Assembly: GCF_034720595.1 (NCBI RefSeq)
Contig: NZ_JAYESJ010000002.1
Coordinates: 36,370 to 100,369 of the forward strand
Direction: 5' to 3'
Length of the DNA: 64,000 bases
DNA from: Rhizobium sp. CC-YZS058
GTDB taxonomy: Bacteria; Pseudomonadota; Alphaproteobacteria; Rhizobiales; Rhizobiaceae
Shown piece after piece: positions 1 to 64,000 of this stretch (position 1 is the stretch's first letter; each line of letters begins with the position of its first letter). Under the pieces are notes generated by a model. It made no database searches. It saw only the letters and a list, made by a program, of their open reading frames with translations, and was not told where the DNA came from. The position numbers and the translations under genes were made by a program.

Positions 1-475
1 GGGGCTCGTAGACCAGCGCACGGCAGATGGCGACGCGCTGCTGCTGGCCGCCGGAAAGCTGGGAGGGAAAGCGGTCGGCAAGATGACCAAGGCCCATCCG
101 GTCGAGGATTGCCTGGACCCGCTTGCCGATATCGGCTGCGTCGACACCACGCAGCTTCAGCCCGTAGCCGACGTTTTCCTTGACGGTCCGGTGCGGCCAG
201 AGCGCGTAGCTCTGAAACACCAGGCCGATATTGCGCTGTTCGGGCGGCAGCGCGAGCTTCTTTTCGCCATCGAGTACGGTCTTGCCGCCGATGACGATCG
301 TGCCGATTTCGGGCTGTTCGAGACCCGCGATGCAACGCAGCAAGGTTGTCTTGCCGCTACCGGACGCGCCAAGCAGGGCGACGATGCTTCCCTTGTGCGC
401 GGTAAACGAGGCGCCCTTGAGGATCTGCAGGCCACCGAGCCATTTCTGGACATTATTGACAACAAGTTCAGTCAT
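1..475 (-). CDS. ABC transporter ATP-binding protein, FbpC-like (partial)
   Basis: This is the cytoplasmic ATPase of an importer whose permease and binding protein lie just upstream. The visible 158 residues carry Walker A (GASGSGKTT, residues 36-44), a Q-loop glutamine near residue 88 and the signature LSGGQ (140-144). The C-terminal half, including Walker B, lies beyond the window edge. The sequence most resembles the ferric-iron/2-aminoethylphosphonate/polyol type of ATPases. The ATG at 475 overlaps the permease stop by 8 bp, which suggests translational coupling. The family is clear from the motifs; the substrate cannot be read from this subunit. Confidence 0.93.
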   Translation of the reverse strand, partial: MTELVVNNVQKWLGGLQILKGASFTAHKGSIVALLGASGSGKTTLLRCIAGLEQPEIGTIVIGGKTVLDGEKKLALPPEQRNIGLVFQSYALWPHRTVKENVGYGLKLRGVDAADIGKRVQAILDRMGLGHLADRFPSQLSGGQQQRVAICRALVYEP

Positions 476-2228
476 GGATTTTAGCTCCAAGTCGAAGGGC
501 AAGCGCCAGGCCCGCACCTGTCAGGACAATGCTGATGAGAGAAAGTGCGGCAATGGTGTTCATTGCACCGGTCTGCAGAAGCGAGACCATGAGAGAGCCG
601 ATGACCTCGGTCCCTGCACCCATGAGATAGACGCCCGTCGCGTATTCGCGAAGGAAGATGATCATGATCAGGGCCCAGGCGCCGGCAAGGCCCGGACGCA
701 CGATCGGGATGACGACATCCTTCCACGTCCGGCCGATCGTCGCACCTGTCGTGCGAGCGGACTCTTCAAGCTCGGGAGCAACCTGGATCAGCGTGCCCTG
801 CAGGAGCCGGAGCCCGTAGGAGAGGCCGACGACAACATAGGCGACGAACAGGCTGACGAGTGTCGGCCGAAGCGGCGTCAGAAGCGGAACGAACAGGAAG
901 ACCCAGAAGAAGGCAAGGCCGATGACCAGTCCCGGCAGGGCGCGGGGCAGGAGGACGATATAGTCCAGCACCGTGTTCGACAGGCCCCAGTTCCGATGGC
1001 CGGCAAGGCCGACCGCGAGATAGATCGCGACAGCCGCCGCGCCACCGAAGACGGAGAGAATAACGGTGTTGACGATGCCTCGCGACAGGCTCGGGACATC
1101 GAGCATCCGGTCGAAATTGGCGAAAGTGAGCTGATCCCAGAGATTTACCCCCTCACCCCAGGCGTCGACAAATGCGCGCACGGTGATCCCGCCGATCGGA
1201 AGGACGACCGACACGAAGAGCCAGAAGCCGATGATCGATAGCGCAATAACCTGGCCGCTGGTGCCGAGCTTCAGCGTTGAAACGCGGGCGCCCTTGCCAC
1301 CCATTGCAGCATATTTCTTGGCGTTGCGAAGGAGCCTGCGCTGCGCGGCCACGAGCGGGAGCGTGATGAGGATCAAGACGACGGCAACGACGGCCATGAG
1401 CTGATAGGTGGGCGTGCCGAAGAGTGTCGTCAGCTTGTAGATATAGGTGGTCAAAACCATGATGCCGTTCGGGTCGCCGAGGACGAGCGGAATACCGAAG
1501 GTCTCAAATCCAAGCAGGATGTTGAGCGAAGCCGCGAAGATCAAGGCGGGCAGAACCATCGGCAAGGTGACGTCGCGCGACACCTGCCAGATCGACGCGC
1601 CGGTCGTGCGAGCTGCTTCCTCGAGGTCGGACGGCAGATTGCGCATGGCAGACGACACATAGAGATAGACATGCGGCACATGGCTGAGGCCGGCAATCAG
1701 GATCATGCCGGGCAGCGAATAGATGTTCCACGGTACGATGCCGACGATATCGCGGATGAACAGCGACACGAAGCCGGTCGGACCGACGGAAACGGTGTAG
1801 CCGAAGGCCAGCACGATCGACGAAATGAACATCGGCACGAGGACGAGGATCTCGAGGAGACGCTTGCCCTTGATGTCAGTTCTGGTGATCAGGAACGCCA
1901 GAAGGCCGCCGAGCGGCACGGCAATCGCCACCATGCCGAACGAGAAAATCGCCGTGGTGCCGAGCGCCTTGTAGAACGCCTTGTCGGTAAAGACATAGCG
2001 GTAGGCGTCGAAGCCGAACTGCGCTCTCTTGCTGAAGAACGGAGCCGACAGAAAGCTCTGATAGATGATGAGACCGACGGGAGCCAGAACCGCGATCGCC
2101 AGCAATCCGATGACGATATTGCGGTAGAGGTTGGCGTTGCCATGTCTCGGCATTCTTGCCGGATACTTCTTTTCGGCTGCTTCCTTTGACAGGGGAAGTG
2201 CTGCCGGTGCCTGCACATGGGTAGACAT
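468..2228 (-). CDS. ABC transporter permease, fused two-domain (FbpB-like)
   Basis: A 586-residue inner-membrane permease made of two fused halves, so one polypeptide can form the whole channel. About twelve hydrophobic segments are visible. Each half has an EAA loop that docks the ATPase: EEAARTTGASIWQ near residue 203 and EESARTTGATIGR near 485. A cytoplasmic N-terminal tail of about 35 residues precedes the first membrane segment. This length and fusion are usual for iron(III)-type permeases (FbpB/SfuB). It sits between the binding-protein gene and the ATPase gene in one minus-strand operon. Confidence 0.93.
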   Translation of the reverse strand: MSTHVQAPAALPLSKEAAEKKYPARMPRHGNANLYRNIVIGLLAIAVLAPVGLIIYQSFLSAPFFSKRAQFGFDAYRYVFTDKAFYKALGTTAIFSFGMVAIAVPLGGLLAFLITRTDIKGKRLLEILVLVPMFISSIVLAFGYTVSVGPTGFVSLFIRDIVGIVPWNIYSLPGMILIAGLSHVPHVYLYVSSAMRNLPSDLEEAARTTGASIWQVSRDVTLPMVLPALIFAASLNILLGFETFGIPLVLGDPNGIMVLTTYIYKLTTLFGTPTYQLMAVVAVVLILITLPLVAAQRRLLRNAKKYAAMGGKGARVSTLKLGTSGQVIALSIIGFWLFVSVVLPIGGITVRAFVDAWGEGVNLWDQLTFANFDRMLDVPSLSRGIVNTVILSVFGGAAAVAIYLAVGLAGHRNWGLSNTVLDYIVLLPRALPGLVIGLAFFWVFLFVPLLTPLRPTLVSLFVAYVVVGLSYGLRLLQGTLIQVAPELEESARTTGATIGRTWKDVVIPIVRPGLAGAWALIMIIFLREYATGVYLMGAGTEVIGSLMVSLLQTGAMNTIAALSLISIVLTGAGLALALRLGAKIHD

Positions 2229-2254
2229 ATCTGCCTCACACTAGAGAAGAGGAG

Positions 2255-2280
2255 CTGCGGCGCGATTATACGCGCCGCAG
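2255..2280 (-). terminator. Intercistronic stem-loop between binding-protein and permease genes
   Basis: A perfect 10-bp GC-rich inverted repeat (CTGCGGCGCG / CGCGCCGCAG) with a 6-nt loop lies in the 62-bp gap between the binding-protein stop and the permease start. No T-run follows. By analogy with other ABC operons it may stabilise the upstream mRNA or partly end transcription, giving more binding protein than permease. Confidence 0.6.
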
Positions 2281-2290
2281 GCGTTAGACC

Positions 2291-3388
2291 TCAGCGGCCG
2301 AGGGCGGCTTTCCAATCGTTGAGGAACTGCACGCGCTTCATCTGGTCCATGTATTCCAGGACACCTTCATCGACGGCGATCGGCTTCAGTCCACCACCGA
2401 CACGTTCGTTCAGCGTCTTGATGTTGAGGCCGGCGGTGACGTCCTCGCGCACAGACGGCAGGCCGCTGCCAGCGAGCAGTGCCTGCCCTTCCGACGAGAG
2501 CATGAAATCGATCAACAGCTTGGCGGCATTCGGATGCGGTGCATCCTTGGTCTTCAGCGCAAGGCGCGAGAAAGCCGGGGTATAATCGGTCGCGAAGTGA
2601 ACGCCGAGGTTCGGGCTTTCCTTGACCCAATCGAGAGCGTAGGAGCCGATAATGTTGATGGCGATGACATTTTCGCCGGAGACGACGGTTTCCTTCATGC
2701 CGCCCGAGCTCGAATAGATCTTGGCGCCATCGTCACCCATGGCCTTGGCGAGGTCCCAAAAATCCTTGCGATTGCGAGCATCGTTGGAGTGGTGGAGGAA
2801 GCCGGAGCCACTCTTTTCCGGATCGAAGGTCGCCACCTTGCCCTGAAGCGTCGTCTTGTTGTCCTTCAGGAAGGTGATCATGTCGGCATAGGTCTTCGGG
2901 AGCTTGTCCTCGGTCAAGGCCTTGGTGTTGTAGATGACGCCGATCGGCTCGACGGTCGTGGCAAAAAGCGTATCCTTGTAATTTGCCCATATCGGAAGCT
3001 TGGACGCTTCGGGCGACTTGTACTCTTCCGCATAACCGTCCTGCACCAAGGTCATCTGCAGATCCATGGCCGAGCTCCAGACGACGTCGGCGGTGACCTG
3101 GCCGGCTGCGGCTTCGGAGATCACCTGGTTGTAGGCGCCGTTGGTGCCGAGGTCGTTATAGGCGATCTTGATGCCATACTTGGCCGTGAAGGCATCCTGA
3201 AGCTTCTGTGACTGGGCGGCATCGGTCGAGGTGTAAACCGAGACCGTGCCTTCGGCCTTGGCAGCCTCGATGACCGCCGCGTAGTCGGCGGGGTAACCTG
3301 CCGGGACTTCCTGCGCAAAAGCTGCGGATGTCATCAGCGACAGGACGGCCGCCGTCGCAAACCCTTTCGGGGAAATAAATGAATTCAT
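2291..3388 (-). CDS. ABC transporter substrate-binding protein, FbpA-like
   Basis: A 365-residue periplasmic binding protein. The chosen ATG (3388) follows a GGGAGAAGAG ribosome site and gives a clear signal peptide ending in AAFA at about residue 25; an ATG at 3442 would add 18 unlikely residues. The body (EGTVSVYTSTDAAQS near the N-terminus, a central GVIYNTK) matches the type-2 binding-protein group that includes ferric-iron and 2-aminoethylphosphonate binders. It is the first gene of the binding protein-permease-ATPase operon. Some FbpA relatives bind organic anions or sugar phosphates, so the neighbouring carboxylate genes leave the substrate open. Confidence 0.92.
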   Translation of the reverse strand: MNSFISPKGFATAAVLSLMTSAAFAQEVPAGYPADYAAVIEAAKAEGTVSVYTSTDAAQSQKLQDAFTAKYGIKIAYNDLGTNGAYNQVISEAAAGQVTADVVWSSAMDLQMTLVQDGYAEEYKSPEASKLPIWANYKDTLFATTVEPIGVIYNTKALTEDKLPKTYADMITFLKDNKTTLQGKVATFDPEKSGSGFLHHSNDARNRKDFWDLAKAMGDDGAKIYSSSGGMKETVVSGENVIAINIIGSYALDWVKESPNLGVHFATDYTPAFSRLALKTKDAPHPNAAKLLIDFMLSSEGQALLAGSGLPSVREDVTAGLNIKTLNERVGGGLKPIAVDEGVLEYMDQMKRVQFLNDWKAALGR

Positions 3389-3490
3389 GTCTCTTCTCCC
3401 AAAATGCCCAGTCTCCTCCGGGCGATAATTCCGAGGGCGCACAACACGCCCCCGAACCTTTGATTGGCTTAACTCAGCCAGAAAACCAGA

Positions 3491-4585
3491 TCAGGCGTTA
3501 GCGACCTTCTTTTCGGCCGAGCCCTTGCCGATCGCCTGCGCCACGAGCGAGCCGAAGGCATCGGTGTTGACGTCGCCGCCAAGATCGCGGGTACGGCTGG
3601 CCGGATTTGCCAGCACCTCATCGACAGCGCGCTCGATTTCGGCGCCGGCTGCTTCGAAGTTCGGTAGGCCACGCTGTTCGCCGAGCCAGCTCAGCATCAT
3701 CGCCGCCGACAGGATCAGCGAGGTCGGGTTTGCGATGTTCTGGTTCTGGATGTCGGGCGCAGAGCCGTGCTGTGCCTGGGCGCAAACGAGGCCAAGCTCG
3801 GCATTGGCGTTGATGGAACCGGCAAGGCCGAGACTTCCGGACAGTTCGCTGGCGAGGTCAGACAGAATGTCTGCATAGAAGTTGGTCGTCACGATCACGT
3901 CGAAGCGCGAGGGGTCGCGAACGAGATGCGCGGCCATGGCATCGATGATGAAATCGTTGAGCTTCACTTCGGGAAACTCTTCAGCGACCTTGCGCACCTG
4001 CTTCATGAACAGGCCGTCGGTCAGGATGAAATTGTTGGCCTTGTGAACCGCAGTCACCCGCTTGTCGCGCTTCATCGCGAGCAAGAATGCCTGGCGAGCG
4101 ATGCGTTCGCAGGCCTTTGCGGTGATCTTGCGCACAGAGAGCGCCACATCTTCAGTCGGCATGAACTCGCCGGTTCCCGCGACCATGTTGCGGTCCGGAT
4201 AAAAACCTTCGGTTGCCTCGCGCATGATCACAAGGTCCATCGTCTTCGAATTGTTCAGGAACGAACGCGAGCGTGCCGGGCGAACGTTCGCGTAGAGGTC
4301 GAGCTTGACGCGGAAGCCCGCCGACACATTGACGCCGCCCTTGTCGCGCGCCGGGTAATCCATGTGCGACTGCGGTCCGAGGATGATGCCGTCATAGCCG
4401 CGAGCCCGCTCGATGAGCTCGTCGCGCAGCGTCGTGCCGAACTTTTCAAGGCTCGTGAAACCGGTGTCTTCGTAGTCAAAGGTCAGGCCCAGGCCGAACG
4501 CCTTGTCCGTCGCCTGGAGCACTTCCATCGTCGCAGCGGTGATTTCCGGACCGATGCCGTCGCACGGCGTAACCATGATTCTCAT
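3491..4585 (-). CDS. Isocitrate/isopropylmalate dehydrogenase family protein
   Basis: A 364-residue beta-decarboxylating dehydrogenase that should oxidise a 2-hydroxy acid (malate, tartrate, isocitrate or isopropylmalate type) with NAD(P) and divalent metal. Visible motifs are DGIGPEI at the N-terminus, REATEGFYPDRN, the catalytic-lysine segment AVHKANN, the metal-binding segment TTNFYADILSD and the cofactor segment QHGSAPDI. A second, diverged copy lies at 6928-8013. The two copies share a strand with a hydroxycarboxylate transporter, which points to carbon-source oxidation rather than leucine synthesis. The exact substrate is not readable. Confidence 0.9.
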   Translation of the reverse strand: MRIMVTPCDGIGPEITAATMEVLQATDKAFGLGLTFDYEDTGFTSLEKFGTTLRDELIERARGYDGIILGPQSHMDYPARDKGGVNVSAGFRVKLDLYANVRPARSRSFLNNSKTMDLVIMREATEGFYPDRNMVAGTGEFMPTEDVALSVRKITAKACERIARQAFLLAMKRDKRVTAVHKANNFILTDGLFMKQVRKVAEEFPEVKLNDFIIDAMAAHLVRDPSRFDVIVTTNFYADILSDLASELSGSLGLAGSINANAELGLVCAQAQHGSAPDIQNQNIANPTSLILSAAMMLSWLGEQRGLPNFEAAGAEIERAVDEVLANPASRTRDLGGDVNTDAFGSLVAQAIGKGSAEKKVANA

Positions 4586-4809
4586 TGAATTGATCTCCCT
4601 AGAGACGGCGGATCTCCGTCGTCGTCATCACCCACACAGATTGGCTTTTTATAGATCTAAATGCAATATTGAATCTGCGGCCGCGCTCAAGTTTTTTTGG
4701 TGCGTCTTCCGCGACAGATCGGCGCGGCATTCCCGCCCCGACCGCCGGTCGCGGCGGTCGGGTACCTGTCTATTGACCTGCCAGCGTGGGATGCCGGTTC
4801 GCAGGCGTC

Positions 4810-5112
4810 CTACACGCTCGCGCTTTTCGCAACACGCACATGCTCGACCAGCGGCGGCGCGGCAAAGAAGCTGCCTGCGGCCGCCCGCCATTTCTGGAAA
4901 TCGTCCGAAGCCCGGAAGACCACCATATGATCCTCAAGCGTTTCCCAGTCGACCACGAGATAATAGGTGGCCGACTCTTCGATCGACCGTTCGAACCGCA
5001 CGCCTTTGCAGCCCTTTGCCGCCAGAAACAGCGGAGCAACGTCTTCAAAGATATCGTTGAACGCGTCGGCCAGTTCGGGCTTGATGGAAAGTCTTGCGCG
5101 CTCGATGATCAT
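4810..5112 (-). CDS. Antibiotic biosynthesis monooxygenase (ABM) fold protein
   Basis: A 100-residue protein of the ABM dimeric alpha-beta barrel type. It starts MIIERARLSIKP and keeps the family pattern of a VRFERSIEE strand, a YYLVVDWETLEDH strand-helix and a C-terminal helix ending in PPLVEHV. Family members include quinol monooxygenases and small catabolic isomerases or monooxygenases. Its start codon overlaps the cupin stop (ATGA), so the two are probably made together. Role here: a small accessory enzyme of the catabolic operon, otherwise unknown. Confidence 0.8.
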   Translation of the reverse strand: MIIERARLSIKPELADAFNDIFEDVAPLFLAAKGCKGVRFERSIEESATYYLVVDWETLEDHMVVFRASDDFQKWRAAAGSFFAAPPLVEHVRVAKSASV

Positions 5113-5519
5113 GGCGTCTTCTTTCCATGTTCCGCATCGATCGTGCGTGTTTCGCCGCTGGCGATCATCGTGCGGGTGGCATCGACCGATGCGTAGGTCC
5201 AGAAGATGCGCATTGGCTCGCTGTCCGACGCATTGATGAACCTGTGCGGTACGTCGGCCGGAATCCAGGTCGTATCGTTTGCTTCCAGCCTGTGCTGCAC
5301 ACCGTCGATCTCGGCAATCGCGGTGCCATCGAGCACCATGACGCTTTCTTCGCAATTGTGCTTGTGGAGACCGATCGCCGCTCCCGGATCAAATGCCGTG
5401 ATGCCGTTGATCATGCTGGTCGAACCACAACCGCGTGTGACGAGCGGCGTCGTTCGGGCGCCGCCGCCGCGGTCATTGGTTTTGAGTTCCTTTGGTCGAA
5501 GAATGGCTGCCTGTTTCAT
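5109..5519 (-). CDS. Cupin domain-containing protein
   Basis: A 136-residue single-domain cupin. The metal-site region is visible as GLHKHNCEESVMVLDG, with His, His and Glu ligands, followed by a PADVPHRF segment holding the third histidine. Such proteins act as small metal-dependent isomerases, dioxygenases or sensors. It sits between the aldehyde dehydrogenase gene (upstream) and the ABM gene (downstream, overlapping by 4 bp), so it belongs to the catabolic operon. No specific reaction can be assigned. Confidence 0.85.
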   Translation of the reverse strand: MKQAAILRPKELKTNDRGGGARTTPLVTRGCGSTSMINGITAFDPGAAIGLHKHNCEESVMVLDGTAIAEIDGVQHRLEANDTTWIPADVPHRFINASDSEPMRIFWTYASVDATRTMIASGETRTIDAEHGKKTP

Positions 5520-5526
5520 ATCGCTC

Positions 5527-6909
5527 TCACTTCACTGCCTTTGCGGGTCCGATCCAGACTGTCTTGATGTTGACGAATTCGCGGATGCCGTAGACGCCGA
5601 GTTCACGGCCATAGCCCGATCGCTTGATCCCGCCGAATGGGTAGCGGGGATCGGATGCAACCATGCCGTTGATGAACACGGCACCAGCATCGATCTGACG
5701 GGAAAGTGTCTTGGCGCGCGCGATGTCACGCGTCCACAGTGCCGCTCCGAGACCAAATTCGGTATCGTTCGCCATTGCGATCGCCTCGGCCGCGTCTTTC
5801 ACGCGGATGATGGCCGCCACGGGACCGAATGTTTCTTCCCGGAACGCGGTCATGTCGGGGCGAACATTGTCGATGACGGTCGGCGGGTAGAAAAAGCCAT
5901 CGCCTTCCACTGGCTTGCCGCCGAGTTTCAGCACGCCACCGGCCTTGACCGTCGCTTCCACCTGGCGATGAAGCGTGGCGCGCAAGTTCTCGCGCGCCAT
6001 CGGGCCGATATTCGTGTCCCGTTCCATCGGATCGCCAATCTTCAATGCCTTGGCGGCCTCACAGAACAATTCGACGAAGCGATCGGCCACGCTCTCCTCG
6101 ACAATGAAGCGCTTGGCGTTGACGCAGGACTGGCCGACATTGATGTAGCGCGCCTTGACCGCAACGGTTGCGGCCTGTTCGAGGTCGGCATCGGCAAGAA
6201 CGATGAACGGATCCGAGCCGCCGAGTTCAAGCACCTGCTTTTTCAGCGCCTGGCCGGCCTGGCTTGCAACGATGGCGCCGACCTCGGTCGATCCGGTCAG
6301 GGTGACGGCCGCAATCCGATCGTCGGCAATCAGTCCGGCGACCTTGGAGGCGTCGATCAGGATGGTCGAGAACAGACCGGACGGGCAGCCGGCCTTTTCC
6401 ATGACGTCCTGGATTGCAAGCGCGCATTCGGGAACATTGTTGGCGTGCTTGAGGATCGCGCCGTTGCCCGCAGCAAGTGCCGGAGCTGCAAACCGGAAGA
6501 ATTGCCAGAACGGATAATTCCACGGCATGATGGCGAGCACCACACCAAGAGGATCGAAGGCGACGACACTCTCGCTCGCGTTCGAGGGAACCTCTTCATC
6601 GGCAAGATAGCCGGCGGCGTGCTCGGCGTAGAAATCGCAGTTATAGGCACATTTTTCGATTTCTGCCTCTGACTCGGCGATGGGCTTGCCCATCTCCCGG
6701 GTCGTCATTTCGGCGAGCCTGTTCTTTTCCTCGCGCAGGACGCGGGCCATCGACTTCAGGAGGGTGACCCGTTCGCTGACGGGAACCGTCTTCCATTGCG
6801 CCTGGGCTTTCACGGCCGCAGTCAGGGCCTGGTCGACCTCGGCTTCCGTGTGGAGTTCAAAGGTCGCAAGCTGTTTGCCGTTTGTCGGGTTGACGGACGA
6901 GATCATCAT
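5527..6909 (-). CDS. NAD(P)-dependent aldehyde dehydrogenase, succinate-semialdehyde type
   Basis: A 460-residue ALDH-superfamily enzyme that oxidises an aldehyde to a carboxylate. The catalytic cysteine is in GQSCVNAKRF (about residue 260) and the general-base glutamate in LELGGSDPF (about 226); the cofactor-binding TGSTEVG is also present. The MPWNYPFWQFFR segment and the length suit the succinate-semialdehyde dehydrogenase subgroup. Together with the dehydrogenases on either side it would finish oxidation of a semialdehyde formed in the pathway. Confidence 0.92.
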   Translation of the reverse strand: MMISSVNPTNGKQLATFELHTEAEVDQALTAAVKAQAQWKTVPVSERVTLLKSMARVLREEKNRLAEMTTREMGKPIAESEAEIEKCAYNCDFYAEHAAGYLADEEVPSNASESVVAFDPLGVVLAIMPWNYPFWQFFRFAAPALAAGNGAILKHANNVPECALAIQDVMEKAGCPSGLFSTILIDASKVAGLIADDRIAAVTLTGSTEVGAIVASQAGQALKKQVLELGGSDPFIVLADADLEQAATVAVKARYINVGQSCVNAKRFIVEESVADRFVELFCEAAKALKIGDPMERDTNIGPMARENLRATLHRQVEATVKAGGVLKLGGKPVEGDGFFYPPTVIDNVRPDMTAFREETFGPVAAIIRVKDAAEAIAMANDTEFGLGAALWTRDIARAKTLSRQIDAGAVFINGMVASDPRYPFGGIKRSGYGRELGVYGIREFVNIKTVWIGPAKAVK

Positions 6910-6927
6910 TTTCTCACTTTTCTCGGA

Positions 6928-8013
6928 TCACGCTGCATGGGTGGTGGAGCGAACGCGCTCGAGCGCATCGCAAACCGCTTTCGTAAAGACGTCGGTCGTC
7001 GCGGTCCCACCGATGTCGCGGGTGCGAACGGACGGATTGTCGAGCGCTGTCTCGACGGCTTGTTCAATGGCTGCGGCCGCCTGGGTCAGGCGAGAATTGC
7101 CATCGCGCCGGCCCCTCCAGTCGAGAAGCATCGCGGCAGACAGAATAAGCGAGGTCGGATTGGCGACATTCTGGCCAGCGATGTCAGGCGCCGAACCATG
7201 TTGGGCCTGTGCGACGCAGATCTCATCGCCCGCATTGATCGAACCGCCGAGCCCAAGGCTGCCGCACAGTTCCGATGCCTCGTCGGAGAGGATGTCGCCA
7301 AACATGTTCGTGGTGACCATGACGTCGAAGCTGTCAGGCCGACGGATCAGCAACGCGGCTGCGGCATCTACGATCAGCTCCTCGAGTTCGACCTCCGGGT
7401 AGTCCTGCGCCACCTTGCGGACTTCGCGAAGGAACAGGCCGTCCGAAAGCTTAACCACATTGGCCTTGTGAACCGCGGTCACCTTCTTGCGACGGCCCTT
7501 TGCGATTTCGAATGCCGCGCGCGCGACACGCGCCGATCCCTTTGCGGTGATCTTGCGAATGGAAAGCGCCAGATCCGGATCGGGCATGAACTCGCCCGAG
7601 CCGGCAAACATGTTGCGGTCGGAGTAGAACCCTTCCGTGTTCTCGCGAACGAGGATGAGGTCCATCGGCTTGCGAAGCACGGTCAGTTCCGGCCGCGAGC
7701 GGCAAGGACGCACATTCGCGTAGAGTTCGAAGACGACGCGAAGCTCGCCGGAGGGATTGATGCCGCCCTTGTCACGGGTCGGATAGTCATAATGCGATAC
7801 CGGTCCGAGAATAACGCCGTCGGAGGCGGGGATCGCTTTCATGACCTTTTCAGGAAGGGTCGTGCCGTCAGTGGCAAGCGAGGCCAGTCCGATATCGTGG
7901 CTTTCGAATTCGAGGTTGAGCGAGAGTGTGCGATCTGCGACGCGCAACACCTGCAGGGTCGCTTCAGTAATCTCCGGACCGATACCGTCGCCTGGGAGTA
8001 CGAGAATTTTCAT
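6928..8013 (-). CDS. Isocitrate/isopropylmalate dehydrogenase family protein (second copy)
   Basis: A 361-residue paralogue of the enzyme at 3491-4585. The family motifs are intact: LPGDGIGPEI, RENTEGFYSDRN, AVHKANVV, TTNMFGDILSD and QHGSAPDIAGQ. I chose the ATG at 8013 because it begins directly with MKILVLPGDGIG; an upstream in-frame ATG at 8028 would add five residues. It follows the 2-hydroxycarboxylate transporter gene by 28 bp, so import and first oxidation are probably co-expressed. The change of REATEGF to RENTEGF between the copies hints at different substrates. Confidence 0.9.
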   Translation of the reverse strand: MKILVLPGDGIGPEITEATLQVLRVADRTLSLNLEFESHDIGLASLATDGTTLPEKVMKAIPASDGVILGPVSHYDYPTRDKGGINPSGELRVVFELYANVRPCRSRPELTVLRKPMDLILVRENTEGFYSDRNMFAGSGEFMPDPDLALSIRKITAKGSARVARAAFEIAKGRRKKVTAVHKANVVKLSDGLFLREVRKVAQDYPEVELEELIVDAAAALLIRRPDSFDVMVTTNMFGDILSDEASELCGSLGLGGSINAGDEICVAQAQHGSAPDIAGQNVANPTSLILSAAMLLDWRGRRDGNSRLTQAAAAIEQAVETALDNPSVRTRDIGGTATTDVFTKAVCDALERVRSTTHAA

Positions 8014-8041
8014 GGTGGGGGCTTCCATTGTCAGTTGAGGG

Positions 8042-9388
8042 TTAGTGCAGGGTGGCCATAGCCAGAAGTGCCAGCGTCACGGTGATGCCGCCGCCGATGC
8101 GGGTCGCGATCTGCGCAAAAGGCATCAATCGCATACGATTGCTTGCGGAAAGGATCGCGATATCGCCGGCTCCGCCCATGCCGCTGTGGCATCCGGTGAC
8201 GATGGCACTCTCGACAGGATGCAGATTGACAAAGCGCGCGGTGATGAAGCCAGTGACGACCATCGCCGTGACGGTCGCCACGATCGTGATGAGATTTGCG
8301 GGCGCAAAACCGGCAACCAGCTTGTCCCATGGTGTCAGCACGACGCCGAAGGCAAACAGCATCGGATAGGCAACCGCGGTCAGGCAGAATTTGTAGACGG
8401 TGTAGGATCCGGTTTGCAGGCGCGGCGAGACACCGTGGGCAAGTTTCAGCATCACCGCGAGGAACAGCATGACGACCGGAGCCGGGAAGCCGAGCAGTTT
8501 GAAGGCCAGAACGCCCGTCAGGTAGAGCGTTACCGCAGTCATCGCGGCGGCTGCGATGTTCTGCACATTGCCGTCCGTTTTGCCGCTGTCGAGAAGCACA
8601 ATGCCTTCGTCATTGTTGTTGGGCTGGAGGACACCGTTGCCGGTCAGGGCCGGATAGCGCTTGCCGAGTGAATTGAGGGCACCCGCTAAAATGATTGCGG
8701 TCAGATTACCGACGAGAATCGCCGGCAGGAGCTGGGCAAGGATGGCGCCGTGGTCCTGTCCGGTGATCCCGGCGTAACCGAGCGACAGGGGAATTGCGCC
8801 TTCTCCCACGCCGCCGGCCATGATCGGAACGACGATGTTGAACAGGGTGTGCTGCGCGCCGAGCCCCAAGGAGGTGCCGACGGTGACGCCGACCAGAGCG
8901 GCAACGAGCGACCCCGCAGCCAGGGGAACGAAGATCTTGGCAAATCCCTTGATCAGCGTATCGCGGTCCATGCTGAGGATGGAGCCGACGATGACGGCGG
9001 CGATAAAGAGACTGAGCACGTTGGTGGATTTGAAGAAGTCGCTAACGACCGAGACGGCTTGGGGTGGGATCCACCCCTTGTAGGCGAGATAAGACGGAAC
9101 GAAGGTGACGAGCACAGCGCCCCCGCCGATGTTGCGGATGACAGGTGCGTTGTTGCCGATCGCGCCAAGCGTGAAGGCAAAACTCGCCATGATGCCGATC
9201 ACCATGGCGATCTCGCCATTGATCAGACCTTGCCACACGAAGATCGCCAGCAGGCAAACCAGAAGTGCGTAGACGGGCAAGGGTATGATGCCGACATCGA
9301 TGTCCATAAGGCGCCACCAGCGTTCGCGGCGCCCGGAACGCTCGGCCGGCTCTTTTACTATTGCCCCTTGGGCTGCATGATAGGTCAT
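8042..9388 (-). CDS. 2-hydroxycarboxylate transporter family protein (CitS/MaeN-like)
   Basis: A 448-residue inner-membrane secondary transporter for citrate, malate or similar hydroxy acids. The two family-defining GGxG re-entrant loop motifs are visible: one in MAGGVGEGAIPLS near the middle, the other in CHSGMGGAGDIAILSASNRM near the C-terminus, the latter followed by a conserved arginine region. About eleven hydrophobic segments follow a charged N-terminal tail. Lying between the lactonase and a hydroxyacid dehydrogenase, it probably brings in the substrate of the operon. Confidence 0.9.
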   Translation of the reverse strand: MTYHAAQGAIVKEPAERSGRRERWWRLMDIDVGIIPLPVYALLVCLLAIFVWQGLINGEIAMVIGIMASFAFTLGAIGNNAPVIRNIGGGAVLVTFVPSYLAYKGWIPPQAVSVVSDFFKSTNVLSLFIAAVIVGSILSMDRDTLIKGFAKIFVPLAAGSLVAALVGVTVGTSLGLGAQHTLFNIVVPIMAGGVGEGAIPLSLGYAGITGQDHGAILAQLLPAILVGNLTAIILAGALNSLGKRYPALTGNGVLQPNNNDEGIVLLDSGKTDGNVQNIAAAAMTAVTLYLTGVLAFKLLGFPAPVVMLFLAVMLKLAHGVSPRLQTGSYTVYKFCLTAVAYPMLFAFGVVLTPWDKLVAGFAPANLITIVATVTAMVVTGFITARFVNLHPVESAIVTGCHSGMGGAGDIAILSASNRMRLMPFAQIATRIGGGITVTLALLAMATLH

Positions 9389-9427
9389 GGTGTCCTCCCC
9401 TCGGTCGACGATGCGACCTGAGATGTT

Positions 9428-10354
9428 TTAGAATTCGAACAGGGTCTTGGCGTTCTCGACGAGGATCTTGCGGTAAAGCTCAGCGTCGCCAAGCCAACCA
9501 AACAGCCGATCGAGGTCGGCGCCGTCGTCGATCTCGCGGAAAGGTTCGATCGCATTGACGTCGCGCGTGGCGCGCTCGCGGCCACCGCCGGTATGCGGCC
9601 AGTCCGACGCCCAGACGAGACGGTCGGGATTGGCCTCAACGAGAGCCTCGACGAACGGGCGAAGATCGTCCCCCGACGTCTCGGCGGCGACGCGATAGGG
9701 CGCCGACAACTTAACCCAGACATTGCCGTCGCGGATCATCTGAAGAAGGGCCTGAAAATCATCTCCACCGACACCTGCTCTGGTGTTCAGGGCAGCGAAG
9801 TGATCGAGGACGACATCGACGGCGATCTCCTCGATCAGCGGCCGAAGGCGTGCGCAGTCCGAAAGGTTCAGGAACAGCTGCACCTTCATCGAATGGGCGA
9901 CCGCCCTGCCCGCGGTGCTGCGCAGCATATCGGCGGGCGATTTGCGTATCGTTCCAGGTGCCGCCTCGAAATTGACCCTGAGCGCCTTCACGCCGGCCCT
10001 GCCAAGGACGGCAATGGTCTCGTCGGTTTCGTTGTCCGGATCGACGACCGCCACGCCTCTGGCTGCATCGCCGAAATGCGCCAGGGCATCCACAAGGCAG
10101 GAATTGTCGGTTCCGTAAACGCTCGGCTGGACGAGAACCACCCTCTCCGTGTCAATCGAATGCATGAAGGCGGCCAGGTCCTGGCAGGTCGCCCGCGCCG
10201 GGGTGTAAGCGCGGCCGGACGCATAAACGAACCGCTCGGGGTCGAACACATGCACATGGCTGTCGCATGCCGATGGCATCGATACGGATGGCCCACGAAA
10301 GGCTTTATGGTGCGAAAAATCCAATCCCGGCTCCTCCAAAGCTGGGCAGACCAT
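9428..10354 (-). CDS. Amidohydrolase-2 family lactonase/hydrolase (COG3618-like)
   Basis: A 308-residue TIM-barrel metal hydrolase. The N-terminal motif ACDSHVHVFDPERF supplies the metal histidines; the VLVQPSVYGTDN strand and the C-terminal WASDWPHTGG segment supply the remaining catalytic residues. This arrangement is seen in 2-pyrone-4,6-dicarboxylate hydrolase, sulfomuconolactonase and galactarolactone isomerase. It is the first gene of the minus-strand catabolic operon and is divergent from a GntR-type regulator. A lactone-opening step before hydroxyacid oxidation is a reasonable inference. A shorter start at 10279 (MPSACDSH) is possible. Confidence 0.88.
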   Translation of the reverse strand: MVCPALEEPGLDFSHHKAFRGPSVSMPSACDSHVHVFDPERFVYASGRAYTPARATCQDLAAFMHSIDTERVVLVQPSVYGTDNSCLVDALAHFGDAARGVAVVDPDNETDETIAVLGRAGVKALRVNFEAAPGTIRKSPADMLRSTAGRAVAHSMKVQLFLNLSDCARLRPLIEEIAVDVVLDHFAALNTRAGVGGDDFQALLQMIRDGNVWVKLSAPYRVAAETSGDDLRPFVEALVEANPDRLVWASDWPHTGGGRERATRDVNAIEPFREIDDGADLDRLFGWLGDAELYRKILVENAKTLFEF

Positions 10355-10477
10355 ACGCTGGTTTTGGTATTTTGCAATCTCAAAAAACCATGATTTGACG
10401 CGATGGTGGTTTTATTCCGGCTCGAAATCTGCTTATGTGTCTGAACGGCAAGGAAAAACCGGAGCGACCGAGAACTC

Positions 10478-11356
10478 GTGAATTCAACGCCTTTGATCAA
10501 TCATCTTGCGTCCAAGATCGTCGAATATGTGCGCGCGCAAGACGAGCCAAACGGCATGCGTCTGGTGGAGCGCAAGCTCGCCGAGCATTTGAAGGTGTCC
10601 CGGTCGCCAGTGCGTAGTGCACTGAAAATGCTTGAGGAACAGGGTCTGCTGAAAACGGCCGAAACCGGGGGCTTTTATGTCGACTGGGATGGTCGGACTG
10701 TTCCCGCGAGCCTGACGGATCCGCAGTCAGACGACGACGACGAGGCCTATATGAAGATCGCCGGCGACCGGCTTTCCGGCGATCTTCCGGACAAGGTCAC
10801 GGAGAGCGAGCTTGCACGGCGATACGGGTTGACCAAAGCCCATCTCGGACGGGTTCTCAGGCGGATCGCGGGAGAAGGCTGGATCGATCGCCTTCCGGGT
10901 CACGGCTGGGAATTCCTGCCAATGCTCACCTCGATGCAGGCCTACAAGGACAGCTATCGCTTCCGCCTGACGATCGAGCCGGCGGCAATTCTCGAACCGA
11001 CATTCGTCCTCAACCGCTCATCGCTTGAAGATTGTCGCCAGCATCAGCAGCGCCTGATTGACGGCGAGATCTGGGACGTCTCCAACCCGGATCTGTTCGA
11101 CATTAACAGCCGACTGCACGAAGCGATCATTGAATGCAGTCACAACCTGTTCTTCATCGAATCGTTGAAGCGGATCGATAGGCTGCGCCGGCTGATCGAA
11201 TATCGTCAATCGCTCAATCGCAAATATGCGATCGTCCGGTGTCGCGAACACGTACGCCTTGTCGATTTGCTACTGCAGGGGCGGATGGTCGAGGCGTCCG
11301 AGTTCATGACGAACCACCTCTCTTCCGTCAGCGTGATGAAAACCGTGGCCGATTAG
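10478..11356 (+). CDS. GntR-family regulator with duplicated winged-helix and FCD domain
   Basis: A 292-residue regulator starting at GTG. The first GntR helix-turn-helix spans about residues 10-65 (LAEHLKVSRSPVRSALKML). A second winged-helix-like stretch lies at about 108-150 (SELARRYGLTKAHLGRVLRR then GEGWIDRLPGHGWEF). The C-terminal half is an all-helical FCD-type effector domain. The gene is divergent from the amidohydrolase gene, so it probably controls the catabolic operon from the shared 123-bp gap. The similarly built regulator at 11363-12292 faces it tail to tail. Confidence 0.88.
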   Translation: MNSTPLINHLASKIVEYVRAQDEPNGMRLVERKLAEHLKVSRSPVRSALKMLEEQGLLKTAETGGFYVDWDGRTVPASLTDPQSDDDDEAYMKIAGDRLSGDLPDKVTESELARRYGLTKAHLGRVLRRIAGEGWIDRLPGHGWEFLPMLTSMQAYKDSYRFRLTIEPAAILEPTFVLNRSSLEDCRQHQQRLIDGEIWDVSNPDLFDINSRLHEAIIECSHNLFFIESLKRIDRLRRLIEYRQSLNRKYAIVRCREHVRLVDLLLQGRMVEASEFMTNHLSSVSVMKTVAD

Positions 11357-11362
11357 GTGGCG

Positions 11363-12292
11363 TCAGTGCTCTTGGTCTTCCTTTACCGGACGCGTCGCCC
11401 CGGCTTCCTTTGACCAAAGCAAGGGCGATTTCCTCGAGAGCGCCCCGCCGAGATGCCGTCTCATTGCATATGAGGCCTCCACAATTTCCCCCTTCTCAAG
11501 CAGGCTCAGGATTGCGAGGTGGTCCTGACATTGGACCATCAGGCGATCGCGGTCGACGTTCGAGCGGTATTCGAGGAGGCGCCGCATCCGGTTCACCCGA
11601 ACGAGCGAAATGTGAAAGAATGGATTGCCCGAGAGCTTGATCAGTTCCTCGTGAAATAACGAGCCATTGTGCAGCAGCCGTTCTGCCGGCAGACTGCTGA
11701 TATCCGTTGCGAGCATCCGCTCCTGTATGCGCCTTTGTTCATCGATGATCTTGCGATCGAGCATGAATGTCGGCTCGAGCATGGCGGCCGGCTCGATGAG
11801 CATTCGAAAACGGTAGATCTGCTCGAAAGATTCAGGTGTCTTTGCAACGGGCAGGAAACGCCAGCCATATCCCTGCTTCGGCTCCGCCCACCCTTCACGC
11901 GACGCCCGCATCAGGATGTCCGAAAGCTGCGTTTTCGTGAGGCCGTACCGCTCCCGCAGCAGCTGCTCGGTAACATCCGCCGGGATCCTGTCGGTCAGCC
12001 AATCTTCCGAGAGACGGTGGTAATCGCTCATTGGCTCGGGAAGCGGATCGTCCGGGGCCTTGTCGGTTTCGACTGTAAGACCCGGCTTGACGAAAAACCC
12101 GCGATTGGGCTTCTGCTCCAGAAGGCCTTGGTCGTTCAAAATCTGCATTGCCTCTCGCACCGGCGAGCGCGAGACGCCGAACCTGTCCGCCAGCCCCTGC
12201 GTGCTGAGATGCTCCTCGGCGCGCAATTCGCCTGTTCGGATCAATTCGCCGATTTCCTTGGCGATGTTGGTGGTTAGCTGGCTTGTACGCAT
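11363..12292 (-). CDS. GntR-family regulator, paralogue with the same two-HTH layout
   Basis: A 309-residue regulator related to its convergent neighbour. It has an N-terminal GntR domain (LADRFGVSRSPVREAMQIL), a second HTH-like segment (LRERYGLTKTQLSDILMRAS followed by REGWAEPKQGYGWRF) and a C-terminal FCD-like ligand domain. The 3' end is 6 bp from the end of the first regulator, so the pair arose by duplication and inversion or was assembled face to face. It may control itself and the binding-protein-like gene downstream of its promoter side. Confidence 0.88.
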   Translation of the reverse strand: MRTSQLTTNIAKEIGELIRTGELRAEEHLSTQGLADRFGVSRSPVREAMQILNDQGLLEQKPNRGFFVKPGLTVETDKAPDDPLPEPMSDYHRLSEDWLTDRIPADVTEQLLRERYGLTKTQLSDILMRASREGWAEPKQGYGWRFLPVAKTPESFEQIYRFRMLIEPAAMLEPTFMLDRKIIDEQRRIQERMLATDISSLPAERLLHNGSLFHEELIKLSGNPFFHISLVRVNRMRRLLEYRSNVDRDRLMVQCQDHLAILSLLEKGEIVEASYAMRRHLGGALSRKSPLLWSKEAGATRPVKEDQEH

Positions 12293-12352
12293 TCCAGGCT
12301 ATGCTCTCGATTTACGTCCCTTTGAACGGTCATACGTGAGTTTCCGCCGTTG

Positions 12353-13102
12353 TTAAACAGCACGCGGCGGCGCAACGTCCGCATGTGTCATACCGACTGC
12401 GTCGAATGCCGCACGAACTGTCCCGTCCCGCTTGAGTTCCTCGATCATCCGCGTTGCGGCAGCTAAAGCATGCGGCCGACCGCGTGGCACGACGATCGCC
12501 GTTCCCGCTTCGTGAAAATGACCCGCGACCGCATGAGTGCCGGCCACCTTTGCCACGACACTCAGGATCGACTCCTTGCCGAGCGCAAGCGCGTCGATTT
12601 CGCGGGCGGTGAACAAGCGCATGGCCTCGTCCAAAGACGCGATCGCTGTCAGTTTGGCGCGCTTGAGCGACCGCTCGGCGCTTCGAAAGGTTGCCGTACC
12701 GGCAACGCCGGCGACCCGGACACCGTCGTGATCGACATCGGCGACGGTCTGAAAGGCGTCTGACCGCGTCAGGTATGTGCTGACGCCGAGATAGTAGTCC
12801 GGACCGACCGAAAGCTTCTCGCGCCGGTCGCTGTCGATTGGCACAAAGGAGAGCGTCCAAAGGTCGTCGTTGGCGTTTTGCACAATATCGCCCGAGCTTT
12901 CGAACTCGACCAGTCTTAAGGCAAGACCGGTGTTCCTGGCGATCGCTTCAGCAAGCGAAACCGTGACGCCGCGCGCCTTTCCCGTTGCAGGATCCCTGAC
13001 GCACCAGACCGCTGAAGTCGCAGGTCCAACGGCGACCGCGACCTTCAATTCACCGTCGCGAGCAAGCTCCGCCGCTTCTTGTTTGGATAGGCTGAAAACC
13101 AT
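12353..13102 (-). CDS. Periplasmic-binding-protein-like (SBP_bac_3 type) protein without signal peptide
   Basis: A 249-residue protein with the fold pattern of family-3 solute-binding proteins. It has an opening LKVAVAV strand, a central VRVAGVAGTATFRSAERSL segment and a DALALGKESIL segment where a binding protein would contact ligand. The N-terminus (MVFSLSKQEAAELARDG) is charged and is not a signal peptide, and there are no adjacent permease or ATPase genes. It is therefore either a cytoplasmic ligand-binding protein or an enzyme-like derivative. I chose the ATG at 13102; an ATG at 13114 adds four residues. Confidence 0.7.
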   Translation of the reverse strand: MVFSLSKQEAAELARDGELKVAVAVGPATSAVWCVRDPATGKARGVTVSLAEAIARNTGLALRLVEFESSGDIVQNANDDLWTLSFVPIDSDRREKLSVGPDYYLGVSTYLTRSDAFQTVADVDHDGVRVAGVAGTATFRSAERSLKRAKLTAIASLDEAMRLFTAREIDALALGKESILSVVAKVAGTHAVAGHFHEAGTAIVVPRGRPHALAAATRMIEELKRDGTVRAAFDAVGMTHADVAPPRAV

Positions 13103-13185
13103 GATGCACCTCAAAAAACACGTTCAATTTATTGCATTTTGAGATATTCAAATGCAATACGGAAAAACCATTCGGGAGAGTTTCC

Positions 13186-13959
13186 ATGTTGGATGCATGG
13201 TCGCCAGCACAATATCTCAAATTCGAAGACCACCGGACGCGACCCGCCATCGATCTCTTGGCCCGGGTCGGCAATGAACATCCAACCAATGTCACCGACC
13301 TTGGCTGCGGCCCCGGGAACTCCACGGAGCTTCTTGTCGCCCGCTATGGATCCGGCCCTGTCACCGGGATGGACACGTCTGTAAACATGATCGAAGCTGC
13401 AAAGAAGCGGCTTCCCGATTGTATTTTTTATGAGGCGGACGCAGCGACCTGGTCACCTGCCAAACCGCAGGACGTCATCTTTGCCAATGCGGTCCTGCAG
13501 TGGCTACCCGACCACGAGGCACTGTTCGTTCGTCTCGCGCGCCACCTGAAACCCGGTGGAACCCTTGCGGTTCAAATGCCCGACAACCTCGACGAGCCGT
13601 CGCATGTAAGCATGAGAATGGCAGCCGCCGACCCGCGATGGGCAGAGAAGCTCGCCAAGGCTCATGGCGAACGCACCACGATCCTCCCCGCCAATCAATA
13701 CTGGTCGATCCTCAAGTCGCAGTCGAGCCATGTCGACATCTGGCGCACCACCTACCATCACCCTTTGCGGGGACTGAACGGTATCGTCGAATGGTTCAAG
13801 AGCACGGGCCTGTTACCCTATCTCAGCCGCTTGAATGCAGATGAGCAGATCGCGTACCTGGAGCGCTACGAGGAGTTGCTGAGGGAGCATTACCCCGTGC
13901 TTTCCGATGGCACGGTCATTCTGGCTTTCCCGCGAATTTTCCTGATAGCGGTTCGGTAG
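13186..13959 (+). CDS. tam: Trans-aconitate 2-methyltransferase
   Basis: A 257-residue SAM-dependent methyltransferase. The start MLDAWSPAQYLKFEDHRTRPA is characteristic of Tam, and the SAM-binding motif I is DLGCGPGNST (about residues 38-47). FANAVLQWLPDH and the C-terminal RIFLIAVR also match Tam. The enzyme methylates trans-aconitate, a toxic by-product of aconitase substrates, which fits a neighbourhood devoted to tricarboxylate-like acids. The ATG follows GGGAGAG. It is divergent from the binding-protein-like gene. Confidence 0.9.
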   Translation: MLDAWSPAQYLKFEDHRTRPAIDLLARVGNEHPTNVTDLGCGPGNSTELLVARYGSGPVTGMDTSVNMIEAAKKRLPDCIFYEADAATWSPAKPQDVIFANAVLQWLPDHEALFVRLARHLKPGGTLAVQMPDNLDEPSHVSMRMAAADPRWAEKLAKAHGERTTILPANQYWSILKSQSSHVDIWRTTYHHPLRGLNGIVEWFKSTGLLPYLSRLNADEQIAYLERYEELLREHYPVLSDGTVILAFPRIFLIAVR

Positions 13960-13964
13960 TTCGC

Positions 13965-13996
13965 GCGCGCAAGAAAGTCCATCTATCCTTGCGCGC
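13965..13996. terminator. Hairpin between convergent tam and chemoreceptor genes
   Basis: A 9-bp perfect inverted repeat (GCGCGCAAG / CTTGCGCGC) with a 14-nt loop lies 5 bp after the tam stop, in the 112-bp gap before the convergent chemoreceptor gene. It lacks a clear T-run on either side, so termination is a guess from position. Confidence 0.4.
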
Positions 13997-14071
13997 ACCA
14001 ATCCCCGCAGGGACGTCAAACGTCGATCGCTTCGCCCGCCCTTCGACGGCGACATCGCTCCCTGGTCGATG

Positions 14072-15904
14072 CTATGCCGCCCTGGCCGAATAGAGCAGAG
14101 CGTGCCGCTCGGACGTTTCCGATAGCTGGAATTGCGCCAGAAGACCGGTCAGCGTCTGGATGTCGCCAGACAACGCGTGGCTCGCCGCCGTCGACTCTTC
14201 CACCATGGCGGCGTTGCGCTGGGTTGTCTGGTCGATGGTCGTGACAGCGCCATTGATTTCCTGCAAGCCGACAAGCTGCTCTCTCGCCGATGTCGCGATC
14301 GCACGGACCCGACCGCTGATATCCTCGACGCGTGCGACGATCGCCTGAAGCGTATCACCAGTTTCGCCGACCAGCGAAACGCCAGAGCGAACCTGCTCGC
14401 CGGAGGTGGTGATGAGCGCCTTGATCTCGCGGGCAGCCTGCGCGGAGCGCTGGGCAAGTTCACGAACCTCCTGGGCGACGACAGCAAATCCCTTTCCGGC
14501 CTCGCCCGCTCTTGCGGCCTCCACGCCGGCATTGAGCGCCAGCAGATTGGTCTGAAAGGCGATTTCGTCAATGACGCCGATAATGCTGCCAATCTCGACT
14601 GACGAGGTTTCGATCGCCTTCATCGCGCCCACCGTTCGCTGGACGATCGATCCCGAAGCCTGAGCCGATTCCCGCGCCTGCCGGACCAGCGCCTCTGCTT
14701 CTTCGGCTCTCGTCGTCGCGTCGCGTGTCGCTGTTGTAATCTCTTCAAGCGCAGCCGCCGTTTCTTCGACCGACGCCGCCTGTTGCTCGGTGCGATGAGC
14801 CAATTCGTCTGCGGCGCCGCGAATTTCCATGGCACTCGCCTCAATGGAACGGGCATTGATCCCGACGGCTCTCAACGTCCCCTCAAGCTTGTCAGCCGCC
14901 GAATTGAAATCCAACCGGACACGGTCGAGGCTTCCACTGAATGGCGTCTCGATCCGCTTGGAAACGTCACCATCGGCAAGTCTTGCGAGCGCATCAGCCA
15001 ATGCCGATACCGCTTCCTCGACGTCTCGGGCATGAGCGGCCTTTTCGGCGTCCTGCACGCGACGGTTCGTTTCGAACAGTTCGTCTTTTTGACGCGCGGT
15101 GGCCTCAAGTGCTTCGCGCTGGCGGGCATTTTCCTGGAAAACCTTGACGCTGGTTGCCATGCTGCCAATTTCGTCGCGGCGCGCCGTCTCGTTGATCGAA
15201 ACCTCGAGATCACCTTCGGCCAACCGCATCATTTTCTGGCGCAGGCGATCAATCGGGGACAGGATTGCAACAGAGGCAAGCACCATTGAGGCGACGATCG
15301 CGGCGATGATCGCGCCGGCCAGCACCGCACCGCTTCCGACGATCGACCCGATGTTTTGTGCGGAAAGGTCAGCCACTCCAGTCGAGACCTGAGCTTCCAT
15401 CTCCTCGTTCCACTGACGCAACTTAGTGGATAGCTCATCGATTTTCGGATCAGCGGCATTCAAGACAGCCAAGGCGTTGAGGTCGCGATTGCCTTTCGCC
15501 GCGACCATGGCCTTGTCGAGCAGAACCTTGATCTGAATGGCGTCAGCAACAAAGCCGTCAATTGCGGCTTTACCGGCCGGATAGACCTTCGCAGCGTCGG
15601 CAAACCGGTCAAACATGCGCGTTGCGTTCTTGTCGTAGCTTTCCGCCACGTCGGCGAAATCCGGTTCGTCGGGGGCGTAGGCCGTAAGCTGGTAGGCGCG
15701 GTAGGCCACGGATTGAAGATGCCGCGTTGCAGCGACGACATCCGTGCTTGCCTTTGAGGCTGAGCCGATAAATTGCCTGTACTCCTCGTCGGCCGCCGCG
15801 AACTTCCACGACGTATAAGCGAGGCTTACGCCGGCCAGCGCGCTGACCAGAAGGATCATCGTCAAAATTTTCATGCGAATGCTGATGTTATGCGCGAATG
15901 ACAC
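14072..15904 (-). CDS. Methyl-accepting chemotaxis protein
   Basis: A 610-residue chemoreceptor. An N-terminal membrane helix (about residues 13-32) precedes a helical periplasmic sensor region of about 155 residues. A second membrane helix lies near 190-215, followed by HAMP and linker helices, then the cytoplasmic signalling domain. The highly conserved hairpin tip that binds CheA/CheW is present ([22 protein letters not shown] region, about residue 450). The ligand is unknown; its place beside a carboxylate catabolic cluster suggests attraction to the same substrate. The C-terminus lacks an NWETF-like tether. Confidence 0.92.
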
Positions 15905-16238
15905 GATGCCGGACCCCTCAAAAAGTGTTATTGCAATTATTGGCTTTATTTAGTTAAAAAACCAATACACTTAGTCATGGGTCCGAAAGAGGTCTTCGCG
16001 CGGCCTTCTCTCCGCAGAATTGAGCGTAGCAACCGTCGTCGTTCCACCGAGCTGCGTGTGTTCAGCGGTTCTATTGCGTTATGCGCGAGCCGAATTTCAG
16101 CCGCATAGCAGGGGAAAATCGCCTCATTGCCATTGTCTCAATATTTTCGACACAAAAATTGAGACACATTCATTCAGCTGTCAAAGAAGCTCGATATCTG
16201 GTTGCTCGCGCTCTCGGATGACCATGGATGTCTGTCGC
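15905..16238. other. Intergenic region between chemoreceptor gene and IS6 element
   Basis: A 334-bp stretch with no convincing gene. The AT-rich part at 15920-15980 is a likely promoter for the chemoreceptor. The rest may be residue of earlier insertions, since it ends at the IS boundary and contains the inverted repeat listed at 16134-16166. Confidence 0.5.
16134..16166. repeat. Inverted repeat near the IS6 left end
   Basis: TGTCTCAATATTTT and AAAAATTGAGACA form a 13-14 bp near-perfect inverted repeat around a 6-nt centre (CGACAC). It could be a hairpin or a scar of another mobile element. It has no gene directly downstream on either strand that would mark it as an operator. Confidence 0.55.
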
Positions 16239-17046
16239 GGGTGATGTCACGTTATTGGCGGCTTAATGGTTGATGGCTATCGGTCTGTGATGAGTTCATT
16301 GATCGTCAGCTACAAGAACCACCGTTTCCCGCCGCAGATCATCGCCCACGCGGTGTGGCTGTATTTCCGGTTTCCGTTGAGCCTGAGACTGGTCGAGGAA
16401 ATGCTGCTGGAGCGTGGCATCATCGTGTCCTATGAAACGATCCGGCGATGGGGCCGCAAGTTCGGGCCGGCCTATGCCAAACGACTGCGCAGAAAGAAGC
16501 CGTCACGAAAGGATGTCTGGCATCTGGACGAGGTGGTCATCTCCATCGGTGGCCAGAAGCATTGGCTTTGGCGAGCAGTCGACCAAGACGGGTACGTTCT
16601 CGATGAAATCGTTCAGGCTCGTCGTGACACGAAGGCGGCCAAGCGATTGCTGGTCAGGCTGCTGAAGAAGCAAGGCCTCACGCCGAAGCGAATCGTCACC
16701 GACAAACTGCGCTCGTATGGAGCGGCGAAGCGGGAGGTGATGCCGAGCATCGAGCACCGATCGCACAAGGGACTGAACAATCGGGCGGAAAATTCACATC
16801 TGCCGCTGCGAAAACGAGAGCGGGTGATGCAGGGTTTCCGATCCGCGGCCGGCTTGCAGCGATTCATATCAGTGTTTTCAGCGCTCAGAAATCTCTTCGT
16901 CCCGCAATCACAGAAGCGGTCTGCCCTCAGCACCCAAATTCACCGGATGCGGGCAATGGCCCAGTGGAAGGCTATAACCGGCACGGCCGCCTGACCCGAT
17001 GGAAAGTGTTTAATCACGCTTCAGTCAAACAACGTGACAATACCCC
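16239..17046 (+). mobile_element. IS6-family insertion sequence
   Basis: An element of about 808 bp bounded by imperfect 18-bp terminal inverted repeats: left 16239-16256 (GGGTGATGTCACGTTATT) and right 17029-17046, whose complement reads GGGTATTGTCACGTTGTT. The single transposase gene lies between them. The flanking 8 bp (left CTGTCGCG, right CAAAAACA) do not match, so there is no target duplication. This is common for IS6 elements left by cointegrate or deletion events. It marks the seam between the catabolic region and the recombinase/defence/rep region. Confidence 0.88.
16266..16994 (+). CDS. IS6-family transposase
   Basis: A 242-residue DDE transposase of the IS6/IS26 group. The catalytic residues are visible as WHLDEVV (first Asp), VTDKLRSYGAA (second Asp) and NRAENSHLP (Glu). 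The N-terminal zinc-ribbon/HTH part includes IVSYETIRRWGRKFG. Length and motifs are normal and no frameshift is seen, so the gene appears intact. IS6 enzymes move by replicative cointegration and can mobilise neighbouring DNA. Confidence 0.95.
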   Translation: MVDGYRSVMSSLIVSYKNHRFPPQIIAHAVWLYFRFPLSLRLVEEMLLERGIIVSYETIRRWGRKFGPAYAKRLRRKKPSRKDVWHLDEVVISIGGQKHWLWRAVDQDGYVLDEIVQARRDTKAAKRLLVRLLKKQGLTPKRIVTDKLRSYGAAKREVMPSIEHRSHKGLNNRAENSHLPLRKRERVMQGFRSAAGLQRFISVFSALRNLFVPQSQKRSALSTQIHRMRAMAQWKAITGTAA

Positions 17047-17331
17047 AAAAACAGCTCGGTCATGCATCGGCAGAGATGACACGCAGATATCAGCGCCGGC
17101 GGGATCGCTTCCGCGTGAATCTGACTAAGGCATCAGGGCTTTAGTTGGCCCCTCCCCTACTCCGCAGTGAAATCGTAAGAGGAGATTTCGGCGTCGGATT
17201 TCTCGCTTAGCTCTTAAATTGAAATCGGGAGCTAAAAGCCACACCTGCTTCGGATATGGGCTTGAGCAGGCTCTGGATGGGCAATTTTTCTAGATCGTAA
17301 GACATTGTAATCATGGTAAATGATTTGCTAA

Positions 17332-17360
17332 AGGAACTCTATCGATAAGTTAGAGTTCCT
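17332..17360. repeat. Perfect 10-bp inverted repeat, candidate recombinase or operator site
   Basis: AGGAACTCTA (17332-17341) and TAGAGTTCCT (17351-17360) pair perfectly around the 9-nt centre TCGATAAGT. The layout of arms around a short centre resembles tyrosine-recombinase core sites, and the recombinase gene lies 0.4 kb downstream. A regulatory hairpin is the alternative. Confidence 0.6.
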
Positions 17361-17387
17361 CACTGGATATGCTTGCTGGTGGGATTA

Positions 17388-17422
17388 TCTACCATCGATA
17401 ACAATCGTTTATCGATGGTAGA
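17388..17422. repeat. Perfect 14-bp inverted repeat, candidate recombinase or operator site
   Basis: TCTACCATCGATAA (17388-17401) and TTATCGATGGTAGA (17409-17422) pair perfectly around a 7-nt centre. The word ATCGATAA is shared with the centre of the neighbouring inverted repeat. It ends 62 bp before the first cassette gene, so it could be a recombination core site or an operator. Confidence 0.65.
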
Positions 17423-17484
17423 TTGACAGAGGCCGCGAATCCACCGAATCTGGGCCAAATCCCGCTCCGCAAAGGCCTTTTCCC

Positions 17485-17772
17485 ATGGAAGATCGCGTCC
17501 GTTTCGCCCTTGAAAAGCTGCTGAACATTGCAAACGGCGACACCGGCCAGGGCCGACGCGTCGCCAATTTTGTTCTCGCCTGGTGGAACGCAGACGAGCA
17601 TGGCGGCTTCGATCTGACCGATCTCGCCAATGTCGATCGCGAGGTCGCCGAGGATATGGCGACCATCTTCACCTGGCTGGCACGCGAAGAGGACCTTCAC
17701 TATCCCGATGACTATCGCAGCGAGGTCGAGCAGATTATCGCGCGCTGGCGGCCACAGGCCGAGACCGCCTGA
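17485..17772 (+). CDS. Small protein, DUF7673-like, recombinase partner
   Basis: A 95-residue acidic protein beginning MEDRVRFALEKLLNIANGD, with no membrane segment. I recall similar proteins from rhizobial plasmids under the name DUF7673, next to tyrosine recombinases; the name is from memory. Its stop overlaps the recombinase start by one base (TGATG), a sign of tight translational coupling. It may be a recombination directionality or accessory factor, but nothing in the sequence proves this. Confidence 0.7.
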   Translation: MEDRVRFALEKLLNIANGDTGQGRRVANFVLAWWNADEHGGFDLTDLANVDREVAEDMATIFTWLAREEDLHYPDDYRSEVEQIIARWRPQAETA

Positions 17773-18926
17773 TGGTTTCCGCCAGAAAAGCTGCCAGCCT
17801 GTCTGGCATCGAACGCCGCGCCGTCGAGCTGGACACGATCGCCTCGGTGCTGCCAATCGAGCGGAGGGACGAGCTCGCCGAGCTGCTGACGGACCAGGAC
17901 GTCGAAACGTTGCGCCACCTGGTCAACGAGGGAATGGGCGCCAACACGTTGCGCGCGCTGACCTCCGATCTCGCCTATCTCGAAGCCTGGGCGCTGGCCG
18001 CGACAAAACGATCGCTGCCCTGGCCGGCGCCCGAGGCGCTGCTGTTGAAATTCGTCGCGCAGCATCTTTGGGATCCGGCAAAGCGGGCCGTCGATCCCGA
18101 TCATGGCATGCCGGACGACATCGCCGACAATCTCCGTGCCCAGGGGTTTCTGAAATCGGCCGGACCGCACGCGCCAGCCACCGTGCGTCGCCGCCTGGCC
18201 AACTGGTCGACGCTGACCAAGTGGCGCGGCCTCGATGGCGCCTTCGCCTCCCCTCCCCTCAAGTCCGCCATTCGACTCGCCGTGCGCGCCACGCCGCGGA
18301 AGCGTCAGCGGAAGAGCGCCAAGGCAGTCACCGGCGATGTGCTGGCCAAATTGCTGGCGACGTGCTCGACCGACAGTCTCCGCGACCTGCGTGACCGGGC
18401 GATCCTGATGGTGGCCTTTGCCTCCGGTGGGCGCCGGCGCAGCGAGATCGCCGGATTGCGCGTCGAGCAGCTGACGGAGGAGGCGCCGATCGAGGTGGCC
18501 GACGGCCCTCCCCTCCCCTCTCTCGCCATCCATCTTGGGCGGACGAAGACGACGAGCGGCGAAGAGGATGATGTCGTCTATCTGACCGGCCGGCCGGTCG
18601 AAGCACTGAGCGCCTGGATGGTTGAGGCAAAGATCGACAAGGGCAGCGTGTTCCGGGGGATAGGGCGCTGGGGCACGGTGTCGAGGCGTGCGCTCGATCC
18701 GCAGTCGATCAATGCGATCCTAAAACAGCGGGCGGCGATGGCGGGGTTGGAGCCAGGGGAGTTTTCCGCCCACGGGTTGCGTTCAGGGTATCTGACCGAG
18801 GCCGCCAATCGCGGCTTACCCCTTCCCGAAGCTATGGAACAGTCGCGTCATCGCTCGGTTCAGCAGGCATCCAGCTATTACAACAGTGCGAGCCGACGAA
18901 CAGGGCGCGCCGCCCGCATGTTGTAA
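17772..18926 (+). CDS. Tyrosine-type site-specific recombinase/integrase
   Basis: A 384-residue phage-integrase-family recombinase that would cut and rejoin DNA at a specific site. The catalytic set is visible: an arginine in GGRRRSEIAGL, the HGLRSGY box (His and Arg), the following histidine in SRHRSVQQ and the nucleophilic tyrosine in ASSYYN. The N-terminal 150 residues form the SAM-like core-binding part. It converges on the helicase gene with an 18-bp gap. It may have brought in the adjacent defence module. Confidence 0.92.
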   Translation: MVSARKAASLSGIERRAVELDTIASVLPIERRDELAELLTDQDVETLRHLVNEGMGANTLRALTSDLAYLEAWALAATKRSLPWPAPEALLLKFVAQHLWDPAKRAVDPDHGMPDDIADNLRAQGFLKSAGPHAPATVRRRLANWSTLTKWRGLDGAFASPPLKSAIRLAVRATPRKRQRKSAKAVTGDVLAKLLATCSTDSLRDLRDRAILMVAFASGGRRRSEIAGLRVEQLTEEAPIEVADGPPLPSLAIHLGRTKTTSGEEDDVVYLTGRPVEALSAWMVEAKIDKGSVFRGIGRWGTVSRRALDPQSINAILKQRAAMAGLEPGEFSAHGLRSGYLTEAANRGLPLPEAMEQSRHRSVQQASSYYNSASRRTGRAARML

Positions 18927-18944
18927 GCACTTCAGACAGGGCAG

Positions 18945-21900
18945 TCAGAGCTCATCATCTAAGTCAATCTCAGGGAACGAGTAGGTCTCATCATAGAATT
19001 GGTGAAGCTGGACTCGTCCTAATATCTCCCGATGTGCGTTTGCAAACTGTAGCTTCTCGGCGGTGTCAAATCCTCGACGAATTGTGCCAGAAAGACTTTG
19101 CAGAAGTTCGACATCGAGCGTTGCCTGGGCGTCGGGGGCACCCATCTCCTCAGCCATCCTACCAACGACGCCCATCGCAAAAGAGAGGCCTCTTGGGATG
19201 AACGAAGAGGTCAGTTCCCTCGCACGCATACAAATCCGCGAGTTCTTCTGCTCCCCATTCGGATCCCCGCCTAAGGCAAGTTCAATTTTGTTGAGCGGCT
19301 TACCCTCGATCCAAGCTAGAGTTCCCGAGCAAAGGCGGTCCAGAACACTTGTATCAATCGGGTGGTCTGACGCTTTGCCAGCTGCTGCCAGAGCGGCTCG
19401 TTCGACGTCACGCAGCAAATACTCCCGCGCACGAGCATCGCTCTTTAACCACAGAAATGCCCACTCTACCCATGCCCTGATGGTGGTCGGCAACTCCCCC
19501 ATGGACTTTGCGATCCGCGCCCGCAATGTTTCCAACAGGTCAACAGGAAGCCCACTTTGTGTTGCAAGTAGGATCACAACAGCTTCGGGATCAGCGTCAA
19601 CCGCTTCTTTCACAACGGTCCAGAGCTGCTCCACCTTCGTGGCGTAGTCCTTCTCTTCGTCACGCTTCCGGGCGAGGAAAGCGCCAAAAGATCGGGACAT
19701 TAGATTGTGCGCTGATCCCGTGCCTGTATCCGTGATGTTGAGCGAAACAAGCCGGTTAATGGTGTAGTTTACCTGGCGGTCATCGAGGGCCCCGGCCATC
19801 ACTTTGTCGAGCACAACTTCCAGCGGGTCGGTGATTGTGACACAACGATCATCTTCCGGGAGAACCGACTTTAGCTTGTCCTTGAGTTTGGCGTTCAATG
19901 CTGCTCCGGGTTTGAATTTTATAACGGGCTCAGGGATTAGGATGACTACACCATTGGCCAAATGCCCTGCCCTACCGGCTCGCGCGGCGGCATTTAACAG
20001 CTCGTGGGCTTCAAGCGGCTCTCTTGAACCCTTCTTTTTACCAGACCGTTTGTCTCCGGCCAAAATTGCGAGATGAGCAGGTAGATTCAGACCTTGAGCA
20101 AGAGTAGGAGTTGCGACGATGACGTGCGCGCCGTCAGGGCGCCGGAAGAGCCTCTCTGAGAGACTGCGCTCGATGCGAAGCATTGCTGAATTATGAGGAA
20201 CCGCTCCGAAGTTTCCGTTTGGGAAGATCGCATGTTTAGCGTCCCCAAGCTCCAGCACAAGAGCGTCCCAAAGTGATCTTTCGGCTTCGTTCAGGACTAC
20301 GGTTTCCCCTAGCCGTTCAGCGACGCTCCCAGCAGTTCCGACAGCATCAGCCTTGGTATTCACGAAGATAATTGTCTTGAGGCCAGTGCTGTATGCCTTG
20401 ATCGCGATCGAGGCGGCAACCTCATTCGCGTTTGGGGTTGCCCAAATTCTCCCCTCTTCAAACCCTCCGGCCAGTTGGAAGACACCGTCCGAAATGGTGG
20501 TTAAAGCGTGCGACTTTGCTGACTTGTGCCAGTTATGTTGGAGACCCCAAACCACATAAGGCTGGGCCACCAACTCGCGTTTCGAGGCTGCACGAAGCGT
20601 GGCCGAAACCTTCCCTTTCTGTTCATCCAGCTCGGCTTGCTTGCGCTCCGCACGTTGGGTGGCCTGGTCGATTTCATTCTTTTCAAAAGCGATGACACCA
20701 CGTGCCTGCCGGCTCGGCTTCCAGAGAAGATCGACGGGGACGCAAGTCCGTTCGGTTAGATCCTCAATCCACTCTGCGAACTTCGGGCCGTTCTCAAGCA
20801 TCGCCGAAAGAAAGAGCATGTCCGCCTTAGGTGCAGCCGCGTGGAACGCCAGAAGGCACAGCATTCCATCGAGCGCTCGGCCGATCTTGCCCGACTCCGG
20901 GCTCAGTAGGTGACACTCGTCAAAAACCAGCAACCCGACCTTTTTGAACGAGGCGGGCGAATAGGACAGCATCGCAAGGCATCGCTCGGGTGTCATGACC
21001 TCGATGTCCTGCAACTGCGCCTCTTCAAGCAGCAGTGAATCGAAGTCGCTTGAAACTTCCAACCCGAACTTGTCTTTCGGGAAAAGCTTTTGCAGATCTT
21101 CGGTAAGTTGCTCTACGAGCGCATGCGTTGGCGCAAGAAATACCACTTTCTTGCCGCTCGAGAGGCATGCCGCAATTTTCAGAACGCTAACTGTCGTCTT
21201 TCCAGCGCCAGTCGGCAACACCAGGACCGCAGAATTACCGGCCTGATGAAACCCTTTACCTATAGCCTCTCTGTGATTTCGCCATACGTATGGTGCTTCT
21301 TCCGCACGGAACCGCAACCAATCTCCCCAGAACTCGGCTTTCGCTCCATCTGGGGGCGGCAGCCTAGAGAGGGCTGCCTCTTCGATTCCTTCAGACGCCG
21401 AAAGGAGCAGCGAAGCCAAATGCGCTGGCCCTGCATAATTTGTTTGCAGAGGCCCTCCAAACATCTCGGCGCTACCATCGTCAGTGTACGACGCAAGCTC
21501 GATGACAGTCGCAAACGCGTGTCTGGCGGAATCAAAACGAGAAGGTGTTGCCGCAGGGACATCGACGGACATCATGTTTGCAGCCAAACGTTCCACACCC
21601 TCGATCAAAGCCGATAGGAGGTAGCGAAACGCACGCGTCTGGATGGTGCCTAGGATTGGTTCATCGCGGCGCCAGCGCTCGGCTCGCGCTAGGATCGCTA
21701 CCAGCCTTCCTTGTGCTAGATCGCGTAGATGGTCTGCGAGTATTCTGTTCTCGTAAGGACCCCGCGCGCGGGGAATGGAACTGCCCGCCTCAAATGCGTC
21801 CGCGTATTGTTCGGCCCCTAGGAAAAGAACAGCAGCAGCAGTGGTAGGGTCGAGGCCGTCTCGACTAACAGGGATTTGTCGCTCGATCTCCTCTACAGGC

Positions 21901-22181
21901 GGCGCTCGCCGCGCGAGGATTTGCTGAGCTGTTCCGGCAACGAAAGCTGCAGCACGCCGCAAAACAACATCGCTTTCGATTGAAGCTACTATCTCGTACG
22001 CATCCGCGATTCGGTCGAGCGTCCAGTTTCCTTCGCCGGCTGGCTCGTCGTCTCCGCCCCGGAGCCTAGTCGATACCAGTTCAGCATAGTGCCGAGTCAG
22101 CATCTCCGGAAGTTTGTCGGCCTCAAGCTCCGGCAGGCTAGGGGCTGAGCGAAGTAGTTCCGCGGTCCGCACGTCAAACAT
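18945..22181 (-). CDS. DEAD/DEAH-box superfamily 2 helicase, HamB/AbpB-like
   Basis: A helicase of about 1,078 residues. Walker A is PTGAGKTT (about residues 319-326), the DEAD-type box is VFDECHLLS (about 417) and motif VI is in NAAARAGRAGH (about 726). A long N-terminal helical region and a C-terminal helical region flank the two RecA lobes. It is paired with a DUF1837-like nuclease gene upstream, the layout of Hachiman (HamA-HamB) and AbpAB antiphage systems. The start is uncertain: ATGs at 22199, 22187 and 22181 all lie inside the end of the upstream gene; 22181 has the best-spaced GAGA. Confidence 0.85.
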   Translation of the reverse strand: MFDVRTAELLRSAPSLPELEADKLPEMLTRHYAELVSTRLRGGDDEPAGEGNWTLDRIADAYEIVASIESDVVLRRAAAFVAGTAQQILARRAPPVEEIERQIPVSRDGLDPTTAAAVLFLGAEQYADAFEAGSSIPRARGPYENRILADHLRDLAQGRLVAILARAERWRRDEPILGTIQTRAFRYLLSALIEGVERLAANMMSVDVPAATPSRFDSARHAFATVIELASYTDDGSAEMFGGPLQTNYAGPAHLASLLLSASEGIEEAALSRLPPPDGAKAEFWGDWLRFRAEEAPYVWRNHREAIGKGFHQAGNSAVLVLPTGAGKTTVSVLKIAACLSSGKKVVFLAPTHALVEQLTEDLQKLFPKDKFGLEVSSDFDSLLLEEAQLQDIEVMTPERCLAMLSYSPASFKKVGLLVFDECHLLSPESGKIGRALDGMLCLLAFHAAAPKADMLFLSAMLENGPKFAEWIEDLTERTCVPVDLLWKPSRQARGVIAFEKNEIDQATQRAERKQAELDEQKGKVSATLRAASKRELVAQPYVVWGLQHNWHKSAKSHALTTISDGVFQLAGGFEEGRIWATPNANEVAASIAIKAYSTGLKTIIFVNTKADAVGTAGSVAERLGETVVLNEAERSLWDALVLELGDAKHAIFPNGNFGAVPHNSAMLRIERSLSERLFRRPDGAHVIVATPTLAQGLNLPAHLAILAGDKRSGKKKGSREPLEAHELLNAAARAGRAGHLANGVVILIPEPVIKFKPGAALNAKLKDKLKSVLPEDDRCVTITDPLEVVLDKVMAGALDDRQVNYTINRLVSLNITDTGTGSAHNLMSRSFGAFLARKRDEEKDYATKVEQLWTVVKEAVDADPEAVVILLATQSGLPVDLLETLRARIAKSMGELPTTIRAWVEWAFLWLKSDARAREYLLRDVERAALAAAGKASDHPIDTSVLDRLCSGTLAWIEGKPLNKIELALGGDPNGEQKNSRICMRARELTSSFIPRGLSFAMGVVGRMAEEMGAPDAQATLDVELLQSLSGTIRRGFDTAEKLQFANAHREILGRVQLHQFYDETYSFPEIDLDDEL

Positions 22182-22998
22182 CGGCATTCTCGTATTCATT
22201 GAGGGCGACGATAACTTCATCGGCCAAGCTCTCAAACCATTCGCGGAGTTCTTCCACGATCAAGGTTGCTCCAATACGTTGCTCTTTCTTGATTTCTTCG
22301 AGGTCAGTATACCCCTTAAACAGCTTCTTCCGCCGCTGTGGGGTCGAGATGTCCGAACCTACCGTGAGCGATGCCCTATAGGTTCGAAACGACCGGTCAA
22401 GCACCCTTGCTGCCGCCTTCGTCGCCTCTGACCCGTTGAGCCCACTCTCTCGTATAAGAGAAACCGCATTGGCTACCAGGTCCCGGACCCGCTTGCTCGT
22501 GTGATGTTCCCCGAATGTCACCATCACCTCACTATGGAACTTCTTCCTGGGGTTATCCGTGCATTTGTCCTCGAATATGGTTGCCCCGATCATTTCGTCC
22601 TTCTCGGAGTCCATCTCAATCGCCAGGCCATCCAGACCCTGCGTCGTCGCTGCGATATGCGGATCTTTCATGAAAGTGCGCGGTGAGCTCGACTGGCGCG
22701 CGACGATCCATGAAATGCACTCAAATAGAAAGCCATCTCGATGGTAGCGCGATGTCTCTTTCTGTGCCTCGGTCGTCCCCCTGATAAACATTTGCCCCCG
22801 GGCTCCTCGAAAAAGCTCCGCAGCTGACAGGGCAGGAGCGACGGGCTCGAGCTCGTCGATTATTCTAACCGCGTGCTGCGCTTGACCCAGTGCGATCACC
22901 GCTATCAGTTGCGCAAGCGACTTGACGTCGTTCACATTCCACAGTTGCCCGGTGACGTCGTCGTCAACCTCAACCGTCGATGATGTTACAGCGCGCAT
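22174..22998 (-). CDS. HamA/DUF1837-like nuclease of a Hachiman/AbpAB-type defence system
   Basis: A 274-residue protein. After a helical N-terminus comes HRDGFLFECISW (about residues 86-97), then GLDGLAIE with Asp123, then IFEDKC with Glu143 and Lys145. Asp...Glu-x-Lys is the signature of a PD-(D/E)xK nuclease, the fold reported for HamA. The next gene is a large helicase overlapping its end, as in Hachiman. In known systems HamB senses damaged or phage DNA and releases HamA to degrade DNA; that is family knowledge, not seen here. The ATG at 22998 has a GGGGGTGGGG ribosome site; an upstream ATG at 23034 does not. Confidence 0.8.
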   Translation of the reverse strand: MRAVTSSTVEVDDDVTGQLWNVNDVKSLAQLIAVIALGQAQHAVRIIDELEPVAPALSAAELFRGARGQMFIRGTTEAQKETSRYHRDGFLFECISWIVARQSSSPRTFMKDPHIAATTQGLDGLAIEMDSEKDEMIGATIFEDKCTDNPRKKFHSEVMVTFGEHHTSKRVRDLVANAVSLIRESGLNGSEATKAAARVLDRSFRTYRASLTVGSDISTPQRRKKLFKGYTDLEEIKKEQRIGATLIVEELREWFESLADEVIVALNEYENADV

Positions 22999-23294
22999 CC
23001 CCCACCCCCTGACCTGACCGCAGCGTTGCCGCAAGATATTGGGAACGTTTCATTCCTTCAACGAGCGATGGTCGATTTCGCTAGAAAATCCGTCGGTACT
23101 CGCTGTCCCAGGGCAATGTCAAAAGGCCTATGTCATATACAACATCGTGAGTCCCACAGTCGCCCTCGTCTTCCTCTCACACGCTACTGTCTAGGTTGGC
23201 ATCATGCCCGCAGTGTCTTATCCAAGTTGTCAGCCGGAAACTTTCAATATTATTGATAACTTTTAGATACTTAAACTAATCCGAACCCCACATT

Positions 23295-24512
23295 TCACGC
23301 CAAGGCCTTCCCATGAGCAGAGTTCGCCCTCAACTGAGCAAACAGCATCGGCCCAAGCGAAAATTCCCCGCGCCGCGCCTTCGCGGTCAGGTCCCGCAAA
23401 TAGCCCCCGGCCGAATTGATATGGCCTGCCCGCTCGTAGATGCAGCCGATCGCTATCGCCGCGCCGGCTTGCCCCATCACCTCACAGCATTCTTCGTAGG
23501 CGGACGGGCTGACACCAAGCATGGATTTAACCGTAATCGCGGCCGACATCAGCTCCCGCCAACTCCCAATGGACCCGCCAGGCCCAAAGGTTGAGATTTC
23601 GGGGCAAGCCCGAAGCACCATCGATAACGGGAACACCTCCGGTTCGACTTTCCGTTCCGGCCGTTTGGTTGGCTCCAACTTCTCGCCCGGCTTCTTTTCG
23701 AAGCGAGGTTCAAGTTCATTGAAAGATTCGGTATTTGAATTCTGTTTGTGGCATCCAGATGCGTTGTCATTGCCATCGCTTTTTTTGGATTCTTCCCGTG
23801 TTTCCAGCATCCTGGAGACTTCTTCATGCAACAGAGACATTTCGTCGAGGCTCGCAGTCAGATTGTCTAGCGTCGGGCGACGAACGAAACGTCCAACGAT
23901 CTCAACAAAAGATGCCTCCGCGGCCGCCCAATCACCAGGGAGATTTTCTTCCATCCCTACGGTAATGAGCTTGCGAACGTCTCGGCGAACGATCGTGAGG
24001 CGGTCCTTCGTGATGCGGAAACGGCGCTGCTCGGCGGCAACATCCTGGGCGAGGGCCGCGAATTCGCTCGCTCGCGCGATGAGAGGCGCCAAGCTGAAAC
24101 CGTAAGCGTCCTCGATACCGCCTTCGTTTCCTTTACGGGCATAACGTTTGCCGTTTGGGCTATCCTTCCTGATGATAACCCCAGCGTCTACGAGCATACC
24201 CAGGCATTTCCGAAGCGTCGTTCCCGCGATGCCGTTCGAGCGCGCGGACAACTGGGTATTTGAAGGGAACACGATGAGATTCGTATCGTGGCAAAGCTCC
24301 GTTGCAGGATAAAAGGATAGCAGTGCGTTAAGGACCGCGAGTGCACGGTCCTGCAAACCAAGGCGCGATCGGGCGTCACCGACGTCGCGAAACACTCGCC
24401 ATTTGTCGATCGGCCTTGCGGATTCCATTTGTTCTGTCTCTACCTGCCTCTTCACTAAGGCAAGCGTCATCGGCCGCCGCCCAAAGGGCGTCGTTATGTA
24501 TCCCGTTTCCAT
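23295..24512 (-). CDS. repC: Plasmid replication initiator RepC
   Basis: A 405-residue RepC. The start METGYITTPFGRRPMTLALV is diagnostic of the family; the chosen ATG (24512) matches that opening, and an ATG at 24521 would add three residues. RepC binds the plasmid origin, which in this family lies inside repC itself. The N-terminal winged-helix part is conserved and the C-terminal part follows a variable linker rich in Lys and Glu. Its expression is limited by the counter-transcribed RNA encoded in the repB-repC gap. Confidence 0.96.
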   Translation of the reverse strand: METGYITTPFGRRPMTLALVKRQVETEQMESARPIDKWRVFRDVGDARSRLGLQDRALAVLNALLSFYPATELCHDTNLIVFPSNTQLSARSNGIAGTTLRKCLGMLVDAGVIIRKDSPNGKRYARKGNEGGIEDAYGFSLAPLIARASEFAALAQDVAAEQRRFRITKDRLTIVRRDVRKLITVGMEENLPGDWAAAEASFVEIVGRFVRRPTLDNLTASLDEMSLLHEEVSRMLETREESKKSDGNDNASGCHKQNSNTESFNELEPRFEKKPGEKLEPTKRPERKVEPEVFPLSMVLRACPEISTFGPGGSIGSWRELMSAAITVKSMLGVSPSAYEECCEVMGQAGAAIAIGCIYERAGHINSAGGYLRDLTAKARRGEFSLGPMLFAQLRANSAHGKALA

Positions 24513-24566
24513 GTTCCTCACCTTTCACAAGGCAAAGAAAAGGCTACGCCGGTGTGGCGTTGACTC

Positions 24567-24595
24567 TTGACTGTGATTCCGGGAAGTGCGATTCT
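24567..24595 (+). promoter_or_regulatory. Candidate promoter of the counter-transcribed RNA
   Basis: TTGACT (24567-24572) and GATTCT (24590-24595) are separated by 17 bp on the strand opposite repC. A second TTGACT starts at 24560. The position, 23 bp before the terminator stem, suits the promoter of the repABC incompatibility RNA. Confidence 0.5.
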
Positions 24596-24601
24596 CTAAG
24601 C

Positions 24602-24649
24602 GACCAAACTGAGAGAGGCCTTCTGGAACACCGTTTCGGAGGGCTTTTT
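24602..24649 (+). ncRNA. repABC counter-transcribed RNA (incA/RepE-type), with terminator
   Basis: A short RNA on the strand opposite repBC. Its end is well marked: GCCTTCTGGAAC pairs over 12 positions, including G-U pairs, with GTTTCGGAGGGC (24618-24644), followed by TTTTT (24645-24649). In repABC plasmids such an RNA pairs with the repB-repC leader and blocks repC expression, setting copy number and incompatibility. The 5' end is estimated from the promoter and may be off by several bases. Confidence 0.7.
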
Positions 24650-24685
24650 CTTTGCTCTAACGATCCTTTCCTCGTTTCGTCTGAC

Positions 24686-25645
24686 CTACTGCTTCGTTTT
24701 TTTGAACGACGCGTAGATTTCAGGGAGCATCGACATCAGGTAGTCCCCGAATTCTGGGGCGGCCTTTTTGTCGATCATCAATGTTAGTGTGCGCTTGTCC
24801 TGGCGGAAGCTCGCGGCCTTAACGCCATCATCAGCCTGCCAAGTCGTCGCAGCGGATTTCTCTTTCTTGACCTTTTTGGGCGCGGCAAGCTCAAAGATCC
24901 GCGCGAAGCGTTCGTCAGAGGGGAGGGTTTTCACTTCCTCGTCAGACAGCAGCGCTCGAACCCTATCCGCGGCGTCATCCTTGCTCAGCCGTGTGGCGAG
25001 TTCACCCCATCTGTCGCGGCCCGTTTTCGGGGCTGCGCCAATGCCACGGATAATATCGGCCGGTAACTGCGTAGCCGCCTGGATCAAGCGAGACAGATTG
25101 CTTTTGTCGACCGCAAGGGCAGCCATGATCACCGGCCGTTGAAATCCCTTTGCTTCGAGCTCGGCCGCGTAAAGCGCGCGTTCGATGAACGATAGGTCCT
25201 GGCGAGCACTGTTCTCTTGGCCTTGAGCCAAAACAAGCTCGTCGTCAGTCATCGTCCTGACGGCCGCTTTCACTTTAAGCCCAGCAGCCTTGACTGCACG
25301 AAGGCGCCGACGACCGTAGGCGATTTGATAGCGTCCATCGATGGACGGGTGAGGGCGGACGAGAATTGGAACTTGCTGCCCGTTCTCTCGGATGTTTCGA
25401 GCAAATTCCTCGAACTGCTCGCCATCTTCGTCAAGCCGATCAATCACAGACGGAGCATCAATGAGATCTGGGTCAAGATCGGTAAGCGACTGAGACTTTA
25501 AAAGCTCAATCGAACGAGAAACAGCACCGATTGCTCCTCGCGGCGCGTATTGGGGGGTGATGTTTCCCTGGGCTGTGCCATCAATATTCTCAATGGCTTG
25601 GGTCTTCGGACCTGCAAGATCGGAAAGAAGGTGCTTTCTAGCCAT
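24686..25645 (-). CDS. repB: Plasmid partitioning protein RepB (ParB family)
   Basis: A 319-residue ParB-type protein that binds parS and works with RepA to move plasmid copies to daughter cells. It starts MARKHLLSDLAG, has the ParB/Srx arginine box in IAYGRRRLRAVKAAG (about residue 110) and GQENSARQDLSFIERA, then an HTH (ALAVDKSNLSRLIQAA, about 180). A candidate parS lies 68 bp upstream of its start. Part of the repABC operon with normal length. Confidence 0.96.
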   Translation of the reverse strand: MARKHLLSDLAGPKTQAIENIDGTAQGNITPQYAPRGAIGAVSRSIELLKSQSLTDLDPDLIDAPSVIDRLDEDGEQFEEFARNIRENGQQVPILVRPHPSIDGRYQIAYGRRRLRAVKAAGLKVKAAVRTMTDDELVLAQGQENSARQDLSFIERALYAAELEAKGFQRPVIMAALAVDKSNLSRLIQAATQLPADIIRGIGAAPKTGRDRWGELATRLSKDDAADRVRALLSDEEVKTLPSDERFARIFELAAPKKVKKEKSAATTWQADDGVKAASFRQDKRTLTLMIDKKAAPEFGDYLMSMLPEIYASFKKTKQ

Positions 25646-25712
25646 TTCTTGCTCCTTTCTTCCAATCTAAAATCACCAAATCGCTCATATTATTCAGGCA
25701 ATTGAGCGTGAA

Positions 25713-25728
25713 GTTTCCGGCTGGCAAC
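25713..25728. promoter_or_regulatory. parS partition site
   Basis: GTTTCCGGCTGGCAAC fits the repABC parS consensus GTTNNCNGCNGNNAAC at every fixed position. It lies in the repA-repB gap, a known location for parS in this family. RepB is expected to bind it. Confidence 0.85.
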
Positions 25729-25768
25729 TTGTCAGCGAAAGAGCAACTCATGTGGGTCATGGTGTGCA

Positions 25769-26965
25769 TCACTTTCGGCCCCACGATGATTGGATCAACT
25801 GCTCGATCTCTTTGTTCACATTATCGAGTGATTCCATCGCTCGGTCGTATGTGGCTCTTGTGAACTGATCTCGGCTTACTTCGTACAGGGTCTGTTTGGT
25901 GATACCAGCATCAGAGATCGCAGTGCTCTTAAGCATCGGATGATTGAGCACGTGATCGCCAAACATTGTCCGCATGAATGAAACCATCTGGTTCTGCGGG
26001 CCATCGCCGGGCTCATAGCGGGTCACGAGATAGCGCATCCAGTCGTAGTTCATGCTGCCGCCCGCATCAGCGACAACACTGAGCAGCTCCGAGGTCATCA
26101 GTAGGAACTGACACATCGACATGACGTCCAACATCTGCGGGTGCACAGTCACGAGAACAGCTGTCGCAGCACAGAGTGCCGAGATCGTCAGAAAACCCAG
26201 TTGCGGAGGGCAATCGACCACGACGACGTCGTAGTCGTCGGCCACGGAGGAGATCGCTTCGTCCATGCGCGTGAAAAAGATGTTCTTTCGGTCGTTAGAA
26301 CCGAGAACCTTGGCGGTGTCATGCTCGAACTCCATAAGCTCGAGATTGCCCGGCACGAGATCGAGATTGGTGAAGTAGGTCTTCTTGATGACCTCCTTCA
26401 ACGGACGCCTTTCACTGTCGTAGCGCACCGCGCCATAGAGCGTCTCGTTGTCATTGACATCGAATTCCGGTTGGAAACCGTGCAGTGCAGACATACTAGC
26501 CTGCGGGTCGAGATCAATCGCAAGCACACGATATCCGTTCAACGCCAGAAATTGAGCGAGATGTGCGGCGGTTGTCGTCTTCCCGGAGCCACCCTTGAAA
26601 TTGACGGCAGTTATGACCTGAAGATGTTCGCGTCCGCTCCGGCGAGGTGAATATCGGCGATCACCTTTGCCGTTCTCGTCGAGGTATTCTCGGAGAGCCT
26701 GGATCGTTTCAACCGAATAGGAACGGCGATTGTTGTTCCCGATTTCAGGCTGGGGTCCTTTCCCTTCGAGAGACAAATGGCGGAGATAGCCGTCGTTGAT
26801 GCCGATCAGCTTTGCAGCTTCGGTTGACGAAAACGAGCGAAGCGTCTTTCGAGCCTCAGGCGGGTACAGCTTCACACGATGTTCGTGGAGCGCGCCCGAC
26901 AGATCTCGCGCATGGGCGGCTATCAGTTTATGGATAGCTTTCTGAAGCTGAGCGGGATTCTCCAC
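25769..26965 (-). CDS. repA: Plasmid partitioning protein RepA (ParA family ATPase)
   Basis: A 398-residue ParA ATPase and first gene of repABC. It has an N-terminal DNA-binding region (FSSTEAAKLIGINDGYLRHL), the deviant Walker A NFKGGSGKTTTA (about residues 118-129) and the switch/Walker B VVVDCPPQLG (about 250). In this family RepA drives segregation and, with RepB, represses its own operon. It is divergent from traI across a 371-bp control region that carries candidate TraR boxes. Confidence 0.96.
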   Translation of the reverse strand: MENPAQLQKAIHKLIAAHARDLSGALHEHRVKLYPPEARKTLRSFSSTEAAKLIGINDGYLRHLSLEGKGPQPEIGNNNRRSYSVETIQALREYLDENGKGDRRYSPRRSGREHLQVITAVNFKGGSGKTTTAAHLAQFLALNGYRVLAIDLDPQASMSALHGFQPEFDVNDNETLYGAVRYDSERRPLKEVIKKTYFTNLDLVPGNLELMEFEHDTAKVLGSNDRKNIFFTRMDEAISSVADDYDVVVVDCPPQLGFLTISALCAATAVLVTVHPQMLDVMSMCQFLLMTSELLSVVADAGGSMNYDWMRYLVTRYEPGDGPQNQMVSFMRTMFGDHVLNHPMLKSTAISDAGITKQTLYEVSRDQFTRATYDRAMESLDNVNKEIEQLIQSSWGRK

Positions 26966-27176
26966 GACGTCCTCTCGTACACACGGTAATTTTCGTAAAC
27001 ACAGCGATTTGCCGTGGATAGGTCAACCGATTCCGTTCGGTTTTGCAAGATATTTAAAGTTAATCAATAGTTAACGCGCTCGTCTCCTGCCGCTGTACGA
27101 GAAGAAGAAATGGACCGATTCTGTTTATGAATCGGCAGGTTAGCGCCGAACAATGCTAAGTTGGGATCAAGCCTTC

Positions 27177-27194
27177 ACTAACACTTTTGTTAGT
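27177..27194. promoter_or_regulatory. Candidate TraR box 1
   Basis: ACTAACACTTTTGTTAGT lies within a perfect dyad (CACTAACA, 4-nt centre, TGTTAGTG; 27176-27195). The 18-bp size and symmetry match LuxR-type boxes. It recurs at 27257-27274 (15/18) and 46957-46974 (14/18), in front of the transfer operons a TraR protein should control. Confidence 0.65.
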
Positions 27195-27256
27195 GCTCCG
27201 ATCGCTGCTCCATCTCCAAAAGAGCGGTGGAAGGACGCTGACAGATAGAATCACTC

Positions 27257-27274
27257 GCTAACACTTTTGGCAGT
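27257..27274. promoter_or_regulatory. Candidate TraR box 2 upstream of traI
   Basis: GCTAACACTTTTGGCAGT matches box 1 at 15 of 18 positions, with a degenerate right half. It is 63 bp before the traI start, a suitable place for activation of the traI-trb operon. Confidence 0.55.
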
Positions 27275-27336
27275 TGATCGAATTCTTCAGCCCCGGCAAA
27301 CCTCCATGCGTCACCAACGCAAGGGAGATTTGCTCG

Positions 27337-27963
27337 ATGCGCGTCGTCGCCATCAAGAACCCAAAGAGCGAGGCTGAGCACCGCCTTATTCACGAAATGC
27401 ACCGGCTTCGCGCCCGCATTTTCCGCGGTCGCCTGGCATGGACAGTTCGTTGCACCTCCGGTCTCGAAGTCGACGGTTTCGACAAGCTAAAGCCGACATA
27501 CGTCCTATGCATCGACCCTTCTGATGCAGTGATTGGATGCGCTCGGCTCCTGCCCGCGACCGGCGGCACGATGCTGGAGAAGGTTTTTCCTCAACTCCTG
27601 GAGATGGACCATCTCGCCACTCACCATCGGATGATCGAAAGCTCCCGATTTTGCGTGGATACGAACGCGGCTGCCGAGCGCGAGCAAGCGGGCCTCCACT
27701 CAGCGACACTCGCCATGTTCGCCGGCATCATCGAGTGGAGCATCCTGAACGGCTATCGAGAAATCGTCACGGCCACAGATGTCAGGCTTGAGCGTATCCT
27801 CCGTCGCGCTGGCTGGCCTCTCACCCGCCTCGGCTCACCGGCCCAGATCAACGAGACCAGAAGCGTCGCCGGACTGCTCCCCGCAGACTGGGTGAGCTTC
27901 GACCGACTTCGCCCCAGCATCTATTCGTCGAGTTTCTCACTCCATCACAAGAAAGCGGCCTGA
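27337..27963 (+). CDS. traI: Acyl-homoserine-lactone synthase TraI (LuxI family)
   Basis: A 208-residue quorum-signal synthase that makes an acyl-homoserine lactone from SAM and acyl-ACP. The family residues are visible: RARIFRGRLAW (two arginines, Phe and Trp), EVDGFD (catalytic acid pair), YVLC, GCARLLPATGG and ESSRFCVD. I chose the ATG at 27337, which has AAGGGAG upstream; an ATG at 27274 would add 21 residues with no family match. It is the first gene of the trb operon, ending 2 bp before trbB, as in Ti-type plasmids. Confidence 0.94.
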   Translation: MRVVAIKNPKSEAEHRLIHEMHRLRARIFRGRLAWTVRCTSGLEVDGFDKLKPTYVLCIDPSDAVIGCARLLPATGGTMLEKVFPQLLEMDHLATHHRMIESSRFCVDTNAAAEREQAGLHSATLAMFAGIIEWSILNGYREIVTATDVRLERILRRAGWPLTRLGSPAQINETRSVAGLLPADWVSFDRLRPSIYSSSFSLHHKKAA

Positions 27964-27965
27964 TC

Positions 27966-28937
27966 ATGCTTAGCACCCAAAACCGCTCACTCCCCCGCCT
28001 CGTCAGTAAGCTACAGAACGCTCTGGGTGACCATTTGTGCGTCGCGCTCGAAGACCCGAGCGTCGTTGAGATCATGCTCAACCCTGATGGGCGTTTGTTC
28101 ATCGAAAGGCTCGGTCATGGTATGGCTGCAGCAGGCGAGATGACACGCTCAGCCGCCGAAACCGTGATCGGGAGTGTCGCACATGTCCTGAATTCGGAGG
28201 TCGACGACGATCGCCCGATCGTGTCGGGCGAACTTCCAATCGGCGGGCACCGTTTCGAGGGATTGCTGCCACCGGTGGTTTCCGGACCATCGTTCACGAT
28301 CCGTCGTCGCGCGTCACGCCTCATCCCTCTGGATGATTACGTGGCGAGCAAGGTTATGACCGCGAAGCATGCCGAGATCATCCGCAGCGCTATCGCCTCA
28401 AAGCTCAACATCCTCGTTGCCGGTGGCACGGGCTCGGGTAAGACCACCCTCACCAACGCGATCCTGGCGGAGATCGTATCGAGCTCTCCCGATGACCGCC
28501 TCGTCATCCTGGAAGACACAGCCGAGATTCAGTGCGCCGCGGATAACGCAGTCAGCCTGCACACCAGCGATGCCGTAGACATGTCGCGTCTCCTGAAGAG
28601 CACAATGCGCCTCCGACCGGATCGGATCATAGTTGGCGAGGTCCGTGACGGCGCAGCGCTGACCATGCTGAAGGCCTGGAACACCGGGCACCCCGGAGGA
28701 GTCGCAACGATCCACTCGAACAGCGCACGCTCCGCGCTTCAGCGCCTTGAGCAGCTGACTGCCGAGGCCAGCCATCAGCCGATGCAGGCCGTTATTGGAG
28801 ACGCAGTCGATCTGATCATTTCGATCGAGCGAACCGCCAAAGGCAGGCGCATCAGCGAAATCCTTCACGTTACCCGCTTTGCAGGCGGCCAGTACCAAAC
28901 AGAACCCTATGCAGAGGAAAACCGCGATGCAGCATAA
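27966..28937 (+). CDS. trbB: Conjugal transfer ATPase TrbB (VirB11 family)
   Basis: A 323-residue hexameric traffic ATPase of the type IV secretion channel. Walker A is [10 protein letters not shown] (about residues 150-159), followed by the Asp box [10 protein letters not shown], Walker B/His box [16 protein letters not shown] and [12 protein letters not shown]. It acts on the cytoplasmic face of the mating-pair channel. It is tightly packed after traI and overlaps trbC. Confidence 0.96.
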
Positions 28938-29307
28938 GAGATCACTCCTGACCCTTGCCGCGATGGCCCTTTCTATCGCCTCCGCTGCGTCCCCCGCCTT
29001 CGCGAGTTCCGGCGGAAGTCTTCCGTGGGAAGGACCGCTCGAGCAGATCCAGGAATCCATCACTGGTCCGGTCGCCGGCTATATCGCACTGGCAGCAGTC
29101 GCGATTGCCGGCGGCATGCTGATCTTCGGTGGCGAGCTCAACGATTTCGCCCGCAGACTGATGTACGTCGTCCTGGTCGCCGGCATTCTGCTCGGTGCGA
29201 CGACAATCGTGGGCCTCTTCGGCGCCACCGGTGCGTCTATCGGCCTGCCAAAAGAGCAGGTCACGCAGGTCGTTTCAGACGGAGCGGGGGAGGAGGGCGC
29301 GTCGTGA
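28927..29307 (+). CDS. trbC: Conjugal transfer pilin TrbC (VirB2-like)
   Basis: A 126-residue pilin precursor. A signal sequence ending in SPAFA (about residue 26) is followed by a short polar part and two hydrophobic helices ([20 protein letters not shown] and [19 protein letters not shown]). TrbC pilins are trimmed at the C-terminus and cyclised by TraF, which is encoded at 42648-43214. The start overlaps the trbB end. Confidence 0.93.
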
Positions 29308-29588
29308 GCCTCCACCGCAATCGCATTCATCGCGCGCTGTCTCGTCCGAACCTTTTGATGGGCGCCGACCGCGAGCTGGTGCTGATCACCGGGCTTGCGG
29401 CCGTGATCCTGATCTTCGTCGTGTTGACGGTCTATTCGGCGCTCTTTGGCGTGGCCGTCTGGATCGTCATCGTTGGTCTACTCCGCATGATGGCCAAATC
29501 CGATCCGCTGATGCGGCAGGTCTATGCCCGTCACATTTCCTACAAGCCCCACTACCGGCCGACGGCCGCGCCGTGGCGAAGATACTGA
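29304..29588 (+). CDS. trbD: Conjugal transfer protein TrbD (VirB3-like)
   Basis: A 94-residue inner-membrane protein starting at GTG, overlapping the trbC stop by 4 bp. It has an N-terminal [18 protein letters not shown] segment typical of TrbD/VirB3, then two adjacent membrane helices ([20 protein letters not shown] onward). Works with TrbE in pilus assembly. Confidence 0.92.
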
Positions 29589-29597
29589 GGTGTCCTG

Positions 29598-32054
29598 ATG
29601 GCTGCCCTCAAACGGTTCCGCGCGACCGGTCCCTCGTTCGCTGATCTCGTTCCCTATGCAGGCCTGGTCGATAACGGTGTTCTGCTTCTGAAGGACGGAA
29701 GCCTGATGGCCGGCTGGTATTTCGCGGGTCCGGACTCCGAAAGCGCCACCGACCTCGAACGCAATGAGCTGTCCCGACAGATCAATTCCATTCTGTCACG
29801 ACTGGGGACCGGATGGATGATCCAGGTCGAAGCCATCCGCGTGCCGACGGTCGACTATCCCACGCCGGACCAGTGCCATTTCCCGGATCCTGTCACCCGC
29901 GCGATCGATGCCGAGCGTAGGAGCCATTTCGGGCGGGAGCAGGGGCATTTCGAGAGCAAGCACGCGATCATTCTGACCTATCGGCCGCTCGAGTCGAAAA
30001 AGACGGCGCTCAGCAAATACATCTATTCGGACGAGGAGAGCCGGAAGAAGTCCTATGCGGACACGGTCCTGTTCGTGTTCCGCAACGCGATCCGGGAAAT
30101 CGAACAATACCTGGCTAACACCCTATCGATCGCCCGCATGCAAACCCGCGAGGTCCGCGAGAGGGGAGGGGAGCGTGTCGCACGCTATGACGATCTCCTG
30201 CAGTTCGTCCGCTTTTGCATTACGGGGGAGAGCCATCCCGTCCGGCTGCCGGAAGTACCCATGTATCTCGACTGGCTGGCGACGGCAGAGCTCGAGCATG
30301 GCCTGACGCCGAAGGTTGAGAGCCGGTTCCTTGCCGTCGTCGCTATCGATGGCCTACCAGCAGAGAGCTGGCCCGGCATCCTCAACAATCTTGACCTGAT
30401 GCCGCTGACCTACCGCTGGTCTTCCCGGTTCATTTTCCTCGATGCGGAAGAGGCGCGCCAGAAGCTCGAACGCACGCGAAAGAAGTGGCAGCAGAAGGTT
30501 CGACCATTCTTCGATCAGCTCTTTCAAACGCAAAGCAGATCGGTCGATCAGGATGCCATGACAATGGTCGCCGAGACCGAGGACGCCATCGCTCAGGCCT
30601 CGTCCCAGCTTGTCGCCTACGGCTATTACACTCCGGTCGTCATCCTGTTCGATGAGCATCGTGAAGCGTTGCAGGAAAAAGCGGAAGCCATTCGGCGACT
30701 GGTCCAGGCCGAGGGATTCGGGGCTCGCGTCGAGACCCTGAACGCGACAGATGCGTTTCTCGGCAGCCTGCCCGGGAACTGGTACGCCAATATCCGCGAG
30801 CCGCTGATCAATACCAGCAACCTGGCAGACCTCGTCCCGTTGAATTCGGTATGGTCGGGCAATCCGATGGCGCCGTGCCCGTTCTACCCGCCGAACTCGC
30901 CGCCGCTGATGCAGGTGGCCTCGGGTTCAACGCCGTTTCGCCTTAACCTGCATGTCGACGACGTCGGCCACACTCTGATCTTCGGACCGACGGGCTCGGG
31001 GAAATCAACCCTTCTCGCGCTGATCGCCGCGCAATTCCGTCGCTACGAGTTTGCGCAGATCTTTGCCTTCGACAAGGGCAACTCCCTCCTCCCACTTACA
31101 CTAGCCGCTGGCGGCGATCACTACGAGATCGGCAACGATCAGAACGGGGAGGGGAGGGCCTTGGCATTCTGCCCGCTGTTCGATCTTTCGACAGATGGCG
31201 ACCGAGCCTGGGCGACCGAATGGATCGAGATGCTCGTCGCCCTGCAGGGCGTCACCATCACGCCCGACCATCGCAATGCAATCTCACGCCAGATAGGCCT
31301 GATGGCGACGGCGCCAGGAAAATCACTGTCCGACTTCGTTAGCGGCGTGCAGATGCGCGAGATCAAGGATGCGCTCCATCACTATACCGTCGATGGCCCG
31401 ATGGGCCAGCTTCTCGACGCGGAAGAGGACGGTTTGACGCTCCGGGCGTTTCAGTGCTTCGAGATCGAGCAGCTCATGAACATGGGCGAGCGTAATCTGG
31501 TGCCCGTTCTCACCTACCTCTTTCACCGGATCGAGAAGCGGCTCGATGGCTCTCCAAGCCTCATCCTCCTCGACGAAGCCTGGCTGATGCTTGGTCATCC
31601 CGTGTTCCGCGACAAGATCCGGGAGTGGCTCAAGGTTCTCCGCAAGGCCAATTGCGCTGTTGTTCTGGCGACGCAATCCATCTCCGACGCCGAGCGCTCC
31701 GGCATTATCGATGTGCTGAAAGAATCTTGCCCGACCAAGATCTGCTTGCCGAATGGCGCCGCGCGCGAACCGGGCACGCGCGAGTTCTACGAGCGGATCG
31801 GGTTCAACGAGCGCCAGATCGAGATCGTCTCAAGCGCCATCCCCAAGCGTGAATACTACGTCGCGACTCCGGACGGCCGTCGGCTTTTCGACATGTCGCT
31901 CGGGCCGGTAGCGCTGAGCTTTGTGGGCGCATCCGGAAAGGAAGACCTGAAGCGGATCCGCGCGCTGAAGGCGGAACACGGCCAGGACTGGCCTACCCAT
32001 TGGCTTGAATCGAGAGGAGTTCACGATGCCACGTCGCACCTCAATGTCCAGTAA
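29598..32054 (+). CDS. trbE: Conjugal transfer ATPase TrbE (VirB4 family)
   Basis: An 818-residue ATPase, the largest energy unit of the mating channel. Walker A is FGPTGSGKST (about residues 461-470), Walker B is SLILLDEAWLMLG (about 650-662), and LATQSISDAERSG follows. Length is normal for TrbE. Its end overlaps the start of trbJ by 29 bp. Confidence 0.96.
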   Translation: MAALKRFRATGPSFADLVPYAGLVDNGVLLLKDGSLMAGWYFAGPDSESATDLERNELSRQINSILSRLGTGWMIQVEAIRVPTVDYPTPDQCHFPDPVTRAIDAERRSHFGREQGHFESKHAIILTYRPLESKKTALSKYIYSDEESRKKSYADTVLFVFRNAIREIEQYLANTLSIARMQTREVRERGGERVARYDDLLQFVRFCITGESHPVRLPEVPMYLDWLATAELEHGLTPKVESRFLAVVAIDGLPAESWPGILNNLDLMPLTYRWSSRFIFLDAEEARQKLERTRKKWQQKVRPFFDQLFQTQSRSVDQDAMTMVAETEDAIAQASSQLVAYGYYTPVVILFDEHREALQEKAEAIRRLVQAEGFGARVETLNATDAFLGSLPGNWYANIREPLINTSNLADLVPLNSVWSGNPMAPCPFYPPNSPPLMQVASGSTPFRLNLHVDDVGHTLIFGPTGSGKSTLLALIAAQFRRYEFAQIFAFDKGNSLLPLTLAAGGDHYEIGNDQNGEGRALAFCPLFDLSTDGDRAWATEWIEMLVALQGVTITPDHRNAISRQIGLMATAPGKSLSDFVSGVQMREIKDALHHYTVDGPMGQLLDAEEDGLTLRAFQCFEIEQLMNMGERNLVPVLTYLFHRIEKRLDGSPSLILLDEAWLMLGHPVFRDKIREWLKVLRKANCAVVLATQSISDAERSGIIDVLKESCPTKICLPNGAAREPGTREFYERIGFNERQIEIVSSAIPKREYYVATPDGRRLFDMSLGPVALSFVGASGKEDLKRIRALKAEHGQDWPTHWLESRGVHDATSHLNVQ

Positions 32055-32829
32055 CTGGATCGTCGCAACGATGACTGCGGCAATCGCGCTGTCACCGACA
32101 GCTCCCGCCCACGCTGGATCTGCAACGGGCGCTGCCACGGAATGGACGCAGCTTGCCAACAATGCGCAGCTCATCGACCTTCTGAAAAGCTCCGGCCTGC
32201 AGGTCGATAACCAGCTGACCCAGATCACGCAGCTGGCAGAGCAAATCCAAAACCAGCTGAAGATCTACGAGAATATGCTGCAGAACACGGCACAGCTCCC
32301 TGATCATATCTGGGGCCAGGTCGAGAGCGATCTCAACCGTCTGCGCAGCGTTGTCGATCAGGGGCAAAGCATCTCGTTTTCGATGGGCAATGCAGACGAT
32401 GTCCTTCAGCAGCGGTTCAAGAGCTATGCGGATCTGAAGACCAATCTGCTCAATTCTGAAACCTTCTCGAGCACCTACCAATCCTGGTCGGACACGAACC
32501 GGGACACGATCGGCAGCACGCTGAAGGCGGCGAGCCTGACAGCGGATCAGTTCGACACGGAAGAAGGCACGATGAGCTCGCTGCGATCCATGTCGGAGTC
32601 GGCCGACGGCCAGATGAAGGCCCTCCAGGTCGGACACCAGATCGCCGCCCAGCAGGTTTCCCAGATGCAGAAGCTGCGTGGTCTTGTCTCGCAGCAGATG
32701 ACGATGATGGGGACATGGCTCCAGACCGAGCAGACGGACAAGGATCTCGCGCAGGCCCGGCGTGAGAAATTCTTCAATGCCGATGTTACTACAATTCCGA
32801 GCGGCCAGAAGATGGAGCCACGCTGGTGA
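32026..32829 (+). CDS. trbJ: Conjugal transfer protein TrbJ (VirB5-like)
   Basis: A 267-residue secreted protein thought to sit at the pilus tip. The ATG at 32026 follows GAGAGGAG and gives a signal peptide ending in APAHA (about residue 30). The mature part is mostly helical and glutamine-rich (LTQITQLAEQIQNQLKIYEN). The C-terminus (EKFFNADVTTIPSGQKMEPRW) resembles that of the next gene product, TrbK. Its stop overlaps the trbK GTG. Confidence 0.93.
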   Translation: MPRRTSMSSNWIVATMTAAIALSPTAPAHAGSATGAATEWTQLANNAQLIDLLKSSGLQVDNQLTQITQLAEQIQNQLKIYENMLQNTAQLPDHIWGQVESDLNRLRSVVDQGQSISFSMGNADDVLQQRFKSYADLKTNLLNSETFSSTYQSWSDTNRDTIGSTLKAASLTADQFDTEEGTMSSLRSMSESADGQMKALQVGHQIAAQQVSQMQKLRGLVSQQMTMMGTWLQTEQTDKDLAQARREKFFNADVTTIPSGQKMEPRW

Positions 32830-33029
32830 GCCGCCCGGTCCTGATCGTCATGGCGCTGGTCATGGTCGCTGCCGCGGCTTCCGGTGCCAGCTTCTATCTC
32901 GTCCAGGTGAACGCCCCGGCAACACCCGAGATGAGCGAAGAACAACGCATCACCCGTGAGAAATTCTTCGGCACAGCCAAAGAGCTGCCGCCGATCGAGA
33001 AAGGCCAGGAGATGCGCCCGCGATGGTGA
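32826..33029 (+). CDS. trbK: Entry-exclusion protein TrbK
   Basis: A 67-residue protein starting at GTG, with an N-terminal membrane/signal helix (VLIVMALVMVAAAASGASFY) and a periplasmic tail. TrbK proteins block uptake of the same plasmid by cells that already hold it. The tail ends in EKFFGTAKELPP...GQEMRPRW, closely echoing the TrbJ C-terminus. No lipobox cysteine is visible, unlike RP4 TrbK. Confidence 0.88.
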   Translation: MSRPVLIVMALVMVAAAASGASFYLVQVNAPATPEMSEEQRITREKFFGTAKELPPIEKGQEMRPRW

Positions 33030-34201
33030 AGCGAAGTCTTGAGGACGCTTTCGTGCTCGCCGGCATAGCGTGCCTGATCCTGGCCACTCCCGCGTTCGCA
33101 CAGCAGGGACAGGTCCTGACAGAGCTTGAAAACCAGGTCTCTGCTGCCGCGAAGGGGTGGGAGACCACCATCATGGACGCGGCAAGGTCGCTGTTCTGGA
33201 TCCTTGCGGGGATCGAGGTCGGCATCGCCGCCGTCTGGCTCGCTATACAGGCCGCATCCCTTGAAAGCTGGTTCGCCGAACTCGTCCGACGGATCATGTT
33301 TATCGGCTTTTTCGCGTTCGTTCTCACCCAGGGACCAACGCTTGCGAGGGACGTCGTCAACAGTCTCTACCAGATCGGCGCGGGCGGGGGCTCTGCCTCA
33401 CCGGCCGAGGTCTTCGATGCCGGTATTCGGGTCGCATCGCAGATGTCCGAGCAGGCCAAATTCGGGGTTTTCGAGGACAATGCGCTTGCGATAGCCGCCG
33501 TGCTGGCGATGGGGGTCGTCGTTATTTGCTTCTCTCTCGTCGCCGCAATCTTCGTCGCGGTCATGGTGGAGATGTATGTAGGGCTGCTGGCCGGCATGAT
33601 TATGCTCGGCCTGGGGGGCTCGTCCTTTACGAAGGATTTTGCCGTCCGCTATCTGGTCTATGCCTTCGGCGTCGGCATGAAGCTCATGGCGCTGGTCATG
33701 ATCGCGAAAATCGGCTCCGAAGTCCTTCTCGGTCTGGCGCAAGCGCCGACAGCGGATAGCGATCAGTTCATCACGACATTGGCGATCGCCGGCATTTCAG
33801 TCGTGGTGTTTATCATCTCGATGTACGTGCCGACGATTATCCAAGGCGTCGTTCAAGGTGCGTCTGTCTCTGGCGGCATGGAAGCCATCCGCCATGGGGG
33901 GCAGACCGCATCATTTGCACTTGGCGCAGCCTCGCTGGCCGCCGGAGCCGTCGGAGCCGGAGCCGCGGCAGCACAATCCGCACGCGCGGCGGGATCCTCT
34001 GTTGCGGGGGCAGCACTTCGCGGCATGGGCGCTGGGATCGGGTCGGCAGGGAAGGCCGCCGGGTCGGCTGCCAAGGAGAAGGCGATCGGTTCGCCCGGAG
34101 CCTATGCCGGTTCGATCATGGGGCTGGCCAACGCCAAGCTCGACCAGAGCCGCACCGGTCAAGCCGGCCCCAAGACGCCACCCGAACGAAACGACAAATA
34201 A
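33023..34201 (+). CDS. trbL: Conjugal transfer protein TrbL (VirB6-like)
   Basis: A 392-residue polytopic inner-membrane protein of the channel. A signal-like start (ILATPAFAQ) is followed by several hydrophobic helices between about residues 50 and 280. A long glycine/alanine-rich tail (GAASLAAGAVGAGAAAAQS region) ends in a charged NAKLDQSRTGQAG stretch. This layout is typical of TrbL. Overlaps trbK by 7 bp. Confidence 0.95.
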   Translation: MVKRSLEDAFVLAGIACLILATPAFAQQGQVLTELENQVSAAAKGWETTIMDAARSLFWILAGIEVGIAAVWLAIQAASLESWFAELVRRIMFIGFFAFVLTQGPTLARDVVNSLYQIGAGGGSASPAEVFDAGIRVASQMSEQAKFGVFEDNALAIAAVLAMGVVVICFSLVAAIFVAVMVEMYVGLLAGMIMLGLGGSSFTKDFAVRYLVYAFGVGMKLMALVMIAKIGSEVLLGLAQAPTADSDQFITTLAIAGISVVVFIISMYVPTIIQGVVQGASVSGGMEAIRHGGQTASFALGAASLAAGAVGAGAAAAQSARAAGSSVAGAALRGMGAGIGSAGKAAGSAAKEKAIGSPGAYAGSIMGLANAKLDQSRTGQAGPKTPPERNDK

Positions 34202-34222
34202 GCATCAGAAAGGCGACAAGCG

Positions 34223-34885
34223 ATGGCAGCAAACCGGCCGCCCGACAGCCCTTACCTTGCCGCGCGGCAGGAATGGACGGAACGATATGGATCCTACGTG
34301 CAGGCCGCGCGCGCATGGCGGATCGTCGGCATTCTCGGACTATCGATGGCCGTGATCGGCTTCACCTATGCGATGTATCTCAGCACGCAGGTCAAGCTCG
34401 TGCCCTACATCGTCGAGGTCGACAAGCTCGGGACCTCTGTGACGGCCGGCTTTCCCCAGCAGATCGAATATGCCGATGCCCGGGTCGTTCGCGCGACACT
34501 CGGCAATTTCATCACGAGCCTGAAGTCGATCACGCCCGACGCGGTGGTGCAAAAGCAATATATCGACCGGACCTATGCGCTTCTCAGGACGTCCGATCCG
34601 TCGACCCAGAAAATCAATGCCTGGTTTCGCGGCAATTCGCCGTTCGAGAAGGCGAAGGCATCGACCGTCGCCATCGAAGTCAACAACATCGTGGCGCTCT
34701 CTAATCAGACCTACCAGATCGACTGGACCGAATATGAACGCGACCGCAAGGGCAAGGAGACCGGCACGCGCCGGTTTCGCGGCATCGCGACGGTTGCGCT
34801 GACCGCGCCACAGGACGAGGCGATCATCCGGCTCAACCCGATCGGTCTTTATGTCCAGGACTTCGACTGGACCGCACAGCTTTAA
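34223..34885 (+). CDS. trbF: Conjugal transfer protein TrbF (VirB8-like)
   Basis: A 220-residue inner-membrane protein with one membrane helix (about residues 35-55) and a periplasmic NTF2-like domain. It opens with [19 protein letters not shown], characteristic of TrbF, and includes [11 protein letters not shown]. VirB8-type proteins nucleate the channel across the periplasm. Confidence 0.95.
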
Positions 34886-34901
34886 GGGCAGGGGAATTCA
34901 C

Positions 34902-35714
34902 ATGCACAGAACAGGATTGATCGCGGCCGTCGGCTGCATGGCCGGGCTCGTCCTTGCGGATTGCGTGATGGCGCAGAGCATGACGTCGAACGAGGTGAAG
35001 GGGACCAACATCTCGCGCAAATGGCGGGGGACGCCCGGTCTGGTGACGACCGGTCCAGACGGAAAGGTGATCTTTCTGTTCGGCGAGACCCAGCCCTCCG
35101 TCATCTGCTCACCGCTTCAGGTCTGCGATATCGAGCTGCAAGGCGGCGAGATCGTCCGCGATGTGCTTGTCGGTGACACAGTCCGCTGGAAGGTCGAGCC
35201 CGCGACATCGGGGGCAACCGGCGGGCAGGCGATCCACTTGATCGTCAAGCCATCCGAGGCGGGCCTGGTGACGTCGATGGTCGTCACGACCTCGCGGCGC
35301 ACCTATCATATCCAGCTCAAATCCCATCCCAGCCAATACATGGCCCGGATCGGTTTCGAGTACCCTGAAGATGTGTCGACCAAGCTGGCCGACATCAATA
35401 CCCGGCTTGAGACCGGCGGTATTCCGGGAGCCGCACCAGACAAGCTGAACTTCTCCTATTCGGTCAGCGGTGGCGCCTCGTGGCGGCCGAAGCGCGTCTA
35501 TTCCGACGGCACAAAGACCTATATCCAGTTCCCCCGGTCGATCTCCGGCCAGGATGCACCAGTTCTCTTCGTCGTCAGTGGCGGCCAAAACCGCATCGTC
35601 AACTACCGCATGAAGAACGACATGATGATCGTCGACTACGCCATCGACAAAGCCGTGCTCGTCTCCGGGGTTGGCTGGCGCCAGCAGAAAATTACGATCC
35701 GGCGGGGAGGCTGA
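34902..35714 (+). CDS. trbG: Conjugal transfer protein TrbG (VirB9-like)
   Basis: A 270-residue outer-membrane-core protein. The ATG at 34902 has an upstream GGGCAGGGG site and gives a signal peptide ending at about VMAQ (residue 25). The mature part has the VirB9 segments [20 protein letters not shown] and [13 protein letters not shown]. It forms part of the ring crossing the outer membrane with TrbH and TrbI. Confidence 0.95.
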
Positions 35715-35717
35715 CCG

Positions 35718-36155
35718 ATGAAGAAAACCATCGCCGCCATCATCTTCACTGCCCTCCTTTCCGGTTGCCAGACTGCGCATGAAACACTGACTACAAGCTC
35801 CACACCGATTGCCATTACTGGCCCCACAGCAAGTGCGATCGCCGGCGATATGGCAAGCCGTCTTGCCGAACAGGTCGGCCCGGCCGGCACCACGATCCTC
35901 AAGATGGATAAGGACACCTCCGAGTATGCCGCCGCGCTCGAGGCAGCGCTGAAGGGATGGGGATACACCGTCATCACCGACAATAAGGTCGGAAAGGATC
36001 AGAAACCCGTCGAGATCGCGTGGTCGGTCGACAGCTTCGACGGACAGGTCCTGGCGCGGATCAGCACCCCGACCATCGCGCTCGGGCGCGCCTATACCGC
36101 GACATCAGCCGGCGCCACGCCAACCAGTCCGCTTTCGATCATGCAGCGAAACTGA
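35718..36155 (+). CDS. trbH: Conjugal transfer lipoprotein TrbH (VirB7-like role)
   Basis: A 145-residue lipoprotein. The signal MKKTIAAIIFTALLSGC ends in a lipobox with Cys17. TrbH anchors the outer-membrane complex, a role played by VirB7 in other systems. It sits 3 bp after trbG and 14 bp before trbI. Confidence 0.93.
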   Translation: MKKTIAAIIFTALLSGCQTAHETLTTSSTPIAITGPTASAIAGDMASRLAEQVGPAGTTILKMDKDTSEYAAALEAALKGWGYTVITDNKVGKDQKPVEIAWSVDSFDGQVLARISTPTIALGRAYTATSAGATPTSPLSIMQRN

Positions 36156-36169
36156 GGGGAGGGGAGACC

Positions 36170-37468
36170 ATGGTTCAATCGCTCCAGCTCGGCACGGCGG
36201 GCAATGCCGACGATCAACAGAGTATGCGACGCCTTAATCGCCTGCCGATCATCGTCGCGATTGTCATCATCATTCTGTTCTTCGGCGTCGTGATCGTCGG
36301 CCTGTCGTGGCGCGGTCTTTCCTTCAACCGTGGGAACGAGCTCGACACCACCTCCGCGTCGCCAGCGACAACGTTTGGCGATCAGCTGAAACGCGGGGTC
36401 TCAGACGGGATCATCGGCGAACCGGAACAGCGCGAGGTGTTTCAGCCAACGCCCGTCGTTGTCAAGCGCGAGCCAGTGAGAGAACCGGTTGTAGAGCGGC
36501 AGAATGAGGTCCGGACGGAACGGCGATCGCAACTCGAGCCGGAGGCCGAGTGGAAGGCGCGGCTGAAGCGGGAACAGGACGAGCAGATCCTTCGCGAGGC
36601 GCAGCGTCAGAGAATGGCGAGCCTCCAGGCGCGGGCGACGGCGCTCGATTCCCCGCTCAAGGTGGACGTCTCTGAGGTCCAGAAGAGCGCTTCCGAAAGC
36701 AAGACGGACGCCCGCCAACCGCTCAACGCCACGACGAACAGTGCATCCGATCTATACAGCGCTGCGATGCAGTCTGGTCTCCTCGGCCAGAACGCCGATC
36801 AAAATGGCCAGACCTCGAAGGAAGATTTTTTCAATCAGGACATCAAGGATCTTGGTTATCTGCCGAACCAGGTCGTCCCGCAGCTTTCGCCTTACGAGTT
36901 GAAGCGTGGCTCTGTTATTTTAGCGACCATGATCACGGGTCTGAACTCAGACCTTCCGGGGCGGATTTCGGCTCAAGTCAGCCAGAACGTCTATGACAGC
37001 GCCACTGGCTACCGTCTGCTCATCCCTCAGGGAGCGAAGCTGTTTGGGCGCTACGATTCCAAGGTCTCATTCGGGCAGGAGCGCGTGCTGGTCGTCTGGA
37101 CCGACCTGATCTTCCCCAACGGCTCAACACTTCAGATCGGCGGCATGTCCGGCACGGATGCCGAGGGGTATGGCGGCTTCAAGGACAAGGTCGATCGCCA
37201 TCTCTGGCGCACATTCGGGTCCGCAGCTCTCGTTGCCATCATTGGCACGGGGATCGACATGTCGATGCCGGAGAGTTCGACACTGGCCACGCAGGACACG
37301 GCTTCAGATGCTGCACGGCGAAATTTTGCCGAATCGTTCGGACGTGTCGCGGAGCAGACGATCTCGAAAAATCTCAACGTGCAGCCAACGATCCGGATTC
37401 GACCGGGCTACAAATTCAATGTGCTCGTGGATCAAGACATTATATTCCCAAGTTCTTATCGACAATAG
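36170..37468 (+). CDS. trbI: Conjugal transfer protein TrbI (VirB10-like)
   Basis: A 432-residue protein spanning both membranes. One inner-membrane helix (IIVAIVIIILFFGVVIVGL, about residues 24-42) is followed by a charged proline/arginine-rich periplasmic region and a conserved C-terminal beta barrel with YELKRGSVILATMITGLNSD and RLLIPQGAKLFGRYDS. The ATG at 36170 follows GGGGAGGGGAG. Last gene of the trb operon. Confidence 0.95.
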   Translation: MVQSLQLGTAGNADDQQSMRRLNRLPIIVAIVIIILFFGVVIVGLSWRGLSFNRGNELDTTSASPATTFGDQLKRGVSDGIIGEPEQREVFQPTPVVVKREPVREPVVERQNEVRTERRSQLEPEAEWKARLKREQDEQILREAQRQRMASLQARATALDSPLKVDVSEVQKSASESKTDARQPLNATTNSASDLYSAAMQSGLLGQNADQNGQTSKEDFFNQDIKDLGYLPNQVVPQLSPYELKRGSVILATMITGLNSDLPGRISAQVSQNVYDSATGYRLLIPQGAKLFGRYDSKVSFGQERVLVVWTDLIFPNGSTLQIGGMSGTDAEGYGGFKDKVDRHLWRTFGSAALVAIIGTGIDMSMPESSTLATQDTASDAARRNFAESFGRVAEQTISKNLNVQPTIRIRPGYKFNVLVDQDIIFPSSYRQ

Positions 37469-37689
37469 AACCGACCTTGGCGCAACCTGGTCATCGGGCA
37501 GGTAATTGAAACGAAGCGACATAATACAATCTTGCGTGGGTAATTTCTTTCTCTTAATAGTCAACTTTAGGCGAGCGCGATCGTGTGCTTCGCCTTTGTT
37601 TTGGAGCGACCGGACCCTCGACAAGGGGTACTGCCACATATGATTGCAACCCTGTTGCGCTCATATCCTCACGAATAGGAGGCCTTGAA

Positions 37690-38391
37690 TTGAACCAATG
37701 GTTTGAGCGTTTGACCGAGCAGGTCGCCCTGGCGCATGACGAAGCCTCGGTAAAAGCGACCCTGGAGAAGCTAAGCCAGGAAGCAGGTTTTGGGGCATAT
37801 GCCTACTTCAATCTGCAGGCAGAGACGCAAACGGCGATCTCAAACTATGATGTCGAGTGGCAGCAGCGATATTTCGAGAAATCTTATGCTCTGATCGACC
37901 CCGTCGTGCGCAATGCGCGCGATCAGTTGGAAGCATTCGCATGGTCCAACGAATCGTCGCTCAGGATGAGCAAGGAGCGCCGGAATTTTTACGGCGAAGC
38001 CGGCGAGTTCGGGATTCGCTCCGGTATCACAATACCCATCAAGACCGGTTTTGGCCGGATGGCGATGCTCACTTTGGCCTCGGAAGAAGCGGAATTTGCT
38101 CTGAGGCAATCGCTGAACCCCGTGCTTGCGGCTTCCGCGGTCGCGCAACTGCATTCGCGGCTGGAAGGACTTGGAGCGAAGCCGACACACCACACACCGA
38201 TCCGCATGAAATCGGATGAATTGACTTGCCTGCGCTGGTCGGCCGAAGGCAAGTCCATGAAGGCCATCGCCATCATCGAAAACACCACCTACGCCAATGT
38301 CGCGTTCTTCCTCCGCAACGCCAAATCGGCATTGGGTGCGACGACCTTGCCCCAAGCGACTGCCATGGCCAAGGAGTTCGGCCTGATCTAG
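37690..38391 (+). CDS. traR: Quorum-sensing transcriptional activator TraR (LuxR family), TTG start
   Basis: A 233-residue LuxR-type activator. It binds the TraI signal and should turn on tra and trb. No ATG or GTG fits the N-terminus; a TTG at 37690 is preceded by a strong AGGAGG. From this start the ligand-pocket residues fall at W57, Y61, D70 and W85, the numbers known for Agrobacterium TraR, which supports the choice. The C-terminal HTH (LTCLRWSAEGKSMKAIAII) ends in EFGLI. The gene is 2 bp from the convergent traM. Confidence 0.93.
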   Translation: MNQWFERLTEQVALAHDEASVKATLEKLSQEAGFGAYAYFNLQAETQTAISNYDVEWQQRYFEKSYALIDPVVRNARDQLEAFAWSNESSLRMSKERRNFYGEAGEFGIRSGITIPIKTGFGRMAMLTLASEEAEFALRQSLNPVLAASAVAQLHSRLEGLGAKPTHHTPIRMKSDELTCLRWSAEGKSMKAIAIIENTTYANVAFFLRNAKSALGATTLPQATAMAKEFGLI

Positions 38392-38392
38392 T

Positions 38393-38713
38393 TCAGTGCC
38401 CCTTTGATCTCGGCATGTCCGGTATGTAACCCAGAATGTCGAGAAGCGTTGAAACGACCGTCTGCTGTGCGTGGACGGCGATCATCGCCGCGATATAATT
38501 CTGACTTGCCTCACGAGCGGCTTCTGGCTCCGATGCTGCATCGAGTTTTGCTTCGAGCATCACAGCACTATCGCGCAAGCGACGGTGCTTCTCGAGCTCG
38601 CGCACGACGTGGCGTTCGATATCTTCGGGCGCCTGGTCACTCATCAATCCGATGAGTGGGCGCAATATGAGTTTGGTATCAGACACTGGCCCGTCTGCAT
38701 TTGCTTTAAACAT
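38393..38713 (-). CDS. traM: TraR antiactivator TraM
   Basis: A 106-residue helical protein with the TraM family segments LRPLIGLM near residue 17, HRRLRDSAVMLEAKL and the C-terminal HAQQTVVSTLLDILGYIP. TraM binds TraR and holds it inactive until signal levels are high. It is transcribed toward traR, the usual arrangement, so antisense interference at the shared end is possible. Confidence 0.92.
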   Translation of the reverse strand: MFKANADGPVSDTKLILRPLIGLMSDQAPEDIERHVVRELEKHRRLRDSAVMLEAKLDAASEPEAAREASQNYIAAMIAVHAQQTVVSTLLDILGYIPDMPRSKGH

Positions 38714-38800
38714 TATCGGTCCAATTACCGTCCATTTACCTCTGGTGTAAACCTTCTTTGAAACGACCTATCTACAAAAGCAAATCGGTTTAAATCCCAA

Positions 38801-38835
38801 TTACATACTATAGTTGATAAACTTAAAGTATGTAA
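38801..38835. promoter_or_regulatory. Palindromic operator upstream of the Xre regulator
   Basis: TTACATACT (38801-38809) and AGTATGTAA (38827-38835) are perfect 9-bp arms; inside them AGTT and AACT form a second small dyad around GATA. The site ends 17 bp before the start of the small Xre-type gene, which suggests autoregulation. Confidence 0.6.
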
Positions 38836-38852
38836 ACGTCGATCTTCCGACC

Positions 38853-39071
38853 ATGGATATGCGCAAGCTGGTCGGTCGGAATTTTGCCCGCCTCCGTCGG
38901 GAAAAAGGCCTGACACAGGAGGATGTGGAAGCGCGCTCCGGCTTCAGCCAGCAGTATCTGAGCGGTCTCGAAAGAGGGAAGCGAAACCCCTCCATCGTGA
39001 CACTTTATGAGATCGCTCAGGCCCTCGGCGTCAGCCATGTAGAGCTCGTCACGCCAGACCAGTCAGACTAA
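38853..39071 (+). CDS. Xre-family helix-turn-helix regulator
   Basis: A 72-residue protein that is almost only a Cro/C1-type HTH: MRKLVGRNFARLRREKGLTQ, SGFSQQYLSGLERGKRNPS (recognition helix) and ALGVSHVELV. Such regulators control plasmid or restriction/toxin functions. It has its own palindromic operator upstream. Possible targets are itself and the two genes downstream (DUF433 and HEPN), but a gap of about 120 bp separates it from them. The ATG at 38853 was chosen; 38859 is an alternative. Confidence 0.85.
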   Translation: MDMRKLVGRNFARLRREKGLTQEDVEARSGFSQQYLSGLERGKRNPSIVTLYEIAQALGVSHVELVTPDQSD

Positions 39072-39191
39072 GTAGGCGAGGCTCTCCACCGGTCAGTATG
39101 ACTGGAATTCTCTCTGATCACACCTAGAACCGAGGTCCCATTTCACAACGCGCAGTGAAATCGCTATATATTCTCCGTAAGGAGAATGATT

Positions 39192-39764
39192 ATGGTTCAG
39201 ATGTCACGTGCCTACACGCCTGCAGAAGCCGCTGCCGTCAGCGAAATTGCCGTGAAGTCGGTTCATAATGCAATCGACAAACGGATCATCGCGCGTCGTC
39301 TTTCGGAAGACGAGGGACGGGCACTCTCCGACGACGACCTGCTGCGCCTCAAGCTCTGGTATGGAGTCGGCTCTATCCTGTCGGCCGAGCGGCGCCAGCG
39401 GCTCTTCGACATGATTGACCAGAACCCGGAAGTCGATACCGTACGAGCGGACGATTACCTGATCGTCGATGTTGCCCGAGCGCGCCAGCAGCTTGCCGCA
39501 CGTGCAGACGCTCTTCGGGAAGCGGAGCAGGCGATCGAATTCGTGAAGGGTGTCGTTGGCGGCGACCCGGTTTTCAGCAAAACCCGCGTCCCAGTCAGGA
39601 CGATTGCCGCCATGAGGGCCCACGGTGCGACAACGGAAGAGATAGTCGAGGGTTATCCGGCGCTTACCGCGCGCATGGTCGAACTCGCGGAGATCTGGAC
39701 GGCCGCTCATCCGGCACGGGGTCGGCCTCGCAGGCTTTCCGACCTTGGCGCGACGGTGAAGTAG
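39192..39764 (+). CDS. DUF433-type protein, VapB45-like antitoxin (orphan)
   Basis: A 190-residue protein. The N-terminal part (YTPAEAAAVSEIAVKSVHNAIDK) is HTH-like. The C-terminal DUF433 part contains GDPVFSKTRVPVRTIAAMRAHGATTEEIVEGYP. In VapBC45-type pairs this protein neutralises a PIN-like toxin encoded just downstream; no PIN gene is present here. The ATG at 39192 is 7 nt after GGAGA, better spaced than the ATG at 39186. It may be an orphan, or its partner may be the HEPN protein that follows. Confidence 0.82.
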   Translation: MVQMSRAYTPAEAAAVSEIAVKSVHNAIDKRIIARRLSEDEGRALSDDDLLRLKLWYGVGSILSAERRQRLFDMIDQNPEVDTVRADDYLIVDVARARQQLAARADALREAEQAIEFVKGVVGGDPVFSKTRVPVRTIAAMRAHGATTEEIVEGYPALTARMVELAEIWTAAHPARGRPRRLSDLGATVK

Positions 39765-39835
39765 TCCAAGCGTATTTCGCTGCCAAAAGCTGACTGAGTA
39801 GAGTGTTTGGGAAGTAAAAATGCCCAAAAGACTAA

Positions 39836-39907
39836 AGGCGCGGTCTATTAGACCACGCCTAGCCATAATTCCGTTTAGACTCTCCAAGTGCCGTGGTAAG
39901 GCCACGG
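39836..39907. repeat. Two short hairpins in the gap before the HEPN gene
   Basis: AGGCG-GGTCTA / TAGACC-CGCCT (39836-39860) and CCGTGG / CCACGG (39891-39907) are adjacent stem-loops in the 221-bp gap. They may end transcription of the DUF433 gene or shape the leader of the next gene. No T-run is present. Confidence 0.4.
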
Positions 39908-39985
39908 GCTCGCAGCACCATTGTGCCACCACTCAGCGAGTGACTATGTTATAGAGATCCGACTCGGGAATTGCAAGGGGGACAA

Positions 39986-40822
39986 GTGTCTAGCGTTACC
40001 AAGCGGCATGTGCCGACGTCCCAGTTGCTCGGGGAGTATCTCACCTTCGTACCCACTCCGCAACAGGTCGACCACTTCAAGGTCGATATGCGTACTTTGA
40101 ACCCGACCCTGCTACGTGACAGCATACGTGAAGGCGTGAAGGTCCAGGCCCTGCAGCAGATACCCGTGCATGAGCAGCGACTGGTCATCCACCGGATCTA
40201 CACCCGCAAGGTCAAGGAGTTCTCCTCAATCTATCCATTCGTGTTCGCCGTCGAGAACGGCTTGCGCTCGGTGTTGGCTGACTATCTGGAAGAGCGCTTT
40301 GGCCGGATGGATTGGTGGGTATTGATCCGCAATGCCCGGCAAAATGGACAGGCCTACACCGCCTTCCCGAACATCCTAGGCACACCGGTCAATCCTGCCT
40401 TCGTGAAAGCTGTTTGGCGAGTGTTCGACAACATGGTCAACCCCCAGCACGTCAAGGATGTGACCGGCAACAACAAGTCCGATGAGTTCTACTATTGCCT
40501 GACACTTGGGGAACTTTGGAGGATCATGGAGGCCGATTGGGTTCTGATCCGCGACATGTTCGCCCCTGACGCCGTTCTTGGCTTCACATTCACCAAGACC
40601 ATGTTCATCGATACGATGCGAGTGATCAAGGAGACGCGCAATGAGTTGTTTCACAGCAACCCGATCAAAGATCGCAAGAAGATCGTCGAAGCGTGCGAGC
40701 GGATTCTGAACGGTTTGCAGTTCCATCTCGGCGACTACGACGCTGACCTTGGTGCTGCAACCTACGTGCGTGTACCGTCAGCCGTCATGCGCCAAGCTCG
40801 ACATGTCATACCGGCCCGATAG
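39986..40822 (+). CDS. Abi-like protein with HEPN RX4H motif
   Basis: A 278-residue protein starting at GTG (39986), 4 nt after an AGGGGG ribosome site. It contains IYPFVFAVENGLRSVLADYL and, near the C-terminus, KETRNELFHSN, where Arg218 and His223 form the RX4-6H motif of HEPN ribonucleases. HEPN proteins of this shape occur in abortive-infection and toxin systems. No membrane segment or other domain is seen. It sits alone in the pocket between traM and traH, probably as plasmid-borne defence or addiction cargo. RNase activity is an inference. Confidence 0.72.
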   Translation: MSSVTKRHVPTSQLLGEYLTFVPTPQQVDHFKVDMRTLNPTLLRDSIREGVKVQALQQIPVHEQRLVIHRIYTRKVKEFSSIYPFVFAVENGLRSVLADYLEERFGRMDWWVLIRNARQNGQAYTAFPNILGTPVNPAFVKAVWRVFDNMVNPQHVKDVTGNNKSDEFYYCLTLGELWRIMEADWVLIRDMFAPDAVLGFTFTKTMFIDTMRVIKETRNELFHSNPIKDRKKIVEACERILNGLQFHLGDYDADLGAATYVRVPSAVMRQARHVIPAR

Positions 40823-40874
40823 TCCAAGCAGAACGGCGAGTATCCTGCAACGAGCGCACTAAGGCAGATGATCT

Positions 40875-41483
40875 TCATTTCTGTCCGCCGATCCTCGTCA
40901 GGTCGATCCGGATACCGGCGTCATCGGGTTTCATTGGAGCTTCATCCGGCATATCAGCAATTTCGTCGTCTGCAACCTGGGCAGCGTCGTCACTCTCAAC
41001 CGCCGACCGCTGCACGACCGCGCCACCCGGATCCTCCGCCTGGAACACGCTCTTCCCCTCGAACTTTCCGGTCTGCCACGCATGGACAGCATCGTCGAAG
41101 AGCTGCGGAAAGACCTCCTCGCTCGTCGGATTGCCATACCATTTCGCGACGATGCGCAGGATCTTGGCAAACATTGTCGTGCCCATGCGCAGATTCGTGC
41201 AAGGGTCAACCAGATCAGCCTTCAGCTCCGACGCATCCTTCAGGCCAATGCCCGCCGGGATCTGGGTCAGGCCTACCCGTACGATAGAACCGCCAATGTT
41301 TTCGCGGACAATCTCGATGGCTTCCTCGGGCGTTTTCGGTTTGGGAACGAGGATCAGCCGGCCGCCAGATTTGACCGTAATGGCAAGGGGATCATCCGAG
41401 CCGACCGCCTGGACGAACTGTTCGACGATTGCCGGCTTTAACGATGGGTCGGCACATTCCTTGATCAGCGCAGCTTCCAGCAT
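40875..41483 (-). CDS. traH: Conjugal transfer protein TraH
   Basis: A 202-residue protein of the Ti-type traAFBH operon. It begins MLEAALIKECADPSLKPA and ends in an acidic tail (DDAAQVADDEIADMPDE). The function of TraH is not well defined. The ATG at 41483 matches the family opening; an ATG at 41546 adds 21 residues that overlap the end of traB. Last gene of the operon. Confidence 0.9.
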   Translation of the reverse strand: MLEAALIKECADPSLKPAIVEQFVQAVGSDDPLAITVKSGGRLILVPKPKTPEEAIEIVRENIGGSIVRVGLTQIPAGIGLKDASELKADLVDPCTNLRMGTTMFAKILRIVAKWYGNPTSEEVFPQLFDDAVHAWQTGKFEGKSVFQAEDPGGAVVQRSAVESDDAAQVADDEIADMPDEAPMKPDDAGIRIDLTRIGGQK

Positions 41484-41497
41484 ACGAGCTCCAAACG

Positions 41498-42658
41498 TTA
41501 AGTGTTGAACGAGATGACGAGCGGCAGGCCGAACAGGCGGGCCCACGCCCCGCTACTCGCCCGCTGAATGTCGATGATCGATGTCCCAGCGGTCCACCAG
41601 CCGTTTCCGACTGCGACGATGGCATCGGGCCGATGGAAGGCCGATTGCAGGATCGGCCAGACGAGGAGCAGCTCGTAGCAGATCAGCGGCGCCACACTTT
41701 GGTTGCCGACGTCAACGACGGGATTGGCAAAGAAATGTGCCCGGGCGCTGCCTTGATCGCCGATCCAGGCGCTCCAAGGCTGCCACATCGACCCGGGCAC
41801 CGGCATCCGCTCACGGTAGAGAACCTGGCCACCGTCAGCAGACAATTTTACGAGCACATTGTCGTAGCCTTGGCTGTCGACGATGGCTGCTCCTGCGATG
41901 GCGATGATGCCCGTATCCGTGAGAGCTCTCTGCCAGATGCGGCCAACAGTCGGCGTCCAGAAACCGATAGCGCTTTCCGGCAGCACGATCGTTGTGCCCG
42001 GCGGTTGGGCGCGAGCAATTTCGATCAGCTCCTTTTGCCGCTTGAGGCCAGCTTCGCGTCCGAGAGATGCGCCCATTTCGAGGTCGACACCTATCCACGA
42101 CGAAGGTAGAATCGGCGGCGTCCACTCAGCGGCGGACCAGAGCCAGAAGCCTGCCATGGCTATGGCTGCAGCCGGCCGATACCGCGTCGTCATGACGATC
42201 AGGCCGGCTGCCATCGCTCCCAGACCCCACCATTCCCAGCCGGGAAACAGAACGCCTGCGGCGGTGACCGGATGTGCCCATCCCAGGATGCCGAAGGGTG
42301 GAACCGCCATCGCAAAACAAGCAGCCATGTATCGCAGAGGCTTTCGCCATCCCTTGCGATCGGTCCAGAGCACCGCATGGACCGCAACGAAGGCGGAGGA
42401 GGCGACCAGCCATAGCAGAAGACCGGGCCAGATATCCGATGAATAGAAGTTGGCCACACCCTGCGGCAATCCCCTCGATGCGGCGAGAAAGTAGGCTGCA
42501 GAGATCGCCGTTCCCTGCAGGCGCGTGCGCGCCAGAGACCAGAGCATAGGGAATGCCCCAGCGATGGGCAAAAGAAGCACGTCACCGCTCCAGCCGATCC
42601 ATCCGGTGCTCGTCGATAGAGCAATGAGGACACCCGATCGGAAGAGGTCATGGCGCAT
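41498..42658 (-). CDS. traB: Conjugal transfer protein TraB (nitrilase-like)
   Basis: A 386-residue inner-membrane protein. The N-terminal half has about six hydrophobic helices; the C-terminal half resembles the nitrilase domain of apolipoprotein N-acyltransferase ([12 protein letters not shown] with the Glu, [12 protein letters not shown] with the Lys region, PLICYELL with the Cys). In Ti-type plasmids TraB raises transfer efficiency. The 5' end overlaps the traF end by 11 bp. Confidence 0.92.
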
Positions 42659-43214
42659 AAGTCCAGACCTCCTGCGCCAGTCCAAGGATGCCATTCATCG
42701 GAAGAGGGCCGAAGTACCGGCTGTCGAATGACCCTGGAAACTCGGAATGCAGGAAGGCCATCCCTGGCGGAACGACGCCCCCGTCGTAGCGCACCATCTC
42801 ACGCCCCTGGCCGTCCACCCCCGCAACACGGGATTGAGGCAGCGGCCGACCATCGACGCGGACATCATCAGCTATCTCGATCGTCTGTCCGGATGTCGCC
42901 GCAACCGTCTTGATCAGCGGCGCGACGCTGCCGGCGCAGAGGCCGAAGCGCAGATATCCCCGCGCGCGCGCCTCACGCATTGCATCGGTGTCCGGTGGGC
43001 AAATGAAGACCAGATCGCCGACCAGGATCGGGCGATCGGGCTTGACGATCCGCCACAGGCCCAGCGGTTCGCTTGGTGTGAGATTGACCCTGAAGCCCTG
43101 TCCGCCAAGCAGCACGATGAAGCCAAGTGCGAACAGAGTGAAGCTGGAAACCCGGTAGAACCAGACAAGCCGTTTCATGCGCCGCAGCACTCTATGACGA
43201 TGACGCATCTTCAT
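42648..43214 (-). CDS. traF: Conjugal transfer pilin peptidase TraF (S26 family)
   Basis: A 188-residue signal-peptidase-like enzyme that trims and cyclises the TrbC pilin. It has an N-terminal membrane helix ([14 protein letters not shown]), the serine motif [11 protein letters not shown] and the lysine motif [13 protein letters not shown], then the conserved [10 protein letters not shown] near the end. The ATG at 43214 overlaps the traA stop (ATGA), suggesting coupling. Confidence 0.93.
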
Positions 43215-46200
43215 TTGAGGGTCAGGCCCTGGGACTTGATCTGGCGCAGTGTCTCTGCCTGCTTGAGTGCCGTCACGCTGCGCTCGTGGGCAGACAGTTG
43301 CTGAACCGTCCGCATCGTGTTCCAAGCCTGTTGCACCTCGCTCTTCTGGGCAGCATTCATGCCTGCAGTCACGCGCTGGAATGCCTCGCCATCGGAGTCT
43401 TTCGCTGCGAGCGGAAGCAGGGTTCTTTCTCCGAAACGTTCCGTGACCGCCTTGGCAAAACCCTCGAGTTCAGCCTTCACCATTTTGTCGGCAAGGGCAT
43501 ATTCCAGACCTGCTGGCAGATCATTCCTGTCGATGGCGTCACGTACCCGTTCGAGCACACTCTTCGCATTGGCAGAGAGGGCAGGGATCTCCAGGGCGAC
43601 TTGTCTACGGACAGCCAGTTCCTGGGCGTGGTTGCGGCGTTCGGCCTCGCCACGCTGGCGCAGGTAATCACCGATGCTGTCGGCCAGCGGCGCAACATTC
43701 TTCAGCGCACGGTCGCGATCCGCCTTGTCGATGCGGCTTGCGAGAAGACCGGTCTTGCCTTTGAGGCCGCCGAAGGTTTCCGGCTCTGCAGTGATCCTGG
43801 AAATTGTCTTCGCCGCGGCCGCCTCATCCTGCAGCATCGCGTCAACATTCACCGCCTTGAACGCCGCTTCCGGGTTGGCGAAAACATGATGGAAGCGCAT
43901 GGACACTTCCTCCCACTGCTTCTTCAAGGCGGGGTCGGCGGCGATCCTGTCTTCGACGGCCTGGTCGATTGTTTTGGGGAAGGTCGTGATGCCTGAAACC
44001 ATCGGCTTTTCCTCCTCGGCTGTGTTCGGGATGGAGATGTTGCTGCTGTGACGCGCCAAGCCGAGCCTCGTGCCAAGGGCTGCGAGCTTTGCGGCGAGAT
44101 CGATGAGCCGCTGCTTCTGGCGGACGGTCCAGGCGAGCCGGTCCTTCGAGATCGTGCGCGCGACATTCATCAGATGCAGGCCACGCGCTTCCGCAAATCG
44201 CAGCGCGGCGCGATAGGACGATGCACCCTCATAGTCCAGGGTCGTTTCCTTCGATCCATCGCGGGCCAGCCGCTCCTTGAGCCGCTCCATCGCCAGTTCC
44301 GCGACGCGAACGACCTTCCAGGTGTTGCGCTCGGCCGTCGTGCCATCCGGCAATGTGACCGTCTCCGATCCATCGTGCTTCAGACCGATGCGATCACCGA
44401 TATCAGGCCGAGCGTCCTCGAGGGCACGCTTGAGATCGACACCCCAGATCGTGCGTTGCTGTCCGTCACTATCTTCGAGCATCACGAAGTAGCTGTCACG
44501 GTTCCCAGGCTTGTGTTCGTAGGGCGCGACACCATGCTCGAGCAGGATGCCACCGCGGCGGTTGGTGAACTCTTCCATGCCGACATGAAGCTCGGCGACC
44601 TCGCGATGGCGCGTCATCGCGACATAGGTCAGGTGACGGTCGAGCGTGCTGGATGCAAGGACTTTGACACGGTCGACGGTTGCGCCCTGGGACTTGTGGA
44701 TCGTGGTCGCATAGCCATGATCGACATTGGCATAGAACCGCTGTTCGACGATGACCCGCGTGCGGCTCTCTCCGTCGCCGATCTCGGCCACGATGCGACC
44801 AGGTGCTGCATCCACGACCTTGGCCAGCATGCCGTTCTTGACGCCGAGGCTGCCCTCGTTCTTCAGGAAGACGATCTGGTCCCCGGCGGCAAAACGACGG
44901 GGGCCATCTTCGGTGTTGAACGCAAAACCTTCGCCGACAATACCGCGCTCGACGAGCCTCCCACGCGCAAGCTCGTTCAGTTCACGCACGTCACGACGAC
45001 GGTGTGCGAGGATGAGCGTGGTCTTGTCAGGATCGAAATCACGGTTCCAGCTCTCGATCAGCCCTTCGATCGCATCCTGCCTCGTCCAGCCGCTATGTAC
45101 CAACCCGGCCTGCTCATAGGCGTTCAGCGCGCTCCCCACGTTTCCACGCGCCAGATCGAGTGAAGCATCTCGCATCCACTGATCACGCTGGCGGTAGATC
45201 GTCTCCAGCTCCGCATAGCCAACGCGATCGGTGATGGCCCGGAATGCCGCACCTGCTTCGATCGGCTGTAGCTGATCGGGATCCCCGATCAGGACGAGCT
45301 TGGCGCCGGCCTTCACCACCGCTTCCACGAACAAGGCAAGCTGACGCGAGGACACCATGCCCGCCTCGTCGATGACGAAGATCGTCTTATCGTCGAGGTG
45401 ATCCCGCTCCTTCTCCCAGCGCAGTTCCCAGGATGAGAGCGTTCGGGAAACGATGCCTGCTTCCTTCTCCAAGCCTTCTGCAGCTTTGCCGGCCAGTGCC
45501 CCGCCGACGACCCGATAGCCAGCGGCCTCCCAAACCTCGCGAGCAGCCTTCATCATCGTGGTCTTGCCAGCGCCGGCACGGCCGATGACAGCGGCGATCC
45601 CGGCGTCGCCAGCGACATGTTTGATCGCCGTCTTCTGCTCGTCGGACAGACGATCATGCCGGGCAAACGTCGCCTCGATAACAGAGTTACGAACGCCGTG
45701 TGATGAACGGCGCGAAAGCGAGATTGCGCGACTGGCCATCTCGGCTTCGAGCCTGATTAGCTCGCGCGTCGTGTACTTTGCCGATGTCCGGGCACCTGTC
45801 GCAAAGTCCACCTGCTCGCGATCCAGGCGAAGGGTCTCCGGGCTCTGCAGGATGCGCGCCATCAAGTTCTGAAAGAGACCGGCGTCATCGATATAGCGAT
45901 GCAGGACCTTGGCGACATCTTGGCCGTCGAACACGCTCTTCTCCCGCGTGATCAGGTCAAGCACGATCTCGGGATTACGCTGGATACGGCGCGCGTTCTC
46001 CGCCCGCCGCTCTTGCTGGAACCCCAGCCGTTCGAGCGCAGTTCTCTCTTCCGCACTCTCCGATTTCCTTTCGATCGCCTTCGTACCGACGCCGAGATGG
46101 ATGGTCGGCGCAAGTTCGATGCCCTGCTTCTCGAAGGAGCGACCGTCGACCCGGATGTCGAGGCCGGCCAACGCCAGATGCCGGTTCTGGCAGGCAAACC

Positions 46201-46792
46201 AGCCGTCGCGAAACACGTTGAAATTCTCGAGCCCACCGGCCCAGAGTTCGTAGACGATCTTGTTACTGTCATTGCGTAGCGCATTGCCGTCCGGTCCCAC
46301 GACGGCCACCTTCTTCGAACCGAAACCGTCTTCGGTCAGGGGCCGCAGCGTCGTCATCAGGTGGATATGCGGATTGCCCGGCGCGTCGTGAAACACCCAG
46401 TCGGCAACCATGCCTTGGGCCGTGATGTGCCTGGCAACGAAATCCCTGACGAGCTCGACGTTCTGCTCGGCTGACAGCTCGATCGGCAAGGCGATGGTGA
46501 TGTCCTTTGCGAGCTGCGCGTCCGACCGTTTCTCAAATTCTTCGACCTTGTTCCAGAAAGCTTCCGACGCCCCCGCGACAGACCTATCGGCAATCAACGA
46601 TTGCAGCCATTCCGGCGCGTCGGCCGGGATGACAAACTCCTCATGCAGCAGGCCCTGCTTGCGGGTGTAATCGATCGTCCTGGCTTCCCGCTCATAGTCC
46701 ATCTTGGCGCAATGCCGGTAGGCCGCCGACAACACGGCGCTGCGGCCGGAGCCGCGCGCAACGATGCTGACTGAGAAATGCGGGACGGCCAT
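43211..46792 (-). CDS. traA: Ti-type conjugative relaxase TraA
   Basis: A 1,193-residue relaxase-helicase that nicks oriT and unwinds the strand for transfer. The N-terminal MobA/MobL domain starts [20 protein letters not shown] and carries the metal histidines in [13 protein letters not shown] (about residue 137). A RecD-like helicase follows, with Walker [10 protein letters not shown] (about 398-406) and [12 protein letters not shown]. The C-terminus is a long charged helical region. The start at 46792 matches the family; an ATG at 46939 would run through oriT. First gene of traAFBH. Confidence 0.96.
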
Positions 46793-46879
46793 GACCAGGC
46801 AAGCTCCTCGATCGAACAAAATCAACGTGTTCGTCAGGAGCGGAGGGCCCCGCCAGGGCCCGAAAGCGAAGCGTCGCAT

Positions 46880-46930
46880 CAGCGACGTATAATTGCGCCC
46901 TTCGGATCCGTCCTTGCGAACGGACGGGAT
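46880..46930. other. oriT, Ti/RSF1010-type origin of transfer
   Basis: On the minus strand the segment 46880-46905 reads GGGCGCAATTATACGTC with flanking bases, the conserved nick region of Ti-type and RSF1010-type oriT. Next to it is a hairpin (CCGTCC / GGACGG around TTGCGAAC, 46906-46930). It lies between the divergent traA and traC operons, exactly where oriT sits in Agrobacterium plasmids. Confidence 0.9.
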
Positions 46931-46956
46931 GATGCTCAAAAGCGTAGGCTCCGCCT

Positions 46957-46974
46957 ACTCGCATTTCTGTTAGT
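46957..46974. promoter_or_regulatory. Candidate TraR box 3 between traA and traC
   Basis: ACTCGCATTTCTGTTAGT matches box 1 (27177-27194) at 14 of 18 positions, with an intact right half. It lies 73 bp before traC and 165 bp before traA, placed to activate both divergent operons. Confidence 0.55.
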
Positions 46975-47046
46975 AGATCGGCACGCCGATCTGAACGACT
47001 CTGGCTGCGTGAACCACGTCATGCAGCAATAGAGGACAATCCAGAG

Positions 47047-47343
47047 ATGAAGAAGCCATCCTCCAAGATCCGCGAAGAAATCGCCAAACTCCAGGAGCAG
47101 CTCAAGCACGCGGAAACGAGAGAGGCCGAGCGCATCGGTCGCATTGCGCTCCGGGCAGGCCTTGGCGAGATCGAAATTGAGGAGACCGAGTTTCAGGCAG
47201 CGTTCGAGGAACTGGCGAAACGCTTTCGCGGAGGCAAGTCCAGCACGAGCGGAAGGAAAGGGGCGGGCGACAGCAGCACGGGCAGCGGGCAGACCGAGGC
47301 GCTCGCGTCTGGCTCGACTTCGGGCGGCGTTGGCGAGGCTTGA
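47047..47343 (+). CDS. traC: Conjugal transfer protein TraC
   Basis: A 98-residue accessory protein of DNA processing. It opens [20 protein letters not shown], a helical/coiled-coil start typical of TraC, then [22 protein letters not shown], and ends in a low-complexity Gly/Ser tail. In Ti-type plasmids TraC helps TraA at oriT. First gene of traCDG, beside oriT. Confidence 0.9.
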
Positions 47344-47347
47344 GCGG

Positions 47348-47563
47348 ATGAGCAGGAACGCAACGTCCGACGCCCGGAAGAAGGACACGCGCGACAAGAT
47401 CGAGCTCGGTGGCCTCATCGTCAAAGCTGGTCTCCGGTTCGAGAAGCGGGCGCTTCTGCTCGGCGCATTGATAGACCTGCAGCGCCGGCTGAAGTCCGAC
47501 GGCCATGAGCGATCACGATTGACGGCGATCGGGGCGGAGGCTTTCGGCAATGAAGGCGAATAA
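47348..47563 (+). CDS. traD: Conjugal transfer protein TraD
   Basis: A 71-residue protein with the family core [20 protein letters not shown] followed by [12 protein letters not shown]. TraD of Ti-type plasmids is a small conserved helper of the coupling protein; its exact role is unclear. It starts 4 bp after traC and overlaps traG by 14 bp. Confidence 0.9.
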
Positions 47564-49484
47564 GATCGTTCTCGTTCTTATGCCTGTGGCCATCATGGGC
47601 GCGGCTCTGTTCGCTCTCACCGGCATCGAGACCTGGCTTGCCGGCTTCGGGAAGACCGAGGCGGCAAAGCTTGCACTTGGTCGCGCAGGGCTCGCAGCAC
47701 CCTACATAGTGGCGGCTGGGCTCAGCCTGATATTGTTGTTTGCTACAGCTGGATCGGCAAGCATTCGCGCCGCAGGCGTCGGGGCTGCGATCGGAAGCGC
47801 TGCGGTCATCTTGATGGCTTGCTTGCGGGAAGGCGTGCGACTTGCAGCGCTTTCCTCCCAGGTACCAGCGGACAAATCCGCGCTGTCCTATCTGGATCCA
47901 TCGACCATGATCGGCGCTGCTGCAGCACTGATGTCCGGCTGCTTTGCAGTGCGCGTGGCAATCGTGGGCAACGCCGCTTTCACACCGGCCGCACCGAAAC
48001 GCATCACTGGCAAACGCGCCTTGCACGGAGAGGCCGATTGGATGACCTTAGTCGAAGCCGACAAGCTGTTCCCGACAACTGGCGGCATTGTGGTCGGCGA
48101 GCGGTACCGTGTCGACCGCGACAGCGGTGCCGGCGTTTCGTTCGGTGCGGATACCAGCGAGACGTGGGGTGCTGGGGGCAAGTCTCCGCTGCTCTGCTTC
48201 GACGGATCGTTCGGCTCCTCCCACGGTATCGTCTTCGCTGGATCGGGCGGCTACAAGACGACCTCCGTCACGATCCCGACGGCTCTGAAATGGGGAGGCT
48301 CGCTCATTGTGCTCGACCCTTCCAACGAAGTCGCGCCCATGGTCTCGAGGCATCGCGAGGGGGCAGGGCGGCGGGTCAGGATCCTCGATCCACGCAAACC
48401 CGCGACCGGCTTCAACGCCCTCGACTGGGTAGGTCAATTCGGCGGTACGAAGGAGGAGGACATCGCCTCTGTCGCATCATGGATCATGAGCGATAGCGGT
48501 CGCGCGAGCGGGGTCCGAGACGACTTTTTCCGTGCCTCAGGCTTGCAGCTCCTGACGGCGATCATCGCCGATGTCTGCCTGTCCGGGCACACACCCAAGG
48601 AGCAGCAAACGCTGCGCCAAGTGCGCAGCAATCTGTCGGAACCCGAGCCGAAGCTGCGACAGCGCCTGCAGGATATCTACGACAATTCGGAATCGGAGTT
48701 CGTGAAGGAGAACGTCGCCGCCTTCGTCAACATGACGCCCGAGACCTTCTCCGGCGTCTATGCCAACGCGATCAAGGAAACGCATTGGCTTTCGTACCAG
48801 AACTATGCAGCACTTGTGTCGGGATCGACATTCCGAACCGAGGATATCGCGTCGGGCAAAACAGACGTGTTCATCAATATCGACCTGAAGACGCTGGAGA
48901 CCCACAGCGGATTGGCGCGCGTCGTGATCGGCTCGTTTCTAAACGCGATCTACAATCGCGATGGCGCGATGGATGGCCGCGCCCTCTTCCTCCTCGATGA
49001 GGTCGCCCGCCTTGGCTACATGCGCATTCTGGAGACCGCGCGCGATGCCGGTCGAAAGTATGGCATCACGCTGACGATGATTTATCAATCGATCGGCCAA
49101 TTGCGCGAAACCTATGGCGGGCGCGACGCCTCCAGCAAGTGGTTCGAGAGCGCAAGCTGGATCAGTTTCGCGGCCATCAACGATCCGGAAACCGCCGATT
49201 ACATCTCTCGCCGCTGCGGCATGACGACGGTCGAGATCGATCAGGTCAGCCGTAGCTTCCAGTCGCGCGGGTCGTCGCGGACGCGCTCGAAACAGCTCGC
49301 AGCCCGGCCACTCATCCAGCCACACGAAGTGCTGCGCATGAGGGCGGACGAGCAGATCGTGTTCACGGCAGGCAATCCGCCGCTGAGGTGCGGGCGTGCC
49401 ATCTGGTTCCGTCGGAAAGATATGACAGCTTGCGTTGAGCGAAGCAGGTTTTTGCCGCGCGAAGCGCCAGCCCATGAACAATGA
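47550..49484 (+). CDS. traG: Type IV coupling protein TraG (VirD4 family)
   Basis: A 644-residue ATPase that links the TraA-DNA complex to the Trb channel. Several N-terminal membrane helices (about residues 7-140) are followed by Walker A (GSGGYKTTS, about 231-239) and Walker B ([11 protein letters not shown], about 478-488). Length is normal. Last gene of the traCDG operon. Confidence 0.95.
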
Positions 49485-49653
49485 AGAGCATCGGAGAAAT
49501 CAGCATAGCGACGACCGCCAGGGCGTGATTTCGGGAATTCTCGTCATGCTTCGGTCGGATATGGGGCAGCCGCAGGAGGCTTAGCATAGCGCCGCGTTAG
49601 CGGAAGCCGGGACCGACTGTCCCCGACCGAGGCATTCTGCTTCAGAAAGCCGT

Positions 49654-49875
49654 CTACTCGTCGGAGACCCCTTCGGTCAGTCCGTCGAAAACCTCCATCA
49701 TCGCGTTGGTGATGGCTTGGCCGAGAGCGTTGCCAGCGACGCGAACGTCGTCCTCAGAGCCATCGCGAGCAGCACGCGCAAGTTCATACCCCTGATCCGC
49801 GACAATCTGCTTGGCCACCTCGATCGCCCAGAGACCGAAGTCCCCGCGGTTACCAATCTGGATTTCGTCTTCCAT
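49654..49875 (-). CDS. Small hypothetical protein
   Basis: A 73-residue soluble protein starting MEDEIQIGNRGDFGLWAIEV. The ATG at 49875 follows GGGAGACG; longer versions would start without a ribosome site. It is acidic and probably helical, with no known domain that I recognise. It stands alone, convergent with traG, so its role is unknown. Confidence 0.6.
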   Translation of the reverse strand: MEDEIQIGNRGDFGLWAIEVAKQIVADQGYELARAARDGSEDDVRVAGNALGQAITNAMMEVFDGLTEGVSDE

Positions 49876-50320
49876 CTGCGTCTCCCGAAATTGGCTCGCC
49901 GGCTTCTTTTCATGGGCGTTGCGCAATGACAAGCGCAAGGCACCGACGTGGAGCGGCGACACCAACGCGATGGGCACTAACGAACTTACGCATGCCGGCC
50001 GAACGATGTTGCTCACCTGCAATATACGGCCATCCGTTTTCGGCCCAAATCAGTCACTGGTCGTCGCAAATATCACTCTCAAAACACTGGCTTGTGCGAG
50101 TGATTTTCGCGACGAAGATTTCCCTGAAGGTTCAATCTTGGTGCTTTTGTCGTGGAATTTAGGACTTACGCGACATCCAAGCTCGTGTCCAAGTTGACAA
50201 GTACATTGGGCGTAGGTACGAGCAGATCAGCAGTCACACTGCCGTAGGCGTTACCGTCATCCAACGCAGCCTTGCCGAGAGGACCCCCGCTGGGAGATCT
50301 CGGTCCTCAAGGAGATCGAG
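49876..50320. other. Intergenic region before the MFS exporter gene
   Basis: No convincing gene in 445 bp. The left end is the promoter side of the small minus-strand protein. The right end leads to the MFS gene, whose ribosome site (AAGGAGAT) is visible just before 50321. Confidence 0.5.
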
Positions 50321-51508
50321 ATGACGATTAATTACGCCGTATCCAGCGATACGAAACCAACAGTTTTTTCCGCAATAGCACCTGTCGCCACCGCGGTGTT
50401 CCTGGGCTTCCTGGCCGCCAGCATGCCTCTGGCCGCTCTGCCGCTCGAAATGGGCGGTCACCTGAAGGCAAGTCCTACGACGATCGGCATGTTGATCGGC
50501 CTCCAGTCTGTCGTCACCGTCTTGACCCGTCATCAGGCCGGAACCCTTTGCGACCAGCGCGGTCCCCGCTTTGCCGCCATGGTCGGCCTGCCGCTGGCCG
50601 CCTGCTCCGGCATGGCATATCTCGCCGCGGGACTGTCCAGCATCACAGGATTGAGTATCGCGCTCCTTTTGCTTGGCCGGATTTTCATGGGCCTCGGTGA
50701 AAGCCTGTTCCTGACGGGTCTGATGAGCTGGGGGATTGCGCGCGTCGGAGCGGCGAAGACCGGCAAGGTGATGTCGTGGTCGGGCATCGCGATCTATGCG
50801 GCGCTCGGCCTTGGCTCGCCGATCGGCCTTGCGTTGCAGTCCCGTTATGGGTTTTCCGCCGTCAGCGCGATGACCGTCGTTGCTCCCGTAGCAGCATGGC
50901 TCATCGCCATGAGGCTGACGGCCGTACCGGCATCCGGCGGCCAACGCGTGCCGTTTCATCATGTGATAGCGTTGATCTGGAAGCCAGGCCTTGTTCTGGC
51001 CCTGGCGACTGTTCCCTTCGCCGGCATGGTCTCCTTCCTCGCCCTGGCCTTCGAGGCTCGCGGCTGGTCGCAGGCGGGGCTGGCGCTATTCGGGTTCAGC
51101 GCGGCCTATATCCTGGTGCGCCTGGTGGCCCCTGGTCTTCCCGATCGTTTTGGCGCTGCGCCGGTTGCGATTGGTTGCCTGGCAGTTGAGGCCCTTGGAC
51201 AAGCATTGCTTTGGGCAGCGCCTGTTCCCGGCATCGCCGTCATGGGCGCAACGCTGACCGGTCTCGGGTTTTCTCTGATATTCCCGGCCATGGGCGTTCT
51301 CGCCACCAGCTCCGTGCCGGCCGAACAGCGCGGACGGGCCGTCGGAAACTTCATCGCCTTCGCCGATATTGCCCTGGGCGTCACGGCACCGATCGTCGGC
51401 CTTGCCGTCTACTCGGTCGGAGCAGCCTCGCCTTTTATCGTCGGCACAGTCGCGACATGCCTCGCGCTCTGCGTCCTCTCCTCCACGCGACTGCCTCGAG
51501 CCGCGTAA
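50321..51508 (+). CDS. MFS transporter
   Basis: A 395-residue major-facilitator protein with about twelve membrane helices. The loop motif between helices 2 and 3 is recognisable but altered (RHQAGTLCDQRGPRFA, usually GxLaDrxGrR). The profile is that of small-molecule drug/sugar efflux permeases. AAGGAGAT precedes the ATG. It is followed 89 bp later by an SDR gene on the same strand, possibly co-transcribed. Substrate unknown. Confidence 0.88.
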   Translation: MTINYAVSSDTKPTVFSAIAPVATAVFLGFLAASMPLAALPLEMGGHLKASPTTIGMLIGLQSVVTVLTRHQAGTLCDQRGPRFAAMVGLPLAACSGMAYLAAGLSSITGLSIALLLLGRIFMGLGESLFLTGLMSWGIARVGAAKTGKVMSWSGIAIYAALGLGSPIGLALQSRYGFSAVSAMTVVAPVAAWLIAMRLTAVPASGGQRVPFHHVIALIWKPGLVLALATVPFAGMVSFLALAFEARGWSQAGLALFGFSAAYILVRLVAPGLPDRFGAAPVAIGCLAVEALGQALLWAAPVPGIAVMGATLTGLGFSLIFPAMGVLATSSVPAEQRGRAVGNFIAFADIALGVTAPIVGLAVYSVGAASPFIVGTVATCLALCVLSSTRLPRAA

Positions 51509-51597
51509 GGCACGCCCTTCTCCCGTTCAAAACCAACCGTGAACCGCGTTCGGCCATGCGCCGGGCAAATTCCTGTAACCATCGAAAGGAAACGACA

Positions 51598-52353
51598 ATG
51601 AAAACCACCGGTAACACGATCCTCATCACCGGCGGCACCAGCGGCATCGGCCGAGCCTTGGCTGAAGGCTTCCACGACCTTGGCAATCGCGTCATCGTCA
51701 CCGGACGCCGCCAGGATCTGATTGCGGAGATCGCCGATGACCGTCCCGGTATCGCGGGTTTTACCGCCGACATGACAGATCCTGCTTCCGTTACGAAGCT
51801 CGCTGAAGACGTCCGTGCGGCATTTCCCCAGACCAATGTCCTGATTGCCAATGCAGGCATCTCGCGGACGGAGGATGTGACGTCGGACGAGTGGGACGGC
51901 TCAGACGCGGCGGCGATCGTTGAAACCAATATCCTTGGGGTTCTCCGCGTCACGGCAGCCATCCTGCCCATCCTCAGAGCGCAATCCGCCGCCACGATCA
52001 TGGCGACAAGTTCCGCACTGGCCTTCCTGCCGCGGGCGGATTTCCCGACCTATTGTGCCAGCAAGGCCTTCCTGCACTCGTGGCTAACCTCGCTGCGCCA
52101 TCAGTTGCGCAGGACATCGGTCGAGGTTCTGGAACTGTCCCCGCCATATGTTCAAACCCAACTTACCGGCGCCTCGCAGGCGGCGGACCCGCGTGCCATG
52201 CCGCTATCGGACTATGTCGCCGAGGTGATGGGGATGATCGGGCGTGGCGACCATCCGCGTGGCGAGCTGTTGCTCGAACGGGACCAAGCCCGCCGCTGGG
52301 CCGAACGCGATGGCACATACGACAGCATTTTTGCTGCCATGAATGCATCTTGA
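51598..52353 (+). CDS. Short-chain dehydrogenase/reductase (SDR family)
   Basis: A 251-residue classical SDR that transfers hydride with NAD(P). TGGTSGIG (about residues 11-18) is the cofactor site, NAG follows near 88, and the catalytic Ser (ATSSALAF) and Tyr-x-x-x-Lys (YCASK, about 158-162) are intact. The opening MKTTGNTILITGGTSGIGRA resembles DltE-like short-chain oxidoreductases. AAAGGAAAC precedes the ATG. Physiological substrate unknown. Confidence 0.9.
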   Translation: MKTTGNTILITGGTSGIGRALAEGFHDLGNRVIVTGRRQDLIAEIADDRPGIAGFTADMTDPASVTKLAEDVRAAFPQTNVLIANAGISRTEDVTSDEWDGSDAAAIVETNILGVLRVTAAILPILRAQSAATIMATSSALAFLPRADFPTYCASKAFLHSWLTSLRHQLRRTSVEVLELSPPYVQTQLTGASQAADPRAMPLSDYVAEVMGMIGRGDHPRGELLLERDQARRWAERDGTYDSIFAAMNAS

Positions 52354-52419
52354 GGGGTAGAAGGTCGTAGGGCCTACCAGCTCTACGATCACTTCGGGGC
52401 ATCTTTTGCGGCGGGCACA

Positions 52420-52440
52420 ATGTCCGGTGTTGGCGCGAAG
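52420..52440. repeat. 21-bp direct repeat, left copy
   Basis: The 21-bp sequence beginning ATGTCCGGTGTTGG and ending CGCGAAG is repeated exactly at 53667-53687. The two copies bracket the LysE-AsnC gene pair. Confidence 0.8.
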
Positions 52441-52474
52441 CGGAAGGCCGCCCTCGGCCCAAACCGGTCATCGG

Positions 52475-53089
52475 CTAACGCTGTGCAGATGCCATGAACC
52501 CAGCGGCCAGCAGGATCATTCCGCCCGCCGTGCCGTCGATCAGCCGACGCTTCTTGTCACTGAGATTGCCACCGCCGAGACGGGATAGGGCTAGGCTCAG
52601 GATCGTGTAGACGACGCCGTACCAGAACATGAAAGCAAGCGACAGAGTTACAGCCTGCAGGGTCACATTGCCCTGATGGTCCATGAATTGGGGGAGGATG
52701 GCGACATAGATCATCATGCCTTTGGGATTCAGGAGCGCCGTCAAGAAACCCTTCGAAAGCTGATTCTCGACCTTCCGTCCGGACACGGTAATGCCATGAG
52801 ACTGCATGGCTGATCTGATGAGCGTGTAGGCGAGGTAGAGCAGGTAGGCGATGCCGATCCATCTGATCGCCTCGAACAGCACGGGAGAGGCGGCGACGAC
52901 GGCGGCAAGTCCAAGGGCGACCAGAAGGGAATGAACGCCGTAGCCCAGCACCACGCCGAGCGTTGCCCGCAGCCCTGCTTTTGCCCCCCCGGACACGGCC
53001 TGGGACGCGATGAAGAGCATGTCAGGACCAGGCGTGCAGATCAGCGGCAGAACCGTGGCGGAGAAGAGGAGAAGCAGATGTGTGTTCAT
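52475..53089 (-). CDS. LysE/RhtB-family amino-acid exporter
   Basis: A 204-residue inner-membrane exporter. The N-terminal ICTPGPDMLFIASQAVSGG carries the TPGP motif of the RhtB/LysE family, and LNPKGMMIYVAILPQF is the second conserved loop; about six hydrophobic helices are visible. The gene is divergent from an AsnC-type regulator, the classic pairing for sensing and export of an amino acid. The ATG at 53089 was chosen because upstream in-frame sequence does not match the family. Confidence 0.92.
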   Translation of the reverse strand: MNTHLLLLFSATVLPLICTPGPDMLFIASQAVSGGAKAGLRATLGVVLGYGVHSLLVALGLAAVVAASPVLFEAIRWIGIAYLLYLAYTLIRSAMQSHGITVSGRKVENQLSKGFLTALLNPKGMMIYVAILPQFMDHQGNVTLQAVTLSLAFMFWYGVVYTILSLALSRLGGGNLSDKKRRLIDGTAGGMILLAAGFMASAQR

Positions 53090-53185
53090 GCCGATGTTGT
53101 ATCGCGACGTGAGCGCAATCGGGTTGCTAATATTGCTGATAAAGCAGATATTTTGGCATCGACTGCCAATGAAGGGTGTATTTTC

Positions 53186-53650
53186 ATGATCTACAAGCTC
53201 GATGAGATCGATAGGCGCATCCTGAAAGCTCTTCAACGTGACGGCAGGATGCAGAACATCGAGCTGGCCAAGGAGGTCGGCCTGTCGCCTTCCCCTTGTC
53301 TTCGGCGCGTGAAGGCTCTGGAGGAAGCAGGAGTAATCAAGCGATACGTCGCCGTCGTTGATCAGGCCAAGGTCGGCCTTCCTTTGTCGATGTTCGCGCG
53401 CGTCTGGCTCACGGCGCAGGATGCCGAGACAATCGACCTTTTCATCGCGGCAATGCGGCGTCTCCCAGAGGTGGTCGAATGCTACATCATGCTTGGGGAA
53501 AGTGACGCGCTGCTGCGCGTAGTTGTCGCCGATCTCGACGACTACCGTCGTTTTCAGTCCACGCACCTGACGCGGAAGAACGGTATTCAGTCAGTGAAGA
53601 CGGATGTTCCGAGCGAGGTCATCAAGCAGACGTTTGCACTTCCTGTTTGA
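53186..53650 (+). CDS. Lrp/AsnC-family transcriptional regulator
   Basis: A 154-residue regulator with an N-terminal HTH (LDEIDRRILKALQRDGRMQN then LSPSPCLRRVKALEEAGVI) and a C-terminal RAM ligand-binding domain (VVECYIMLGESDALLRVV). It lies divergent to the LysE exporter and probably controls it in response to the exported amino acid. Confidence 0.93.
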   Translation: MIYKLDEIDRRILKALQRDGRMQNIELAKEVGLSPSPCLRRVKALEEAGVIKRYVAVVDQAKVGLPLSMFARVWLTAQDAETIDLFIAAMRRLPEVVECYIMLGESDALLRVVVADLDDYRRFQSTHLTRKNGIQSVKTDVPSEVIKQTFALPV

Positions 53651-53666
53651 ACGCGGAGCAATTACC

Positions 53667-53687
53667 ATGTCCGGTGTTGGCGCGAAG
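53667..53687. repeat. 21-bp direct repeat, right copy
   Basis: Exact copy of the sequence at 52420-52440. It starts 17 bp after the AsnC stop. The interval between the copies is about 1.2 kb. Confidence 0.8.
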
Positions 53688-53896
53688 GAGCCGTACCTAT
53701 TGCTCGCGGGAGGATCGTGACCCGAATGGGCGAAGACCGCCTGCGGGCTTCGTTCGCGCCAGCGAATAGAGCCGCACGCCGAAGGCGGACCGACCGAATT
53801 CATCCGCATCTCCACATCACGGAAATGAATCAATGGCGTCCGAGCGATTCAAAACTCTCGTTGGACGGCAGTTTCGGGAAGCGTGATCATGCCGGA

Positions 53897-54163
53897 ATGA
53901 TCACCCAGCCCTACCATCTCTACATCGAAAGATCGGACGCCACGAAAAACATGGCCCGCTTCTATTCGATGTCCATCGACCCGAACCTTTTTGGAGAGGC
54001 TTGCCTGACACGGTGTTGGGGGCGTATCGGAACGACGGGGCAGACTATGAGCCACCATTTCGAAACGGAGCAAGAGGCAGTGGTGCTCTTTCTCGATCTC
54101 CTCCGGCAGAAGAAGCGGCGCGGTTACGCAGCGGTCCTCCAACATCCGCTGAACAACAGCTGA
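53897..54163 (+). CDS. WGR domain-containing protein
   Basis: An 88-residue protein that consists of a WGR domain: YHLYIERSDATKNMARFYSM, then CWGRIGTTGQTMSHHF with the Trp-Gly-Arg core, then QEAVVLFLDLLRQKKRRGY. WGR domains bind nucleic acid and occur in PARPs and in many short rhizobial plasmid proteins. It is 28 bp upstream of the nuclease gene on the same strand, so the two may be co-expressed. Confidence 0.88.
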   Translation: MITQPYHLYIERSDATKNMARFYSMSIDPNLFGEACLTRCWGRIGTTGQTMSHHFETEQEAVVLFLDLLRQKKRRGYAAVLQHPLNNS

Positions 54164-54191
54164 TAAACGGCGCCCAATTCAAGGACTACGC

Positions 54192-54683
54192 ATGAACTGC
54201 AGATCAGAAGGTGTCGTACGTCGGCAGATGTGGCGCTTTGTCAGAATGATCCAGGTGGCGATCTTCGTCATTGCTCCAGCTACCCACCCCTTGATCGGCA
54301 ACAAAGCCTACGCGAGCGAAGCCGGATCCAAAGTAAGCCTGCCATTCCGAATGTGTGCTACTGGCTCGCGTAAGGCATGCGTCGTTGACGGGGACACGAT
54401 CTGGTTCAATGGCCAGAAGATCCGTATCGCCGATATCGACACACCGGAGGTGAGTGAACCGAAGTGCTCATCGGAGCTCGCCCTCGGAAACCGCGCCACC
54501 GACAGAATGCTCGAGCTGATCAACGAGGGTCCATTCGAACTCAAAGCTTGGCCTGGTCGCGATGCCGACCGGTATGGTCGCAAGCTTCGAGTGCTGATCA
54601 GAGACGGCCGGAGCCTGGGCGACGTTCTGGTTTCGGAGGGCCTCGCCAGAACCTGGAGCGGCCGACGGGAGCCGTGGTGTTGA
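54192..54683 (+). CDS. Thermonuclease (SNase) family protein, probably exported
   Basis: A 163-residue protein. A hydrophobic N-terminal segment (MIQVAIFVIAPATHPLIG, about residues 19-36) looks like a signal peptide. The SNase core is present: VVDGDTIWFNGQKIRIADID, TPEVSEPKCS, and DRYGRKLRVLI with the catalytic arginine. It would hydrolyse DNA or RNA in the periplasm or outside. Family members are common on rhizobial plasmids. Confidence 0.88.
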   Translation: MNCRSEGVVRRQMWRFVRMIQVAIFVIAPATHPLIGNKAYASEAGSKVSLPFRMCATGSRKACVVDGDTIWFNGQKIRIADIDTPEVSEPKCSSELALGNRATDRMLELINEGPFELKAWPGRDADRYGRKLRVLIRDGRSLGDVLVSEGLARTWSGRREPWC

Positions 54684-54723
54684 GGTAGGAAGACCGACCC
54701 GGCGAACCGGGCCGATATGGCGG

Positions 54724-54897
54724 TTAGGTCCGTCGGTTCCAATCGGTCTCGAAATTCACCTCGATATCAACGAAGAACGGGATCTTGATCGCGATCTTCA
54801 AGCCGAGCTTGCCCTTGCGGAAAAAGTGACAGATCACCTCGGCGAGGGTGCGGAGGCGGCGGCCGGTTGCAGTCAAGAACTTGGCGAGCTGTTGCAT
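54724..54897 (-). CDS. Small basic hypothetical protein
   Basis: A 57-residue protein beginning MQQLAKFLTATGRRLRTLAE, preceded by AGGAGAAATCAT. It is basic with a hydrophobic middle (LGLKIAIKIPFFVDIEV). No family recognised. The clear ribosome site is the main support for it being a gene. Confidence 0.5.
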   Translation of the reverse strand: MQQLAKFLTATGRRLRTLAEVICHFFRKGKLGLKIAIKIPFFVDIEVNFETDWNRRT

Positions 54898-55160
54898 ATG
54901 ATTTCTCCTGTCGATTGCGTTTCGTCGCGGGGATGAAATGCGGATCGGGAAGGAGCGCCGCACCGGGACGGCCGCAGCGCAGCGGAGGACCTGACGACGG
55001 CTGAATTTTGCTGCGCGAGGAGCCGAAGGCGGGGAAAATTCTGCCGGCATCAGGTTGCGGCGGGACGCACGATCCGCATCATTCCCTATGTCGATGAAAT
55101 GGGATCGACAGGAGAATTGCGGCAGCTCGACTTCGAAGACGACGGACGATGGAAGCCGCC

Positions 55161-55331
55161 TCAGAAGGGCGGTTCGCTTTCCGCAAGACCGTCCAGCTCG
55201 GCGGCAGCGACGATCAACTCCGCCTGGGCGATGTCGAGTTCGGCCTCGATTTGACGGCGCTCGGCGCCATCGACAGCGTTGCGGAGCTCGGCCCGCAGTT
55301 CTTCGATCTGGATTTCGAGTTCGTAGGTCAT
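55161..55331 (-). CDS. Small helical hypothetical protein
   Basis: A 56-residue acidic protein, MTYELEIQIEELRAELRNAV onward, strongly predicted to be helical or coiled-coil from its heptad-like Leu/Ala/Glu pattern. A good AAGGAGACG ribosome site precedes the ATG. Function unknown; it lies 321 bp downstream of the first DUF736 gene on the same strand. Confidence 0.6.
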   Translation of the reverse strand: MTYELEIQIEELRAELRNAVDGAERRQIEAELDIAQAELIVAAAELDGLAESEPPF

Positions 55332-55651
55332 CTTCGTCTCCTTGACGTTTGTGAAAGATGACCGACCGGTCCGAGAGGGGATGGCGGGGTCAGGGATCGC
55401 GCCAGCGACCGGCAGAGCCGGGGAGTGGGGGAGCCGATTTGCGGAAGCTGCCCTCAAGGGCTGGTGAAACAAATTGGGGGAACCGCTCATCCTTGAGGCC
55501 GGCGTCGCCGCTTGGCACAATCATGCATTCTGAGCAGCTTCCCCGCTCACCGTATGCCACCAAAAAGCCGGGCCTGGCTCGATGCCAGATCCGGCTTTGA
55601 TCTCTCGGCAGGAGAGAAGGCCCCGCCGATGGCGGAGCCTCGTGATCCTGA

Positions 55652-55960
55652 TCAGTCGCGGTTCGGGCGGGACCAGATGAGCTGTAGGCCATCTTCGCCT
55701 TCGACCTCGGCGAGCGTTGCGTAGATCGGGGCAGGGAAGCTCGGATCGTCGAGCTTGACCGAGAGGTAGTCGCGGCCTTGCTCGGAGGTCTTCTGCCAGG
55801 CGGCGCCGAGCTCGACGCTTCCGGCATAGACGCGGAACTGCGGGCCCTTGTCGGAGGGGTTCTCAACCCGCGCGATGCGTGCCTTGACGTTGAGGGCAAG
55901 CGTGCGAATGGAGCCGGTGAAGCCGTTCTTTTCGGAGGTGAAGGTGCCGATGGTTGCCAT
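55652..55960 (-). CDS. DUF736 family protein (copy 1)
   Basis: A 102-residue protein, [20 protein letters not shown] onward, with the DUF736 core [20 protein letters not shown] and [20 protein letters not shown]. Function of the family is unknown; it is very common on rhizobial plasmids. It differs by a single residue (Asp for Glu near the C-terminus) from copy 2 at 60419. It lies inside the left 564-bp repeat. Confidence 0.92.
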
Positions 55961-56215
55961 TGTCGTATTCCTTTTCTCGTGTTCGGGCCGCGCCCATCGC
56001 GGCCTCGATGGCAGTCGACAAGACCGGAGACGATCGAACCGCACCCAATAGGGCCGCAATGCAATGGAGGGCGGCAAGTCGCAGATTTGTTAGTGGGCGA
56101 GGAGGGGACCGCAGGTCGTCGGGGTAAGAAATCTAAGCCTTGTCGTTGCGGGAAGACGATCGAGGCGCAGCCGGTCTCCGGTCAGACATGCCCCATCGAG
56201 CCCGCAGATGGAGCC
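55652..56215. repeat. 564-bp direct repeat, left copy
   Basis: This segment, the DUF736 gene plus about 255 bp upstream of its start, is repeated at 60419-60982 with only scattered single-base differences and no length change (constant offset 4,767 bp). The copies bracket the S8 protease/AAA ATPase genes. Homology stops abruptly at both edges. Confidence 0.9.
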
Positions 56216-56217
56216 AC
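56144..56217. repeat. Conserved 74-bp upstream element, copy 1
   Basis: Runs from CGTTGCGGGAAGACG to GATGGAGCCAC, about 180-250 bp upstream of the DUF736 start. Copies occur at 60911-60982 (72 bp) and 62965-63038 (3 mismatches in 74). See the findings. Confidence 0.75.
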
Positions 56218-56306
56218 GGTGATGGGCAAAGGAATCTGACGAGAGCTGGGCCTATTTCGACCAGGTCCCAGCGTCACATCAGGCTTTAGTGACACGCTTT
56301 GCGGCT

Positions 56307-58838
56307 TCACGGCGAAACGCGTTGCGGCGGTCTGGGCTGTATCCGGGCACGAACCTCGTCGTATAGACGCAGTTCTCCGGGCATTTCGAGCGAGACGGCC
56401 AACCCGAACGGCACGGCTTCGTCGACCGGACCACCAGGATCAGGCTCACGCTGGATTTTGAGCGTGATCGTCATGCCCTCGGCGACGACGGCCGCTCGGT
56501 CGCCGCCCCAATGACGGGTGAACACCGTGCCGCGATTGGTCTGGTTCTGGTCGGGCTGGCTCCCCGAACCCTTCACGGCCAGATCGGTCATGTCGTCAGG
56601 CGCTAGGATTTTCATCTTGACGCCGCGATAGGATTTTCGACCTGGAAGCACGGGCGTGAACCAGGCGAGTGTTGCCGAAAAAGAATGAAAGCGGGCCTGA
56701 CCGCCCATGACGGCGGGGATCGGAACGACGACGTCGACACTGCGCTCGCGCGCGAGATCGCCCACACACCAGAAAGTGGCGCGATCGGATGCGCAGGAGA
56801 CAGCGTCGTCCGTGTCGTAGACGCCGTAACCGAAGAACCTGCGGATATTGTCTTTCTGGCGCGACGCCTGACCTTGACCGAACGGGCCGACCAGCCTCTT
56901 GACCAGAGCCGCAGCTTCTTGCGGCCATCGGGCAGGATGCACGAGAAGTGCCTTGATCAGCACTGCGCGATGCGTGCCCGACAGGTTCAGAAAGTCGGCG
57001 CCGTAAGCTGTTTCCAGCGCGTCATGGATCCGATGGGCAGTACGTGAGGCGAGCGCCGTTGCAGCGCTTGTTCCATTGGTGAACGCTTCTGCCCCCTCCA
57101 TGCCAGGCCGTGGCGGCGCCGCAACTTTGAGGCCGGCACCACGAGCGGCCCCTGCAGGAATGACGACAATACCACCTCCACTTCCGACAACGCGAAGGTG
57201 TTCTCGTGCGGCAGGCATCAGGATGTCAGGTTTGACAGAATCGGCAAAACCCGGACCGAGTGCACTCGATGGATTGGCGGTGTCGAGCTGCGTGTACGGG
57301 TTCACATTGGCGCGCGCCAGCGCCCTGTCCGCCGGGGTCACCCAGTCCAGGTTTCGGCCACCCACGGTCAGTCCGTTGACGGTCTCTGACGGAGAGAGCA
57401 GTCGCCGGTCCGCGACGAGCGCGGCAATCGCGTTGACAACACCTTCGGCCCGCACGCCATGGACCGCGTCTTCGAATGCGGCGCGGGTTTGGAAAGCGGG
57501 TATCGGGAAACTGGATGTCACGTTTCCCGCGCTGACGAGAAACAGGATCCCGAACCGATAGGCCAACCGGTCCAGAAGGCGCGCCCATGGTGAAAGCTGG
57601 CCATGGAATGGCCGACGGGTATTGCCAAGCGAGATGTTGACGATGATGACCCAGGGCGCCGACGGTTGCGGGCCGCCGCGCATTTGCACGACGGCCTGAT
57701 AAATGAGATCAACGATCAGCCGGTCCGTAGGGAAGCGATCGTTGTTTCCCATGACCGGAATGCAATGGACCTGGCGGGGAAGGGATGCCTCTGGCCGGTT
57801 GCGATCGCCATGAACGATCAGCGAGGCCATAGCAGAGCCATGCACGCGTTCGGACACGAGTGCATCGGGTTCCAGACCGAAATGATCCTCGACGTTCAGA
57901 TGTCTTCGCAGGAGGGGATGGCTTGCCACGGGCACGCCGTCGAGGAGGGCAAGGATCGATGCCGGGCTGACGGGGTTCTCCGTGACGGGCGCCAATGGTG
58001 CGACGATGTCATTGGCCTCGATGCCGGTGACCACACTTTGCGGCCGAATATGCATGATCGGCTCGACGCCGGCGAGACTTCCCGGATCTCTGGCTATCAC
58101 CATCCGGATTGCGGCCACTGGGATTTCGGCGAGAATAGCATGATAGGCGATGTCGTCGATCCGAGCCCGATGGATCGTTCGTCCGCCTGCCTGGGCAACC
58201 GCCTGCACGACCGCCGTTTCGCTGACCACGGCAGCACTGCCTGCGGCGCGGAAAATCAACTCGATTTCGAGCGCGACAAGCTCTCCGTCCTCGCGGCCGT
58301 CAATCTCCTCCTCAAGGATCTGCGCGTCCAGCGGCTGCACACGATCTGCCGGTCCCCAGACGCGCAAGTCGCGAAGGCACCCGAATACATCGCGCCACGG
58401 CGTGTAGCCCGTCGGAAGAGCCTGGCCCGCAAGCCAGTTGCGCCAGAGAGACAGGATCTGCCTCAACGCAACAAGGTCAGGAACGAGAAGGTATGCGAAA
58501 GGAGCCTTGTCATCGTCGCTCGGGAGTTCCTCCTCATCGATCAGCTCGAGGCCGGGCACCCGATTGATCGCACTGGCAAAATTGGCGATATCGCCCTTCA
58601 CCTCGAAGACGAGCAGCCGCTCCGGCGCGAGCGCCGTTGGATCGGCGCGAAGGGCGAGGCCGCTTGGGTCCCTCTGAAGGACGTCGGCGAGACGCTGGAA
58701 TGTTGGGGTGAATTGCTGATCTTGCCGTTGCCGACCGAACGGTTCAGGCTTCTGTATGTTTGCCTGTCGGCCGGTTTGCCTTGGAGCGGATGCGCTTGGG
58801 CGCAGTCTCAGTATCGGTTTGCTCGGATCGCTCGCCAT
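56307..58838 (-). CDS. S8 (subtilisin-like) serine peptidase, cytoplasmic, AAA-partnered
   Basis: An 843-residue protease with a complete subtilase triad: Asp300 (ALLDGVP), His333 (RVHGSAMAS) and Ser591 (NGTSAATA). The first 290 residues form an extra N-terminal domain of unknown type and the last 220 a beta-rich C-terminal part. No signal peptide or membrane helix is seen, so it should act in the cytoplasm. It is translated after an AAA ATPase whose gene overlaps it by 95 bp. Such a pair would let the ATPase gate or feed the protease; a defence or cell-suicide role is an inference. Confidence 0.85.
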   Translation of the reverse strand: MASDPSKPILRLRPSASAPRQTGRQANIQKPEPFGRQRQDQQFTPTFQRLADVLQRDPSGLALRADPTALAPERLLVFEVKGDIANFASAINRVPGLELIDEEELPSDDDKAPFAYLLVPDLVALRQILSLWRNWLAGQALPTGYTPWRDVFGCLRDLRVWGPADRVQPLDAQILEEEIDGREDGELVALEIELIFRAAGSAAVVSETAVVQAVAQAGGRTIHRARIDDIAYHAILAEIPVAAIRMVIARDPGSLAGVEPIMHIRPQSVVTGIEANDIVAPLAPVTENPVSPASILALLDGVPVASHPLLRRHLNVEDHFGLEPDALVSERVHGSAMASLIVHGDRNRPEASLPRQVHCIPVMGNNDRFPTDRLIVDLIYQAVVQMRGGPQPSAPWVIIVNISLGNTRRPFHGQLSPWARLLDRLAYRFGILFLVSAGNVTSSFPIPAFQTRAAFEDAVHGVRAEGVVNAIAALVADRRLLSPSETVNGLTVGGRNLDWVTPADRALARANVNPYTQLDTANPSSALGPGFADSVKPDILMPAAREHLRVVGSGGGIVVIPAGAARGAGLKVAAPPRPGMEGAEAFTNGTSAATALASRTAHRIHDALETAYGADFLNLSGTHRAVLIKALLVHPARWPQEAAALVKRLVGPFGQGQASRQKDNIRRFFGYGVYDTDDAVSCASDRATFWCVGDLARERSVDVVVPIPAVMGGQARFHSFSATLAWFTPVLPGRKSYRGVKMKILAPDDMTDLAVKGSGSQPDQNQTNRGTVFTRHWGGDRAAVVAEGMTITLKIQREPDPGGPVDEAVPFGLAVSLEMPGELRLYDEVRARIQPRPPQRVSP

Positions 58839-59814
58839 TCAGAATTTCCGGTCCCACGCGTGTGGCCCAGAGGTCTAGCTCTGAACGCAGAGCGTCGTCG
58901 ATAGAAAGCTCCCCCAAGCCAAGTATCTGCCTTCTTCGCACGTTTTGGCAGAAATCCAAAGCCTCGGCGTAACTTACGGTACCCAGTTTTCCACTGATCG
59001 TCTTCGATGTGGCCTTGGGCAGATCTGGCCATTGCGCGATGATCCGATTGAGAAAGCCTTCGATGCGCCAGCGGTCCGGCGCGGGAAAGCCCAGTCGCAT
59101 CTGAAAGCGGCGCCACACGGCACGGTCCAGGAGCTCGGCATGGTTGGTCGCCGCCATCACCACGACATAGCTCGGAAGCTGGTCGAGCTGCATGAGCAGA
59201 AAAGAGACGACGCGCTTGATTTCTCCGGTCTCGTGGGTATCGCCTCTCTCCTTGCCAATGGAATCGAACTCGTCAAAGAAGAGCACGCTTGGCCGGGTTC
59301 GCACATAGTCGAATAGCTTGCGCAGGCGGGCGTTTGTCTCGCCAAGGTAGCTGCCGATCAGCGCATCGTAACGCACGACGAAGAAGGGAAGTCCGAGAGA
59401 TTCCGCTATTGCCTCGGCGAACGACGTCTTGCCATTGCCCGGCGGCCCAGACAGGAGTACGCGGTGTCGCGGCTCATAGCCATGGGCGCGCAGGACGTCC
59501 GCCCTGACATGTTCTTCGATCAGTTGCCGCCCGCCCTGCTCAACGGGCAGTGGCAACATCAACTGATCGAGCTGGATACGGGGCTCGAGTTCGAGGATCG
59601 TATCTTTTCCGGATCCGCTCTGGGACGAGTTGGAGGTCAGGGCAGGGGGTGTCACACTGACGGCGGCAAGCGCACGCTCAAGGCGATCGGCAACGCCGTG
59701 GTGGTTTTTTGCACGTTCTTCGGCAACCAGCGCTTCGGCGGCCGACTTGAGGGTCGCGCGATCGCCGGCTGCTCCAGCCCTTACAAGGGAGATAAGAAGA
59801 TCGCTGCGGGCCAT
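58744..59814 (-). CDS. AAA-family ATPase paired with the S8 peptidase
   Basis: A 356-residue single-AAA protein. After about 110 N-terminal residues come Walker A GPPGNGKT (123-130), pore-loop-like YLGETNARLRKLF (about 156-168), Walker B VLFFDEFD (177-184), the sensor asparagine in MAATNH and arginine finger region DRAVWRRF. The layout resembles FtsH/Vps4-type unfoldases without a protease domain; the protease may be supplied by the next gene. The last 30 codons overlap the peptidase start in another frame. Confidence 0.88.
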   Translation of the reverse strand: MARSDLLISLVRAGAAGDRATLKSAAEALVAEERAKNHHGVADRLERALAAVSVTPPALTSNSSQSGSGKDTILELEPRIQLDQLMLPLPVEQGGRQLIEEHVRADVLRAHGYEPRHRVLLSGPPGNGKTSFAEAIAESLGLPFFVVRYDALIGSYLGETNARLRKLFDYVRTRPSVLFFDEFDSIGKERGDTHETGEIKRVVSFLLMQLDQLPSYVVVMAATNHAELLDRAVWRRFQMRLGFPAPDRWRIEGFLNRIIAQWPDLPKATSKTISGKLGTVSYAEALDFCQNVRRRQILGLGELSIDDALRSELDLWATRVGPEILNGERSEQTDTETAPKRIRSKANRPTGKHTEA

Positions 59815-60418
59815 GTCCTCACTGACTTTTCGTTTCCCATTTGTTCACTTTTCGAATCTTATCGCAAATAGTTTATAAAGTCTTCTTGTGCCAGCGCGAG
59901 GCTCTTAGAAGCGCTCGGTTATACATGCAATCAGATTGCTTCCGCGGCACGAAAACAACAACGTCTCGCCATGTCCGTCGTTCCGCTCGTCCATCGATGC
60001 GGGAACCGCCAGTTCCAGCGAGGGACGCGAAACAAAGCCAGGCAGGCGATCCGTCATTCTTCATCGAAACCATCCGCATCTGATCAGCCGCGCCGCAGCG
60101 GAGAATTCCGATGTCGTGGAGTTTCCCCTTTCTCCGACCTGCACGGCAACCTGATGATTGGTATCTACGGCGAACTACCTTGTGAGTGGATTTGCCATCC
60201 GGCTCAATGCGGTACTTCTTCGAGGTTCTCGAGAGAGGAATCGAGGTCGTCACCTCGACGTGGGAGAGGTGCCAGCATTTCTCCAAGGTCAACAGACCTC
60301 TCGAGGAGGACGAAGCTCTCCCATTGCTCCCCGACTTCGCAAACCGCACGGCTCGGCTACGGCCCTCGAGGGCCTTGAGTTTGGTTCGGCCCCGCTCTTG
60401 GAGCGAGGCCGGCTTCGT
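59815..60418. other. Non-coding region between AAA gene and second 564-bp repeat
   Basis: About 600 bp with no credible gene on either strand; short open frames lack ribosome sites and family match. The 59840-59890 AT-rich stretch is a likely promoter for the AAA-peptidase operon. The rest may be cassette-internal spacer or a decayed gene. Confidence 0.5.
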
Positions 60419-60727
60419 TCAGTCGCGGTTCGGGCGTGACCAGATGAGCTGGAGGCCTTCCTCGCCCTCGACCTCGGCAAGCGTTGCGTAGATCGGGGCC
60501 GGGAAGCTCGGATCGTCAAGCTTGACCGAGAGGTAGTCGCGGCCTTGCTCGGAGGTCTTCTGCCAGGCCGCGCCGAGCTCAACGCTTCCGGCATAGACGC
60601 GGAACTGCGGGCCCTTGTCGGAGGGATTTTCAACCCTGGCGATGCGTGCCTTGACGTTGAGGGCGAGCGTGCGAATGGAGCCGGTGAAGCCGTTCTTTTC
60701 GGAAGTGAAGGTGCCGATAGTCGCCAT
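60419..60727 (-). CDS. DUF736 family protein (copy 2)
   Basis: A 102-residue DUF736 protein identical to copy 1 except for one residue (VEGEEGLQ instead of VEGEDGLQ). The near identity at DNA level shows recent duplication or ongoing gene conversion. Function unknown. Confidence 0.92.
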
Positions 60728-60910
60728 TGTCGTATTCCTTTTCTCGTGTTCGGGCCGCGCCCATCGCGGCCTCGATGGCAGTCGACAAGACCGGAGACGA
60801 TCGAACCGCACCCAATAGGGCCGCAATGCAATGGAGGGCGGCAAGTCGCAGATTTGTTAGTGGGCGAGGAGGGGACCGCAGGTCGTCGGGGTAAGAAATC
60901 TAAGCCTTGT

Positions 60911-60982
60911 CGTTGCGGGAAGACGATCGAGGCGCAGCCGGTCTCCGGTCAGACATGCCCCATCGAGCCCGCAGATGGAGCC
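60911..60982. repeat. Conserved upstream element, copy 2 (72 bp)
   Basis: Second copy of the element at 56144-56217, at the right edge of the 564-bp repeat; similarity stops after GGAGCC. Confidence 0.75.
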
Positions 60983-61124
60983 TCGGGAATTGCGTAAGAG
61001 AATATGGCTTTGGCGGCGTGCGCTGGATAGACCTCGGATATCGACCGAACGTACTGCCCCATCCCATCGCCACCTGTTTTCCTGGCTGGGCTGTAGGAAC
61101 GCGGGTGGATATCCAACGCAGCTC

Positions 61125-61158
61125 TTTGCGTGCCCAAAAATGATTGCTATATTTGGGC
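61125..61158 (+). promoter_or_regulatory. Promoter with palindromic operator for the toxin-antitoxin operon
   Basis: TTTGCG (61125-61130) and TATATT (61148-61153) are spaced 17 bp. GCCCAAA (61132-61138) and TTTGGGC (61152-61158) form a perfect dyad that overlaps the -10 box. The antitoxin ATG follows 17 bp later. This arrangement suits autorepression by the antitoxin or complex. Confidence 0.65.
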
Positions 61159-61175
61159 AGCAGGTTGGAGCAGAC

Positions 61176-61418
61176 ATGGCCAAAGTCGTCGTCAAGAAGT
61201 TCGGCAATTCCAAAATTGGTGCGCGTGATACCGCGGTGACGCAGAAGCGCGTGCGGGATGGGGACAGCGGTCAGTTCATGACTGTTCGAACGATCGATGC
61301 GCAGAGTAAGACGCTCGGGAAAGATCTGAGCTATGTTTTTAGCAAGAATGTCGATAAGGCGCGCCGTGACAACAAGGCTGTAACCGGCGTGCGTGATCGT
61401 GCTCCCGTCCAGGACTGA
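61176..61418 (+). CDS. Putative antitoxin of a zeta-type toxin pair
   Basis: An 80-residue basic protein, MAKVVVKKFGNSKIGARDTA onward, with a GGAG site before the ATG. It contains no epsilon or PezA HTH region that I can recognise. Its last 26 bp overlap the start of the zeta-like kinase gene, the order and spacing expected of an antitoxin-toxin operon. The antitoxin role is inferred from position only. Confidence 0.6.
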   Translation: MAKVVVKKFGNSKIGARDTAVTQKRVRDGDSGQFMTVRTIDAQSKTLGKDLSYVFSKNVDKARRDNKAVTGVRDRAPVQD

Positions 61419-62010
61419 GCAGCCAGTTTTCCTGATCATCGCAGGGCCAAACGGATCAGGCAAAAGCAGTGTATACGCGAATGCCGACCTGGAAATGGAA
61501 GGTCGATCCGTCTGGATCGTAAATCCCGACCTTCTCGCTGCGCGTATCAGCAGGGTAGAGGCTAAGCCGCTCCTTGAAGCCAATCTCACCGCGGTCCAAC
61601 GCATCGAGGCATGGCTCGAAGCCTCGATCAGTGTTCACAAGACCATCGGCGTCGAGACGGTCTTGTCGACCGCCAAGTACCGACGGCTTGTGGAAGCGGC
61701 CAAAGCACTCGGATTTGCAATCTGGTTTCTATATGTCGTGCTCGACAGCCCGGAACGCTCGATCGAGCGGATCAAATTTCGGGTGGCCAAAGGCGGGCAC
61801 CCGGTACCAGACGAGAAAGTCCGCCAGCGTTACCAGAGATCCCTGGAGCAATTCCCCTGGTTTCTCGAGCAGGCGGACAAGGCCTGGATCTGGGATAATA
61901 GCGGCGCAAGTCCAAAGACGATTGGCGAAAAGTCAGACGGGATCATCGAACTCGACGAGAACGCTCTTAAGGTCATCGCCAGAGCGGTCCAGTCGATCGC
62001 GACCGAGTAG
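61393..62010 (+). CDS. Zeta-toxin-like kinase
   Basis: A 205-residue P-loop kinase starting at GTG. Walker A is AGPNGSGKSS (about residues 16-25), followed by VNPDLLAARI and a GVETVLST segment similar to the substrate-binding part of zeta/UDP-GlcNAc kinases, then FLYVVLDSPERSIERI. Zeta toxins phosphorylate UDP-N-acetylglucosamine and block cell-wall synthesis. It overlaps an unusual small upstream gene that probably neutralises it. Function as a plasmid-maintenance toxin is likely but inferred. Confidence 0.82.
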   Translation: MIVLPSRTEQPVFLIIAGPNGSGKSSVYANADLEMEGRSVWIVNPDLLAARISRVEAKPLLEANLTAVQRIEAWLEASISVHKTIGVETVLSTAKYRRLVEAAKALGFAIWFLYVVLDSPERSIERIKFRVAKGGHPVPDEKVRQRYQRSLEQFPWFLEQADKAWIWDNSGASPKTIGEKSDGIIELDENALKVIARAVQSIATE

Positions 62011-62078
62011 CTGCCATCGCCGGCATAAGAAAAGGGTCGCACTGGCGCGGCCTTTTTCAATCGTCGCGATTGACGAGT

Positions 62079-62216
62079 TTAAAGCCCACGGACGAGGCTG
62101 CGGATGTTCCCACGCGCGACGCCGATGTCGTTCAGGACGCGGTCGTCAAGGACAGAAAGCTCGCGAATAGCGCGGCGCTCTGCAATGGCTCTCTTCAGCC
62201 GTTCAGCGATTTTCAT
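62079..62216 (-). CDS. DUF1127 family protein
   Basis: A 45-residue protein matching the short DUF1127 pattern: ERLKRAIAERRAIRELSVLD then RVLNDIGVARGNI. AAGGTGAG precedes the ATG. In alphaproteobacteria short DUF1127 proteins affect RNA turnover, phosphate response and growth. It stands alone, so its role here is unknown. Confidence 0.88.
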   Translation of the reverse strand: MKIAERLKRAIAERRAIRELSVLDDRVLNDIGVARGNIRSLVRGL

Positions 62217-62470
62217 GTGACTCACCTTTGCAATTTTGATGATGAGTATATGTGCAATTCTTCGCACAAAAAGAAGGCATATGCTTGCAGGGAAGGCATG
62301 CGCAATTGGCGGGGCTGGTAAATCGGCGCCATTTGTGTTGCCCTCGGTGCGAAAGTGCGCGTGCCATTGGCTCGTACTGCCATTCAAAGAGCGGCGAGCG
62401 GCTCAATACCTGCCTGCGGCTTGAGTCTGGGCCAAGGGGCAAGCCCCGCCTTGCGGCAGGGCCGATGTCC

Positions 62471-62782
62471 TCAGTCCCTGCTCGGGCGGGACCAGATCAG
62501 CTGGTAGCCGTCTTCACCTTCGACCTCCGTCAGGGTGGCGTAGATCGGAGCGGGGAAGCTCGGGTCGTCGAGCTTGACCGAAAGGTAGTCGCGGTCGGTT
62601 TGCTCGGAGCGCTTCTGCCAGGCGGCGCCGAGTTCGACGGCTCCTGCAAAGATGCGGAACTGTGGACCCTTGTCGGAGGAATTTTCGATGCGGGCAATGC
62701 GGGCCTTGACGTTGAGGGCGAGAGTGCGGATCGAACCGCTAAAGCCGTTCTCGGTAGAGGTGAAGGTGCCGATGGTAGCCAT
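62471..62782 (-). CDS. DUF736 family protein (copy 3, diverged)
   Basis: A 103-residue DUF736 protein, [20 protein letters not shown] onward, about 85% alike to copies 1 and 2 by eye, with an extra residue in [11 protein letters not shown]. The upstream leader is diverged except for the 74-bp element at 62965-63038. Function unknown. Confidence 0.9.
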
Positions 62783-63234
62783 TGTCGCATTCCTTTTTGC
62801 TCAATCGGGCCGCTCCAGTGCGGCCTCGATGGCAGTCGCACAGGCCGGGGACGATCGGGCCGCACCTGACAAGGCCGAAACACCGTGGAGGGCGGCGTGA
62901 AGACACTTTCTTGTTTCGCGAGGAATGCCGGCGGAGCCGGCAGGGGATGAAAGTTTCAGAGCGCCGTTGCGGGAATACGATCGAGGCGAAGCCGGTCTCC
63001 GGTCAGACATGCCCCATCGAGCCCGCACATGGAGCCACTGTCAGACGGAAAAGGGATACGACCATGGCGATCCGCACGGGAAACCCCAGCGCGAATGGCC
63101 TCAGCCAACTCCAAGCACCTGTGCACGACGGACGGAAGATGCGCTGCACCATTGTGGCAAACTCCGACCAGGTCCGCTTGCGTGAAGACCATGCCGGGAT
63201 AGAGTTGCACCGCGATTCGTCGCCTGGAGGAACA
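62783..63234. other. Leader region of DUF736 copy 3
   Basis: About 450 bp without a supported gene. It holds the third copy of the 74-bp element. An ATG at 63064 with an AAAAGGGA site opens a frame that runs into the small protein at 63235; this could be its true start. Confidence 0.45.
62965..63038. repeat. Conserved 74-bp upstream element, copy 3
   Basis: Matches copy 1 (56144-56217) at 71 of 74 positions, while the DNA between it and the DUF736 gene has diverged far more. That contrast suggests selection. Confidence 0.8.
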
Positions 63235-63450
63235 ATGCCAAAGCAGACCAAGCCGTTTATCGTCGAAATCAAGCAGTCCCGGAAGCTGAAGCCCGACACC
63301 CGGAAACCGTCGATCTGGGGCAACCTCGATTTGAAACTGGCTCCTGACGATCGTCTCGAAGAGCCCCGTCGTCGGGATGCAGTGGACCGGGACACCGTCG
63401 GTGCGACCCGCTCGACGCTGCATCAGACTCCACCCGACAGCGCAGTCTAG
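63235..63450 (+). CDS. Small hypothetical rhizobial plasmid protein
   Basis: A 71-residue basic protein, MPKQTKPFIVEIKQSRKLKP onward, with GGAGG five bases before the ATG. It has no recognised domain, but a similar opening occurs in small hypothetical proteins of rhizobial plasmids as I recall. An in-frame ATG at 63064 would give 128 residues. Confidence 0.55.
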   Translation: MPKQTKPFIVEIKQSRKLKPDTRKPSIWGNLDLKLAPDDRLEEPRRRDAVDRDTVGATRSTLHQTPPDSAV

Positions 63451-63460
63451 CCATTTTGTA

Positions 63461-63612
63461 TGGACAAATTTGTCCAGGACATCTGGCTATACTCCAGCAT
63501 CCTCTTTCCGCTGATCCTATATCGGGATTGCGTTCTACTTCAGTGGACATCTCTGCCCAGATCGGACCGGGTCTTGAACGTCCACACGTATGCCCTCATA
63601 TGTCCATACGTG
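63461..63612. promoter_or_regulatory. Operator cluster upstream of the terminal HTH gene
   Basis: TGGACAAATTTGTCCA (63461-63476) is a perfect 16-bp palindrome. The half-site TGGACA recurs at 63544 and as TGTCCA at 63601, and CACGTATG / CATACGTG (63585-63612) form another dyad. The cluster lies in the promoter region of the gene starting at 63688 and probably binds its own product or a plasmid repressor. Confidence 0.6.
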
Positions 63613-63687
63613 ATCGGGGTCGTGCCCCTTTATTTCCAGCTATTTATGCCCGAAATACAGGTCACAAACAAGCCAAAGGAGGCCGAT

Positions 63688-64000
63688 GTGACTGAAGAAG
63701 GCAGTGGAAAGGCATCAGCGCCGCAGGGTGAAGACGCCGACAAGAAGGACGACAAGGTCCTGATCAAAAAGTGGGGTAAGGAAGCGATCGACGTCGGTTA
63801 TACCGTACTGCCGAAAGCGCTCCTCCAGGGCCAAGCTCGCTTGAAGATCAACGCGACGGACCTCGCGGTGCTGATCCACTTGATCGAGCATTGGTGGAGG
63901 CCGGGCGAGATGCCGTGGCCGAAGAAAGCGCGAATTGCCGAAAGGCTCGCGGTCACTCCAAAGACGGTTCAGCGGTCAATTGCCCGGATGGAGCAAGAGA
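63688..64000 (+). CDS. Helix-turn-helix protein, replication/regulator-like (partial)
   Basis: The first 104 residues of a protein that runs past the window. It starts at GTG with AAAGGAGG five bases upstream. After a charged N-terminus comes GYTVLPKALLQGQARLKINA, then a winged HTH (KKARIAERLAVTPKTVQRSI). The layout recalls plasmid-borne HTH proteins and replication initiators. The end and any further domains are not visible. Confidence 0.75.
   Translation, partial: MTEEGSGKASAPQGEDADKKDDKVLIKKWGKEAIDVGYTVLPKALLQGQARLKINATDLAVLIHLIEHWWRPGEMPWPKKARIAERLAVTPKTVQRSIARMEQE

Follow-up and report, generated by a model that had tools for sequence, protein, structure and literature searches.

DUF736 repeats around an IetAS-type protease/ATPase pair in Rhizobium as a possible leading-region docking module for toxin and defence cargo

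A 64,000-nt stretch of DNA from Rhizobium sp. CC-YZS058 (the window, i.e., the rightmost 64 kb of a contig of 100,369 bp) carries an array of three direct repeats, each made of a DUF736 gene and a long conserved hairpin, with a subtilisin-like protease/AAA ATPase pair in the first interval and a zeta-type pair in the second. The protease and ATPase match a module that already has a name, IetAS, and the pair itself is ordinary; what appears new, at least to us, is the repeat, which we read as a structured leading-region module that docks toxin or defence cargo. No earlier account of a DUF736 leading-region dock was found in the literature searched.

We propose that this repeat belongs to the leading region of Ti-type conjugative plasmids, as a module composed of the DUF736 gene and the hairpin directly upstream, and that it may work as a docking site from its place between oriT/traCDG and ardC. 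Cassettes joining a toxin-antitoxin or defence unit to a DUF736 module would come and go through homologous recombination at the module already in place, a route that we infer and that would leave direct repeats behind; here, uptake of IetAS and of the zeta-type pair would have produced three modules. On the transferred single strand, the hairpin could serve as an Frpo/ssi-like promoter or initiation site, with the presumed benefit that DUF736, ArdC, and neighbouring genes would be expressed soon after entry. The DUF736 dock and the hairpin are well supported by the comparisons reported below, and we give about an even chance to the whole model, that is, a leading-region dock, an IetAS toxin-antitoxin, and a hairpin working on single-stranded DNA.

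To our knowledge, it is mainly for F-like plasmids that expression of leading regions from single-stranded DNA has been described. If the model is true, early expression would become testable in a second, unrelated plasmid group, the Ti-type one, including the well-studied p42a of Rhizobium etli, which has one DUF736 gene at the dock site. It would also give a context to the large DUF736 family (5383 proteins found), which has no known function, and would show plasmids keeping a variable toxin/defence slot next to oriT.

Three DUF736 modules frame two cargoes

Self-comparison of the window revealed two direct repeats, D1 (55652-56215) and D2 (60419-60982), whose starts lie 4767 bp apart and which share 546 of 564 bases. 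The two near-identical, same-direction 564-bp repeats of the preliminary description are thus real, and for a repeat of this length a chance origin is ruled out. All 18 mismatches fall within the DUF736 gene, at 55670-55955; positions 55956-56215 of D1 equal D2 without a mismatch, and similarity stops abruptly from 56216. The DUF736 genes of D1 (55652..55960, 102 aa) and D2 (60419..60727), both on the minus strand, match Pfam PF05284 at about 118 bits each, which confirms the DUF736 gene claimed for each repeat. The conserved hairpin elements, drawn on the plus strand, follow at 55961..56215 in D1 and at 60728..60974 in D2.

The two-copy picture of the preliminary description holds for D1 and D2 but had overlooked a third copy, D3 (62471-63069), which brackets a second cargo. 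D3 runs on the same strand, is 72-85% identical depending on the segment, and contains a minus-strand DUF736 gene (62471..62782, 103 aa; PF05284) and a plus-strand hairpin element (62783..63028). The array therefore reads D1-[IetAS]-D2-[zeta kinase]-D3, and a whole-genome search (E <= 0.001) returned three DUF736 genes, all of them in it.

The second cargo, on the plus strand, comprises a 79-aa ORF (61179..61418) and a zeta-toxin-like P-loop kinase of 205 aa (61393..62010; start codon uncertain; Pfam Zeta_toxin, 1.1e-9). Conserved with the kinase in three other arrays (L083, L112, and L126), the small ORF, for which no Pfam match was found, is the probable antitoxin of the zeta-like kinase. 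An HU-like gene follows the zeta pair in L083, L125, and L126.

The array lies in a probable leading region

Homologues of traA and traG are present in the window. Between traA (minus strand) and traC-D-G (plus strand) we located a candidate oriT (46871..46905, plus strand), an imperfect inverted repeat followed by ATAATTGCGCCCT, which can be read as a nic region of the RSF1010/Ti type. In the window this sequence has two mismatches to the nic motif, and a match of that quality is, taken alone, no rarer than expected by chance over 64 kb. The exact oriT-like 13-mer occurs in 57 of 80 related loci, and in 56 of the 58 that have both traG and traA it lies at most 119 bp from the start of the traA match; these loci are the best 80 of at least 545 confirmed relatives, chosen by similarity to D2. 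The TraG-like coupling protein gene (47550..49484, plus strand; annotated traG in relatives) marks the start of the leading side.

In the same 80 loci, ardC precedes DUF736 in the same direction in 57, traG follows DUF736 in the opposite direction in 62, and traA lies beyond traG in 59. All four genes kept this order and these directions in 44 loci, many of the others stopping at contig borders, and in none of the 80 was traG found on the opposite side of DUF736. The DUF736 module accordingly sits between oriT/traCDG and ardC, its genes facing the oriT given by the motif. The window ArdC has ArdcN and metallopeptidase domains, and ardC is followed by parB-like, helicase/methylase, DUF1419, and DUF3991-Toprim genes. 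Two small conserved ORFs on the minus strand, hyp57a (54724..54897; 'hypothetical protein' in relatives) and hyp56b (55161..55331), with coordinates that are approximate and come from alignment to the ZX09 locus (L122), each have a structured upstream region.

If the motif is read as nic, the transferred strand is the plus strand, with the DUF736 side going in ahead of the rest; the T-strand would then be the template of DUF736, IetAS, and ardC, which share one common strand. On this reading of the motif, the DUF736 repeats are probably in the leading region, the stretch that enters a new cell first. The segment between traG and WGR (49500-53700) holds genes resembling those for an SDR, a LysE-type exporter, and an Lrp/AsnC regulator, as judged by eye from the ORFs.

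Empty sites and exchange of cargo

Single-copy plasmids with the same flanks were sought as empty sites, and a single DUF736 gene between array-type flanks was indeed found in ZX09 (L122), S. mexicanum (L124), R. etli p42a (L141), and BT04 (L145), the records of the p42a and BT04 plasmids having a second matching place elsewhere. Relative to L124, A. cucumeris (L123), with a Fic cargo, duplicates 4885-5471, and R. etli Mim1 (L126), with a zeta cargo, duplicates 4885-5475; in both cases the duplicated unit is the hairpin plus the gene. Compared with ZX09, the window is 90.8% identical over the left flank and D1, 94.1% over D2, 79.8% over D3, and 85.5% beyond the array. The two modules of Rhizobium sp. 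C104 (L144) are 99.5% identical over 611 bp of a 620-bp comparison, and p42a is its single-copy counterpart, with flanks at 91.2 and 87.7%. Between these near-identical modules (L144 4274-5851) lie two unrecognised genes of 177 and 304 aa, the latter product with a weak DUF5713 match under the cut-off; they were inserted recently and may form a novel pair of defence or toxin genes.

Counting partial copies, 21 of the 80 loci had two or more DUF736 copies, every one in direct orientation, a fraction that is no natural rate because the loci were picked by similarity. The 23 intervals between copies held Fic (10), an RKPK198/SyrB-like pair (4), zeta (2), an ArdC/WGR remnant (1), or nothing that matched a query (6); RKPK198/SyrB-like is our name for a pair that was not otherwise recognised. 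Hence, the expectation that DUF736 repeats flank different cargo on other rhizobial plasmids was borne out by Fic, zeta, and the RKPK198/SyrB-like pair. The Fic protein between the repeats of other plasmids scores as SoFic (PADLOC, 162 bits), a candidate defence system that is an alternative cargo there and is absent from the window. One interval (L051) has a hairpin element at 3940-4203 that adjoins no DUF736 gene, together with a group II intron reverse transcriptase.

The strongest competing explanation, which we place somewhat below an even chance, regards the repeats as by-products of duplication and gene conversion near a rearrangement hot spot: leading regions would collect cargo, and DUF736 would offer passive homology. 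Repeat borders do vary (about 777 bp for L144 versus L141, 587 bp for L123 versus L124), IS110, a group II intron, and ardC/WGR remnants occur in or beside intervals, and some second copies are short or decayed, as in L074, L075, and L119, where copies are just 101-148 bp apart and one is partial or diverged. Against this, the same module is repeated across genera with different cargo and with all copies found direct. Composite transposons likewise place two direct repeats around cargo, but the DUF736 repeats have no transposase, and plasmids with just one copy at this site are common.

The protease/ATPase pair matches IetAS

The first cargo consists of a subtilisin-like (S8) protease (IetS; 56307..58838, minus strand, 843 aa) and an AAA ATPase (IetA; 58744..59814, minus strand, 356 aa), adjacent, with the ATPase gene first and overlapping ietS by 95 bp. 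They are alone between D1 and D2, as described before, in that no other genes were recognised there. The catalytic residues D300, H333, and S591 are where the preliminary description had put them, and the partner is an AAA ATPase with GPPGNGKT as its Walker A motif (residue 123) and DEFDS at residue 181, so that both triad and Walker A are intact. IetS (Peptidase_S8) matched the PADLOC profile PDLC04233 at 888 bits (residues 3-839 on positions 3-850 of 855), and IetA matched PDLC04232 at 470 bits (residues 1-323 on 1-323 of 330). These matches agree with the earlier proposal that protease and ATPase form an intracellular defence or toxin pair and overturn the view that it is not a named system: by profile similarity, the pair is IetAS, an already named toxin-antitoxin/anti-phage module. 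A pair in Rhizobium sp. Pop5 has the same 95-bp gene overlap and a protease 83% identical. With the known representatives (pTiC58, SGI1 S026-S025, mycoplasma TA132/3; PADLOC IetA/IetS), the window pair shares both proteins, the ATPase-then-protease order, the catalytic triad, the Walker motifs, and the location on a conjugative plasmid.

IetAS may act here as a toxin-antitoxin in which the AAA ATPase restrains the subtilase toxin, and such an action would stabilise the plasmid and possibly abort phage infection. Passages of PMC5006074 and PMC8562856 assign the toxin role to the subtilase and the antitoxin role to the ATPase in IetAS relatives, and on the stability and incompatibility of pTiC58 they refer to Yamamoto et al. 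2009. That the pair is primarily anti-phage rather than a plasmid-stability module is plausible, yet we lean against it. PADLOC calls both proteins IetS/IetA, and the NCBIfam models that they match bear anti-phage names. However, the scores on these IteA/IteS anti-phage equivalogs (64.8 of 900 and 208.5 of 510 bits) are far below the curated cut-offs, which sets the window pair apart from the named anti-phage systems; in the passages just cited the relatives behave as toxin-antitoxin pairs, and the title of the cited work names pTiC58 stability and incompatibility.

Across the 151 genomes of the family, IetS occurs in 11 (E <= 1e-30, fragments counted) and DUF736 in 90. No DUF736 relatives were found in the 11 other IetS stretches searched (six of them just 4-5.6 kb long), and among these DUF736 repeats flank only the window pair. 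IetAS is therefore not tied to the DUF736 platform, since most IetAS pairs, in the stretches covered, have no DUF736 gene nearby. The preliminary description had made its platform idea depend on repeats around the pair and on empty sites: the pair does occur elsewhere without flanking repeats, but empty sites exist, and because they do the platform idea stands. Among the neighbours of IetAS at other sites are VapBC pairs and a multiubiquitin/ThiF cluster, and a pTi plasmid carries one IetAS pair. Flanking direct repeats are likewise reported for a mycoplasma IetAS-type pair, in a passage of PMC5006074 or PMC8562856.

As for individual loci, IetAS adjoins a multiubiquitin/ThiF/DUF6527 cluster on a Neorhizobium galegae plasmid (L127 2439-8532). 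One genome (G064), the single further instance encountered of the two in proximity, is a counterexample to the separation of IetAS and DUF736, with a distant DUF736 match at C1:7135470-7135775, about 5 kb from a split ietS at C1:7127877-7130421; this match falls outside the stretch used in the search of IetS neighbourhoods. More distant DUF736 genes (G042:C13, G016:C3, G064:C1, and others) often lie two by two on one strand, at a spacing of about 5.5 kb, and may belong to ICEs.

A conserved hairpin precedes DUF736, with apparently structured upstream regions at other genes facing oriT

Read on the plus strand, the region upstream of DUF736 in the window folds into a ~230-nt hairpin, the far arm of which is kept in 91 of 100 copies. 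In a covariation set of 27 sequences less than 88% alike, the consensus comprises 74 pairs with 95.7% of cells paired. Double-change cells, in which both sides of a pair have changed, numbered 116, against 39.2 (sd 5.0) in shuffled alignments, none of 500 shuffles reaching 116, and against 15-25 in slid structures, a comparison that favours the actual fold in that it was predicted from the test alignment itself. The argument lies in the margin, not in the shuffle count, because related rows can also exceed shuffles. No Rfam family matching the hairpin was found.

Profile matches to the element occur directly upstream of ardC in 15 of the 80 loci, covering the first ~120 positions and weak (E 1e-6 to 5e-4). 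A separate consensus hairpin, in which 13 pairs covary, was obtained for the region upstream of ardC, just 76% of its cells being Watson-Crick. We surveyed further upstream regions in the same manner. Those of DUF736, ardC, a 196-aa ORF, ParB, and two small ORFs gave 69-81 pairs with z from -9.6 to -21.4, and 60-151 double-change cells versus 21-59 in shuffles. Values for traG (z 0.6), SNase (-0.4), and hyp104 (-0.9) were near zero, and traA, with the oriT region, reached -5.4. Controls also exceeded shuffles in double-change cells (37 versus 25 for traG, 37 versus 20 for hyp104), and the z-score is unreliable at low identity, as a recA control gave -8 and -16 with only 9-15 pairs. The survey favours, without proving it, the idea that structure is a particular property of genes facing oriT. 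The region upstream of WGR, on the other strand, scored -10.2 although it faces away, which may be a low-identity artefact.

A possible single-strand role for the hairpin

We examined which strand of the element is likely to fold. Over the 67 pairs common to both fold directions, G-T cells outnumbered A-C cells by 153 to 104 (31 versus 16 pairs; p=0.04 with kinship ignored), an excess that did not reach significance on a smaller alignment and leans weakly to the T-strand or to an RNA of the same sense. With DNA parameters, both strands of 30 sequences folded equally stably (mean z -2.15 and -2.25). A consensus scan of both strands at 55000-63500 found no sigma-70-like promoter, against 1.6 expected, other promoter types being outside its reach. 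The zeta and RKPK198/SyrB-like pairs could not be read from the T-strand because they are directed away from oriT.

Action on the transferred single strand, in the manner of Frpo/ssi, is the likeliest but an unproven role of the hairpin. Frpo/ssi promoters and the T-strand coding of leading-region genes are described in PMC11541004, in the main text of which DUF-, ArdC-, and Agrobacterium-words were not found. The similarities are a long imperfect hairpin in front of genes for which the presumed T-strand would be the template and several structured upstream regions per leading region, beside an anti-restriction gene. On the other hand, no -35/-10 consensus was found at 55000-63500, the likeness is one of structure and position, and the plasmids compared here are alphaproteobacterial MOBQ ones as opposed to F-like ones. 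We tentatively suggest, as a possibility that falls short of an even chance, that the element represents an unrelated class of single-strand promoter or initiator, proper to the conjugative plasmids of rhizobia and agrobacteria, with the ~230-nt hairpin before DUF736 and structured relatives before ArdC and other early genes, and that the DUF736 copy doubles as a cassette dock at which toxin-antitoxin and defence modules would come to sit next to an early-entry module and could be gained, lost, or swapped during conjugation.

We consider doubtful, though it deserves weight, that the hairpin is instead a regulatory RNA, either a plus-sense leader or antisense or the leader of the DUF736 mRNA, unrelated to single-stranded DNA. 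Covariation cannot separate RNA from single-stranded DNA, G-T cells are expected to exceed A-C cells for a plus-sense RNA too, and in many copies the alignments show a start codon with an RBS-like stretch on the plus strand after the element. The D1 element, however, faces the 3' end of ietS, with no recognised gene to lead on its plus side; in L122 the two genes on either side of the region upstream of ardC point the same way, so that a plus-sense RNA there would be antisense; Rfam gave no match; and a DUF736 mRNA leader alone is weakly disfavoured by the G-T/A-C count. Finally, it is highly improbable that an integrase inserts the cassettes by integron-like recombination at a hairpin recognised as folded, attC-like single-stranded DNA: as in integron cassette arrays, direct repeats with a long palindromic element separate cargo genes, but no integrase is among the annotated genes of L006, L123, L126, and L144 (from an incomplete gene table), the repeated unit includes a whole gene, and the duplicated borders differ between arrays with no fixed point, as far as BLAST borders, imprecise on diverged DNA, can place them.

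A subset of the copies (e.g., L042, L049, L081, L083, and L100) carries extra GC-rich mini-hairpins at two loop places of the element.
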